A stretch of 64,000 bases of DNA from Buxus sempervirens (lineage: Eukaryota; Streptophyta; Magnoliopsida; Buxales; Buxaceae): NCBI GenBank assembly GCA_947561395.2, contig OX387183.1, positions 9,289,402 to 9,353,401 of the forward strand, written 5' to 3'. Below are positions 1 to 64,000 of this stretch, in pieces. A program made the position numbers and the translations under genes. Within the stretch, counting starts at the first letter, position 1, and the number at the start of each line of letters is the position of its first letter. The notes beneath the pieces were generated by a model, which was not told the origin of the DNA, ran no database searches, and worked only from the letters and a program-made list of their open reading frames with translations.

Positions 1-199
1 AGAATAGAGAAATTATAGGAATCTGGTAGAGAAATTATAGGAATCTGTTTTAATTTAGAATCCCATAATTCAAGGGACAACCACAATTTCAGCCATAAAT
101 GTTGTATAGCCTAGAATAACTCCCTAAAATTCCTCTCTGTATCTATATATCACTGTACTCAGTTCTAAAGGAAATATAGAAGAAAAGAAGTTCCCTCCC

Positions 200-1640
200 A
201 TTCAACAGATTCGTCTTACAGTATTGGCCATAAAAGCCACGCTTGAGGAAGTTGACGACTTCCAAACAGAAGCTTTGATATGTAAAATGGAGGAGCTTGA
301 GAAGAGCTTGATTGGAAAGGTATGCTCCTTCCTTTTGTGCTCCAACCCACTCATTTACTTTGTGAAAATGGGTCATAGAATAAAGGACATTAGGGAGCGA
401 TTGGATGACATTGAAAGAGATAGGGCTCAGTTCAATCCCAGAGCATCCCACAGTCAGCCTAGGCCAATTGATAATAGTCAACAGGGGAATACTCACTCTG
501 CAATGAAGTCTTCTAGAAATGAAGATGTAGAGAAAGTGTCGGTCATCCCCTTCATGGGGATGGGCGGAGTCGGAAAGACCACCCTTGCTAGACTAATTTA
601 CAATGATCACAGAATAAATACCCATTTCCATGTACGAACTTGGGTCTATGTTTCTAATGATTTTGACCTGGTAAAAATTGCACAAAAGATTTTAAAATCT
701 CTAGGTGAAGAGAAATGTGATGACCAACAAATGGAATCCGTAAGTTGTGGTCTTGGAGATAAATTGAAGGGGAAGATGTATTGCTTGTGTTAGACGACTT
801 GTGGATTGATGATCATATGGAATGCGTGGAGTTTGAAAATTTATTGGCGAATGGTATAAGGGGATGTAAAATTCTGATCACTGCACGTGACAAACGTGTC
901 GCAAAAGCCTTGGGCTCAATTTCATCACATGATCTCTCGTGTTTAAAATCTCTCGTGACAAACGTACTTAAGCAGCGTACCTTCAAAAGAGACCAGCAAG
1001 ATGCAACTCTCAAAAAAATTGGGAAAGACATTGTGGCAAAATGTTGGGGATTGCCTTTGATGTTGAGTGCTTGGAAGCCTATTACGTATTAACAATAATG
1101 AGAACTACTGGAAGTATGTCCGAGACATTGTGGCAAAATGTGGGGGATTGCCTTTGATGTTTTACCAGTGTTGAGGTTTAGCTACATTAACTTGTCATCA
1201 TCCCATTTAAAACATTGTTATAACATTAACAAAGAGATGTTGATAAAACTATATATGGATGGCACAAGGGTTCCTCCAATCACCTGATACTAGACAATAC
1301 ATGAAGGATCGATATTGGTGATCACCATTTCGATGTTTTGTTGTCAAGGTACTTCTTCCAAGATGTGGAGGAAGATTATTATGGGTGCATAGTAAGCTTC
1401 AGAATTCATGACCTTATGCATTCTCTTACAAAAGATGTTGCAGAAAGTGAGTACCTGAGTGTCCACAATAGTCAGAATCCCATTACAGAAAGTTTCCAAC
1501 TCATTTCACTGTTTTGTCAATGTTATCAAGGGTTGTCTGTAGCATCTAAATTAAGGACATTTCTCAATCCAAAACGATTTGAACCATCAGAGGATGTGTG
1601 GTTGAGTGTTAGGCACATGCGTGTTTTGTTTCTGGCATTT
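200..1640 (+). pseudogene. CC-NBS-LRR resistance gene remnant
   Basis: This is a decayed intracellular immune receptor of the CC-NB-ARC-LRR class. Seen in order: a coiled-coil end with KMGHRIKDIRERLDDIE (about 366-416), a P-loop GMGGVGKTTLAR (about 556-591), the RNBS-A motif RTWVYVSNDFDL (about 637-672), a kinase-2 motif LVLDDLW (about 783-803), an RNBS-B-like stretch ILITARDKRVAK (about 871-906), GLPL at about 1049-1060, and a winged-helix motif FRIHDLMHSLTKDVA near 1400-1444 in place of the usual MHD region. A frameshift lies just before kinase-2 (frame change at about 780), stops follow GLPL, and the LRR domain is absent. From about 1640 the sequence becomes an intron of a different gene (TWD1-like). 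The start is not preserved, because coding similarity already exists upstream of the first ATG at 224. It is a pseudogene, and the class assignment is confident. Confidence 0.88.
1026..1161 (+). repeat. Direct duplication of the GLPL-motif segment
   Basis: About 38 bp coding DIVAKCWGLPLML (1026-1064) recurs almost unchanged at 1124-1161, about 97 bp downstream. The second copy differs mainly by a G for T in the run before GATTGCC. It lies inside the broken resistance gene and is a local duplication that adds to the frame damage. Confidence 0.8.
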
Positions 1641-2914
1641 ATGTCCCATTGTATATATAGTTCTTTGCTCTTTTACCCTTTAATAAATGTTATTTTATCC
1701 ATGAAAATGCTTTCATCTGATTACTATTTCGGTACGGAAGCTTTGACTGGTTATTTCTTTTTTGCTGAATGCATCATTTATGATAATCTGTTGATTATTG
1801 CATGGGTGATTAATATTTTTTCTTATTTGTCAATAGAGATAACTGAGATGACAGGCTTGGGTATTGGCATATCGAGTATGAAGGCTGGTGAACGTGCCCT
1901 GTTGCATGTTGGTTCGGAATTAGGCTATTGCAAAGAAGGCAGCTTTTCTTTCCCAAATGTTCCACCTATGGCAGATCTTCTGTATGAAATTGAGCTGATA
2001 GGTTTTGATGAAACCAAAGAAGTAAGTTACCATTTATACGCTAATGATGGGACAGCATCGCTTCCCAGAAGATTGTTTTTGTACTATAGAATTGGCTGTT
2101 TTGGCCATATAATCCTGCACATCTATCTCAGGTGCAAATACCATAATATGCGAACTTTCACATATCTGAAATGCACTTTTCCAGGGGAAGGCTCGTAGTG
2201 ACATGACGGTGGAAGAAATGATTGGAGCTGCAGAGAGGAGAAAAATGGAAGGGAATGCGTATTTCAAAGACGAGATGACTTCATGTTATCAGGCCGTAGC
2301 ATATATGGGAGATGACTTCATGTTTCAGTTGTTTGGGAAGTATCGGGATATGGCCTTGGCTGTAAAGAATCCATGCCACCTCAACATGGCTGCCTGTTTC
2401 CAGAGGTGGCTCAAACTTTTTGGAAGCCTTAGGCAAGGTCATAAAAATGAGGCATTTTAATTAAAAAAATTAATATTAAACTATAAATTTATGTCTTGCC
2501 TTTTAGATACAAAATTTCTAATTATACCTTTGTATTCAAGTTTAGCCAATAAATTATTTTCGATAGATAAAATTGCTAAACTGTTAAAGCGATCAGGGCC
2601 CCCTATTGGTACTTTGTCTCAATGCATGGGTAATGACACCTTCGCTTCCAACATTCAACGGTTAGAGGCCTCTTCTGGTAAATTAGTAACGTGCACTCGA
2701 ATATCTGTCTAAAGGCAAACTCGATAGTAATGTCCTTTGATTTCAGAAGCAAATAAGAAGCGAAGATAGGTGTGAGAATATGTGTTTTTCGTTTTTCACA
2801 AAAGATAGAAACCCTAAGCCCCCTTTTCCCTTTTTTTAAAAAGATTTAAAGAGAAAATAATCGGTTTCTATAAAAAATGAGAGAGAGAAAGCAATTGGGG
2901 GCTTTACTCCTTAG

Positions 2915-3669
2915 TAGGGCTGCAACTCGATGCGGTTTGGTTCGGGTTGGCCTCAACCCAAGACCAAACCAAGGTTACTGATAGTCGGCCCAAACTCGAA
3001 CCGAACCGATCTCAGAACCGAAATACCCAAATCGAAAACCGAACCGATTATTTAAAGAAAACCTGTAACCCAAACCGAATCGAATTGCAAAATTTGGTTC
3101 GATTCAGTTCGGTTCGGTTTGGGTCATTTTCTCATACTTAAAACCTATTATCAAGAGAGAGATTCCCACTTTTGCCCAAAAAAAATTTTAAAGAATACAC
3201 ACAACAAATTTAAAGGATCATCATTTATATGCGATCCAATCCCTTAAGTAATTCACATGCATACATAAGATGGAGCAAAGAGCTTAGAATCCCAAGTCAT
3301 ATATTAATTGTTTTGGATTGCACTTTTGAGCTCATGAATCAATTTAATAACAATTAACTATAAAGATTTATAAAATAATAATTTTATTCATTATTTTATA
3401 ACTTATATTTTATTATTGCAACTTTATCTATTGTATATTTTATATATATTATTATATTTCGGTTTGGTTTTACACTTAGGAAATTTGGTTTGGTTTTCGG
3501 TTCGGTTCGGTTAACCCGAGCCCTCAACCCAAAATTGCACCCAAAAAATTCGGTTCTCTATTTTTAGAACCAAAACCTACCCAAAGACTATATAATCCAA
3601 ACCAAACCAACCCAAAGTCGAGTTGAACTGGTTCGGTTTCAGTTTTAACCGACCCAAGTTGCAGCCCTA
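2915..3669. mobile_element. Nested hAT-type MITE rich in TTCGGTTCGG motifs
   Basis: The element starts TAGGGCTGCAAC and ends GTTGCAGCCCTA, with the perfect 8-bp duplication CTCCTTAG at 2907-2914 and 3670-3677. Subterminal regions are packed with GGTTCGGTT and AACCGAACC motifs in both orientations, as is common in plant hAT elements where the transposase binds subterminal repeats. There is no coding capacity. The short frame at 2947-3141 is only read-through of these motifs. Confidence 0.9.
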
Positions 3670-3716
3670 CTCCTTAGGCGGTAGCCTTAGTGAGGGGTGG
3701 GGCCCACAAAAAAAAA

Positions 3717-4157
3717 GGGAAAATTATGAAAAAGAGTTACTTTTTAAAATATTTTTAAAAACAGTCCACTAAGATGCCGAATTGCAGATAGGGCCACTTT
3801 TCAAAGATAATTACTAGAAGGGTCACTTTTAAAAATAACGCCATTTTATTATAGCCAAAACACGCTTGTGTCCACGTATGATGCGCTCGTATCTCACATA
3901 AAATGTGCTTGTGTCCCATGTAAAATGAGCTTGTATCTCATGTAAGAAGTTTGCATCCCATCTCCTGTACAATGTGCTTGTGTCCCAAGTAAAGTGATCC
4001 TCAAATTTAATTATTTTTGAAAAGTGATCTTGTAATTTAATTCCAATGGATTTTTTTTTAATTATCAATGAAAAGTGGCCCTCTTTGGCAATTTGGCATC
4101 TTAGTGGACTGTTTTTATAAATATTTTTAAAAAGTGACCCTTTTTCATAATTTTCCC
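3717..4157. mobile_element. Foldback MITE with about 80-bp inverted repeats
   Basis: The left end begins GGGAAAATTATGAAAAAG and the right end is its inverse. The arms match for about 80 bp, including CAGTCCACTAAGATGCC. The flanks are A-runs of 9 and 7 bases, compatible with an A-rich duplication but not decisive. The centre carries several degenerate units of about 24 bp around TGTGCTTGTGTCCCATGTAA. Superfamily is uncertain: Mutator-type is possible because of the long arms. Confidence 0.75.
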
Positions 4158-5417
4158 AAAAAAATTGGGAAAAATTTGCGCAGGGGGCCGGGGCTTACGC
4201 AGTGGCCTACCCCTTTGAGCCGCCCCTGCCTGTTTCATAAAACTCAAGCGCTATGAAGAAGCCATTGGACAATGTAGCATTGTATGTAACACATTACTTT
4301 GTTTTTTAACTTCAGTAACACCAAGTATACCTATTCGTTAATGCAGAATGCCATATCCTGATTACACATGTTAAAGGCAGCAATTTTCTCTGCAACTGCA
4401 TATAAAAATATTCTATCCTTAGGAAACATATGGACTCGTAGATATTATTCCTTTTTCTGAATGTCATTTTCTATGTGGGCCTTCTTCCATTTTGTTTTCC
4501 ATATCATTGTGCTTAGCTATTACAAAGTCTTGGTGTACATTTGTATCTTCTGGCGTCTATTTTTTTTCTTTATCCAACTGTTTAGCAACAACTCCTACCA
4601 ATGTTAATTTGAAACTGTTACAAAGGTCTTACTTCTATAACGTTGTCCAACATTAGTCGAGGCTTGAATACTTTTTGGTTCCACTAGTTTCTTCTTGGCA
4701 GTTATTAGTGGAAAGGAAAACCAAAAGGCTGGTACAGCTCAACTGGAAATGGGTATTATTTTTCTTTGCATCATCACTTCTAGGTCTGTTTATGTTGTTC
4801 AGATGTAGCCTTTGCATCAAGTTGCAGATGCTTAGGAAGAACCCAGACAAATGTTTCCGCACTTGGTGAAGAAAAACTGGTATTGTAGTGTATAATTTTT
4901 CATCTTTCCCCCATCCCCTCATGATATAGCTCATATATAATCTAAATCTTCAATTTGGTTTATCCGCCGAACATAGAAATCTTTGAGTCTTCACAGTCAA
5001 TTTCCAAGGAAGCAAATTTTGGTGGTTTTCCATTACATTTTGTCAGTTGATAACTTGATCAATTAATTTGTTTATATGAATATGACATCTCAGGTACTGG
5101 CAGAGGATGAAAACAATGTCAAAGCACTATTCAGGCGAGGGAAAGCTAAAGCAGAACTTGGCCAGACAGATGCTGCAAGGGAAGATTTCCTCAAGGCCCG
5201 TAAACACGCACCCGAGGACAAGGCAATTGCAAAGGAGCTTCGTTTGCTGGCAGAGCATGACAAAGCTGTTTATCAGAAGCAGAAAGAGTTATACAAAGGA
5301 ATCTTGGGACCTAGACCTGAACCCATACCCAAAAGGAAAAATTGGATGATCCTCATTTGGCAGTGGCTGGTTTCACTAGTGTATCGCCTCTCCAAGATCA
5401 AGAGCAAAGATGATTGA

Positions 5418-5705
5418 TCTAATGCGTGATATTCTGCTCACAATCAGCAAAAATCACTCCTAGGAAACCTGTAACTTTAAGGTAACGAAATGGGTGACAT
5501 TGGATGTCGACCATCGGCATCGAGTCTCAACTATTGTATTCTTCTTTACTAACGAGAATATCTCATAACCTTATTGCGTACTGATTCAATTCGTACATTA
5601 ATTATAAAAACTTCTTATGAACCTTGGTATCTAGTTGTAGAAGAGATTGTTCAGAAATATGGATGAGAGAACGAAATGGGAGAAGATTTGTTGTTCAGAA
5701 GTATC
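5418..5705 (+). other. 3' flank of the TWD1-like gene
   Basis: AT-rich sequence after the TWD1-like stop codon, probably 3' UTR and downstream spacer. No reading frame, RNA gene or repeat was recognised. It ends at the 14-bp target duplication of the first LINE (5706-5719). Confidence 0.5.
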
Positions 5706-5948
5706 TAACAAAAGCTGTTTTTTATTTATTTATTTAAAGAAAACCCACTAAGGCATGAATAGCCTTAGTGGCACTCCAACGGAGGGAGGAGGGTTGAGGC
5801 AGCCCCTGACCTGTAGATTAATACCAAAAAGAAAAGATACACCAGCAAGGGGGGACATCGAGCCTTACCCCTACCAAAAAAACCAACAACCAGAAAGAAT
5901 ACCAACAATGGGGGGGACATCAAGCCTAACCCCAACAAATCACCTAAA

Positions 5949-8486
5949 CTACTTCCTAATGGCATACAAACCAGTTCGGTCATGAAATAAACAATCACGA
6001 ACCTGAGAAGATAAATCTGAGTGAGAAGCATAAATGATCTTTGAAGAATGAGCACATCCCTCGTTGGCAAGAGCATCTGCCACTGAGTTTGCTTCCCTGT
6101 AAACATGCTTCACTGGCCGGTTGAAGCTAATGAGCCTTGCTTTGATTTCCTTCCACCAGATAAGAAATTTCCATGGGACAGAGGCGAAGCCATTGATAAT
6201 ATCAACCAAGACCTTTGAGTCAGATTCAATGTCTAGATCCTGAAAGCCTTGAGAATCCGCCAAGCGGAGGCCATCCCTTAAAGCAAGCAACTCAGCCAAG
6301 AGATTAGAGTTAAAACCATAGCTCGGAGAAAAAGCCACCTGGAAAGAACCAGAAGAGTTACGGATGACTCTTCCACCTCCCGAAATTCCAGGGTTACCTT
6401 TAGAAGCTCCATCCACATTCAAAATGAATGAGAAGGACCATTGTCTAATCCAACGGACAAAGTGAGCTTTAGGGGGTTTGATAAAAGGAGAAAAGATATT
6501 CATATGATCCAAAATCAAAGCACCTTCGAACTTACAGTTTATTGTAGGCTTAGTGAGATAGGAGACTTCCTTCAACCAATGCTGAACTTTTCTGATAATC
6601 TGACTTGCAACCATGGCTTCATCTTCAAATCTGCTTTTACACCTTGCGATCCAAATCTCCCAACATATAAACAGAGGAGTTGCTTTAAACAATAAGCTAC
6701 ACTGGTCAGAAGAGCTAGCACTAAACCAGAAGGAAACTTTGGTGGCTAAATCATGAAGGGGATGAAACTGACAATGCAAACAGTTAGTAAAGTATTCCCA
6801 GACAGATTGAGCAATATCCCCAAAAGAAAATAAGTGATTGAGAGACTCTAATCTTTTATTGGAGCAACAGTTGCACTGAGAACACATCTGGATTCCACTG
6901 AGTTGAATCCTGTCATCTGTAGGACTCGCCCCCTTCAACATTTTCCAAAAGAACATGGCAATCTTGTTTGGAATAAAATTCATCCAAATAATTTTACTCC
7001 ATGGAAAAGAAACTCCACGAGTTCTAACAATGTTCCAAGCTGAGAAGGTAGAGAAAATACCTGAAGAAGAAGCCTTCCACAGAGGCTTATCTTTAAGATT
7101 AGATAGGCTCAGATTGAGGTCCTCGATCTGAGAGATGATATCATGGGGGAGAACATCCTTAAGTGCTTCAAGATTCCAGGTTCCAAGGGGGCTAATGAAA
7201 TCAAACACCCGAGCTTCAGGAAGAGGCAACACCTCTCCTTGGAGGAAATCCACCAGTTTTCCTAAGTGAGACTAGTGGTCAAACCAGAAGCTAACTTTTC
7301 CTTCCTCAATAGTCCAAGCCGTATTGTCAAAAATAACATCTTTCACTTTGAGAATTGCTTTCCATATTTTTGAACTACCGCACCTTTCCCTAAGATCATG
7401 AAGGTGATGCCTTCCACAGTACTTGGCCCGCATAAAGTCAACCCATAAGCTATTCCCATACAGTACCCTCCATACCATTTTTATGTGGAGACACTTCATG
7501 ACTTCAGCAATAGACTTAACATCCAGACCGCCTTCAGATTTAGGAATTGCAATTCTGTCCCATCTTAACCAATGCTTCTTAGCCCCATGTTCAGAGCTCT
7601 CCCCCCAAAAGAAGTTTGCAAATAAACCTTAAATTCTGTTCAAGACGGCTTTTGGAAGAGGAATAGCAGATAACGAATGGATTGGAATGCTAGATAAGAC
7701 ACTTTGAATGAGTGTCAATTTCCCACCATGGGACAAGAGTTTGGATTTCCATCCACTGATACGCTTTTGAATCTTCTCAAGAACTTCAGAAAACATTGAT
7801 AAAGATGCTCTTCCTTGAAATAAGGGAACCCCTAAGTATTTAATTGGCAAACTGACCTTTTTGAAACCGGAGAGGGACTGGAGCATTTCCAATCTAGTGG
7901 GAGATAATTTAGAGGATGCAATGAAACAACTCTTGGACTTGTTAACAAGTTGACCTGAAGCTTCCTCATAAGCCTTGAGAAAGTTCAGAAGATTAACCAT
8001 TGATGATCTTTTACCATTTAAGAAGATTAAGACCTCATCCGCAAATAAAATGTGAGAAACACGGACAGGTATTCTGCCTGTATGATAGAAACCAATAGAG
8101 CCTTCCTGAATAAGAGAGAGCACACCTCTGCTAAGAACCTCTTCAGCGATGATAAAAAGCAGAGGAGATAAGGGATCCCCCTGACGAAGACCCCGAGATG
8201 ATTTGAAGAAGCCACAAGCTGAACCCTTTAGAAGAACACTGAACCAACAGCTATTAAGGCAACGGAGTATGAGATTACACCAAGTATTTGAGAAACCAAA
8301 CCTTCTGCACACTTCCAAGAGAAAGTCCCACACCATTCTATCAAAAGCCTTGGCCATGTCAAGCTTAATAATAATGTTACTTCCCAAACATTTTCTGTTA
8401 ATGTCCTGACACATCTCATGGGCAAGAGAGATACTGTCAAATATGTTTCTCCCTTTGACAAAAGCGCTCTGCTCTCTGCTGATAAT
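5949..8486 (-). pseudogene. LINE A ORF2, reverse transcriptase core, zf-RVT and RNase H
   Basis: This is the continuation of ORF2 beyond the LTR insertion, beginning ISREQSAFVKGRNIFDSI at 8486. RT motifs seen: KLDMAKAFDRMVWDFL, GLRQGDPLSPLLF and HILFADEVLIFL. The catalytic pair normally read as ADD is ADE here. A stop at 7629-7631 and frame changes near 7500 and 7260 follow. The zf-RVT region shows the CSQCNCC cysteine cluster. RNase H is well kept (NVDGASKGNPGISGGG, AELLALRDGL, IESDSKVLVDII, EANSVADALANEG). ORF2 ends at 5949, about 230 bp before the tail. Confidence 0.9.
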
Positions 8487-9519
8487 TGTGCGCGCGTGGG
8501 AAACGCGGCACGGGGTAATCGGAGTCGCCACCGCCTGATGGGGTGCAGGCGAACACCTGGGTGCCTAATCTTGTCTAATTAGGGCTTTTTGGTCTGCGGC
8601 TTGAGATTCTAAGTCTTGTTCTCGGTTGCGGTCTGGGGAAGTCCGTAGACACCCCAGTCCACCCCGTCGGATGACGGGTCCCGTGGGTTCCCTGATTTGA
8701 GTCAGCTCCCTTTTGGTTCTCACCCGATTCCTAATCCAGCATGCAATTTAGTTAAGTCTCGGTGGGACCACCTGAGTGGTGTGGGTCCCTTTAGTTGATT
8801 TTATCTTGATTAATTTAGATAACCTGAGTCTGCTTGGGTGGGCCCCCTTGGAAGGTCCAACCGGTGTTCTAGATGGGCTCAAGTTGGCCCGTGTGCCCTT
8901 GTGGGCCTCGATCTAAGCCTAGGGAGGCCCTGTGGGCTTTGGTTGAGTTGGTTTTATTAAGGTTCAAGTTTAAAGCTTAAGTAGTTTTCATGCAAGTGGT
9001 GGGCCGGATCGGTTTGTGGGCCCTTAGGTGGGCCCACATGGTGGCCAAGTAATTTTGGGTTATTTTATTTAATTCTGCCAAAATGGGCTGGTCACTGGGC
9101 TTGGGGCCCATTATCCAGGTTTTGGGCTTTGAAAGCCCAGTGCTTCGAAGTTTAGGGTTTGCACCCTAACTTTGTTCGGTTAGCGGGCTTTAGCGGGCCC
9201 GACAGGCCCTAGCCCATGGTCTCGGCCAAACCATGCAATTCATATGCATTCATTCACATAACAAGGTTCGGGTGGGCCGCATTGGGTTTGGCCCACCCGG
9301 TTCAATTAGTTCACTTTATATAATCTTACTTATACGCATGCTTTGGGATTTACTGGGCTCGGTGGGCCCCGTTGGAAGGCCCACTAGTGTATCAAGTTGG
9401 ACCGGTGGTCCAGGTCCCAAGTTGGGTTTCCGGGTGACCCGGAAACCTTGTTGGTTCAGTGGTTTTGGTTCAAATTGCTCCAAAAATTCGGCAAGGACCA
9501 AAGTTATACAAAAAGACAC

Positions 9520-9600
9520 ATTTCTGGGTGTATCCGGCCTTAGTGGCCGGATACACGTAGGCCGCAGGTGATCCGGCCTGAGTTGTCGGATCACACTGAA
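9520..9600. repeat. Palindromic TATCCGG modules, first cluster
   Basis: Two adjacent imperfect palindromes: GTATCCGGCC N CCGGATAC at about 9532-9556, then a related GTGATCCGGCC / CGGATCAC at about 9568-9595. The same design recurs at 11243-11346 and 13541-13690, so it is a diagnostic module of this LTR family. Each can fold into a stem of 8-10 bp. Confidence 0.75.
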
Positions 9601-11242
9601 GTGGCCTTTTTCGGAGTTCTGCCCTTTGGGATGGTTTCCAGGGGTTCCTAGGAGGTTTCTACTAGCTGTGTGGGCCCTTGAGAGGCCCACCTTGGCTCGG
9701 GTTTGGGGGAAGCATCCTAGTTGGCCTCCTTTGTGGTTTCCAGCGAAGACAAAGGGAAAAAGGGGGAGGGATGGGGCTGTTGCCACCTCGTCTCCTAGCC
9801 GTCCACAGCAGCCAAACAGGGACCAATGTGTCCTTGTTTTGGTCTCTTGTTTCCAACAAAACAACAAGCTTAAGGGAGGGCACCTATTCAGACTAAGCCG
9901 GCGAGGCGGAGGCACCTCATACGTGCATTATCGAAGGATAAAAGCCTGCTGTAGGCGAGGGTACAGCACCAAACCAAGGAAAGGATAAGCATGCAACAAG
10001 GGTGGATATACATGGGTATTGGGGGTGGGGTTGGGCGACCAAACGGGTGAGCAACTTGATGGAACAGCCGCTGTCCCGGGGGTTTCATGCATGCATGCTA
10101 CAACCAGCATAGGTGCAGAGGGAGGGGATCATGCTCGCATGCATATGCAAATATAACAAATGGTGGGGGGATTAGGGGAACATGCTGGTATGTACATAAA
10201 AAAACAGCAACCAACATCAGATTAGTAGATAGGTGGGGTAAGGGGACCAAACTCGAATGCCTACCATAGCAGGTCACATAAAAGAACATGTCCTCACATC
10301 TGAAAACAGTGGACTAGCCTACCCACATGCTCATCCTAATGGGTTATGGGTTATGCTCGAATGGGGGTGGAGCCAAACGATCGAAGCAGCATGTTAAGGT
10401 AGAAAAGGAACATGCCTACATGCATAAAAAAAAAACAGCAAATACATTGGACAACAGGTCATGCTCACATACACATGGAAACTGTAAAAATAAGAGGTTG
10501 AAGGAACATGTCAATAGCGGGAAATAACCAGACAAACTCAAGGGTACGGCCAGCAAGAACACACCCACGAAAAGGTTGTGAGAAAGCAAGAGAAAAGCAG
10601 GGAATAGAATCACATTTAGAAGGGAATGGGGGGTTACTTAGGGGTACATTGGATGGGTATGGAGAAGGAACACGCTCCCTTTTTAGAAATGCTTAAAGTA
10701 GCACCAAACAACAACTAGGATGCACTAGAAGTGTGTAAACCATGGGACTCTCATGATCTCCAGAACTTAGACGTGAACACCTTACCTTTGTAGGCCCTCA
10801 TACCATAAAAAGGAAAGGAAATACATGCTTAAAACACTAGGGAAATGAGCTCATGCAAGGGATGAAGCCAAGCTTGGAAATCACTTGGAAAAATTCCTAT
10901 TTTAATGTATGTGCAATACAAAGAGATTAGGAGTCTCACCTGGTGGTCCTTGATCTTCTAAGCAATGCGGAGGTACTTCCTTGGAGCTAGACAGCAAGTA
11001 GGAGCAGCTTCTCCGGTAACTACAGTAGGTACACCTCCTCCAAAATGGCCTCAAGGTGAAGAGGGAGAGGGGAAGAAGTGGTTGGAATTCCCTTGGGGTG
11101 ATATGGGGGTGGTGGTGGAGGCAAAGGAGGTTGAAGAAGTAAGGATTCGGGTGGGAGAAAATGGGGGAAGGAAGCTGAAAAAGAACCAAAAAAGCTCACC
11201 CCCGGAAATGAGCTGCTGTTTGCTATTTATAAGCAAACTTAA

Positions 11243-11346
11243 TGTATCCGGACTTCAAGTCCGGATACACTAAGGCTCCTTTGTATCCGGACTTCAAGTC
11301 CGGATACACTAAGGCTCCTTTGTATCCGGTCTTCAAGTCCGGATAC
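11243..11346. repeat. Tandem palindromic repeat, about 39-bp unit
   Basis: About 2.7 near-identical units, each a palindrome GTATCCGGACTTCAAGTC plus CGGATAC followed by the spacer ACTAAGGCTCCTTT. Every unit folds into a perfect or near-perfect hairpin. The third unit carries a GTC for GAC change. A fourth related palindrome sits at about 11427-11449 and was split from its 3' continuation by the inner LTR at 11471. Confidence 0.85.
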
Positions 11347-11470
11347 AAACACAATCATTCGAAAATTAAATGCCGCTGCGGACATGTCGGCCAAGTGGCC
11401 TAAATTCCGCGCAAATATCTTCATATATCCGGCCTTCATGTCCGGATATGAAGGAGAGGCAGTGTATCCG

Positions 11471-14232
11471 TGTGAGACATGGGAAAAATCACCGGAATGA
11501 TCATCCCTCCGTCAACACACGGGCTCAACACAAAAGTGGGAGAGTCGCCACCATTCATGATTTTGGGGTGAGAATGGACACCAAAATATTTAAAAATCAT
11601 CAAAAAGTGCAAAAATGCCAATTCTAAGGTAAAAATAACCCTACTTGAAAATCAAATCCAGAGATGGGTAAGGGGATTAGATTATGAACGGGGGAAGGTG
11701 TTAGGCACCCCCATTCATCCACACAAAGTGGTTGCCAAGTGTATGTTCATGCAAAAATAGAAAGCTTGCTAAAATCATAGAAAACTTTGAAAAAGGACTA
11801 ATGTATGATATTTTCACATGAAGATCTAAATGGATTCTAGATCCTCTCTTATGTCAATATCATTCCTGGAATATCTCAAAAGATGGAAATTAAAGCACAA
11901 GTTGCTCAAAAACCAAGTTGAATCAAATCTGGAAAATTCGGTAAAAAGTATGCCATTTGCCTTGAAATCATTCAAATCCAATTTTAAATTGAACCAAACC
12001 AAATCCATTTGAAAGATTAGGGTAAATAAGAGTCTCATGCAAAATTTCACTTCATTCCGATAAAAATCCTAGGAGTTATGCTCCTTTGAAGTTGCTGCTG
12101 GGGATTTTTAAAAGTGATAAGTGGGCAACTTTGGAAAATTTCATAGAAAAATCCACTCCATAACAATCCACGAAATTTGGTGTGATTGAAGTTTGTATAG
12201 CCATCTTTCAAAAGAAACTAGCTTCATACAAAAATCCCTTCGGATGTGCCTTGGGTGGTCTCCCGAACAGGCCCCGAAGATCACAGATTTACCCAGAAAA
12301 GTACAAATGAACAGTTCTGAGTAAATCGGCTACCAATAATTCAAATGGAATCCAAAAATTATGAAACCAACTGGATTTGAAAATAGACTCATAAAGGAGT
12401 ACTCAGAAACAAAAATCACTCAAATCGGACTTAAATCGAACACATGGCGCTCCGTCGAAGTGACAAGTTCTGTATTTGAACCTGAACTGTTCACTCAACT
12501 TCGACAGAGAGGTGTCAAAAATCCGCTAGATAGAAATTTGTGAAATTTGGTGGACATAAACTAGACAGCCTCACCTTTCTCATGGTTCTGGAATCGCCCC
12601 AAAATTCATCCGGATGATGAAGTTATGGGCGTCCGAAGTAAGGGTACAGGTGCTGTCAAGCTAAGCCATTCTTGAAGAAAAACCAAATCCGAAAATTGAT
12701 AAAAATGTGTGATTCGTGCAAGATGAACACAAATACTTTAAAAATCATCCAAAAGACATTCCAGAATTGATTGAGACCATTTATTTGAGATTTATCACAA
12801 TAAATGCAATAAACCCCAAATATGAGCCTATCCCGCCAAAATAGTGATATGTATGTGCAAGTGTAAAAAAACCAAACAAGATCAATAGCATGCATACATA
12901 TTCATCCAAATAGGGTTCTAAGATAGCCTAGGGTTCCGTTCCATTATCGTTTCCCTCTGTTCTCTCTCCCCGTTAAACACGGTTCTTCAAGATAATCAAG
13001 GGTACTTTGAATATGGAACGGTTTACGATCAATCAAAAAGGCCTTATGCTACATGGGTTCTAGCACTAGGGTCAATCCCCAGTCTCTTTTCTCCTAGATC
13101 TGCCTTCACGTTTTACGACTAGGGGAGTCTTGAGATACTTTGAGCCGGGGAAGGATTTCCACACATACAAACAAAGCTTTACACTACAGAAAGGTAGAAG
13201 AAGAGATCTAGATCTAGGAATGTAAAGACCGAAAATAAAAGGAAAAGTTGAGGCTTACCTGAGTTCTGGAGGCGATTCCGCAGCGGTTTTCTTCTTCTCT
13301 TGGAGTTCTTCTTTGCGAGAATTCAAAACAAGAGTTGAGTGCCCTTTTTGCTTAAGGAGGAGGCTCCTATTTATAGGCAAAGGTTAGGGTTAGGGTTGGT
13401 GAGATTGGTAGACACAACATAATGTCTATAGCCCACCAACCTTAACCCTAAGGCTATTTCCGAGATTTCCCCTCATTTAATGAGGGATATGATGGTAAAA
13501 GTGAAAAGCTCTCGGAAAACCCTAATTTTGAGCAAAACTAGCGTATCCGGCATGTCAGGCCGGATACACTAGAGCTTTAATGTATCCGGCCTATGATGCC
13601 GGATACACTAAAGGCTCCTTGTATCCGGCACTTGAGACTGGATACAAAGGAAAGTACTTGTATCCGGTCTGAGTTGCCGGATACAAGGAAAAAAGCCTTT
13701 TTTCCAAATTTTAACACAGGCAATACTTATTTACATGTAATATCGTTTAAGTAAATGTCCTCGTATTTTTTACATGTAAATAAGCAAACACCCCCCCATT
13801 TGAATCCATTAAAAATAGTTCCAGACCCAAATTCCAAGTGAATAAAAAGTCAACTTTCCAGTTCTAGGCAAAATTCCGATTTTTCAGGTCTGGAAAAAAG
13901 GTTCAATATGTTAAAACCAAGGTATTCGCCAAGATTTAAAATCTCAAAAAATTCTTTTATGCAATAACATGGCTAAAAACCTGATTACCGGGAAAAATTA
14001 ACTTGAAATTTGGCTTTAAAAAATATTTCATTTTCTGGGGTCAAAAGTCAACAAAATTCAACCGGAAAAAGTTTGACTTTGCACAAAAGATTGAATTCGG
14101 GCCTTTTCCTTTTCCGTTTTGGATTCAAATGGGTTAAGTATCTCAAACCCAATGCAAAGAATTGAAAATTCCAATAAAATATTTCTCTCCTTCAAGATTT
14201 ATCAAAAATCGTGCAATTTTGGGGTGTCTACA
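11471..14232 (+). mobile_element. Nested solo LTR, related family
   Basis: It starts TGTGAGACATGGGAAAAATC and ends GGGGTGTCTACA, with the 5-bp duplication ATCCG (11466-11470 and 14233-14237). The same ends are found at 57493-59295, in another LINE. Internal landmarks shared with that copy are AGAGTCGCCACCATTC, GGGGAAGGTGTTAGGCACCC and TCACGTTTTACG(A/G)CTAG. It contains its own TATCCGG palindromes at 13541-13690. No coding sequence was recognised. Confidence 0.88.
13541..13690. repeat. Palindromic TATCCGG modules, third cluster
   Basis: Four successive modules of the form GTATCCGGC ... GCCGGATAC with different loops (CATGTCAG, CTATGAT, ACTTGAGA, TCTGAGTT), separated by spacers such as ACTAAAGGCTCC. 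Stems are conserved while loops vary, which suggests selection on, or repeated gene conversion of, the hairpin form. The third is degenerate (ACTGGATAC). Confidence 0.75.
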
Positions 14233-14439
14233 ATCCGGTATACATGTCCGGATACAAATCAAAAAATTACGGATTTGCCCTTCAACTTGACCGATTCGAC
14301 CGATTTGACCCTTTTTGATATCTACGGATCGCCCGTGCGACTTTTTTTATATTTAAGATTTAGTCTCTAAGATATTTTGCTGCGTTGGCTGCCACGTGTG
14401 CAGTTCCTGCGCCACGTGTGCAGTTTCCGGTTTTTGCTG

Positions 14440-14885
14440 CTCTGAAACTTCGACAGATCATATCTCACTCATCTGAACTCCGATTTGAGCAAACTAAATT
14501 GCGTTGAACTTGTATCGGAGCCCTCTATTTAATGACATGGGGCTAAACACTTGTCACGGGGTTTGAGGAAAAGTCAACTTTTGGCCCTTCCTTAAGTTTG
14601 ACTGCCCTTCGAAGCTTCATCCGGATTCCGATTCCTGCAAACCCAGTTGCGTTGGAACCGTGTCGAGATCCTTCATCCAATGGTATAGATCAAGATATTT
14701 GGCACGGAAATCGAGGAAAAGTCAACTCTTGACTTTTCCTCAAGTTTGACCGCCTGCAGAACCTTCATCCGGACTCCGATTCTTGCAAACCCAGTTGCGC
14801 TGGAACCGTGTCGAGATTCTCTATCCAATGACATAAAGCGAGGTGGCCAATTTTCATTAGTTTTAAAAGGTCAACTTTCCATCCC
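14440..14885 (+). repeat. Tandem repeat, about 145-bp unit, near the LTR 3' end
   Basis: About 2.7 copies of a unit containing GAGGAAAAGTCAACT, TTCATCCGGA(C/T)TCCGATTC, AACCCAGTTGCG(T/C)TGGAACC and GTGTCGAGAT. The anchor GAGGAAAAGTCAAC occurs at about 14567 and 14712. A related single unit, in reverse orientation, is seen near 60390-60470 in the LTR copy at the end of the window. Confidence 0.8.
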
Positions 14886-14961
14886 TCAGGGTTTGACTTT
14901 TTAGCCGGGTTTTGCATTTCTGGCCTTTTCTGGAGCGCAAAAATGAGGTGCTTACAATAAT

Positions 14962-16569
14962 ACTAGGAAGAATGTCCGACAACCTTGAAGCCAAAATCTT
15001 AGCAATAATCTTATAATAGAAGTTACAAAGGCTAATTGGGCAGAAGTCCGAAAAGGAACCAGGCTAGTCCACCTTGGGAATAATAGCAATATGAGAAGCA
15101 GTGAAAGAGATGGGAAGGTTACCTCCATTAAAAAATTTAGTAACAGCTGCCAGTAAGTCGTCTGCAATAATGTCCCAACAGCTTTGGAAGAACCAGCCAG
15201 TAAAGCCATCTGGACCTGGAGCACTGTCCGGGCAAAGGTCAAAAGTAGCTTTCTTAATTTCCTCAAGAGATGGCGGCAGGGTGAGCTTCACATTTGCATT
15301 TGCATCCAAGATTTTAGGAATGAAATCCACGGAATCATTAATAGTATGAGAAGCAGAAGTGAAGCAATCAGAAAAATAAGAAACAGCCTCATCCTGGATA
15401 CATGGATTGTCAGAAAGCCAACCATTGCCTGACAACAAATTTTTATGCTTTTGGACTTGAAGGGAAGCATGAAAGAACTTTGTGTTACAGTCCCCTTCTT
15501 GGAGCCACTTAACTCTGGATTGCTATCTATAAAAGGATTCCTGTTGGGAGATCGTAGAAATTAGCTCCTTCTTTAAAGAGTGGAGAAGCTCTAACCTTGG
15601 CTGATCCCACTTATTCTGTAGGTCATTTTCTAGGTCTGAAATTTTCAGAGATAGAGTCTCAACTCTACGATGGATGTCACCAAAGACCTCCCAATTCCAC
15701 TTCCGGAGAATCCCTCGAAGGTGCTTTAATTTTCTAGAGAAGACATACAATGGAGACCCCCACAAGGTAGGGTTCCATGCATCTTTAACCACGTCCAAAA
15801 AAGAGTTGTGAGAGATCCACATTTTCTGAAATTTGAAAGAAACCACACCAGAAGGTCTCATAGGTTGCTCAAGAGATAACAATAAAGGACAGTGATCAGA
15901 GCAAACCCGGGGCAAATGGGAAACTTTTAAGGTAGCTGCAGCATGAAGACCCTGATGATTAACCAAAAGTTTGTCCAGCCTGGCCCAAATTCTTCTTTGA
16001 CCCATCTGATCATTGCACCATGTAAATCTATCTCCACAAAAACCTAAATCTTGGAGACCAGCACATTGAACAAAATCTTGGAAGTCATGCAAGGATCTAG
16101 TGTCGGGATGTCTACCTCCAAGCTTTTCCTCAACGGCAAGGATGGCATTGAAATCATCACCAATAAGCCAAGGGTGACTAACATAAGCAGAAAAAGCCAT
16201 CAAGTCGTTCCAGAGATTCCGCCTCTCAATCGCTTCACATTTAGCATAAACATACGTTATCATGAAGGGAGAAAAAAGGATGTCACTATTCGGATTGATC
16301 AATGCAATAACATACTGATCCAAAGCCACAATGATATCCAACTGAATAAAATCAGACCAGAAGACCCAAATCTTGCTATCATTTTCATGATTAGAAAAAT
16401 AATTTTTCAGCTTTATTCTTTTGGCAACAAGTTTGCATCTCTTTGCATTAGACATGGGCTCAAGAACAGCAAGCAACTGAATCTTATGGGAAGAAACATG
16501 AGATTTCAGCATGTTGACAGAATCTGGGTTGGCAGCACCTCTGATATTCCAGACCAATGTGTTAATCAT
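14962..16569 (-). pseudogene. LINE A ORF2, endonuclease and first part of reverse transcriptase
   Basis: The AP-type endonuclease starts MINTLVWNIRGAANP at 16569. It keeps the GDDFNAI motif, the RIWARLDKLLVN segment and the terminal SDHCPLLL motif, all typical of the EEP fold. A TAG at 15523-15525 interrupts the frame just before the linker WLQEGDCNTKFFH. The same frame then enters the reverse transcriptase (PDSAPGPDGFTGWFFQSCW) and meets another stop at 15064-15066. The coding sequence is broken at 14957-14961 by the outer LTR element and continues at 8486. Confidence 0.88.
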
Positions 16570-16575
16570 TAAAAA

Positions 16576-18474
16576 CTAATAATTTGATTTGGGGATGGTC
16601 TGAACCTTAGACCTTGTGGAGATGCTAGAGGCTGCTTTTGATCTTTTCTTCTTTGATATCTGAGATGGAGGAGATAAATGAGGATCATCCCTGATGGGGT
16701 TCGGAGAATTTCTGTCTGGACAACCCAATGAAGCCCCAACTCTTTTTGATAACTGTATGTGATCTGTTAATAGGACTTTCTTAGCATGATCAAGGGAATC
16801 AAAGCTTTGCACGAATTCAGAGCTGGTAGGACACAATGACAGGGCCTGGATTAATGAGTTCTTTGTCTGAGTTAAGTGAGAACCAGCACTTTGGTGTGCA
16901 TCAAAAAACAAAAGGTGGGAGCCTTGCGAACCAGGAAGACTTGTCATGCTCTTTCGATTAAAATTCTCCTGATTCCCATCTGCTCCAAAACCCTTAACAG
17001 TAGCTAACGAACTGGGATTGAGACCCTCCATCAGGGTAGAAGAAGAGACCCTTGCCCGGTGAATTAAATCTGATGTTTCCAGCAATTTATAATGTGAGAG
17101 ATCACAAACTATCAGGTCGTTGGCTTTGGTAACCACAGCATTTTCTCCCCCTTGATTCTGCATGGCTGCATCTTGAACACAAGAAGAGGAAGTAATGACC
17201 TGCTGTAATGTGCATCAAACCCCCGGAGAATCAAATTGCTCCCTAGCAATCGCTTGCACACGGACATCATCGGAACCAGCACCTGAAGTAGGAGCGACAC
17301 CTCCTGATTGCTCACTAACAGCAGCCCCGATTCCACATGATTCAGGAAAACACCTTTGAGGGTGGACAACAGAAGGAGGAGCCGGTAAAACAGGTGAATG
17401 AAATGGAGAGCTAGAGATGATCATTTCAACCGGAGGAGGAGCAAGCTGGACAGCATCTGAACCAGCACCTGGAGAAGGAACTTCACCTCCTGAACCAGGC
17501 TCAGGCATGTCAGCAGCTGAACCAGATGGTTCATCTAAAACTATAGCTTGAGGGAGCAGATCAAAGGTACCTTCCATTGAGGGGAAAACCGAGAAGAAAC
17601 CGTTCTTCACAAATGACTGAGAAGCCTCCTTTCTGTTATGAGGATCCTTCACTTTACAATTGGAGATAGAATGCCCTCTATGGAAGCAATGACTGCAGTA
17701 AGGGGCGACATTCTCGTAGAGCACTGTTTGCCATTTCCCAAAATCACCACCCATCCCAACCTAGATCTTTTTAGGCATGGGTTTCAAGAGGTCAAGAAGA
17801 ACACAAACTCTTGCTAGACTAGGTCTGGTAAGATGCCAAGTTGGAGAGTCTACTGTTAGTGGACGCCCAATAACACCAGCAATGGAGAAGAGGTAAGAAA
17901 GAGGGAATAAGTTGAGAGGAAGTTGAGGAAAGGATAGCCAAACTGGGGTCAAGGACGATTCCTTAGCATGATTAAATCTGTAAGACCATTCAAATAGCCT
18001 GAAAGCAAATCCTTGGATGATGTAGGATTCTCTTGTCCAAGCTTTGATAAAATCACTCTCAACATGGAACCTGAAGAGGAGGTGCTTTGAGTCAATAACC
18101 CCAACATGATGAGGCCCTTGGATACCCCAAGACTTGGTCAGATGCTTCCTCACAACATCCACTGATGGACGACCATTGAGGAACTTAGCAACCAAATCAA
18201 GCTTGAAGGGATCCACGGACTTGTTGATGTCAGAATCAGAGAAAATCACTGCCAGGTGCCCCTTGAAGGAAGAGGCCTGCTTCCTGGGGATAGATGCATC
18301 CTCCACCTGCAAGGCTGCTGGCAAAGCTGAGACAACATTGGCATAGGACCGTGGAGGGTCAGGAGGAATGGAGGAAGAACCTCCCTGAAGGTTGACAGCC
18401 ATGGGGACGACGAGAAGGTGAGCAGACAGGCCAGAAGGTGAACAGTCAGGCCAGAAGATGAAAAGACTCCTCAA
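16576..18474 (-). pseudogene. LINE A ORF1: DUF4283-type nucleic-acid-binding protein with zinc knuckle
   Basis: ORF1 proteins coat LINE RNA. One continuous frame runs through this block but is cut by stop codons at 17761-17763 and 17215-17217. The N-terminal part shows the DUF4283-like region (for example GHLAVIFSDSDINKSVD, FRLFEWSYRFNHAKE, TPVWLSFPQLPLNLF). After the first stop comes a CCHC zinc knuckle (CSHCFHRGHSISNC). The C-terminal part is low-complexity, rich in Pro, Ser and Gly. The most likely start is the Met of MAVNLQGGSSS, slightly inside the open frame. The ORF1 stop is followed after 6 bases by the ORF2 ATG at 16569, a tight arrangement expected for ORF2 re-initiation. Confidence 0.85.
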
Positions 18475-18609
18475 ATGTTACTACACTCCAAAGCTTCACT
18501 CAGTGGCTTAACAAAAGCTGTTGAAAAGATTAAAAACGCCCAAACAACGAGACATTTTTGTATTGATTCAGTTGAACAACTAAGAAGTAATCAACCAAGA
18601 AGTAATTCT

Positions 18610-18611
<2 letters not shown>

Positions 18612-18650
<39 letters not shown>
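18612..18650. repeat. (TA)n microsatellite
   Basis: About 19 TA units without interruption. It lies between the target duplication of LINE A and the minus-strand gene at 18855-19214, in its 3' flank. Confidence 0.97.
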
Positions 18651-18654
<4 letters not shown>

Positions 18655-18854
18655 GAACGGAGGTCTTTTTTCACTTACATCCCAATGGCAACTTACGGTA
18701 TGGCTTACAAAAACTAAATTGAGAATTTTAGAGTCATAACCCCAAATCGATAAAGGAATTACAAGCAAAGAGAAGTTGGATTAGAGCCAATCCGTAATTC
18801 TTCCTGGTTTCATGATGAAATTGGACGAGACGAATCTCCATGGAGAGAAACTGG

Positions 18855-19214
18855 CTACCATGGTTGTTTTGGCATGGACATCCAGGCACAGTAAGCGCAA
18901 ACAATCTTCTGAGACATGTAGATATAAACGGCAAACGAGAAGCTCATTAACATCAAGTCTTTCCAGTCTCCTTTCTGCTTAGGGCTCAATTCATGCTTCA
19001 ATCCCTTCCTGAGCTTCTGAATACCCCTGTAAATTATTATAAACAGATGATTGTTTCCCTTTTCCTTCTCCTTCTTTGTCTTCAAATACGACGAACCGAT
19101 CGGTTCGCGGCCTTGGCAAGATAAGCAGATATGATTTCTTGAAGTAGATCTGCTAGTGGGAGTTGAAGTGTTGATGGTGCGGATAGGATGGCCAATTGAG
19201 AGAGAAGCAGCCAT
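18855..19214 (-). CDS. Small plastid-type single-membrane-span protein, unknown function
   Basis: A 119-residue single-exon frame. The first about 35 residues (MAASLSIGHPIRTINTSTP...) are rich in Ser, Thr and Arg and poor in acidic residues, like a chloroplast transit peptide. A basic, Lys-rich middle follows (KTKKEKEKG), then an amphipathic stretch IIYRGIQKLRKGLKHEL. A conserved-looking C-terminal block, GDWKDLMLMSFSFAVYIYMS then KIVCAYCAWM, contains one predicted membrane span. I recall small uncharacterised plant proteins with a similar C-terminus but cannot name one. The start is the only Met before the transit-like region. No frame damage is seen, so it may be functional. The nearest transposon junction is LINE A, about 350 bp downstream. 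Confidence 0.65.
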   Translation of the reverse strand: MAASLSIGHPIRTINTSTPTSRSTSRNHICLSCQGREPIGSSYLKTKKEKEKGNNHLFIIIYRGIQKLRKGLKHELSPKQKGDWKDLMLMSFSFAVYIYMSQKIVCAYCAWMSMPKQPW

Positions 19215-19750
19215 GGAAGATTGAACTAACTTGTGTGGTTGGGTCTGAGAAGAGCTGCATAAGATATTTCATTTCTTGGGTGCTTTGAATAGGACTGGGG
19301 TTCCAAGCGAAGGGTCAGGTTTTGCCCCATGTGAAAGGGACACAAAAGATAACCCATCATTCCATTAATATAAAAGAAAATATCTGCGTCTTTTCTCATT
19401 TTGTTTTTTTATATTAATATAATTTGTAAATAACATTATAAAAGGGAGGATGCTTGTGTCATCTCTGATGGGTTGCAAGAATGTGATATGTATAATATCA
19501 TCTACCACTTTTTGATAACCTGACCATCTATAGCTAAAAATAAGTGAAATCTACACTATCATGTAAAGGGTGAAATCTACACTATCATATAAAGGGAAGT
19601 CAAGAGATGTAGCCTAAATTTTGGTTCCTCATATATCTCTTTGAAAGTTTAAAAGACTTTAATTTCTAGTAACTTCACATTATGTCTAATTCTTTTGAAT
19701 GCCTCATAAATTTAAATGTGTGACATGTATTGGCACACACTAGTAGGTGT
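19215..19750. other. 5' flank of the small plastid-type gene
   Basis: Intergenic, AT-rich sequence that should hold the promoter of the minus-strand gene. No clear TATA box was placed with confidence. A short direct repeat GTGAAATCTACACTATCAT occurs at about 19546 and 19569. Nothing else was recognised. Confidence 0.4.
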
Positions 19751-19985
19751 TAGGGGTGTAAACGGGGATTCGGATCGGATCCACCAAGATCTGAATCTGA
19801 TTAAGTTATAGGATATCTGAATCCGATTAAATATCCGACGGTTCATACTTGATACTGAATCTGAATCCGAATTCGATTAAATGTTTGAATTTGAAAAATC
19901 CAATTAAATAGGCTTTGTTTACATAATTACATTGAATAATACTTCAAATAATCTTAAAATCAATATCTTAGGTTCATATTTAAGA

Positions 19986-20036
<51 letters not shown>

Positions 20037-20277
20037 TTAATTTAAAATAAGAATATTAAAATTACTTAAGCATCCTTATAAATCTAAGAAAATTACAAAC
20101 ATATATGTAATTTAATTGGACTCGGACCTTAATTGGGCGGATATGACCCTGATTCGAATCCGAATCTGATTTTTTGATCCAAATTCGACCCAACGGATAT
20201 TTAAACGGTAAAAAATCCAATTATTTAATCGGAAACGGGCGATAAATGAGTAATGATCCGACCCATTGATAGCCCTA
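19751..20277. mobile_element. hAT-type MITE
   Basis: It starts TAGGGGTGTAAACGGGG and ends CCCATTGATAGCCCTA, so both ends are TAGGGNTRT-like when read inwards. The 8-bp sequence GTAGGTGT flanks it (19743-19750 and 20278-20285). It contains a long (TA)n run at 19988-20031 and GGATCGGATCC- and ATCCGAC-type subterminal motifs. It has no coding capacity. Confidence 0.88.
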
Positions 20278-20285
20278 GTAGGTGT

Positions 20286-20980
20286 GAGACTTGGTTTGAT
20301 TGAAACCAAGAACTAACTGGCATAAACCGACTCTATGTTCGTTTTCAACGTGTATGGTTTGCTTTAATTTGGTTCTTAGATTTGTAAATCGAACTAATTT
20401 GATTTGGTTTTCGGTTGATGTCTCAATCGAGTTGAATCGACTGAGACTAAAACTTGAAAATAAAAATGCGCTTTACTAAATTAAATCGAAAAGAACATAT
20501 ATATATGTATGCATGATAGGTTCAATTTTTGGGAAGTGATTGGTTATTAGTTTGGTTGTTTTGAGTATAGATTGACAGGTACAAACCCTGGTTTGGTTTT
20601 AGGTTGACGTCAATCAAACCAAATCGGACCAAGATGCACCCCTACAAGTATTAGAAGATCCAAAAGTGTCCTCCATCAGTAACACGTTTAAATATTGAAG
20701 AAAATGTAGATATTTGATTTTGGGCCCTACAGGGGAGGTTTTAAAACATACTCTTGGCTTTTGGATAGAATTGAAACAACTAGAAAGTATGTGAGTGAGG
20801 TTTGTGATTATGAGTAAATACAATGGTGGAAGAAAATTCTAGCTTTTTCTATAATTTTTCTAAAACCCTACCGGAAAGTTTCAAGAGTGATGAACCTTTG
20901 TTTTCGACAGTGATCATTGTCTCTTCGGATCTATCAAGACTCTTCGGTTGGTACCAATCTCTTCTCTCTCTAAGGTTTTT
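20286..20980. other. Spacer, partly MITE-like, left of LINE B
   Basis: Contains several TTTGGTTTGATT and AATCAAACCAAA motifs in both orientations and ends a possible element at GATGCACCCCTA (20634-20645), but no 8-bp duplication was found. The part 20650-20980 has no recognisable gene. It adjoins the T-run (A-tail on the minus strand) of LINE B. Confidence 0.4.
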
Positions 20981-20992
20981 TTTTTTGGTGGG

Positions 20993-21450
20993 GAAAAGAA
21001 GAACACCTTCAACGATCTTAAAAGGGTACAACCACGCCTATCATCAAGTAAGATAGGGGAAATACAAGGAGGGGCAGAACCAACCATAAACAAGAGTAAT
21101 TATCCAAGGCAAAGTTTGCAAGGCGATCTGCAACACGATTGCCTTCTTTGAAAATATGAGAACACACAATATCCTCAAAATGAGACATTTCAATCTTGAT
21201 CTGGGCCAAAACACCATCAATACTCCAAGGATGGACCAGGTCATGCGATGCAGAATTTGGATAAGGGACAAAGAGTCACCTTTAAGGATAACATATGCAC
21301 ATTGTAAGGACCGAGCTAGCTTAAGACCTTCAAGATGCAGAAGCTTCAGCAGTAATAGTAGAGGAGGCATAGAATTCCGATGCAAACCCCGCAATAAAGA
21401 TACCATTGGAGTCTCGAATTACACCTCCAATTGATGCTCTCAGTTGTGCT
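20993..21450 (-). pseudogene. LINE B block 3: RNase H C-terminal part and tail
   Basis: Frames show RASIGGVIRDSNGIFIAGFA, ITAEASA, LEGLKLARSLQCAYVILKGD and HIFKEGNRVADRLANFALD, the successive motifs of a plant LINE RNase H, spread over more than one frame. It follows directly from the KVNVDGAFRQA segment at 28096-28160 once the Copia insertion is removed. It ends a short way before the poly(A) tail. Confidence 0.85.
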
Positions 21451-21601
21451 AGATAAAAAATGAATAACTGATGATTGAGAAGTCTCACCACACTGAAACA
21501 AGGTGGTGGACATGTATATTTATATGTAATTCTGTTAACCATTTACAAGAGATAAGCTGTAAGATACAAGATTCAAAAAATTAGATGAATCGGTCAAACC
21601 A

Positions 21602-22962
21602 TTAAATGGGGCTGCTATCTAACAGAATTGGTAGAGAGTTTAATTTTGAAACTGTGCTGACTTGGTCTTCACTGTTAACATCCCCCCTCAAACTGAGCAT
21701 GGGAACCAGGCAAAGTTTGTGTCTTAGTGAATCGAGAGCAACACGAGATTGAGCTTTTGTAAAGACGTCAGCCACTTGAAGATGAGTTGAAATATGTTGT
21801 GTAACTACTAATCCCAAGGAAACTCTTTCACGAACATAGTGATAATCTAGCTCAATATGTTTACTTCGGGCATGAAAAACTGGATTTACCGTCATAAACA
21901 GGGAGCTCATGTTGTCACAAAACAGCATAGGTGTTTGTGGAAGAGAAATGTGCAAGTCTCATAGAATAAAAGTAAGCCATGTGAGCTCTGCAGCCGCTTG
22001 TGCCATAGCACGATATTCTGCTTCGGAACTGGATCGAGATACTGTATTTTGCTTCTTAGCAGACCATGAGATGATGTTGGAACCCAAATACGTACAATAG
22101 CCAGTTGTTGATCGACGAGTTAGTGGACACCCTGCCCAATCAGCATCAGAGAAGGCATAGAGATTCAAAGGGCTGGAACGTTGAATATGAAGACCGAGAT
22201 GCACAGTGCCTTTGACATATCTGAGAATCCTTCGAACCATAGTGAAATGGGAATGAGTGGGTCCTTGCATAAATTGTGAAACATAATTCACATTATATGA
22301 GAGATCTGGCCGAGTTAATGTTAAATATTGTAAAGCCCCAACGAGTGACCGGTAATGCCGAGGATTTGGATAAGGAGAAGACTGATGATCTGGTTTTGAT
22401 TTCTGGCACATTGGGGTGGCAATTGGTTTTGCTTCGTGCATAGAATCCCTTTCAAGAATATCAACAGCAAACTTAGTTTGATGTAAAACTATTCCATCCG
22501 ATACTTCGGTGACTTGAATTCCTAAGAAGAAATGCAAGGAACCAAGATCCTTCATTGCGAATTCTGCATGTAAAGTGTCAATGAAATTCTGAATAAGAGA
22601 TAATGATGAACCCGTCAAGAGAATATCATACATAGAGTAAGAGAACAGAATCCCACTAGACGTATTTCTGACAAAAAGACTAGGATCTGCCGAGCTGCAA
22701 GAGAACCCAACTTCAAATAAAAAAGAACTGAAACGATTGAACCAGCCCTCGGTGCCTGTTTCAATCCATAAATTGCTTTGTTCAAGTGACAAACATGATT
22801 AGGAAATTCTGAGCTTTCAAAACCCGGGGGTTGTTCCATAAAAACTTCTTCTGTGAGTAAACCATGAAGGAACACATTTTTTACATCTAGCTGGCTTATT
22901 GCCCATCCTTGAACAATAGCAATCGAAAGAACTAATCTGATTGTGCCAGGCTTGATAACCAG
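21602..22962 (-). pseudogene. Copia reverse transcriptase C-terminal part and RNase H
   Basis: Frames contain [19 protein letters not shown], the segment [90 protein letters not shown] and SKHIELDYHYVRERV. The catalytic YVDD box reads SMYD. Frame changes occur near 22800 and at 21956. The end overlaps the start of the 3' LTR, as in many Copia elements. Confidence 0.9.
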
Positions 22963-24606
22963 TTAGTAAGTTTCGGTGAAATCAACCCCATCCACCTGAT
23001 GATACCCTTTAGCGACCAATCTGGCTTTAAGTCGACTAACAGAACCATCTGCATTCAGTTTAACTTTAAATACCCATCTTGATCCCACAACATTCATAGA
23101 ATCTGTCCGAGGAACTAATGTCCAAGTCTGATTATGAAACATAGCATCTATTTCTTCAACCATTGCCGAATGCCAACCCGGGTCAGAGAGAGCAATTTTA
23201 AGATTACGCGGCTCTTTTGGAAGATTTGAATATGAGTGGATAAGAGCATATTTGGGATTTGGTTTTTGGATCCCAACTTTTGCTCGAGTAAGCATAGGAT
23301 GACATGGCTCATTGGGAGGTTGTGTATCTTGAGAAGATTCTTGACCAATGACAGATGGCAATTCGGTTTCTTGGACACTAGGCAGTTGTATTGGAGACAA
23401 AGTAGGAGGAGAAAGATTAGTTCCTGAGGATTCTGAAAAAGAAGTAAGAGTCACCGTATCTGCTGGAGAATTTGTTGAGGAATGGCGTGATTCGGGTGAT
23501 AGCAACAAAGGAAGATTTGCAATTGATCTGTCAACTGAGATTTGTGGATCAATGGGCCCCATACATGAGGACGTTGTATCAATGATGGACTCAGTAGACT
23601 GTTGTGATGGACACCACTCTTGGAAAGTATTAGCCAATGGTTCTGGAGAACTTCTTTGTTGCATAGCTACAGATTTAAATGGTAGAATACTCTCATCAAA
23701 TACAACATGTCGTGAGATATAAATTCTCCCAGTAGGAACATATAAACATCTGTAACCTTTGTGTCGATCACTATAGCCCATAAAAACGCAGGATAAAGAC
23801 TTGTTATCAAACTTATTCTGCTTTGTATCCCACATATACGGATAACAACGTGAGCCAAAAATTCTTAAGGAGGAGTAATCAGGATGTCTACCATATAACC
23901 GAAAAAATGGACTGTCCCAATGAAGTGTTGAAGAAGGAATCCTGTTGATAAGAAACACAGCTGTAGTAAAAGACTCCACCCAATACTTTTTCGGAACATT
24001 AGAGTGTAGGAGCATCGTGATTCCCAATTCCCGAATTACCCGATGTCTCCTTTCCACAATTCCATGTTGTTCAGGAGTGTATGGGCAGGACACTTGATGC
24101 AGTATGCCATTATTTTGCAGGTGACTTTGAAATCTAGCATTAATAAACTCTCCTCCCCCATCCGTTTGAACTATCTTTACACATCCATTAAATTGCCGAG
24201 AGATATATTTTTCAAACAAAAGATATTGATTGAAAAAATCAGACTTAAACTTCAATGGAATTGGCCAGATAAACTTAGTAAAATCATCCACAATTGCAGC
24301 ATAAAATCTGAATGAATGCATAGAAGTAATGGGAGCAGGTCCCCACAAATCCATGTGAATTTTTTCAAAAGATAAGAAGGGAAGTTTAGAACCTTTCCCA
24401 AGTTGACAGCTCTCACACAAGCCTTTCATTTTATTACTGAGAACTTTAATTAAACCAAATTGACGAAGCTTGTCCACCACAGCAACCTGAGGATGACCAA
24501 GACGCTGATGCCATGTCTTTTCAGAAGCAACTCGAAATCTTGTAGAGAAGAGAGCTACATGAGATGAACTGATTGAGTAGAGATTACCCCGCTTTAGGCC
24601 CTTCAT
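22963..24606 (-). pseudogene. Copia integrase and start of reverse transcriptase
   Basis: A 547-residue open frame. It begins with the GAG-pre-integrase region and the HHCC zinc site (WHQRLGHPQ ... CESCQLGKG). The integrase core follows, with MDLWGPAP, IVDDFTKFIW, VQTDGGGEF and PYTPEQHGIVERRHR supplying the D, D and E. The C-terminal FGSRCYPYMWDTKQNKFD and VFMGYSD motifs are typical of Copia. After a Ser/Pro-rich spacer the RT N-terminus appears (WHSAMVEEIDAMFHNQTW, LKARLVAKGYHQVDGVDF). This is the best preserved part of the element. Confidence 0.93.
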
Positions 24607-24612
24607 TAGTAC

Positions 24613-24969
24613 CTACTGTGTCACTTGGTCCTTTATCACAAAATCATGATTAGAAAACTCACAATTAACAGGATAGTCAGATGTAAGTTGACCAATTGAT
24701 AATAGGCTCCTCTCTAGATCAGGGACTAAGAGAACATTTTTCAATGTTATTTGAGAAGAATCGGATCCAAGATTTGCATCACCAACGTGAGTAATTTTTA
24801 ATAAATCCCCATTGCCAATCAAAACATGATCAATACCATCATATGGACGAAGATTTGTTAAAATACCTTCTTGAGACGTCATATGAGCGGAGGCATCAGT
24901 GTCCGAAGTCCACTCCTCTATTGGGGGTTCGGCATCCAGATTGTTGGCAGTGAAGGCCTGAGGGAGATT
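24613..24969 (-). pseudogene. Copia protease
   Basis: Contains EEWTSDTDASAHMTSQ, where the aspartic protease motif normally D(T/S)GA reads DTDA, so the conserved Gly is replaced. It continues with HVLIGNGDLLKITHVGD and ITLKNVLLVPDLERSLLSI, the usual Copia protease-to-integrase bridge. A stop separates it from the integrase frame at about 24610. Upstream it is cut at 24969 by the CACTA element. Confidence 0.88.
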
Positions 24970-25191
24970 CACAACCAAAATCGAGACATTTAGCGGCCGG
25001 CAAAAACCGCTGGTAAAACACCAAAGACCGCCGCTAAAACGATGAGGGTTTGACTCTGATCCGCCGATGAAGGTACCGTCGCTAAAACTTTTAGCGGCGG
25101 TCCCTTGGGTTTTAGCGGCGGTTTTTGACCGCCGCTGAAATGTTCCTTTTTCCAAAAAAAAATTAATAACGCTACTCGTAGGTCCCCTACC

Positions 25192-25258
25192 CATTGCCCT
25201 TGCCCCTACCCCTAGCCTGTTGCCCGTTGCCCCTGCCCCTACCCGTTGCCCCTGCCCC
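25192..25258. repeat. C-rich imperfect tandem repeat in the CACTA element
   Basis: About five units of the type TTGCCCCTGCCCCTACCCG (read as GGGGCAGGGGCAACGGGTA on the other strand). It lies next to the GCGGCGG subterminal region. Confidence 0.8.
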
Positions 25259-26317
25259 ATTCTCGCTGCGCTCCATGCTTCCTAAGTTGAGGTACCGAGA
25301 ACAAGTGCGATAACGCCAAGAGATGAATCCCGTGCCTGTTAATCTCTTCTTCTGCGCATCTGCCATGGGGATAGTTTTAATCATTTAGCAATCCAACTAC
25401 TTATTAATAATCAAGTTTTGAAGATTAATGGATTCCATAAACCAAATTGTTAAAGTACGACAGGGAAGCAGAGCATTTGGAGACAACCCTAACCTTGATG
25501 AATAGAGAAATCGAGAATCTTATAATATTTTGTAATGGCTGCTATGGTTTTTCCCACAATTGCATTGGACTCATTGAAGTTTCAATATATTTGATCTAAC
25601 AGAAGGGCACTGGATATATTTAATCTAACAAAAGGGCACTGGGTACTATCAATCGTAGCTTTAGATAGAATGAAAATTCAGTCAGTAAGGCAAAACAAGT
25701 TTGCTTATCTTGGTTATGTATGACAATATCACTGTACATCCAGCTGAATAGCCACACATTTCTGTGGTAGCATCCTGCAAACAGAAGGAAGACACTATTA
25801 CAAGACACTACAAAATGTTCCAGACCCTACTGCTACAAATATTGTGGAGTTTTTGTTTAAAGAATCTAAAAGATTAGTACTAATTACCGTGCTGATCTTG
25901 TTGGGGTAAGCTCTTTGAAAATGCTGGAGTCAGAGCCAAATTTGCAGGCCTAAGTAAACAGAGCAAAGTTTCTACTAGTTGGATGGCAGAACATTTCATT
26001 TTAAGCTAGTGGTGCAATGAATAATTCAACAAGTCATGGAATTCCGTGGGTTCGTTATCTTCATTAACAACCTGCTATCATCCACAATTCGACATACAAA
26101 GTTAGGATTAGAATGACAAAATAACAATAACTGAAAATTCAACAGCATAAATTGTGGAAAGGGAAGGAAAAACACATCAAAACAACGGGTGAAAAAAACA
26201 GAATGAACCAGTGGCGAAGCCGAGAATCAGAATCCTTCTCTCAGAATTCGGACATTTACGCGGCCGATTTAAGATATTCTCCAGCACTGGCGAAGCTGAA
26301 GCCTACAATTTCAGGAA

Positions 26318-26422
26318 ACAGGAGAATACAGATCAGATTCTTTTTCCAAATCTGTTAGGTTATATTATATAAATGTAGAAGAAACAGGAGAATACAGATC
26401 AGATTCTTTTTCAAAATCTGCC
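26318..26422. repeat. Direct repeat of about 38 bp in the CACTA element
   Basis: GAAACAGGAGAATACAGATC followed by AGATTCTTTTTC(C/A)AAATCTG occurs at about 26316-26356 and again at about 26381-26420, separated by a short AT-rich spacer. Confidence 0.85.
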
Positions 26423-26483
26423 TCAAGCAAATGAGAAGATGTCAAAATTTGGAAATTCTTCTTCCGATATGAATTTTCCTTTT

Positions 26484-26914
26484 TCATACAAGGCGGTAAA
26501 AGAACCCTTGGAATCGAGTAGAACAGAAAAGTTCCGATGGAATGAGTACCAGAACGCTAGAGTGCACCGGAATACATAGGCCACCAGAAGCAAGAATTTG
26601 AACGTCCGGCGGTGGCGTTTCGTCGGAACTATGATAAATCTGTAATCTCTGCTTCAATTTTTGCATTGCAACCTGAAAATGAAGATCATGAGAAAATGGA
26701 TCATAAATGAATCAAATCAGGATATAAACTTTGTCTTTAGATTTTTCAGACCTGAAGCCTTAAAGCTCACAAGGCTCAGAACACTTCGACTGGATTTTTG
26801 ATATCTGAAATATAAAAAGAAAATGACAAAAATAAGAGCAATGAAACAATAAAGCTTTTGGAATGCAATGGCATACACCGAGAAAACCAGATCTTCTATC
26901 GGAGCTCCCTCCAT
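26484..26914 (-). pseudogene. Captured BTB/POZ gene fragment (BT, BTB-TAZ-like)
   Basis: A Met-start mini-exon (MEGAPIEDLVFS) is followed by a GT donor. A second exon after an AG acceptor at 26673 codes MQKLKQRLQ and TPPPDVQILASGGLCIPVHS, which matches the BTB start of plant BTB-TAZ proteins as I know them. After HSSVL the similarity is lost. This looks like gene capture by the CACTA element. Whether the two exons come from the same gene is unproven. Confidence 0.55.
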
Positions 26915-27216
26915 GATGACAAGATTGATTTACAGAGAGATCTCTCGCTGGTTTCGCTTTTCTTGTTTAGGGCTTTCTGGCGATGAGTTTGGCAGAGTTG
27001 CTGGACATTTGAAGTTGCTGAACTCTAGTTAAGATAAAAAAAAAATGAGGGATGGAAGAGAGAAAACTGAGAATTGGAGATAACGCGAGAGTGGAGATGG
27101 AAGAGAGAAAATGGAGACATTTGAAGAAAAGCGTGGAAGGTACGAGATTTAGGGGCGGGCACCGCTGGTAAAAGTCTGTTAGCGCCCGCCCCTAAATCAC
27201 CCTTTTTTTGTAGTAT

Positions 27217-28090
27217 ATTGTCCGGTTGAATAGAGTGATTGAAACGATGCCAACACCGAAGTGCATTGTGTCCACGTTTGCCACAGATTTGTCAGAGAGT
27301 GTCACCATTACTGTTACGTGAAAAAGGGATAGGACTAGAATCTGGAATGTTAGGCTTAGTGGTAGAGTTATGGGCAGGTGCAAAGCCTTTTCCTTTGGAT
27401 GAGAAAGATCGCTGGTTTTTGGAATTTCTGGTATTTGGTTTGGAATTGGACTTTTGATTAAAGAAGGCTGTATAAGAGTGGCTTTCTTGGCTATGGAGAG
27501 TAATCCTGGTTTCATAACTTTGCAGCAAGGGAACCACTTCACCATAGGAGGGCATTGGTGGTTTAAGCATGGAGGTGGTGAATGGTTCATATTTGTGGCC
27601 AAGACTAGTAAGCAAAGAAAAAACCTTGGTGCGATCACTCACCGGGTGGCCAATGGCAGCAAGACTGTCACAGACACTCTTAAACTTGCGGAGATAATCA
27701 TTCAACGATGATTCTGGATCTTTCTTCATGTAGGTTAGCTGCTGAGTAAGCTGGAATTCCCTTTCTTGTGAGGCTTGTGCATAAGCTTCTTTGAGAGCCA
27801 CCCAAACTTCTTGTGCAGTGTCAACACCAATAACGTGTCCCAAAGCCTCTTCACCTAAGGTGCCAATAATCCAACCTCGTAGGAGACGATCTGTTGTCTT
27901 CCATGTTTTGTAAGCAGGATTTGGTTGAGGAGCAGAGTTGGGTTCAACAGCTAGAAGTAGTGCAGGAGGTGCTGGGGTTTCACCAGTGAGGTAGCCAAGG
28001 AGATCTTGACTTTCGGCTAGAGCTAATACCTGCTCTCTCCATAATGGATAATTCTCTAGTTTCATCCTTAGTGTCACAAAATTACTAACA
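27217..28090 (-). pseudogene. Copia gag (UBN2 type) with zinc knuckle
   Basis: The frame starts at the 5' edge (VTLRMKLENYPLWREQVLAL) and shows the UBN2 gag motifs WIIGTLGEEALGHVIGVDTA, EVWVALKEAYAQ, EFQLTQQLTYMKK and LNDYLRKFKSVCDSLAAIGH. A CCHC knuckle (CQICGKRGHNALRC) lies near 27255-27300 in a shifted frame. The N-terminal about 10-20 residues seen in other Copia gags are missing together with the 5' LTR. The 3' end is cut by the CACTA element after QPDN. Confidence 0.9.
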
Positions 28091-30716
28091 GTGCTTGACG
28101 GAAAGCACCATCAACATTCACTTTTAGGTACGGCTGTTGAGGATAGATCCAGACGACCTCATTGGGAACTTGCTGATTTTGACCATTTTGCAGCACCGGA
28201 TTGCAACGGATGGTATCAGTTTTGAGCTACTCAAATTCTCTGCAAACAATTGAAATTGATGGAGTAACCTGATCAAAGAAGACCCGATTCCTGTGTTTCC
28301 ATAAAACCCACCCAAAAATTGCTACCAACGTAAGGAAGCCCATCATTTCCATATCAGCATTAGGGATTTTCTGCACAACTAAGAATTTGAACCATTCTAG
28401 TAAGTTTGCCTGTGGGCCAAAGGATTGGAGAGCTCCGCCTAAAACACGAAACCACACGGCTCTTGAGAAAGGACAAGATAACCAAATATGTTCCACCGAT
28501 TCGACATTTTCTTTACAAAGGAGGCAGATGTTATCAATATTTGGGATACGTTGAGATAGCAAACCAGCAGTAGGGAGACCTCCCGCTAGGCACTTCCAAA
28601 CGAATAATTTAATCCTCTGTTGACATCTCAAAAGCCAAATTTTCAACCAAAGGGAATAAGAACTTGTAATTAATCAACCGATATGCAGATGCTCTGAATA
28701 TAAACCCAAAGAAGTAACACTCAAATATCTTTTATCCATACCCAGAGCTGAAGAAATTTGGGTAGAGCAGATTTTTTGAGCAATTGAATGGTTACAAAAC
28801 TGATTTATGAGAGACATATTCCAATTTCCATTATGATTTATGAGCTGGCTCACCTGAGAAAGATCAAATAAGTGGTTGTTCTTCTGCACTTCCAGCTTTT
28901 CTTCAACACCCTTGACCCAATTATCATGCAAAATATTAATATTACTCCCGTCAGCAACTCCTCAAAAACTGCCTTTATCAATCCATTTTTTTGAACTCTG
29001 TAATTGCCTCCAACCATAAGGATTGGGAGGCTGTGCATGAAGCCTTATCAAAAGATGTTGCAGGAAAGTATGAAATCTTCAAAAAATTTGCCCAAAGACT
29101 TTGGTGATTCTGGTCTAGCTACTACGCTGCTTTCAGAACAATGGCCTTTTTCATAAAATCTGAACGCTTGATATTTAGTTTGCCTTGCCTCCAAGAATGG
29201 GAGAGCCTATCCCAGCACAAAGTGTGAATATGCTGACCATCAGGTCCTTTTTTCCAGAAGAACTGCCTTGCCAATTGATCAAATTTATTCAGCACCCCCT
29301 GAGGTAGAAGAAAACAGCTCATTAAATGTATGGGTTGGGAGCTAAGCACTGAGTTTATCAAGTTGGGACGACCCATTTGTGAGAGAACGAGGAGGGACTT
29401 CCAACCAGCTAGTCTTGATGTAATTTTCTGGAGCACTTCATTGCAGTCAGCAAGTTTTGACTTAGTCTTCAACATAGGGACACCTAAGTACTTAAAGTGT
29501 TGATTTGATCTAGAAATATTGAAACTCTTCCTCAATCTGACCTTGCAAACTGCAGGTGTGTTTCTGCTAAAGAGAATGGAAGATTTTTGTCTGTTCAATT
29601 CTTGTCCTGATTTTGAACGATAGCGATAGAGTAGACGAACAAGAAAATGAACCTCACTCTCAGTTGAAAAACCATATAAACTCACATCATCCACATACAT
29701 AATGTGAGTAATAGGTAAACCTCCCCTTAAGATGGCAACTCCCCGAAACCGAACCTCAATCTCTGCTCTATTTGTTGCTGTTGAGAGGACCTGCTAACAT
29801 AAGATAAAAAGGTATAGAGACAGCGGGTCTCCTTGATGCAAGCTCCGTTCAGCATTGAATCTACCCACAGGGGTCCCATTTAAGAGGACACTATATGATA
29901 CTGACGAAACACACCCCATTAGTAACTCTACAACTTGAGTATTCCAGCATACATACCCTTTTGCATATCTTTACTAGCTTTTAATCTCAACTTGTTCTTC
30001 CTCTTACTGAAATAATGGCCAATCTCATGATTAATCAACATATTATCTCTGATGGATCGGCCCGCCACAAATGCCGATTGATGGGGAGATATCATTTCCG
30101 GTAGGAAAGGTTTCATTCTATTGACCAGAATCCTTAAGATAATTTTGTAAACGAAGTTACACAAACTTATTGGTTGGAGATATGAAATTCTTCTAGGTTG
30201 CAGAATTTTTGGAATAAGGAAGATGTATATATGATTCAATTCTGCTAGCATGATGGAAGATTGAAAATATTCTTGGACAACCTTTACAACATCATCTCCT
30301 ACAATGTCGTAGAATCGATGGAAGAAGATGCCTTGGAAGCCATCCAGTCCCGGACATTTTAAAGGTTCATTTTAAAGGTTTCATATTTTTTGTAGTAGTC
30401 CAAATCTCAACTGAATTTGGCACTTGAGAGATAGCTTCATTTTGTTCCATAGATATGACCTGAGAAAGGAGACCTGGCATATCAAGTTCTGAACATTGAG
30501 GTGGAGCTTTAAAAATGTCACTGAAGTAGTGGACAATCAATTTCTCTAGCTCTCTTAGATCATTTGTCTCAGTACCTTCTGGAGTTTTGAGTGAACCAAT
30601 GAAGTTTCTTTGACGCCTTAGTAAAGTGGATTTATGTAATAATGTAGTATTCTTATCACCCTCTTTTAGCCAAGTAACTTGAGACTTTTGGTGCCGAAGT
30701 GGTTCCTGTTGACGAA
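28091..30716 (-). pseudogene. LINE B block 2: reverse transcriptase, zf-RVT, RNase H start
   Basis: On the minus strand: linker WLKEGDKNT at the 5' edge, RT motifs with SLCNFVYKIILRILVNRMKP and ISPHQSAFVAGRSIRDNM (30251-29928), the catalytic MYVDDVSLYGFSTES at 29700, then HFKYLGVPML and AGWKSLLVLSQMGR. The zf-RVT shows NICLLCKENVESVEHIWLSC (28646-28227). RNase H begins KVNVDGAFRQ just before the Copia junction. Frames change many times, so it is inactive, although the YVDD box is intact. Confidence 0.9.
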
Positions 30717-31329
30717 CAGTCGTTTTCCTCTACGGAGGTTTCCTCTTTGGAACCGTCTTGGACAAACCGGTGGACGACACGCGTCCACCTCCCTCTCTCC
30801 TCTTGATCAACGCTTTTAGTCAAACTCCGTTTTTTTGAGCCGCGTTCGTCGAGTGCAAAGTCGAGCCGCGTTTGAAAATAAGAGCCGCGTTCGTTCGCTC
30901 CGGCGGGAAATCAAAATTGCAAAGTCAGAGATGGCCAAAACACAGAGAAGAGAAAGACATGTTATCAGACTTCATCTTCTCTCTGATTCCTCTCTTTATC
31001 TTCATTTCTTGCGTTTCCTCAGCTGAAGCGATCAATCCTCTTCCCTCTGCTGGTGTTTGTATCATCGGCAGTGGCATTGCAGGTTCATCTGTCGCTCATT
31101 TCCTCCGTCGCTACTCCAACGACCATTTGCTTCAGGGCATCGGCGACATCAGAATCTTCGAACGCCATGGAGTTGTCGGGGGGAGAATGGCGACGGTCTC
31201 CATCGCCGGAGACACCTTCGAAGCCGGCGCTTCTATCCTGCACCCCAAGAACTATCACGCCTTGAACTTCACCAAATCCCTTAACCTGCGGGTCAAGAAG
31301 CCGTCTTCTTCCTCTTTCTCGCTTGGCAT
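30717..31329. repeat. Left terminal inverted repeat of the Pack-MULE
   Basis: Matches 44633-44043 in inverse orientation from the element tip through the first exon of the farnesylcysteine lyase gene, ending at CGCTTGGCAT. The only larger difference is in the 5' UTR at about 30840-30905, where this copy has an extra GAGCCGCGTT-type duplication. In the coding part I see a single substitution (GAG versus GCG in the sense strand). Confidence 0.93.
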
Positions 31330-31372
31330 AGAGGAAATTGGTCGATTCTCTTTTGAGGGTTTGGATTCGTAG
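30959..31372 (+). pseudogene. FCLY: Farnesylcysteine lyase first-exon copy, truncated (left repeat)
   Basis: The enzyme oxidatively splits farnesylcysteine released from prenylated proteins. It is FAD-dependent and membrane-linked. Start MLSDFIFSLIPLFIFISC gives a signal peptide. The FAD-binding GVCIIGSGIAGSSVAHFL and the following IFERHGVVGGRM and FEAGASILHPKNYHALNF motifs are clear. Homology to the right-hand copy stops after FSLGI. The frame then runs 14 residues into unrelated DNA and stops at 31372. An upstream ATG (30931, MAKTQRRERH) in another frame overlaps the start and would act as an upstream ORF. It is non-functional as an enzyme because the substrate domain is missing. Confidence 0.88.
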
Positions 31373-31621
31373 CATCCATCGGGAACGTGTCGGGTTAGGC
31401 CTTCGTAAGTTCCGACCGGCTTGGCCGTTCTCGTGCGTGCTGCAACCTGCAAGAGCCAAGCACGATATAAAGCGTCTTTTAACCCCCGCCATTGTCTTTC
31501 CCGCAAAACGAAATTGCAGCATTTCATAAATACCTGCTCGATTCGGAGCTTCCATATACGACGTTGCTCCTCATATCCGCCCTTTCTTTTCGTCTCTGTA
31601 GCAATCGTCTTTGCAGTTAAG
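31330..31621 (+). promoter_or_regulatory. MSH2 5' flank and leader inside the Pack-MULE
   Basis: Sequence between the end of the farnesylcysteine lyase repeat and the MSH2 start codon. A CGATATAAAG box at about 31462-31471 could serve as TATA, and the leader is pyrimidine-rich (CCCTTTCTTTTCGTCTCTG). This suggests that the capture included the native MSH2 promoter region. Activity is unknown. Confidence 0.5.
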
Positions 31622-33486
31622 ATGGACGAAAATTCGCCGGAGCAGAACAAGCTGCCGGAGCTTAAACTAGGTAAAATCCTCTTCTTTTATTGTTCTTCTC
31701 CCTCTTCCGTTATCTACCTATCTGGTTCTTGTTAACTCTATGTTTCAATCCGCGAATTTGTAATGCGATATCCTATTTTACTGTTAGATGCGAAGCAAGC
31801 TCAAGGGTTTATCTCATTCTTCAAAACCCTACCCCATGTAAGCAAGTCCTTCCATTTCATTTTTTTTTTTCACGTCCTTGTTGTGATTATAAAAATGCCA
31901 CTCATATACTCCCCTTTCGTTTGCAGGACCCTAGGGCTGTTCGATTCTTTGACCGCCGGGTGAGCTTGTATTTTAGGCTGGTTACATTTGTTTTTCTCAT
32001 TTTTTTTTTTAGTTTTTATTTCCAATCTGTATGGTTTATTGTTCTTCATTCGTTTGTGTTTTGGATTTGTATTTGAACAAGTACCTTGAAGTGACTATTT
32101 GCTTTGAGAACAGGTCTTCTTTTGTAGATGCTTGCGGGTTTTGTCAGTGAAGACTAAATACAAGGGAAACAACAGGAATTTGCTTTTACCACTTTGAAAC
32201 TCAAATCTATAAAATAAATTGGTGTTTTTTCTGTTTCGCACCTTATTGCTTCTATCCTTTTTTAAACGAAAATATTGCACGAGTATTAAGTATTATTTTC
32301 CTTTGTTGTATATAGGTCTCTTTATGATTTCATTTCCCAATCTTTTATTTTCATTTTTATTCATTTTGTGAATTTGGCATTTTTACACCATTAATAACTA
32401 TTCATCAGTTTCATGTTTCTCCAAATTCTTGTGATTCAACATCTAAATATGCCATCATTTATTTTAATACACATGGGATTTATTCTCAGATTCTCACACC
32501 TTTTATGATATTGAAAGCTTGTTACTGATTTTGTAACTGGGATTCACTCCCTGCAGTGTATGAAGATTTTCCTTTTTGCTGTGGATATCTAGAAGCTTCT
32601 ACGGAGAGAAATAATATTTTTTTTTCTTTTATTTCCCCCCTTTCGGTTTTCCTGCGGTATATCACGAGGCCTGTTGGCCTTTTTGGTGTCCACTGTCCTG
32701 TTATATATTAGTAGTTACACTTGTACATGACCTTAAAGGTGGCAAGACAAAAGGGGTGTTCCACCACATCATCCTGTCTCCACTTGTCTAAATTTACTTT
32801 CTGGGTTTGAATTTGCATCTGGGGCTCTAGGGGCATTGTTGTCTTATGCAGAGTTACTTTCTGATGAAAGCAATTATGGAAACAAAGAAGCTAGAGTAAC
32901 AGAAAAATGTGAGAAATTTTTTTGGATTAGAGATTGTTAATTTACTTAAGTACTGAGTTTGGTAATCAAAAGTTAAAAGGACAGAGATTAAGGTATGTTA
33001 CTGGTGAAACTTAAATTTTCTAATAAAGTCCTTAATCATACTAGTTCATGTCTTCATGAACAAAAGTATTGACGTTTGAGATATACGTCAATATATGGTT
33101 GATTGCATTAAGGTGGAAAATATGTGCCTGATGCTTATTTGACAAGGCTCATGACCTCTTAAAATTTTTTTCCTTTCTCATTTCTTTTTCGATCCTTTCA
33201 TTTGCTGATTTCTCATCATAATGCACTTTGGTCAACGGGAATAAATTCAGTAGCCGATTTTATTATCATATACAGGTTGGATCGAAGCGTAAACGGGCTT
33301 GTGATCCTGACGACATATCTACAGGTGCTGCTCGGGCACAGGTTCTTGCAGGAGTTTTCTGCTTTGCCATTAGAAGAGATGGACTTAAAGCAGGCTCTGC
33401 AACAAGTAAGCAAGTTGAGAAGTGAATTGGAGAAGGATGCGGTAGAAAATACTTGGCTCCAGCAATTCTTCTCATCCCAAGAATAA
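31622..33486 (+). pseudogene. MSH2: MSH2 mismatch-repair gene, internally deleted copy
   Basis: MSH2 pairs with MSH6, MSH3 or MSH7 to recognise DNA mismatches. Exons seen: 31622-31670 (MDENSPEQNKLPELKL), 31788-31837 (DAKQAQGFISFFKTLPH) and 31927-31959 (DPRAVRFFDRR), all with correct GT/AG borders and phases. The terminal exon 33276-33486 follows (VGSKRKRACDPDD, then EFSALPLEEMDLKQALQQV and LEKDAVENTWLQQFF). Everything between, including the mismatch-binding, lever, clamp and most of the ATPase domains, is missing. The last exon has a net 2-base loss near 33334 that shifts the frame after GAARA. The gene cannot give MSH2 activity, but a spliced short RNA is possible. Confidence 0.92.
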
Positions 33487-34602
33487 TGTTTCCTCATCTA
33501 TCTTCTGGAGATTATGTATATCCTTTAGCTGTAAAATTAATGTGTTTGATGTTCGCAGGAAAAGAAATGTTCGGTCTGGTAAGTTGCTTGGTGTTGTCTG
33601 TTTTCGTTTTTATTTTTATTTTTTGATGATACCCGTGCCTCCAAAAACATTGCATCCAGCTGCAGATTCCCTAGTTCAGTGATCTCTGATGGAGAGGGAC
33701 TGCATGAATGCGATGTTTGACATGCTTTCTCTTGCTTTTGATGTTTGTAATAGGGACATATTTACACAGTTACAATCTCTGCTTTCCTGATGTATTTTGC
33801 ATTGTACATGTATTGATATGCAAGGAACGCCTGTTTGACGTGGTACTTGCAGTTTGTTCATGTGTAGTTGAATGGAAAACCGGATGAAACAGATCAAAGG
33901 ATTAAGCATCTGTAACTGTTACAGAAGCCTATAATCTTGAGCATCTGCCATGCTGATTACATCACCTTTGAAAATGGCTTTATGCATCAGTTGGGAGCTG
34001 GTTGTATGAATCTTTAAGGGCCATTTCTTGGGTTCAGCTATGTTCTCAAATTCATGTAAGAGAATCATGGTAGATAAAACCTTCAGACAGCCAACAGAAG
34101 CTCACATTTAAGTGGGGTTGGATTCTCCAATAAAGACATCATATTTATCATGAGAATAAAGATCTTATAATTATGATCTAAGGTTTCAAAGCACAACATT
34201 CTTGTTGTTCCTACATTGCCATTGCTAGGGTTTGTGACCATTTCTGCCAACTATTCAACTTCTTGAAAGCTAGAATCAAAGCTTTGGCTGAACATCACTG
34301 AAACTTTACACATGTTTTTAGCACTTGGTATATGACTAACACATAGACATCCCTCCATGAAACCAGAGGAAAAAATATGTGAAAAAATAACAAGGAATAT
34401 ATACAACTGACAGAAATTTGTATCACTGCATTAATTCTGTTCATGATATTCACAAGTACACCTTCAATCACTTTCTTTACACAGATTACATTCTTAACTA
34501 CACAGAACCTGCAAGAAAATAACCACACGGTTTCATCTGTCATTTGGGTAATGCAAATGAAGTTGGTTATGAATCCAACTTTCATTTTGGTTACTTTACA
34601 AC
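33487..34602. other. MSH2 3' flank inside the Pack-MULE
   Basis: AT-rich sequence probably derived from the MSH2 3' UTR and downstream spacer. No coding sequence, RNA gene or element was recognised up to the foldback element. Confidence 0.4.
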
Positions 34603-34989
34603 AACATACTATTAGAGAGTGTATTTTTTGGGTATCTATATTATTAGAGAGTGTGTTATTACAAAGCTAGAAGAAAAATTTTTGGCATCACACCTTCTAT
34701 TGTCCAGGTACAGAGATGGGGAAAAAGTGAAAAAAAAAGGGCTCAATTTGATTTATCCACTAATTGGAAATTGAATTCAGGATTTTATTAACTTTCTTGC
34801 TAACCAAATTTTAGGCTATCAAATTTTGGAATATCAAACGTATCATACAAAAAGAGCCCTGTTACAGTATTGAGATTAACTGATCTTTTAACTGTCGCAA
34901 AGGTTAAAGTTAATTGGACTAATAATAACCGGATATGCATATTTAAAAAATTAAAAAAAAAGAGCTTAAACAGTCCTCTATTGCATTGT

Positions 34990-36195
34990 TACAAGTCTTG
35001 TCATCTCTTGTTACAAGTCCTCTCAAGCCCTATTACAAGTCCTCACAACCCCAGTTACAAGTCCTATCAAGTCCAGTTACAAGTCCCCACAAGCCCAGTT
35101 ACAAGTCCTCACAACCCCAATTACAAGTCCTGTCAAGCCCTTTTACAAGTCCTCTCAACCCCAGTTACAAGTCCTCTCAAGCCCTGTTACAAGTCCTCTC
35201 AACCCCAGTTACAAGTCCTCACAAGCCCTGTTACAAGTCCTCACAACCCCAGTTACAAGTCCTGTCAAGCCCTGTTACAAGTCCTCTCAACCCCAGTTAC
35301 AAGTCCTCATAAGCCCTATTACAAGTCCTCACAACCCCAGTTACAAGTCCTGTCAAGCCCTTTTACAAGTCCTCTCAACCCCAGTTACAAGTCCTCACAA
35401 ACCCTGTTACAAGTCCTCCGAAGCCCACAACCCCAGTTACAAGTCCTGTCAAGCCCAGTTACAAGTCCTCTCAACCCCAGTTACAAGTCCTCTCAAGCCC
35501 AGTTAAAAGTCCTCACAAACCCTGTTACAAGTCCTCCGAAGCCCACAACCCCAGTTACAAGTCCTCACAAGCCCTGTTACAAGTCCCCACAACCCCAGTT
35601 ACAAGTCCTGTCAAGCCCAGTTACAAGTCCTCTCAAGCCCAGTTACAAGTCCTCACAAGCCCAGTTACAAGTCCTGACAACCCCAGTTACAAGTCCTGTC
35701 AAGCCCTGTTACAAGTCCTCTCAACCCCAGTTACAAGTCCTCACAAGCCCTATTACAAGTCCTCACAACCCCAGTTACAAGTCCTGTCAAGCCCTTTTAC
35801 AAGTCCTCTCAACCCCAGTTACAAGTCCTCACAAACCCTGTTACAAGTCCTCCGAAGCCCACAACCCCAGTTACAAGTCCTCTCAACCCTGTTTCAAGTC
35901 CTCTCAACCCCAGTTACAACTCCTCTCAAGCCCGGTTACAAGTCCTCACAACCCCAGTTACAAGTCCTGTCAAGCCCAGTTACAAGTCCTCACAAGCCCT
36001 ATTATAAGTCCTTACAACCCCAGTTATAAGTCCTTACAACCCCAGTTACAAGTCCTCTCAAGCCCAGTTACAAGTCCTGTCAAGCCCAGTTACAAGTCCT
36101 CACAAGCCCTATTACAAGTCCTGTCAAGCCCTGTTACAAGTCCTGTCAAGCCCTGTTACAAGTCCACTCAACCCCAGTTACAAGTCCTCTCAACC
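34990..36195 (+). repeat. 21-bp minisatellite, long array
   Basis: The unit is close to CCCAGTTACAAGTCCTCACAA. From the span there should be roughly 55 units, with variants CTGTT/TTTTT, CTCTC/CTGTC and occasional 9-bp extra CCGAAGCCC blocks. Since 21 is a multiple of 3 and no frame holds a stop, frames stay open and give long artificial ORFs (PSYKSSQ, PVTSPHN or LQVLSSP heptads). I do not regard these as genes. Confidence 0.93.
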
Positions 36196-36344
36196 CCTTG
36201 ACACTCGAGCGAGCGCAAATCGCCCCCAAACCGCCACTCTCGGGTTTTCTGAGATTGTAGTCTTAAGGCTTGACGCTCGAGCGACCCCAAATCGGCCCAA
36301 AACTGCCACTCTCGGCCCAAAAGGGCTCAATTTGATTTATCCAC
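36196..36344. repeat. Centre of the foldback element, duplicated CTCGAGCGA block
   Basis: Two copies of a 70-80-bp block, with CTTGAC(A/G)CTCGAGCGA, CAAATCG(C/G)CCC and ACTGCCACTCTCGG or the related CCGCCACTCTCGG, lie side by side (36198-36243 and 36269-36316). The segment AAAAGGGCTCAATTTGATTT at 36308 is a copy of the arm sequence at about 34736. Confidence 0.8.
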
Positions 36345-36690
36345 TAACTGGGGTTGTGAGGACTTGTAACAGGGCTTTTGAGGACTTGTAACTGGGGTTG
36401 TGGGCTTCGGAGGACTTGTAACAGGGTTTGTGAGGACTTGTAACTGGGGTTGAGAGGACTTGTAAAAGGGCTTGACAGGACTTGTAACTGGGGTTGTGAG
36501 GACTTGTAACAAGGGTTGTGAGGACTTGTAACTGGGGTTGAGAGGTCTTGTAACTGGGGTTGAGAGGACTTGTAACAGGGCTTGAGAGGACTTGTAACTG
36601 GAGTTGTGAGGACTTGTAGCAGGGCTTGTGAGGACTTGTAACTGGGGTTGAGAGGACTTGTAATAGGACTTGTAACAGGGCTTGACAGGA
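36345..36690 (-). repeat. 21-bp minisatellite, short inverted array
   Basis: Same unit as the long array but in opposite orientation, roughly 16 units. The array can pair with the long array to form a hairpin of about 350 bp in addition to the 390-bp arms. Confidence 0.93.
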
Positions 36691-37334
36691 CTTGTAACAA
36701 TGCAATAGAGGACTGTATAAGCTCTTTTTTTTAATTTTTTAAATATGTATATCCGGTTATTATTAGTCCAATTAACTTTAACCTTTGCGACAGTTAAAAG
36801 ATCAGTTAATCTCAATACTGTAACAGGGCTCTTTTTGTATGATACGTTTGATATTCCAAAATTTGATAGCCTAAAATTTGGTTAGCAAGAAAGTTAATAA
36901 AATCCTAAATTCAATTTCCAATTAGTGGATAAATCAAATTGAGCCCTTTTTTTTCACTTTTTCCCCATCTCTGTACCTGGACAATAGAAGGTGTGATGCC
37001 AAAAATCTTTCTTCTAGCTTTGTAATAACACACTCTCTAATAATATAGATACCCAAAAAATACACTCTCTAATAGTATGTTCTTCGCAGCTATGAGATCT
37101 TAGCATCACTTCCTACCCAACATAGAAATATTAATAAATTCTTTATCCCTTGCACACAAATATTCATTTATTTTTGGAACGGATTGGGATACATGCTGAA
37201 GTTTAAAAAAATAAAAAATTAACACAATAAAGTTATTCTTATTCATTGTCATGCATAAAAGGATGGCACAAAAACTGTCGACGCCTTGCCATGTTCTAAC
37301 AAGTACTTTTCAAAGTGAAGCCATTGGCTTTAAC

Positions 37335-40300
37335 CCTTGCGTGATACAGCTTCCTTAAGCTTCTGGTAGAAATATGTGTTGAAAAAATGATAACTTCCTC
37401 TTGCCCCTTCTGTTAGAGAACCTTGTTGCTGTAGGTACCTAGCAATTGGACCACCAATTATTAAAATGGAACATTCAGTAATAAATTCATGTCTAGTTTT
37501 GTAAAGGCAAAACCATGAAATAATACAGCTGCATACCTCATGAAATGAGATATGCTTTACAATAAAATACTCAGAAGGCACTTGGTTAAAATCTCAAGTT
37601 TAGTAAGGAAGAACAAAGTTAAATACTCCAAAAAAAAAAAAAAAAATAACCTCAGCCGTGTTATTCACTTCTCTTTTTCCTAAGGATTAATTTTTTTTAA
37701 AAAAAATAATGTATAAGAGGTATTGTAAGGAAAGCCCATCCCAAATGGAAACTAATCTTTAACACTGCAGTAATAACAACAAATATAAACAGGAACTGGT
37801 GCTTCACATAGTCAAATATGTCATTGAATTACCCATTTAAATCAAAAAGGAAATGAATACAACTATTGGAATATGAACAATGTCTAAAAGACTTACTGAA
37901 TGTAAAAATTCTTGATAGTTGATGACAAATAAGTTTCAGGGGAAAGGCATTTAATATCTGAGTAACAAAGCTCAACAGCTTCTGGATCATTCCTGTGCGC
38001 ACAAGCAAGGACATTGGTATAAAGCTTGAAATCAAATCCCTAATAAATTAAAAACCAAGCTGTCAAGAAAGGCATATGTGTAAAACCCCGAATTTTCCTT
38101 AAATAATAAATTAAATTAGTAAATAATATTACCCAGAGTTATGATTGATAGAAACATTTTAATATTGTAGGGGGTGATCAACTTAGCGGAGATCCAGAAT
38201 TAGACGCAGATCTGACCGTCCGATCGTGAGATATCGAGGTATGTATTCTGATTGGGCAAGGTGTATAGAAGAGTTGCATGGGAGATACATAGGATCAGGG
38301 GGTATAAATATGTATAAAGAATTAACCTAATTCTTATACATGTATTGTCGCGCGTATTGAAGAGCCGCAAGCGACGACTGTTCGAGCGACCAAGGGAAGA
38401 AGAAGGAGAAGAAGAAGGAAGGGCTGGGCGTGCGTTCATCGTCCAGAGGATTTCTCTATGCAGGAGTTTCGCATTGTGCAGAATAGAGGAGGAGGAAGCA
38501 GCGTATAGAGGTAGGTGACACCGTTTTGGTTTAAATTCGGATTTATCTCTGTTTAATCGCAAACGCATGTTTCTATGATATGTAAAGTTGTATTTAGTTA
38601 GCTAAGCATGTTATAAATACATTAGAATGAGTTTAGACGAGAAAAATCGTGATTTAGAACTGTTTCTGCTCGATTTGGTGAGACCGCCGACCTCGACTGT
38701 GCGAGGCGCTCTTCGGCGATCTTAGGCGCTGGTTAAAGTTTTGAGGACGCCGTGGACCGCGGGACGACGGACCGTGGGCGCTCGAAATTGCACTACCACC
38801 GACTGATGACCGCCCGGAGCGATCCTGAGCGATCCCAGGCGCTCTCAGCAGAATTTCCAATTTTTCATAATTTCGAACCTAAATCAATTCTAAACTATTT
38901 TTAGACAATTTTAATGATTAATTAAGGTACTTTAAGACCAAAATAAACTACCTAAATCCCTGTTTTACAGAAAAACAAATTAGGGAGATATTTAGGACAT
39001 TAGTTGCCAAGTTTTGAAGGTATATGAGAAATGTGATTTTGGAAAAGTCTAACTACCCTTTTATTATCTAAACATTTCTAAATGACATTATAAATCATAA
39101 GACATTATAAAGAGAATTCAGAATCCGAATGACTGAATAATGAAGTGAATGTACAGATATAACCATTATATGCCGCTAGGCACTAACCCTTATAGAATTA
39201 TGATACTTTAGGGAATTTTGGAGTCTAGTGGGCATAGCTGGTTATGGATCCATAGTCGTAGCTAGATAGCTGAGGGATATGTCATTTGGGTTGAGTTACT
39301 CCTATATGCGACGCGCTTCCTTTGCAAGTTAGTTTGTCTGGGAAGGTCCTATGTCTGGAGGGACACCCCGGTGAGCCGCTGGTGATTCCCTGTACATGTG
39401 GATAAGCAACCACCTCCATGTATTGATTTTAGTGCTGCATGCTGGTGGTACATGCCAACTTTGATGGGTACGTGTGCAATAAGTCGGTGACTACGGCTCT
39501 TGTCTAAGCTGCGCTGCATGGGGCTTGAGTATCATTAGTAGCATCGCTCCTAAGTCGCACGGTGGTATAGCAATTGGTTGAGAATCATCTCAAAAGGTTT
39601 ATCTTACTTTGTGAGTCCTACAATGACACTGAAAACATAACACTTGATATGATTACTATTGTGCACGTGCGGGATGCATGTGATTGAGATATTGGTTGGA
39701 TGTGACTGCTTAGTACATCCTGGCAATGCATGGATTATGCTATTGATTTGGCTATTGAGTTCTTATATTAAAACTTGCTGAAAATCATTTCTAGAACTGT
39801 TTATCAAACTGTTTTGTGTTCATGAATGGTATAAATGATTATGCGAGCCTGATTTATCGGTGTAGCTTTATCGTGCATGAAATGTTACTTTGCTTATATT
39901 AACTGTTTAATCATGCATGTGTTACCTACTGAGATATTCGTATCTCACCCTACTTCTATTCCATTTTTTTTCAGCTGATACGAGAGAGAGGGATCTCTTA
40001 GACTTCCAGGGAGAGATAGCCGAGTATTCGCCGGAGGATTATTATTATCCAGACCTTGTCTGAGGTGGATTGATGTTATAGACTTAGCATTTTTAATTGG
40101 TTTATCATCATTTATTGGATTTGATGTATGAGAGAGACAAGAGAGAGTTAGTAACTAGTTCATTCTACCAGACTTTGATACTATTGACTGATGGTCAAGC
40201 TTTATGCTTGTTTGAGGATTTTGATCTACACTTCAGCACATACTTGTTTCCGCACTCTGATAGTTTAATATATGGATTGGATTTACTTTCTTTGGTCTGG

Positions 40301-40507
40301 TATGTTATTGATGTTGTAATTGATATGGGCCAGTAACACCTCGGATTTGGTTGTTGAACTAAATTCGGGTTGTTACAGTAGCGAACCGGGTTCGGGTCGG
40401 GTGCCGGTTTGCACTGACCCGGGTTCAGGGCGTTACATATGTGGCATTATTTTAGAGACAAAGACAAGGGATACCTCGATGGGAAGTATATCTTTGTCTC
40501 CTTAATC
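37335..40507 (-). pseudogene. OTS/ULP1-type SUMO protease fragment, three exons
   Basis: These cysteine proteases remove SUMO from proteins (Arabidopsis OTS1/OTS2 class). Minus-strand exons: 40507-40475 (IKETKIYFPSR), 37992-37897 (NDPEAVELCYSDIKCLSPET, then STIKNFYIQ) and 37438-37335 (YLQQQGSLTEGARGSYHFFN and TYFYQKLKEAVSRKG). Splice sites and phases join correctly. This is the start of the C48 peptidase domain. The catalytic His, Asp and Cys lie downstream in known proteins and are not present, and upstream exons are also missing. A solo LTR fills the first intron. It is a captured gene fragment in the Pack-MULE. Confidence 0.85.
38079..40437. mobile_element. Solo LTR, 2.36 kb, in the SUMO-protease intron
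   Basis: Begins TGTAAAACCCCGAATTTTCC and ends TTCAGGGCGTTACA, with the 4-bp TATG on both sides (38075-38078 and 40438-40441). The wider 8-bp CATATGTG also recurs, so the exact boundary can be read in two ways. CCTACTGAGATATTCGTATC (about 39925) and the GGGACACCCCGGTGAGCCGC block (about 39360) resemble long Ty3/Gypsy LTRs as I recall them. No internal coding region was seen. Confidence 0.75.
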
Positions 40508-41746
40508 CTGAAAAAGGAAATCATGTCATTGGCTATTACTCCCAAAAACTAGATGTGCAACTGGATAAGACAAAGAGAACAAATGAAGATTGAAAGATCA
40601 AAATTCACCATCCAGGTAATTTGTCTTCTAGCTGTGTTGATACTGTAGGCTGGTAATCCTCTTCGTCCACAAGAACAAAAGTCTGGCCCTGTGTCATTAT
40701 GCCAGTATGAATTCAGTCAGTTGCTTAAAGACAATCGTAGTAAAGGAAACCAAACAAAGATGCTTCAGAGCAAAGTCTCAGACTCAAAATACTAGTCTAA
40801 ATAACTCAAAAATGAGAATAATTTTAATATTAGTCTGAATAAAACATTCATGCCAATCTATTGTTCTGAAATTATTAATGCTGTATGCCTTATTTTATAT
40901 ATCTGTCAACAGATTAGTATGTAGCTCAGACCATTTTGCAAGGCATATGTTCATGAAATCAAAGTCACAACCCTGTTAACCAATAGTATATCATGAAAGT
41001 TGATATTCTACTGGACAATATTTTAATCTAAGACAGCAAACAGGGTCATCAACAATTTGAAGACTATCGACCCAAATACATTAATCCAGCAACTTAAATA
41101 GACCTATTTAGCAAGAACTACAGGTAAAAAATAGGTTAATCACAGGAAGACCGGTTAAAAGGCATATGAACTGAGTTTGTATCTTTTAAATTGAGAAAAT
41201 AATCAATGAGATTAAGATGCTAGATCAAATGGGGATTAATGACTGATGCTACTGAAGATTTATGAACAGTGACAGATTCTCAAATCCGTCAGCAATGGGG
41301 ACCTGTGAGAGGTACAAATAGTAAAAGCAATGGACTCATCTTATTGACTCCCATAATAATTGCTTCCACCAGATGTTTTGACTATTTCCACAACATTTTC
41401 ATGTATTCTGCACAACATTCTCAGTAACAAAAGATTGGTGGAAGCAGCAACAAAATGGTTTCAATGTGAGAAATTATTGGCCTGAGAACTAAAGATGATT
41501 AGTTTTTCTCAGCTTATTCAATTTAACGTACAAAACTAAATAGCACCACCCTCTTGAATTGACTTGAATTTTGAATTGAATTCATGAACTGGGTTACACA
41601 GAAAAGATTGAATGAGAAAACAAATCCGGACATCTTTGGCTGCCATTGCTTATAAATTTGTGTTGTGTAATGGACATCAATGGCTTTAATGGTCGTGTGC
41701 AGGCTATGAAAAGTTGAGAGCTTTACACCCCCAGATGAGAATTCCA
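40508..41746. other. Unassigned cargo between protease fragment and lipid-transfer gene
   Basis: AT-rich sequence, probably SUMO-protease intron followed by the upstream region of the lipid-transfer gene. No further exon or element was recognised. Confidence 0.4.
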
Positions 41747-41752
41747 TATAAA
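41747..41752 (+). promoter_or_regulatory. TATA box of the lipid-transfer gene
   Basis: TATAAA in the context CCATATAAAGGGAC, 78 bp before the start codon, which fits a transcription start near 41780. Confidence 0.7.
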
Positions 41753-41829
41753 GGGACTCATCTGCCCAAGGAATCCACAAGAGCAAAAGAAGATACATAA
41801 AGTGATAGACAGAAAGAAAGAAGCTAGAG

Positions 41830-42213
41830 ATGGAGTGTGTGATATCAATGAAGAAGATGGTGCCTGTTTTGATGATTGCACTTCTTGCGAGCATCACGTC
41901 AACCACTAAAGCCCTCGGTTGCTTGGACGTGAATGCAAGCTTACAGCCTTGCCTTGGCATCCTGAAGGGCCGTGGTAATGGTACTCAACCGTCATCGGAG
42001 TGCTGTGCAGGACTCAGAAACATCCAGGACAAGGACGCCAGAGATCCCTCCAGAGTCTGCGAGTCATGCCAATGTTGCAAGAACTTCCTCGCCACTGCTT
42101 ATGAGAAGAATCTACAGCTAACTGTTGACGCTGATTTTGGCATATCTCTTCAACTCCAACAGGGCTGTGGCATCAATCTTGGCTTTGACGTCTCTCTTAC
42201 TGTGGACTGTTAA
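41830..42213 (+). CDS. Non-specific lipid-transfer-like protein
   Basis: A single-exon secreted protein of 127 residues. The signal peptide is hydrophobic (MVPVLMIALLASITSTTKA). The first Met at 41830 and the second at 41848 (MKKM) are both possible, and the shorter form gives a more typical signal. The mature part shows the eight-cysteine pattern C-X9-C-X16-CC-X20-CXC-C-X(about 30)-C-X13-C with two additional Cys (CESCQCC). Such proteins carry lipids in the cell wall or apoplast. A TATA box lies upstream and an AATGAAAA-type poly(A) signal at about 42325. No stop or frameshift is seen, so it may be functional although it sits inside the Pack-MULE. Confidence 0.85.
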   Translation: MECVISMKKMVPVLMIALLASITSTTKALGCLDVNASLQPCLGILKGRGNGTQPSSECCAGLRNIQDKDARDPSRVCESCQCCKNFLATAYEKNLQLTVDADFGISLQLQQGCGINLGFDVSLTVDC

Positions 42214-43648
42214 ATGAAGAAGGCAGTAATGCACCAAGCTTCAAGCATCAGCAGTAGCTTCATACTAGTAGGAGCAGCTGTTGTTAATCTTGTTGCAGTA
42301 GTTACTCTGTAGTAGTAACAGTATTAAATGAAAACGAAGTTGGTGTTTGTTTGTGCTTATTTAGTTTTTCAAGCCTCTCTCTTACTCTCAATTTTCTCCT
42401 ATATTAGTTCTTGCTCTTTGAGAGAGAGATGCTGTCAAGACAATTAGTGTTTTTTCAACATAATAACCAAAAAAATAATTTAAAAAAAAAAAAAACTTCC
42501 TTTCACTTACAATAAGAAAATTTCTTAATGATTAAACAATCAGAGTATTTCAACCCTACACTGGTGGCATAAAGAGCTGCCAGACTGGGAAACATGTGAG
42601 TTAAAGAAGTAAAGAACTGGGCAATCATGTTTAATTTTGTCCATACAACTGAAATTTTCTAATAGCTTCCTTTTCCACAAACAGTCTAGGAGATTTGGGA
42701 TGCTGCAGCTCAAATCTATTCTAAGTACAAAACATAAATAGAAAAAATCAGCTACAGAAGGACATTTCCCAATTTCATTAAGGAAATCCATTAATTACAT
42801 ATTTGCCAATTTGATAGGATGTAGGAGGACTTTATTCTCAAGACTGTAAGTCTATGTTCTCCACTAATCTGATAAATTATAAGGCAATGGTGAAAATAAC
42901 TCATTTCCTTGAGTTACTAAAGGGATTACATTCTAAGTTCAAATAGGAATTATACAAATTCTGGAAAGGTGCCACTTCCAAGCCGGAACATTTCAAGATT
43001 CCTCAAGCTCAAAAGGAAGCATTGGGGACTAAACCATGCTGTTTCTTTTGGGCATCTTCCCTGAAGGATCCCCACAGAATTAAGGCAGCTGAACATAAAA
43101 GCCAGTAACACAGATTCTAAAAGTGTTATAAGAGATCTGTAATAAGTAGAGACTTTTCTTCTGTTTGTACAACCATGAGATAGCCGCTTGTAAACCATCA
43201 TTCTATTTGTCCTTTCCGAAATTATTTTCACTTATTTCATAAATAAAATATTTGTAGTTTAAAAAATGATACTCTCTCTGGAGTACCCTGTTTAGTTACT
43301 TTATTGGAGAATGCCCCCTCATAAGAGATGAACACATGTCATGGGAGATGCAGTTGACTAAATTTATTTCTAATTGATTTATAAGCAAAAATATGACTGA
43401 GATCTAAGAGAGTTATGGTTGGTAACATCAAACCTCTAGAGGCTTGCACTTGCTCAAACTCTTAATTTACAATAACAAGTATCTAAAATTTTGCTCCTCC
43501 AAACAATTGAATCAAGAAATAACAGATTAAAAGCACCACAAAAATTAAACATTAATACAAAAGAACAAAGAGCAGCAAAAACTATTGCAGCAACAACAAA
43601 GGAAAGTAATCAAGAAACATTCAAGTAGAAACAAAAATGGAACCTAAC
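42214..43648. other. Cargo without recognised genes
   Basis: 3' flank of the lipid-transfer gene, then AT-rich sequence up to the farnesylcysteine lyase exon 2. Later exons of that gene were looked for on the minus strand and not found. Nothing else was recognised. Confidence 0.4.
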
Positions 43649-44413
43649 CATGACGAGTTCTTGTATAAGCAACGGAGATAGGCCGGCATAAACCAATTCC
43701 TCCCCCAAAGTCCGACCAGTGAGATTGTATAAACCAGCCCACTTAAGCATCTCATCCACGGTTTGGAAAATGGGACGAGAATCAAAATCCGCATAATATT
43801 TCAGGAAGGAATTCCCTGTATTCTGCATCAATTAGAATCATAAATACACATACAGAGACAGAATCACCCACAACTAACACAGAGAATATGAACAGACCTC
43901 GACGAAGCTCTCCATCCTGAGAAGCGATAATCCGTAACAGAAGAACAGAAGGACCTTATTAGCAAGCGATATAATCTTCTGGGCAAAAGGGAACCTCGAA
44001 TCTGAGTTAAGAGTCTTAAAGACGAAATGGGATCCATCCCAAATGCCAAGCGAGAAAGAGGAAGAAGACGGCTTCTTGACCCGCAGGTTAAGGGATTTGG
44101 TGAAGTTCAAGGCGTGATAGTTCTTGGGGTGCAGGATAGAAGCGCCGGCTTCGAAGGTGTCGCCGGCGATGGAGACCGTCGCCATTCTCCCCCCGACAAC
44201 TCCATGGCGTTCGAAGATTCTGATGTCGCCGATGCCCTGAAGCAAATGGTCGTTGGAGTAGCGACGGAGGAAATGAGCGACAGATGAACCTGCAATGCCA
44301 CTGCCGATGATACAAACACCAGCAGAGGGAAGAGGATTGATCGCTTCAGCTGAGGAAACGCAAGAAATGAAGATAAAGAGAGGAATCAGAGAGAAGATGA
44401 AGTCTGATAACAT
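43649..44413 (-). pseudogene. FCLY: Farnesylcysteine lyase, exons 1 and 2 (right repeat side)
   Basis: Exon 1 (44413-43898) codes the signal peptide, the FAD-binding GVCIIGSGIAGSSVAHFLRR and continues beyond the inverted repeat into LGIWDGSHFVFKTLNSDSRF and YGLSLLRMESFVE, ending at a GT donor. Exon 2 (43822-43649) codes NTGNSFLKYYADFDSRPIFQ and MLKWAGLYNL, with a good AG acceptor and GT donor. Later exons are missing, so the product would lack most of the substrate domain. Because this copy is longer than the left one, the left repeat was probably made by copying this end. Confidence 0.9.
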
Positions 44414-44633
44414 GTCTTTCTCTTCTCTGTGTTTTGGCCATCTCTGACTTTGCAATTTTGATTTCCCGCCGACGAAGATTACGAGGAAAATAAAAGAGCG
44501 AACGAACGCGGCTCAAAAAAACGGAGTTGGCTAAAAGCGTTGATCAAGAGGAGAGAGGGAGGTGGACGCGTGTCGTCCACCGGTTTGTCCAAGACGGTTC
44601 CAAAGAGGAAACCTCCGTAGAGGAAAACGACTG
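44043..44633. repeat. Right terminal inverted repeat of the Pack-MULE
   Basis: Inverse of 30717-31329. It contains the shared promoter-side block TTGATCAAGAGGAGAGAGGG / GGTGGACGCGTGTCGTCCACC (itself palindromic: GTGGACG...CGTCCAC), the 5' leader and the first 120 or so codons of the lyase gene. The near identity of the two repeats points to a recent insertion or recent homogenisation. Confidence 0.93.
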
Positions 44634-45660
44634 GTTGACGAATAACCTTGGCATACTCTGTAGGCATCTTTCCTCTATCCACAGATTCTCATCAGACTGA
44701 CTAGCCATTCTGCTCTGAAGTTGTTCAATATTAAACAGCAGCTCATCTTTCCTCTTATGAATATTCCCTACTCTCTCACAGTTCCAACTTTTGAGATCTC
44801 CTACTAATCTTGTTAGTTTTGATTTGAGTGGCCTTTGAATACCTTCCTGCTGACCTGCCTTTCAAGATTTATAAATTGTATTATGACAAGACTCCTCTTG
44901 TAGCCAAAAAGATTCAAAATGAAAAGGTCTTCGACGCTTTAAATTCTCATGAAGGAGGTTTGTAAATATCATGCAATAATCAGAAGCAACACGCGGTTGC
45001 TAATAAGAGATGGGGTGGGGGAAGAACTCTAGAGCTCCCAATGACATGAAACATCTATCAAGCTTCTCATAAATTTTCCTTCTGCCAAATTGCCCATTGC
45101 TCCACGTAAATTTTGGTCCACTATTCTGGATCTCAGTTAAATTGCAGTTGTGGATGAAGCTTTGGAATCCCTCAAGATGATTTCGAAGAATTGGGAGGCC
45201 CCCTCACTTCTTAGACTGATCAAGCATAGCGTTGAAATATCCACACAGGAGCCATGGATACGAAGTTGGATCGTGAAATTCTCAATAAATGACCATTGCT
45301 CAACTTGCAACTCAAACTTTGAATTTGCATGCACAAGAAGTGTAGCCCATGTCAATCCCTTATAAGATACCTGGAAAAGAATCATCCAATCCGAATGATT
45401 TAGTACCAAAACCTCGCAATCAGATTTCCTCATCAGTGAAATTCCTTCTCGTCTATCAACAGATGGATCACAGAAACGTTATTTTCAAAACCATTCCTGT
45501 GAGCAACCTTATTACATAAAGGAACAGAAGGCAAAGTCTCTGATAACATCACTATATGCGGATGATGTTTCAAAAGTTGGTCCTTCAGATGATCTTGAGT
45601 CATGGCCTGACCAAGGCCATGACAGTTCCAAAAACAAATCTTCATTTCGCCAAGTGCATT
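44634..45660 (-). pseudogene. LINE B block 1: endonuclease region
   Basis: Starts MKICFWNCHGLGQAM at 45645 and continues KHHPHIVMLSETLPSVPLCN, then frames break. Remnants of the later endonuclease (KVSYKGLTWATLLVHANS region, FKLRSFGQKFTW-type sequence near 45120-45060) are visible. The block ends at the Pack-MULE duplication, where the RQQ linker to the reverse transcriptase begins. Confidence 0.8.
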
Positions 45661-46913
45661 TCGTATGGGAAGGCAATACAAGAGGGCAATCTATCCAGAT
45701 TGTGGCATGCTCGAAGGTCCAAGATTGTAAGGTTCTCTAGTTTCGCAATGGAGTCCGGTAATTCCATGATTCTAGAAATCCCTCGAAGGCTAAGGTACTT
45801 GAGGTGTTTCTGGGTCTCCAAACCCTTCATGAATTCGTCATCCACTACCTCGATATGATGAGTAGTCGATTTCTGCCATCTTCCCAAGTGAAGAACTATC
45901 ATATTTCTCGCATTTGACAGCCACTGACGGTCAAGTTTTAAGTACTGCTCGTTTACATTGAACAGTGTCAGCAAATCTTCGGGTTTTGGAATTTCTTTTT
46001 CTACTTGTTTCTGCTGAGAAGTTCCGGATCCTCCTTTGTAGTCCTTGGATACCAAGCATGCACGGCCGGATGACGAGAAACTAGTCGGCGGTGTTGCCTT
46101 CGTCATATCAAAGTCAAAGAAAGCTTTTTCGGCAGCTGAGATCAACATGCGACGGATCCAGGGATGCATTGTACAGCTACTAACACTGGGGCTCAGGTTT
46201 TCATTGTGGGGTTTGATCATGCCCTTTCTTATCAGCTCCTGGAAGACGTGTTCTCCTTCTTCTTCTGCAGTCTTATTATCTTTGGCGGTTACAAAGCCTT
46301 CTCCGATCCACCAGTAGATTAAAGTTCTCTTCTTTATAACCGTGTTGTCGGTGAAGATGGAGAAGCAGAGCAAGCAGTCCTTCAAGCGCTGTTCGAGGAC
46401 TTCGTAACTCGAAGTAAGACTAGTGATGGCATAGCTTGTAAGAATATACTTTTCCATGCCATGCTTCTGCCAATATTCTGATGCTGCTTTTGTAGCTTGA
46501 TCCTTGGATGCTGGACCTGCTGGCGGCTTGTCGGTTTTCTGAGGGGGCAGTTCTTTGGTTTTCGAATGAATGGTGGACAGTTGATCGTTTATGATTTCAA
46601 TTTTTTCTCTAATTCTGTTAAGATTGGATTTTAATTTTTCCAAAGGCATTTCCTCACTTGAATCGCGATTCTTGGAGACACCAACTCGGATTTCTTGTAC
46701 CAATTCTCTGAATGTCAAGTTCATTCTGTCTTCCCACACCTGGACACTGGGCAAGATGGGTTTCATATCTTCAAGCCCATCCTCTACAGACTTGAACAAT
46801 TCCTTTATCTCACTGTTAGTGTTGTCGTCGACAATGGCAATACTTCTCTTCGCCTCGCTCAGCCAACCCTGCAAAATCGGCATGGCTGCTTCTGGATTCC
46901 TCTGGACCGGCAT
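45660..46913 (-). pseudogene. RPP13-like-4-type resistance protein lacking the NB-ARC core, LRR cut by LINE B
   Basis: Start MPVQRNPEAAMPILQGWLSE at 46913, preceded by an AG splice acceptor (TTGTGCAG), so a 5' UTR intron is likely. The N-terminal helical region is coiled-coil-like (NRIREKIEIINDQLSTIHS). There is no P-loop, kinase-2 or GLPL. The protein goes straight to the winged-helix ARC2 block (LEQRLKDCLLCFSIFTD, LIYWWIGEGFVTA, EHVFQELIRKGMI), then an LRR start (HLKYLSLRGISRIMELPDSI, LENLTILDLRACHNLDRLP). The frame is open for more than 400 codons and ends a few residues inside LINE B. Absence of the core looks ancestral rather than a local break, as no frame damage accompanies it. Confidence 0.78.
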
Positions 46914-47013
46914 TTTCTGCACAACTGAGAAAACACAAATGAGTTCGTCAGTAAAAGCAAGACGATGAATCAACAAATTCTCTAAATCAAGAAAAATAAT
47001 AGAAGTCTACAAC

Positions 47014-47349
47014 TAGGAATGGAAATTGTGCGGGTTAAATGGCTAACCCGGCTGGTGCCTAATGGTTAGGGTTCGATATGTTATAAATCGAGTTAGGATT
47101 TAGCTCAACACTTATTAAAATATTGTTTTCCATTTTATATGACATATAAAAATACATATTTCATAAATAAATATATTATTAATTTGCATATTACACTTAA
47201 AATCATTTATATTTTTATTAGTATACACGGGTCAATCTCGAGCAATCTCATTACTAACCTGATAGGGGTAGGAGCAAGGCTAAACACTTATGGGAATAGG
47301 TTATGGTTTGCCAAAACCCAGCTCCCAACCAATTTTGTTGCCATCCCTA
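47014..47349. mobile_element. Probable hAT-type MITE
   Basis: Left end TAGGAATGGAAATTG and right end, read inwards, TAGGGATGGCAACAAAATTG form a degenerate inverted pair, with GGGTTAAATGGCTAACCCG subterminal inversion. The flanking 8-mers TCTACAAC and TTGCGCCC do not match. An LTR fragment follows immediately and may have replaced the original right flank. Confidence 0.55.
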
Positions 47350-47850
47350 TTGCGCCCTCGTGGGGGCGCATGCGACAGGGTCGTAGCATGTGAATGTCGG
47401 GGTATGGAATCACCACTACCTGAAAGGGTGCAAATAGACACTTGGTTTAATTTGACTAAGTTTGTAATTAGAGAATCGTGTAAAAAATCCGGTTGAGAAC
47501 CAGAGAAGTCCGTAGATACCTTGTTCACCCCGTCCTAAGATAGGTTTGCTTGGTCACTCAATCTAGACTTATCGAATCAATCTACTCACTTTAATCCTAA
47601 TCCATCATGTCTCTTTTTGGGCCGGATTTGGGCCTCATGGATCTGGCTTGATTATGTTCTTTTTATTCATGTTTAATCCAAGTGAAATGAGTCAACATGG
47701 GTGGACCCCATTGGAAAGCCCAATAGTTCATGTAAGGCCCAAGGTGAAGTCTAAGTCTGTAAAGAAAATGGCCCGGCTTAAGTGGGCCATGCTAATGTCC
47801 CATTAAGTGGTGATTGGAACCACTTTTAACGCAACTGAAGGATTTGGTTT
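47350..47850 (+). mobile_element. Diverged fragment of the long LTR family
   Basis: Matches the start of the outer LTR at 8487 in order: GAAGTCCGTAGA(T/C)ACC, CACCCCGTC, a TGGGTGG(A/G)CCCC(A/C)TTGGAA block, and GGGCC-rich stretches. It shows no LTR 3' end or duplication, so it is a truncated old copy. Confidence 0.7.
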
Positions 47851-50526
47851 GAGGAATGCGAGAGGATTAAGCTTTCACCCGCTTGGGAACCGAGTTTCCT
47901 AGACATGGCTTTATGGCGTAATCATCCTCTCCTGAGAAAGAGGTGACTTAGGCTCGATAAGGCATGATATAGACAATGATGCAGTGCTCTTTGTGTGCAT
48001 GAGTGTGTAGACGAGCATGCTAATAACATTTAAAACATAACAATCTAACGAGTGTGTGCTTGAGCGCATGGGATCATGCTTGGCAAACAACATAGACATA
48101 TGGATGTGTCCTGGTGTGAGCTCAATCACTCAAAACGAAAAGCAATGGGCTCAAATTCCTCAATCAATACAGTGGCATCTCAATGACAATTTCTAAAGAA
48201 TGAAAAATATGAAAGGGAACTCAACCACTATACAATGCAACAAATTCTAGAGCTTATTCCCATTTCAATTCGGAAAACGACCAAACAGGGGCGTTTAGTC
48301 TTTTAGGCCGAACATCCCAATTAGAAACTTCAACATTCAAAAGTAAACAAACCCCATATGATGTATTGCAATTCCAAGAGTCTTTAGCAACCTACATAAG
48401 TATGTGATTTTAGGTTATTGATTTTAAGTTTGAAAAGAATTCTTGTTCCAGACATCTGGTTTGTGGTAAATGGATTTAGGGTTTTGATGTAAGATGTAAG
48501 GGCTGACTTTGATGTATCTTGGGTTTTTAAGGTTATTGGGTTTTCTGCTCTCATAATCATCAGCAGCTATTTGTAGTCAAATAATTGGTTCTATATGAGA
48601 TATACAGAATAGAAACGGATCTTTTTTGTTTTCATATAGTGAGGGTTTGTATATCAGGGATAATCGTTGGATCTATGATTATGATTTTTGTATGTTATTT
48701 GGTTCTCGATGAGGTGAGTGGATTGGAAATCAAAGTGGTTGAGAAAACCAAACAAATCAATAGCGATGCTCATGGAAGACAAATTTTTAGTTTGTTCTGC
48801 AACATTGAACTTTTGGAGCTCAAATTCTACACTAGAATGCTTATGAAGAAAGTGGAAGTATTGTTTGGTATTTCATTCAGTCATGTTTTGGTCTGTCTAG
48901 ATAAAAAAGATAAGTAGAAACCCTATATTCATTTCACAGCTTAAACAAAAGGAGGTTATTTTCTTTTTATTTAGTGTGAAGAAATTGGCAGCATAATATA
49001 TGATAATATAATTTACAAATGATCTATTAGATGGTAAAACCTTGTACAGACATGCTCAAAATGACTGTACAAGGTTTTCTCGATTGGTTGAAAGGCCTTG
49101 TAGAGAAAGTTGTTCCAGAGAAAGTTGTATTGTCTTGTGAAAACATTCTTGATTGAATAAGACTACCAGACAATACTTTCACTTTCTTCAAAATCTGTAC
49201 TACAAGGTGCTTATCTCATTCCTTGGTGCCTAAAAAGAGAAATTATAAGCAATTTGGTTAATTAGGCTTGGACCAGGTTGATCCTTTCATTATGACAAGG
49301 ATAGTTCCTTTTCAAGGTTGCCAATTGTCTCTTACTCTTATCAACTATTGGGTCTCAACATTGAATGGTTTGCTGGTTGTAACCAAAGGGATGGCCAATG
49401 TACTTAAGTGTTTACCATGCTATTCTGCATTCCATTACATTGAAATTATCTACTGAAATGAAATGCTTACTTTTTTCTCGGAATCATAATTTCTCATTTT
49501 ATAATTCTATGATATGGATTTTGTTTGACAAGGGGTTTTTTATTACGTGTTTTGTTGATATGTATTTTATTTTGTTTTATTTTAACCTTATGGATGTGCT
49601 TGTAAATCACGGAATTAGGAGTTCCTACCTAATATTGATCTTCTCGCAGAATTTAAACTGAATAATTGCATTCCTTCTCTAGGAACCATAAGACCCTATA
49701 TCTTGGGTCATTACTTTTTAGTAGTTGTTGATATTTTTTCACCTTGGGCCATAATTATGTACTATTTTCTTGTGCTTTTTTTACCCTTTTTTGTGTAGTT
49801 ATTTAAATATTTATTTATTGCTTTTTTTTTCTTTTGGTTTTGGGTTTCCAATTCTGCAGTTGGAGCTGTTTTCTTGATTTTTTGAATTACACTTTTGTGG
49901 ATCTTTTTTTCTTAGAAACTTCTTCTCTAATTTAGCTAATTATAATTTTGAAGTCATATTACACTTTTAAGGAAACCTAAATGTGGGCAAGTAGTCATTT
50001 TTCCTTGAAGGAAAGCTCGGAATAAAAGCCCTTGTAGTCTATAAAGTAGCTCTGCTTATAGCTTCCATTTGGGACATTGATTATATGTTCCTAAATCAAG
50101 TGACTTTTCTACAACAGCTGCTGGGTAGATTTCAGGAGGTTGAAGCCAATTATATTAAATGAGAAGTTAATAGAGTAGTTGCTGCAATGGCTAAAATTGG
50201 TTTAATGGCACAAAATAGGTTTTTTTTTTTTTGGAGAGTTCTCTGTTCAAATAGAATAGTGAAATTTATAAGAATGGATTGTAATGAACGAGTATAATTT
50301 TATAAAATAGCGTGTTTTTCTACCCCAAACAAAAAAAAAACAAAAAAACAAAATCATGTGACTCTATGACATAGTTGCAACACTTAATGCACTTTACCAG
50401 AATGTAATGTGTTTTGCATTTATAAATTGTAGAACTGTGTTTTTGGTGCTTATGTTTTCCCCTTGTCATCTTTGTTTTCCATGCATCAAACCTTCCGGAC
50501 GCCACACAGTAGCAGGAGCCTCGGAT
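47851..50526. other. Long AT-rich spacer without recognised genes
   Basis: Short frames are present (for example 48585-48917) but show no recognisable domain or codon pattern. Part may be intron or upstream region of the gene whose exons lie at 52300-52658. One perfect hairpin is listed separately. Confidence 0.4.
49036..49078. repeat. Perfect 14-bp stem-loop
   Basis: AAAACCTTGTACAG at 49036-49049 and its exact complement CTGTACAAGGTTTT at 49065-49078, separated by 15 bases. It is isolated in AT-rich spacer, with no duplication around it. Confidence 0.85.
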
Positions 50527-52190
50527 TTTTTTTTAATGGGGAAATCAAAATTCATTAGTTAGTTACCAGATCTTACATACAACCTACCCTGTGCATCATC
50601 AAACAGGAAAGTTGACAAGAACTGTGGAGGGGTCTTAAACCAAGTACAAGAATCAAAGTCTAAAGAGAAATTTGCTAAGATATTAGCTGCTGTATTACCC
50701 TCCCTATATATGTGAGAAGAAGATACCTCTTCAAATTTTTCACACCAACATTTGAGATCCCGCAATAAACCTGCTATTCCCCAAGGAAAGAATTGTCTAT
50801 TTTGCTATGACAGTTGTATGATTACCTTTGAATCACCTTCTAGAATGATTGAAGTTGCTCCTAAGGCAAAAGCCAACTTTAGTCCCTCCACCGCAGCCCA
50901 AGCTTCTGCTTGTAAAGCAGTTGAAACATCCACAGCCATAGCAAATCAATCTAGAAATCTCCCAAAATGATCTCTACATACTCCTCCTATAGCCGCCAAT
51001 TTACTCAAACTTCTATAAGAACCATCAAAGTTCACTTTGATGGCAAAAGGATGACTTGGGCATTCCCATCTCACAAACAGCTCATGATTTAATTGAGGTC
51101 TGGTCTTTGATAAAAGTTTTATCAATCTATCATCATCTCTCAGCTTTCCAAAGAAGGATGAAGTATTTTGAAGAGAAGGATGCTTTTCTTCAAAAATTGC
51201 TTGATAACGAGCCTTCCAAATAACCCATCCCATCAGTGTAGTGTCTGTCATAAAATTAACCATATTAACATCTGAATGAGGCAGTTTGAGTTTGGATAAG
51301 AATTCGAACCATTGAAACAATGATTGTTGAGGTCCCATTGATTGCACTACGCCACCTATCGTACTCAACCATAAAGCTCGGGAAAATGGACAATGGAGCC
51401 AAAGATGCTCCGTCGATTCATTCTTTTCTTGGCATAATGAACATAAAGGATCAATACCAGGAAGGTGAGTGTGAAGAAAATCTGCTGTTGGGAGCACACA
51501 ATTGAGACTCTTCCATAAAAACAACTTCATCCTGCTGGGACAGTAGAGATGCCATCCTTTAAGCCACAATTTATGATGACTAGATGTAGAAGTTATTCCT
51601 GAAATGAGCCTTTAGGCTGATGCCATAGAAAACCGACCCAAAGATGTTAGAGTCCAAACTCTTTGATCTGATTCCATTGAAGGAATCAATGGAATCAGAT
51701 GGGGTAGAAATAATCTTCAAAATAGTTTATGGAGACTAGGACTAAGATAATTTTTGAATGTCCCATGAACCAGAATGTTGATCCACCAGTTGACTTATCT
51801 TTGAAGCTTTCCTGATTCCTTTCAATCTGCAAATGCTCTAAGTCCATAATCCATTTATTAGATAAAATATCTACATCATCTCCATTTGCTAGAATCCATC
51901 TGCTACCCTTTTATATCCAATTCTTCAATTGATGTAAAATCTTCCAACCATGTGCGTGGCTTGACCTGCATTGAGATTCTAGAAAAGAATTATTTGGAAT
52001 GTATATATCTTTCATTAAATGTGACCAAATGCCTTTGCTGGTAGTCATCAATTGCCAGACAGATTTCAGAAGAAGGGCCTTGTTCATCATATCCATCTTT
52101 TTGACATTTAAACCGCCATTTCGCCATGGCATAGTGATGGGGTCCCAACATATAGTGTGCACTGTCTCTTTGTCTCAACTTTTTGCCCAA
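50527..52190 (-). mobile_element. LINE C, 5'-truncated
   Basis: The minus-strand LINE ends in a T-run (poly(A)) at about 50527. Recognised parts: end of reverse transcriptase (HTICWDPITMPWRNGGLNVKK, 52162), zf-RVT (DPLCSLCQEKNESTEHLWLH), RNase H (IKVNFDGSYRSLSKLAAIGG and SSSHIYREGNTAANILANFS). The 5' part is missing beyond about 52190, as in most LINE copies. No clear target duplication was found. It sits 110 bp before an exon, probably within an intron or the leader of the downstream gene. Confidence 0.85.
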
Positions 52191-52299
52191 AAAAAGACCT
52201 GGACCATTGATCTATTTTACACAAAACAGCCTGTGGATAGCTCTTTTTATTGTATTGAGTTTTTTAAAATTATTTATTATTTATTTTGATTTTCTTCAG

Positions 52300-52658
52300 C
52301 TTGAAGAACTTGGCTACCAAGTACATTATAGGCTCTTTTGTTGGGTCCTTTGCAATTGCATTTGGCTTGGACCATCTTATCATTGAGAAGAAGGTGTTTG
52401 GAGGTAAGATGTGGTAATTTCTAGAAATTGCATACAAAAATTAATTAACCAATGCTTCATGGTTGATAAGCTTTTGTTGAGATAACCCTCTCACTGGTTT
52501 GTGAACCAGGTACCACACCAAGATCTGTTTCGAGTAAAGAATGGTGGGAAGAAACTGAGAAGAAGTTCCAGGCATGGCTGCGTACTGTTGGGCCCCCAGT
52601 GGTGATGAACCCTATCAGTCGCCAGAACTTTATATTCAAGTCTCGTGCTGAATCTTGA
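52300..52658 (+). CDS. Small single-span membrane protein, probable plant complex I-associated subunit
   Basis: Two exons: 52300-52403, after a TTTTCTTCAG acceptor, and 52510-52658. They code LKNLATKYIIGSFVGSFAIA, then DHLIIEKKVFGGTTPRSVSS, KEWWEETEKKFQAWLRTVGP and PVVMNPISRQNFIFK, stop at 52656-52658. The N-terminal part is a membrane span, the rest hydrophilic. I recall plant proteins of about 80-90 residues with the PPVVMNPISRQNF ending that were assigned to mitochondrial complex I, but this name is from memory. The first exon, expected to hold only the start codon and one or two bases, was not located. LINE C and spacer lie upstream, so expression could be affected. Confidence 0.65.
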
Positions 52659-52824
52659 AGTGTCAAGTGTTAGCTTGTGAATTTTAACTTAGAGCAATTT
52701 CAATGGAAATTCTTTAGACTCAAAAATCTTGATTGTTCTGAATTTTGCACATAAACTATTATTGATGCCCATGATAGTAGCCTTCAAATTGCCATGGCTG
52801 TTATGGACTTGGGGCATGGTGGAT

Positions 52825-53984
52825 TGTAAGGATTATTTTGTATTCACTTTATTCCGTGTCAAAAAGGTCTTATTAAAGTGGTCAAAGTATTTGGGATAGT
52901 TATAGGTATTGCGGTTCAAACGGGGTTAAGGTCGGAGTAAAATTGATAAAGTTACGACCAACGTTCGATGAACGTTCGCCGACCGTTTGACCGTTGGTGA
53001 CACACAGAGAAACCCGAGAGCAGCGTTCGCCCTACGTTCGCTGACCGTTCGACTGTTGGAGTTCCACAGAGAAACCCGAGAGCAGCGTTAGCCATACGTT
53101 CGCTGACCGTTCGACCGTTGGAGTTCCACAGAGAAACTCGAGAGCAACGTTCGCCATACGCTCGCTAACCGTTCGATCATTGGAGTTCCTCAGAGAAACC
53201 CGAGAGCAGCGTTTGCCATACGTTCGCTGACCGTTCGAATGAGAAGAGGAAAAGTGAGTTTTGTATTGAACATTCGAGCCGCGCTCATTGAGCGTTCGAA
53301 CGTTCATTAACAAACTTCAGTTTTAGAAGTCCAATCTTTTCAGATTTGTTTCCTTTTCCACTTCTACCTTCTCCTAATCTATATAAAGAGTGTCTAGACT
53401 ATTGTGAGGGTTACCCAAGACGTTTTAGAGAACCCTAAAAACGTGTGTGTGAGCAAGAGACCTTCTTCCTCTTCCTTCTCCTTCCTTGAGCCATCAAAAA
53501 CCTTTCTTCATCTTTCTTTTCTACCTTGGAGTTCCGGGTTGGAGATTTGCTTGTGGGAGTTCCTACGGTTGCTGAGCGAGTTCGTTTGGCGCTTCACTAA
53601 GAAGATATTCAGAGCTCTGGATCGTTGCAAGGATGCAAATCTGAAGAGTTCTTCAGATATTTACATTATGAGTCAGAGTCAGTATTGGGTCGTCTGAACC
53701 ACTATTGTGAGTCTTCTTCTTATAGTGATTTTCAGAGGTGGCACATTGTCGCCCAGAGGGTTTTTCTCTTTGAGAGTTCTCTTGGAGTTTTCCCTTCGTC
53801 ACCAAAATTGCTTGTGTTGTCTCTTCGTTATTTTGCAATTTTGTGTGATGGATTGTTAATTGCTCAGACTTGTGCATGCCTATTAATTAAGAACTTGTTT
53901 TTAATTGATAGAAATTTTATTCCGCAATCGGTTTCACCTATTCACCCCCCTCTAGGTGATATAGAGTCTAAACTGTGTTTTTCA
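52825..53984 (+). mobile_element. Solo LTR, Copia-type, 1.16 kb
   Basis: Starts TGTAAGGATTATTTTG and ends GTGTTTTTCA, with the 5-bp duplication TGGAT (52820-52824 and 53985-53989). A TATA-like TCTATATAAAGAG at about 53379 precedes the presumed R region. CCTATTCACCCCCCTCTAGG near 53936 is a sequence I know from the ends of plant Copia (SIRE-type) LTRs. It sits just after the 3' end of the small membrane-protein gene. The frames inside it are not genes. Confidence 0.88.
52960..53255 (+). repeat. 62-bp tandem repeat in the LTR, GTTCG-rich
   Basis: About 4.5 units, each with CAGAGAAACCCGAGAGCAGC, TTCGCCATACGTTCGCTGAC and CGTTCGACCGTTGGAGTTC. The anchor CAGAGAAAC occurs at about 53004, 53066, 53128 and 53190, a strict 62-bp spacing. 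The CGTTCG/CGAACG words are partly self-complementary. Its location in the U3 part of the LTR fits an enhancer-type array. Confidence 0.9.
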
Positions 53985-53989
53985 TGGAT

Positions 53990-54254
53990 GAAGAAGCAAA
54001 TCTGAATAATTGCCATTAGGCGTTGTGAACGTTGTCATATGTTTATTTCCCAATCTAATTCTATGTCTGTAAATCTTGAGTTCTGTTTGAAACTTGGGTT
54101 TTCTTTTATCTTTATTCTACACCTTTTCACTCTCAGAAGAGATTTAAAGGGGAAGAAGAAGAAACAACCTGTGAAGCTATACAATCTGCAGCAAGGCTAT
54201 AATTGGCCAGTTAAAATTAAGAAATTTCATCCTGTGTATTGACTTTGAATTTTT
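53990..54254. other. Short spacer before LINE D
   Basis: AT-rich host sequence between the solo LTR and the inverted part of LINE D. A 67-codon frame at 54039-54242 has no recognisable domain. Confidence 0.4.
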
Positions 54255-56060
54255 ATTACAAGGCCAAAGGCTTTAGGAAATTTTTTCTGCAGACAATACA
54301 TCCCAGGAAGTGGAGGCAAAGCCTGAAATTGTTCTCTTTGAGTTGAGGAGGTAGATGGTATTCCTTATTTCTTCCTCATCTACAAATCTAATTAAATCAA
54401 GTTTATCATCTTCACTGACAACATTTCCTATAAATCTCACTTCCTGATTATCCTCTAGGTGTTGGTCATCTTGGTAGACTTCCGAGAAGTGGTTGATAAA
54501 GCATTTTTCAATTTCCTCAATATCAGTGATGCTTTCATTGTTTTCATCCTTAATAGTTACAATTTTATTCCTCTGTCTACGGGCCATGGTAGTGACATGA
54601 AAAAACTTGGTATTAATGACACCCTCATTAAGCCACTTGCACCTTGATTTCTGAGCCCACAAAGTCTCTTGTTGTTTAAGAACATGGAAATATTTAGTTC
54701 TAAGGTTCTGTTCTAGAGCATTAAGGGTGGGCTCATTGGAGTTTTCACTTCTACTCTGGACATCTTTCAGTTGATGGAACAGACTAGTAGCTTTGGTATG
54801 GAGGTTCCCTATATGATCTTTGTTCCATTTTTTAAACCTTTTCCCCAACCTTTGAAGCTTATCATTTAGGGTATTCAAGCCCACCCAGAATTTTCTTTGT
54901 TCCATTCTGACTCAATCACCTGATTACACTCTTGTTCCTCCATCCAAAAAAATTCAAAACTAAAAGGTTTTTCGTTCAAAGGTTTAGGAGGATTGGTCTT
55001 GATAATCATGGGACTATGAACAGACCCCAATATCGGCTCTTGGATGACCACTATGTTAGGCTTTTTCAAAAACCATTCAGAGTTACGAAATGCCCTATCC
55101 AATCTTTCTCGGATTCTACCAAGCCCCACTCTCCCATTATCCCAAGTGAAATTTAACCCTTTCGGGTGGAGCTCCATAAGATCACAATCATTAACCATAA
55201 CATGAAAGAATTCAGATTGAGAAATTCTAATGCTTTTACCTCCCTTTTTTTCCTTGTTGGAGATGACAGTGTTGAAGTTACCCATCATAATCCACGGTTT
55301 CAATTGGGACTCTGCTATGCTTTTTATTTGGCTCCATTGTTGTCTCTGAATGGTGAATATGTGGCTGGCGTGTATGAAAGTGATGCATACCTCCCTTTGT
55401 GATCCCTCATAGAGTCTTAGGTGAACCATCCACGAATTATGCTGCACAACTTCTAAGTGTACAGAGTCATCTCACAATAACCAGAAACCACCTAAAAGGC
55501 CTTGGGAAGCAATCCAAAAAAAGTTAGTGAAACCAAATTTCCTAATACTTTTCTCTGAGATTTTGTCGGAAGCCATTGTCTTAGATAGCAGTATTAGGTT
55601 GGGCTTAAGATTCCTAGACAGGAACCTAAGGTACTGTTTGGTCGAGGGGCGCCCAATTCCCCGACAATTCCATGCTAGAATGTTCATGGAGGGAAGTTTT
55701 TGTGCTTGAAGGCACAGCTAGACTGGGGCTCAAAAAAACCAAGAGTGCTTTTTGAAGAATTTTGCCAAACCTGATTTACCTGACTTTCTTCTGTTCTCTG
55801 GTCCTTACCAGAGCTTTCACTTACACAATTGAGTTTTCTCTTCTTTTCAACTGCCACTTCCTCCTTCCCCTTTATCTGCATTCCGGGCTGTCTGCAACTA
55901 GTTGATCCTTTTGTTGAAGATTTTTTGTTATGCCTGCTCTTCCTTTCCCTATTTTGGTTTGGTTGCTTCTGGGTAGAGATAAAGTTTCCGATTGGCATAT
56001 GGTTTAAAGATAAGTGGGGGCCTGAGGTAACGGTAATACAAGTTGGGTTGGGCTGATAGT
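54255..56060 (-). mobile_element. LINE D, inverted 5' part: ORF1 end and endonuclease
   Basis: Minus strand, 5' to 3': ORF1 C-terminus (RKSRHNKKSSTKGS ... CAFKHKNFPP, 55998-55684), the endonuclease start MNILAWNCRGIGRPSTKQYL (55687), GNFNTVISNKEKKGG, LNFTWDNGRVGLGRIRERLD, then the linker LWAQKSRCKWLNEGVINTKF and KCFINHFSEVYQDD, ending near EEEIRNTIYLL at about 54345-54310. ORF1 and ORF2 overlap slightly at 55684-55687. The point at which it stops is the point at which the sense part at 56100 begins, as expected if both come from one LINE insertion. Confidence 0.85.
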
Positions 56061-57492
56061 TCCTTCCTCCAAACTGAAAAAAATTTGCTAAGAGATCTGG
56101 GCCTTTGATTTGTCAACCAAATGGGACTTAGGAAAAGTCCGGGTCCCGATGGATTCCAAGGGTTATTCTACCAGGAATATTGGATTATTGTTGGGCCTGG
56201 AATTGTCTCTATGGTTACAAAATTTTTCTGTTTTGGGCACCTGGAATCTGGAATTAATCATACTTTCATCACTTTGATTCCAAAAATTGACCAACCAAAT
56301 AGGACAAGTGATTATAGACCAATTAGCCTTTGTAACTTTTGTTACAAAATCATCTCTAGAATAACGATGAGTAGGATGAGACCCCTTCTGAGTAAACTGA
56401 TAGCACCTAACCAAAGTGCTTTTATTGCAAAGAGGTCCATCCATGATAATATCATTTTGGCAAATGATATTCTTCATCATATCTAAAGGAAAAAAACTAG
56501 TAAATCTGGGGGATTTGCACTCAAAGTGGACTTAACAAAAGCATATGATAGGCTCAAGTGGAGTGTGATCAAGAAGGCATTGGTTGCTGCTGGGTTCAGC
56601 CAACATTGGATTTTTCTCATAATGCAGTGTATATCAACAGTTACATATTTAGTCTTAGTGAATGGTTCTCCGGTGGGATGCATTAAACCAACAAGGGGTA
56701 TAAGGCAGGGAGATCCCCTATCTACCTACCTTTTCATCATTACCCAGCAAATAGGCCATGCATGATGCTGAAATCAATGGCACAATGAAAGGAATTCAGA
56801 TCTGCAGGAGAAGTCCGACAGTGACACACCTAATGTTTGTGGACGATCTACTACTATTTGGCAAAGCAACCATCAAGGAAGGTATGGAATCTCTTAAAAT
56901 TTTGTCTAGTTTCTGTAATGTGGCTGGCCATGATATTAATCTGAAAAAAACTGAATTGGTGATGAGCCCTTGCATTAAAGGTCAAGCTAGGGGAAGGCTT
57001 AGCCGTATTTTTGGAATTAAAGCCAAAAGCAAATTCCAGAAATACCTAGGAATTCCCCTACCAAATGGGAGGATTACCACTGCTTTATTCAATGATTTAA
57101 TTCAAAGAGTTAAAAAGAGACTTGTTGCTTGGAAAGCCCAATTGCTTACTCAAGCGGGCAAGACAACCTTGATCAATTCTGTGATCAGTGGTATGCCCCT
57201 CACCAAATGGCTTGTATGAAAATGCCTCAAAAAGCAATTGAGATGATTAATTGAGAAAGAATCTAGGAGCTTCCTTTGGGCTAAGCCTAATAAGGACAGA
57301 CCCTTCCACACCATAAGTTGGGAGAAGATTTGTAAGCCTAAAGAGGCAGGTGGGCTAAATGTTAAGAACTTAAAACACTTCAATTTAGCTCTCCTTGCCA
57401 AACGTGCATGGGCTTTAACAGTTGAAGAAGATAGCTTATGGGTCAGAATTTTTAAAACTAAATACTTTCATGACAAAAGTTTTCTGGAGAGT

Positions 57493-59295
57493 TGTGAGAC
57501 ATGGGAAAAATCAATTCAATGACTTCCTAATCATCACACGGGATTAGTTAAAAACACAGAGTCGCCACCATTCTGTTTAGGTGTGAATGGACACGAAAGT
57601 ATCAAATAAGCACAAAAAGGCAAATTTAGGGTAAAAATAACCCTATTAAAAAAAACCAGAGATGGGTAAGGGGATTAGGTTATGAATAGGGGAAGGTGTT
57701 AGGCACCCCTATTCATCCACACAAGGTGGTTGCCAAGTATTGTTCATGTTAAAATAAAGGAAAAAGGCTTGCTATAAAAGATCATGAAAAATCACAAAAG
57801 GACAAAAGTGTATGGTTTTTTTATACGAATAGCCTGATTGATCCAGAACTTTCAAATATGATCATATCATTCCTAGGGTTTCATGATTAAAATAAAATTG
57901 AGATAAAATCAAATAAAACCAATCTAAAGTGAAAACTTCAAAAATCTGGCTTTAAGTTAAATTCTAAAGATCTAGAAAAATATGATTTTTATAAAATATT
58001 GCAGAATTGAACTTGAACAGTCCAGGACATAGATATAGCCCAAATTTCACATTAAATCAAGAAATCAAGACAAAAAATACCCACGTTGATGAAGAACATC
58101 AAAAGGGGAGAACTTAGATCGTAGGGTCTTCTCTCAATAATGAAAAAAGGATTCAAAAAACACATCATGAAACCCTAGAAGTTACTTTCAGGCTTCTGAA
58201 TCCAGATCTACCATATTGATCATGATAGATCCAGGATCTTAGCCTAATATCACAAAAATCACGAAAACAGTGCTGTAGGTGCAAAAGTGTGAAAAATCCA
58301 AATTTTAGAAAAAAGTGGGGATTTCATGCTATAAACATCATGGATTCATATGATTCATTCAGATTCAACATAAAAATATTAAAACATGAACAGGATATTC
58401 AAAGCAGCCACATCTCACAGATTAGAGCACATGGGGTCTACCCTACGGATCCACCTGTTCTCTTTTCCCCTAGCTCTCTCTTCACGTTTTACGGCTAGAG
58501 AGACTCTTGAGGTACTTGGAGACAAGTTTGGGTATACAAACACAATCAAAGGCCTTATTCTATGAAAAAGGAGAAAAACAGATATGGGGTTCTATTCTAG
58601 GGATCCACCTGTTCCCCTTTTCCCCTAGCTCTCTCTTCATGTTTTACGGCTAGAGAGACTCTTGAGGTACTTAGAGGCAGGTTTAGGAATACAAGATAAA
58701 AAGAGGCCTTATTCTACAGCAATGGAGAAGATCCTATTACTTCTAGAATTGAAAATAGAAAATAACAGGGAAAAGGGACTTACCTGGATTAAGCAAGCAA
58801 AGCAACAGGGATTCCTCTCTTCTCTTGGAGCTCCTTGGACTTCAAAATTTCGTGGCCCTTTGCTTAAGGATCTCACCTCTATTTATAAGCAAACCCAGGG
58901 GTATGGCTGGTCCAGAAGGATATACCAGGATCTCCCCAGATTGGGTTAAAAATAAGGATAATGCTCATCCATGGCCAACAAGGATATTTCAAACGAATAA
59001 AAGAGATAATTCGCTCATTTAAAGAGATATTAGATTGAAGATAAAGCTCATAAATCGAGAAAGGATAAAATTCGCACAAATCTAATACGCCCATAAATGT
59101 ATTGCGGGTAAGTGGTGTCCGTATTTGCATTACGGGCGCTGCGTACTCGTATACAAATTTCGGGTGCGGTCAGCCCGTAGATACAATACGGGCAATGCTT
59201 AAATTATTGAATTTTATGCATTTTGGCCTGTTTTAAATCCCAATTACATGTTTTCATTATTTTCTCATTTTGTAGTGCAATTTGGGGTGTCTACA
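57493..59295 (+). mobile_element. Solo LTR in LINE D, same family as 11471-14232
   Basis: Starts TGTGAGACATGGGAAAAATC and ends TTTGGGGTGTCTACA, with the 5-bp duplication AGAGT (57488-57492 and 59296-59300). Excision restores the LINE D region between WVRIFKTKYFHDKSFLES and SETKSADSQAWKQFHEIQH. It shares GAGTCGCCACCATTCTG, GGGGAAGGTGTTAGGCACCC and the CACGTTTTACGGCTAG block with the copy in LINE A. It is shorter (1.80 versus 2.76 kb). Confidence 0.92.
58430..58720 (+). repeat. Tandem duplication, about 154-bp unit, in the LTR
   Basis: Two copies with GGATCCACCTGTTC(T/C)C, TTTTCCCCTAGCTCTCTCTT and TTTTACGGCTAGAGAGACTC, starting near 58430 and 58584. Only one such block is present in the related LTR at 13060-13145. 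Confidence 0.85.
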
Positions 59296-59915
59296 AGAGT
59301 GAAACAAAAAGTGCAGACTCACAAGCTTGGAAGCAGTTTCATGAGATACAGCATATCATCAAAGAAGGTATGGGTTGGAAAATTGCAAATGGTGAATCAA
59401 TTCCCATTGAAGACACTAGTTGGATTCCTGGCAACACCCAAGAATGTGCCCCAAATTTAAATGGCCTTGATCATATCAAAATTGTTGCTGATCTTATTAT
59501 ACCAAACACTAACCTGTTGGACATGAACATCATCAAAAGAATATGGTTTGAAGAAATAGTTGAATCCATTCGAACCATACAAATTAGTCTCAGCAGAGAA
59601 AAGGACGAAATCATTTGGAAGGTAGGTATAAAAGGTAATTTCACTGTTGCTACTGCTTATGATATTATTTCTAAGAATAGTGAATTGATTACTAACAACC
59701 TATGGAAAAGATTATGGAAATTGCCTTGTCCACAGAAAATTAGGTTCTTTATTTGGAAGACAATGAAAAATGGTTTACCAACAAATGACATTTTTCATAA
59801 GAAGCTTGGAACTCAGGTGCAAGACTGTGTTCTTTGTAATGGATGTCTGGAAATTGCTCTTCATTTGTTCACCGAATGCTCTTTAATTAGAGCAATCTGG
59901 TTTACAACATTGGGG

Positions 59916-59935
59916 AGGGGGGGGGGGGGGGGGGT
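59916..59935 (+). repeat. Poly-G run
   Basis: An almost pure G tract (GGGGAGG followed by about 20 G) inside the zf-RVT part of LINE D. It breaks the frame. Its exact length is uncertain, because such tracts are hard to sequence. Confidence 0.8.
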
Positions 59936-60635
59936 TTAATGGATAGACTGGAACCACATGATAACATCAAGGAGTGGTGGTTTGATAGATTAAAAGAACT
60001 AGATAAAGATGGTGAAACAGGTGCTCCGTGGGCTAATGCATGTTGGATTATATGGAAAAGGAGAAATTAGGTACTATTCGAGGGAGGAAAAATTGATATA
60101 TACTTAGACATCTCTATTTTCAATGCCTTGCAGGAGGATTCAAGGATTTTAAAAGCAAAGGAAAGTGGAGGACGTGAGAAGAGGACAAAAATTGTTAGAT
60201 GGAGCAGACTAAGCGGGAGTAATGCAAAGATTAATGTTGATGGTGCCACATGCGGCAATCATGGGAGAGCATCTTGTAAGCACCTCTCTAAAAAGCCAGA
60301 AAGCAGAACCCTAAAAGACAGGTCAAAACCCTAAGGAGCAGAAGATGACTTTTTACCCGAGCCCGACTTGATTGCCATACCCTATCCCAATGGATAAAGA
60401 ATCCCGACACGGTTACAACGAAATCAAGTTTGCATGAATCAGAGTTCGGATGGAGAAGATATGAGCAAAACAACTCCAAGGGCAAAATGGTAATTAAGCA
60501 CAGAATGACCTGTCGCTTGGCAAGTGTGCGGGCCTCACATGATAAATGGAAAATTTAAGGGCTAAAAGGCAGAAACCTGATTCGTCCCGAGTGGGCAGCT
60601 GAGTCACCTTAGCCTAGGGATGAGTATTGGGCCGT

Positions 60636-60860
60636 GCTGGCCCAAGCACGGCACGGCCCAGCCCGCCAGCGGCCCGGCACGCCCACTGGGGCGTGCCGTG
60701 CCGGGCCTAGGGCCCTAGGGGCACGGCTCGCCAAGGCACGCTGGTGCCCGCGGGCCACCTGTGCCCAATCGGGCTAGCCCGTTCGCCCAGGCTGGCTGGC
60801 CCACTGGGCCGGCCCCAACGGCAGGCACGCTGGCCGGCCCACCGAGCGGCCCGCCACAAA
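60636..60860. repeat. GC-rich subterminal repeats of the hAT element, left
   Basis: Many copies of GGCACG, CGTGCC and GGCCCG in both orientations, including GGGGCGTGCCGTGCCGGGCC. Transposases of this superfamily bind such subterminal repeats. The mirrored block is at 63841-64000. Confidence 0.85.
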
Positions 60861-60869
60861 GCTAGCAGC

Positions 60870-61441
60870 GGCTAGCTCTCTTTTCCCTCTATAAAAGTGG
60901 CTTTTAGCCACTTTTATGCCCATTTTACCCCCCCCCCCCTCCCAACAGCCATATAACAGTTATATTGGGGGGGCTATAGTTGTAATTGATGATTAAAAGA
61001 CCTTTTCTACCCTTCCAACTGTAAAATAACAGTCATATTGAAGGGTAGAGGTGGTAAAAAGCCACTTTTAATTTTCTATAAATAGCCACTCCCTTTCCCA
61101 CTCCAAACCACACCTCTTCTACAATCTCCTACTCTCTTCTAATTGATTATCAAATAGTTTCTTTGCTTTAATTGTTGTAATTGGAAATTGGTGATACTTG
61201 ATCTCTTCTAATTGTTCAAGCATCAGAAGTGGGAAATCGGACTCTGGAGGTTGAAGGCTTCAATTGCAAAGTTCAAGATTCATTCTAAAGAGTTATTCTT
61301 CTATTTAATTTTCCGATTTTAAAATTAGTATAAATATTATTATTATAAGTAAGTCTCTCCTTCTACTTTTCTTATAGATTAATATCACCAAATATTTATT
61401 ATAATATTATTTATTAAGAATTTGTTTTCCAAAAATTTGAT
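60870..61441 (+). promoter_or_regulatory. Upstream region and leader of the hAT transposase
   Basis: AT-rich sequence with TATAAAAG near 60891 and again CTATAAATAGCC near 61075, the latter a good TATA context for transcription into the transposase frame. A short inverted pair (AAGTGGCTTTTAGCCACTTT, about 60894-60915) and a C-run at 60930 are present. About 360 bp remain between the TATA box and the start, compatible with an intron-containing leader. Confidence 0.5.
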
Positions 61442-63510
61442 AATGGACCATAGGCATCATATTTTTTTTGACACTGAAGAAAGGGAATATCTTAGACCCT
61501 TTTCTGACCCAACATTTTTTGATGATATAACCCAACCCCAATATAATGACCCTCCCATCCAAGATCTTGAAACTGAATTGCCTTTGCAAGATATGGGATC
61601 GTCTTCCCTACCACCTAGGAGCACCAAGAGGAGTAGAACCTCCGGTGTTTGGCTCAATTTTACAATTGAAAATGTAGGGAGTGAAGAGAGGGCAGTGTGT
61701 AACCATTGCAAAAAAAATTTTAGTTGTAAAGGAAAAGGTGATACATGCCACTTGTAACGGCATTTGCAGAAATGCCTTCCAAAACATGGCCAAATTGACC
61801 CTAGGCAAACCCAAATTTCTACTAGTAGTGTTACTATGAGTAATTTTGTTTTTAATCAAGAAGAAACTAGGCTTGAAATAGTAAAGTGGGTAATTCAAGA
61901 AGAATTACCCTTTAGATTAATAGATTCTAAAAGATTTAACCGTTTAATAACTAAATATTTAGTACCATAATTTAAACCTTTTTCACGCCACACTTTAAGA
62001 AAAGATGCTATAAAATTATATGTAAAAATGAAAACTGCATTAATAGAAACTTTTTCAAACAATACCTTTAAGATAGCTTTTACCTCAGATATTTGGACAA
62101 GTAGACAACAAATAAGTTATTTAGCTATAACTGCACATTATATTGATGAAAATTGAAATATGGAAAAAAGAATAATAACTTTTGAACCACTAGATGCTAG
62201 CCATACTGGACTAAATATATCAAATGCTATAAGTAGAAATCTAAGAAATTATAAAATACACAATAAAATAATGGCTTTAGCACTTGATAATGCAAGTGCT
62301 AATAATGTTGCAGTAGGAATATTAAGACAACAATTAAACTTAAATATAGATGGAAGTTTATTTCATGTTAAGTGTGCTTGTTACATCCTTAATTTAGTTG
62401 TACAAGATGGATTAAAAATTGTTCAACATCATTTAATAAATATTAGAGATGCAGTAAGATATATAAAAGAATCTAGCACAACTGCTAGAGAATTTAAATA
62501 TTATTGTGAAACTTTAGGAAAGCAATATAAAAAAATTACCCTAGATGTTGAACATAGGTGGAACTCAACATATTTAATGCTAGAAGCTGCACTAGGATTA
62601 AAACAAGAACTTGCAATATTTTATAAAACTAAAATGCCTGAATGTGAATTAGAGGATCTTGATTGGCAAATAGCCGAAATTTTAAGAGATTTTTTAAAAG
62701 TTTTTTTATGATGCAACAAGATATTTATCAGTGGTTTATTACGCAACATCCTCAAGTATTGTAACTTGTTTATATCAAATAAGTATTTGTTTTAAACAAT
62801 ATAAAAATGTACCCATTGCTAAGGAAATTATCCCTGCAATGGAAGATAAAATTTTAAAATATTGGCAAGAGATGCCAAATTTATATTGTTTAGCTACTAC
62901 AATGGACCCTAGGATTAAATTAGGAGTTGAAGACTTAATAGATGGAATAAATGAGAATATGAATTCTACTTTTCAAATAGATATACGTAAAATAAGAAAT
63001 CTATTAGAAAGACTTTTTTGTGAATACAATACTAGTAGTAGCATACAAGGTCATACACGAACCCAACAAACACTACTAGATAATTCCCCTTGGAATTTTT
63101 AAGTGGGAAAAGAAAGGTAAAACAACCAGGATCTAGTAGTGGGGGATCATCTGAATTAATGATTTATTTAGAAAGCCCCCCAATGAGTTTCAATACTATA
63201 GAAGAGCATAATGCTTTTAACATTTAGACATGGTGGAAGCAAAATCAGGTTAATTATCCTATGCTTTCCGCCATGGCACGTGATCTACTAACGGTTCTGG
63301 TTTCCACGGTTGCATCGGAATCAGCTTTTAGTGCAGGTGGACGCGCGAACTGTGGACGACTACAGGAGCAGATTAATGCCGGAGATGGTGCAAGTATGTG
63401 TCAGTCTTACAAATTGGTTAAGGGCGGAACTGAGAAATCAGGAATATGAAGATGATCAACTTGCTGGAGACTTTGATGATTTGAATATTGATTTTAGTCA
63501 ACCAGAGTAG
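61442..63510 (+). pseudogene. hAT transposase (RICESLEEPER-like), inactivated
   Basis: The start MDHRHHIFFDTEEREYLRPF is followed by a BED zinc finger (WLNFTIENVG, VCNHCKKNFS, then HL and, after a TAA stop at about 61756, RHLQKC). The catalytic core shows FTSDIWTSRQQISYLAITAH, LALDNASANN, HVKCACYILNLVVQDGL and DVEHRWNSTYLMLE. The C-terminal dimerisation block reads YPMLSAMARDLLTVLVSTVA and ESAFSAGGR, then VDDYRSRLMPEMVQVCVSL in the next frame. At least four stops (within the finger, near 61968, 62155 and 63226) and two frame changes make it inactive. The family call is firm. Confidence 0.92.
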
Positions 63511-64000
63511 TCTAAGTTTTGTTATAATTTTTGTAATCAAAGTATAGGAATTGTACTTTCTCTTTTTTTTTTTGTTTCTTTTAAACTGCAAATGATAAAT
63601 AGATGAGTGGGTGCCAACCTAGTTGGGATGTGCTTATACTATAGTGATGCAGTATTATTTGTTCAAGTAATTATGTAATTTTTGCAAAGTTGTAATTGTA
63701 CTTGTGATAATTACAATATGTAAGACAATTTTGTGCAAAATCTATCCCAATATGTGTAAGACAATTTTGTGAATAATAAAAGTATTTTTCAGAAATTTTT
63801 TGGGATTTTTTTAAAGTTTTTTTTTTTAATTTAAAAAGGTTTGGCCTGCCAGGCCTGGCGGGCTAGGCCCGGCACAGCACGGCATGCTTGCTGGGGCGTG
63901 CCGTGCCGTGCCGGGCCGGGGTCCAGGCAAAACGGGCCTGGTGTGCCGCGGCCCGCGGCCGGCCCGAGCATGCCTCAGGCGTACCGGGCCGACCCACCGC

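Follow-up and report, generated by a model that had tools for sequence, protein, structure and literature searches.

The window, a stretch of 64,000 nucleotides of Buxus sempervirens DNA, contains a block of 13,917 bp (30717-44633) with inverted ends. The tip CAGTCGTTTTCC at 30717 has its inverted counterpart at 44633, and GTTGACGAA lies immediately outside both. The block lies within a LINE and comprises, together with its flanks, the following features (C with a number denotes a contig; TIR, terminal inverted repeat).

29122..29793, minus strand: host LINE, reverse-transcriptase part (RVT_1 1.9e-4, 21.6 bits, under the cut-off of 29.6)
30708..30716: left copy of the target duplication GTTGACGAA (which occurs once in the joined flank aligning with the LINE paralogues)
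30717..30922, plus strand: left outer TIR (first ~180 bp common to many elements)
30923..31329, plus strand: captured prenylcysteine-lyase exon sequence that makes up the inner portion of the left TIR and breaks off within the exon (96.6% to C4:21300918-21301323)
31329..31344, minus strand: internal MULE tip in opposite orientation (reverse complement of CGACCAATTTCCTCTA), in the 42-bp filler 31330-31371
31372..32794, plus strand: 5' part of a MutS-type gene, introns included (96.6% to C9:45345809-45347225; MutS_I/II/III in the C9 gene)
32792..32883, plus strand: 92-bp middle piece of the same MutS-type gene (100% to C9:45348173-45348264)
32880..34169, plus strand: 3' part of the MutS-type gene and sequence beyond (96.3% to C9:45354647-45355933; MutS_V in the C9 gene)
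34165..34605, plus strand: piece matching C1, C4 and C10 (92.6-95.3%)
34599..37084: palindromic module with tandem arrays, common to C15 and C14
37085..37338: flank of the palindromic module, also in C14 and C15
37335..38078, minus strand: C6 gene piece, first half (98.3% to C6 locus L059)
38079..40437, plus strand: nested solo LTR (TG...CA) with 4-bp duplication TATG, bounds from genome copies
40438..41160, minus strand: C6 gene piece, second half (98.5% to L059)
41157..42426, plus strand: whole LTP-type gene with ~0.67 kb of upstream DNA (93.0% to C4:21295733-21297004)
41830..42213, plus strand: LTP-type reading frame, 127 aa (LTP_2 3.3e-6)
42427..42624: filler without match in the genome comparison
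42625..43417: piece matching C8:43292886 and C21:32969075 (96%)
43420..44449, minus strand: prenylcysteine-lyase gene, 5' part with two exons recognised by eye (96.7% to C4:21300295-21301323)
44450..44633, minus strand: right outer TIR, from the end comparison
44634..44642: target duplication, right copy (exact match to the left copy)

Self-alignment of the window confirmed the inverted ends and the perfect 9-bp duplication of the original prediction. Positions 30717-31329 matched 44633-44043 at 94.5% over 615 columns, a long inverted repeat (613 and 591 bp) as found in MULEs. GTTGACGAA is absent elsewhere on the plus strand of the window and has the length of a MULE target duplication; two 9-bp stretches at precisely these positions would agree by chance with a probability of ~4^-9. 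It had also been claimed that removal of the block restores the LINE reading frame. With the block and one 9-bp copy removed, the reverse strand indeed read ...EYAKVIRQQEPLRHQKSQVTWLKEGDKNTT... across the joint and the LINE frame was continuous. Comparison of the 400-base joined flank with the genome yielded six matches: the two halves in the window, one 63-base fragment, and three uninterrupted LINE copies at C3:9106010-9106409 (94%, flank positions 1-400), C3:9578692-9579095 (91%, 2-400) and C8:21574650-21574947 (92%, 107-400). As these three copies match the joined flanks, the insertion was precise. The host LINE carries other frameshifts and stops. Although a single assembly was examined, an assembly error joining unrelated stretches is very improbable: the window contains no N, the 9-bp duplication is exact, both joints fit the uninterrupted LINE paralogues, and the left internal joints recur on C15.

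While the predicted 613-bp inverted repeat is real, about 407 bp of it are captured gene sequence, and the true TIR measures ~0.2 kb. The gene in question is the lyase gene, and PF07156 was found by Pfam in its match on C4. Of 539 sites compared between the two ends, and leaving aside offset deletions near the outside, 2 carry substitutions: one among the 132 sites of the outer part and one among the 407 of the exon part. Compared with the relative on C15, however, the exon part of the left TIR showed 8 differences in 403 sites, whereas the adjoining block showed only 19 in 3264 (p = 0.0067). That the exon part departs from C15 while being nearly identical between the element's own ends indicates that one of these ends served as template for the other. 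Such copying, running inward into the captured exon sequence, would account for the long TIRs. Comparable lengthening of ends was observed on C1 (1,056 bp, 98.6%) and on C11. Plant substitution rates lie between 6.5e-9 and 1.3e-8 per site and year; these give an age of about 0.14-0.29 My from the two ends (2/539) and of about 0.24-0.48 My for the left block against C15 (24/3862).

Most of the cargo closely matches loci on other contigs, with Pfam support at the C4 and C9 sources. As in other Pack-MULEs, copies of host genes lie between the TIRs and their sources are still present elsewhere (C4, C9, C6). The predicted presence of parts of at least four unrelated genes was borne out. The cargo matches loci on C4, C9, C6 and C8/C21. 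From its N-terminal motif we take the MutS-type gene to be MSH2. The C6 piece may be ULP1/OTS protease-like, judging by a motif only; Pfam and PDB searches with a 33-aa peptide gave no support for a ULP1-like identity. The final 145 bp of 42625..43417 are found again at a distance of 1.4 kb from three MULE transposase domains. The pieces diverge from their closest loci by 0.011 to 0.060. Overlaps at the junctions are short (3, 4, 1, 4 and 1 bp), and three joints contain fillers of 2, 42 and 198 bp, which together favour template switching only modestly. Overlaps of 4-5 bp at two joints, as read from BLAST, were discarded, exact inspection giving 1 bp.

The lyase and LTP-type genes are neighbours on C4, and the two may or may not have been captured from this neighbourhood in one event: in the element they are inverted relative to each other, and they diverge unequally from C4, at 34 of 1029 and 72 of 1260 sites, respectively. 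Their proximity on C4 would also suit a segmental duplication or an old gene cluster with inverted repeats at its edges. Such an origin is extremely improbable, since the source matches are spread over several contigs and separate pieces of a single gene meet again at short overlaps. In addition, the LTP piece and the lyase gene have the opposite relative orientation to that on C4, and the paralogues of the LINE show no interruption. Of the intact gene predicted within the block, the 127-aa LTP-type frame is indeed open, but it shows no sign of constraint. The dN/dS of the frame against its C4 relative was 0.77, and when 29 to 15 substitutions were simulated under neutrality, the frame stayed open in 35-57% of runs; neither test gave a sign of purifying selection. 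No match was obtained in a protein-database search with this frame. Compared with its C4 relative, the LTP copy has two additional cysteine codons. We regard the LTP-type gene as a probable passenger. The insertion place adjoins resistance-gene sequence, and what has been carried there includes an entire gene and DNA upstream of it, not just a fragment.

Two other transposons had been expected within the block. One, the solo LTR, was confirmed: LTR pairs on the same strand occur 7.2-7.3 kb apart on C22, C11 and C14. The C6 locus is continuous across the solo LTR site, and the solo LTR (2,359 bp) arrived after capture of the C6 piece. Subtracting the solo LTR together with its 4-bp duplication leaves an element of 11,554 bp. 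The second would be the palindromic module, which is real; its arms, 34603-34945 and 36740-37081, differ at 3 of 342 sites. Weak hits to Gag_p30 (below cut-off) and DUF3888 (just above) in frames of the tandem arrays were dismissed as repeat artefacts, no stretch passing alone.

A genome search for other copies, as had been suggested, revealed related TIRs elsewhere with exact 9-bp duplications of their own. The relative on C15 spans 26,414 bp between exact copies of ATCAATCTC and has ends belonging to two TIR subfamilies. It shares the left 6.6 kb of the element, consisting of 30717-34945 at 97.5% followed by the module up to 37338. The presence of this part at a second site indicates that the left joints are old and were carried there. 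In the C15 span, the palindromic module is interrupted by 15.4 kb with a hAT transposase frame, which may be a nested insertion or captured cargo. The inner tip matches the outer tip at C15:6950589 in 16 of 16 positions and is also found on C15 and C14, resembling the internal-tip remnants of Pack-TYPE fusion. Mobile mini-MULEs at the ends of C14 and of its relative on C4 were considered and found no support; the C4 copy has the 9 bases of C14 beyond the inner tip.

Among 15 convergent tip pairs with flanks compared, nine had exact duplications (the window included), one matched in 8 of 9 positions, and five did not match. One pair, C1:20399213-20442403, encloses 43,191 bp between exact copies of TTGAAGAAA, a span and not an element size. 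A supposed 27-kb transposition at C1:10956417-10983371 proved to be a Pack-MULE of ~3.6 kb into which an LTR retrotransposon of ~23.4 kb, with LTRs 99.4% identical, has inserted; this span nevertheless has an exact 9-bp duplication. Likewise, C1:19782297-19794518 was rejected as a long element, as it contains a nested Gypsy element of ~5.2 kb.

MULE transposase domains are abundant in the genome (1051 candidates; 150 scored with PF10551, all above cut-off). None of the 150 scored matches lies inside the element, and Pfam detected no transposase domain in nine of its frames (the LTP frame of 127 aa and the eight that reach 150 aa or more). The search for a transposase gene with the same ends, also proposed originally, yielded no autonomous partner: a pair on C19 enclosing a transposase domain has unlike flanks. 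In four further tip pairs the flanks do not match.

The long TIRs, the exact 9-bp duplication, the matched cargo and the lack of a transposase in the scanned frames agree with the predicted Pack-MULE. We consider it probable that the block is a composite Pack-MULE, young and non-autonomous, which entered an L1-type LINE, with its cargo assembled by template switching and fusion and its long TIRs formed by end copying. The cargo would have been gathered in several rounds, with template switching as broken MULE copies were repaired. Neighbouring MULE insertions may have fused and their outer tips then been used together; the inner tip at 31329-31344 would be a remnant of such a fused neighbour. 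MULE transposase supplied in trans would have moved the final composite. Tip fusion alone leaves the DNA from several contigs unexplained.

Alternatively, a smaller MULE entered the LINE and then stayed put, while gap filling brought copies of pieces from other loci in between its ends. A gap-filling origin independent of transposition has been argued for most single-copy animal Pack-TIRs (PMC8277862). Growth in place would also suit the varying divergence of the pieces (0.011 to 0.060) and the right half (37339-44633), for which no second site with the pieces in this order was observed. We regard it as unlikely, because the two long TIRs are nearly identical and the left 6.6 kb, internal joints included, also occurs on C15, at another site and with another exact duplication; at least the left part thus existed earlier in mobile or copied form. 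Under the composite Pack-MULE reading, the whole 13.9-kb block likely moved as one unit; only the left part was seen at two sites. The genome searches gave no second copy of the full arrangement, some of which could therefore have arisen where it now lies.

As a Pack-MULE, the block is unusually long and composite. The original prediction held that Pack-MULEs normally measure a few kb, which describes their usual size but not their range. A 2004 rice set has none above 7 kb and most at 1-2 kb (PMC6431247), whereas a later rice set extends from 300 to 15,000 bp (PMC8903248), making 13.9 kb extreme but not out of range. The element shares with Pack-MULEs of rice and other plants the TIRs, the 9-bp duplication, copied gene pieces with introns and the lack of a detected transposase. 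It differs from the usual ones in its size (13.9 kb, or 11.55 kb without the solo LTR), in cargo from several contigs, in a whole gene with upstream DNA, and in captured exon sequence inside the TIRs.

Several known systems share single traits with it. In Pack-CACTA/Pack-TYPE fusion, as outlined by Catoni and co-workers, two neighbours act as one and internal TIRs are deleted or mutated (PMC8903248). The inner tip and the hybrid-ended C15 relative fit this scheme; here, however, the element is a MULE, and its interior is a mosaic of several loci instead of a single local segment. Animal Pack-TIRs formed by FoSTeST or gap filling have template switching at short overlaps in common with our element (PMC8277862), which by contrast is a plant MULE with long TIRs and many donors on other contigs. 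Turmoil-1 of C. elegans carries captured coding pieces inside its terminal inverted repeats (PMC2572040). There the repeats hold two gene pieces, whereas here the exon of one gene lies in the TIRs and the interior is a large composite. MULEs with multiple or tandem TIRs in tomato, rice, maize and Arabidopsis have extra TIR sequence near their ends (PMC3310237); the extra tip observed here is 16 bp long, faces the other way and lies at the inner edge of one TIR.

The way in which DNA transposons of plants acquire unlinked genes is a matter of continuing discussion, and a 2026 review leaves room for a mechanism not yet discovered (PMC13317346). Since several young relatives in one genome keep the joints, the source loci, an inner tip and unequal ages along one element, each copy offers a test of fusion, template switching and end copying. 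It is conceivable, though we hold this only tentatively, that the genome keeps a young MULE series displaying the making of giant gene-carrying cut-and-paste elements by fusion of neighbouring MULEs and end rewriting, with composites of >10 kb still transposing and leaving exact 9-bp duplications. If so, captured exons become parts of terminal repeats, some composites of >10 kb have ends from two subfamilies, and the usual size limit would reflect the searches, not the elements. As one rice set stops at 15 kb (PMC8903248), composites like the 26.4-kb span on C15 could escape such scans.

The element (13,917 bp, window positions 30717-44633; the window lies at C3:9289402-9353401) had been predicted to carry inverted ends and a perfect 9-bp target duplication, and alignment bore out both. 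Positions 30717-31329 paired inversely with 44633-44043 (94.5% over 615 columns), and GTTGACGAA abuts both tips without occurring elsewhere on the + strand of the window. The predicted restoration of the LINE reading frame also held: when the flanks were joined with a single copy of the 9 bp, the frame ran over the joint. A search of the genome (676.5 Mb, 247 contigs) with the 400-base joined flank returned six matches: the two halves in the window, a fragment of 63 bases, and the following three LINE copies, which run unbroken across the joint:

C3:9106010, 94%, query positions 1-400
C3:9578692, 91%, query positions 2-400
C8:21574650, 92%, query positions 107-400

Judged by sequence, these copies are paralogous empty sites; the two on C3 are located approximately 214 and 259 kb from the element. 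A resistance-gene sequence with WH_DRP and LRR matches (45642-47006, - strand) adjoins the LINE, which holds the MULE, which in turn holds a solo LTR. Together with the LINE paralogues 214 and 259 kb away on C3, this sequence is perhaps part of a duplicated resistance-gene cluster.

From left to right, the cargo is arranged as follows:

outer TIR at the left end
prenylcysteine-lyase exon sequence next to it, closest to C4:21300918-21301323 (96.6%)
16-bp opposite-facing MULE tip inside a 42-bp filler
MutS-type gene in three collinear pieces, C9:45345809-45355933 (96.6, 100 and 96.3%)
piece matching C1, C4 and C10 (92.6-95.3%)
palindromic module with tandem arrays
C6 gene piece split by the solo LTR, contiguous at C6:49838193 (98.3 and 98.5%)
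whole lipid-transfer-protein-type (LTP) gene, C4:21295733-21297004 (93.0%)
198 bp without any match
piece common to C8 and C21 (96%)
lyase gene 5' part adjoining the right TIR (96.7%)

That the element carries parts of at least four genes is confirmed. Pfam matches at the source loci were to the Prenylcys_lyase and LTP families at C4 and to MutS_I, II, III and V at C9; the C9 gene, which we take to be MSH2, is represented without approximately 0.95 and 6.4 kb of its length. The C6 piece may be ULP1-like, a reading for which Pfam and PDB searches with a 33-aa peptide gave no support. Longer stretches of the same gene also occur at C6:49660062, C6:49666635, C11:40459495 and C8:9764141, loci related to a 3-kb MULE that each lack 185 bp retained in the window copy, which suggests a donor captured repeatedly. 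Another 145 bp (43273-43417) have copies at a distance of 1.4 kb from MULE transposase domains (C12:42532135, C14:1465869 and C14:36221951; open frames of 843 aa); by this similarity the cargo may contain a piece of a MULE gene.

Genome copies bound the solo LTR at 38079-40437, with a TG start, a CA end and TATG at both sides. Same-strand LTR pairs spaced 7.2-7.3 kb apart were found on C22, C11 and C14 (40 of 5693 candidates scored). Since the C6 locus runs unbroken over the insertion point, the LTR arrived later than the C6 piece was captured.

One gene had been described as apparently intact. The LTP frame is indeed open (127 aa), has two more cysteines than the C4 copy and is accompanied by approximately 0.67 kb of upstream DNA. 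However, its dN/dS against the C4 relative was 0.77, and neutral simulations retained the frame in 35% (29 substitutions) to 57% (15 substitutions) of cases.

Among 15 convergent tip pairs with flanks compared, 9 had exact 9-bp duplications and one an 8/9 duplication (tip-to-tip spans may include nested elements and need not equal element size):

the window's element, exact
C15:6950589-6977002, 26,414 bp, exact
C1:10956417-10983371, exact
C1:20399213-20442403, tips 43,191 bp apart, exact (TTGAAGAAA)
C14:34695642-34709786, 14,145 bp, exact
C11 element, 3,031 bp, exact
three elements of about 1.4-1.5 kb each, exact
C1:19782297-19794518, 8/9

Flanks were unlike in the other five (C8:23026804-23036363, C10:32769763-32775493, one C1 pair in two copies, and C19:11590854-11634381). 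Two C1 spans were rejected as MULE sizes: a nested LTR retrotransposon makes up most of the 27-kb span, and a nested Gypsy element lies within that of 12.2 kb.

The C15 element shares window 30717-34945 at 97.5%. After an interruption of 15.4 kb it continues with the palindromic module as far as 37338, and the C14 element has this module and its flank to 37338 as well. Beyond that point C14 and C15 agree (97.1% over 798 columns, starting within the shared flank) whereas the window differs, so that on sequence the junction with the C6 piece seems to be a derived feature of the window's element. The 26.4-kb C15 span additionally contains a tandem array of approximately 1.2-kb units, 98-99% alike (C15:6957774-6965040). 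At C15:6966001-6973100, inside the interruption, are an open frame for a hAT transposase (659 aa) and, by eye alone, what look like pieces of genes for ribosomal protein L35 and prohibitin; a DCD-domain gene piece is located near the other end (positions 6709-7800 of locus L046).

Offset deletions aside, the two long TIRs of the window's element differ by 1 substitution/407 in the exon part and 1/132 in the outer part. Against C15, the left exon part gave 8/403 and the adjoining block 19/3264 (Fisher p = 0.0067). With the TIRs nearly identical and the exon part further from C15 than its neighbour, the most economical explanation is copying of one end from the other once the window's element had split from C15. 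TIRs are lengthened in two further elements: those on C1 (1,056 bp at each end, 98.6%) consist for the most part of lyase sequence, and the C11 element repeats 401 bp from within its left end inverted at its right end, where its C6 relative retains gene sequence. The C15 ends belong to two TIR subfamilies, the low-coordinate end being 88.7% like the TIR of the C11 element (over 151 bp) and the other resembling the window's TIR. A single internal tip was found in the window's element (31329-31344); it matches the outer tip at C15:6950589 in 16/16 bases and has further copies inside C15 and at the inner border of the C14 right TIR.

The inner tip, hybrid ends and common modules fit fusion of neighbouring insertions, a model already published (PMC8903248) for Pack-CACTA and other Pack-TYPE elements. 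Because fusion alone gives neither multi-contig pieces nor joints within one gene, template switching at breaks, as argued for animal Pack-TIRs (PMC8277862), is needed in addition; exact overlaps at five joints (3, 4, 1, 4 and 1 bp) and fillers at three (2, 42 and 198 bp) lend it modest support. The window's element most likely arose by both processes. No second copy of the full 13.9-kb arrangement turned up in the genome searches made, and growth in place may therefore account for part of it; presence at two sites was seen for its left part only. Transposase could be supplied by any of many genes (1051 PF10551 candidates; 150 of 150 scored were above the cut-off). A transposase partner with exactly these ends was not identified, the C19 candidate lying between tips with unlike flanks.

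Pack-MULEs had been expected to measure a few kb. According to a review, most of the 2004 rice set were 1-2 kb and none exceeded 7 kb (PMC6431247); a later rice set ranges from 300 to 15,000 bp (PMC8903248). The terminal repeats of Turmoil-1 hold captured coding pieces, as do the window's TIRs (PMC2572040), extra TIRs are known from tomato and other MULEs (PMC3310237), and large barley MULEs (over 8 kb) carry extra frames (PMC9168764); searches of open-licence PMC papers gave no description of hybrid-ended Pack-MULEs or of any above 15 kb, which is a weak negative.

Elsewhere in the window, two further features were observed:

1305-2198, + strand, a single 297-aa frame, open between two stops, that matches both a resistance-protein winged helix and FKBP_C, possibly a fusion or pseudogene
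54707-54784, + strand, predicted tRNA-Glu (TTC)
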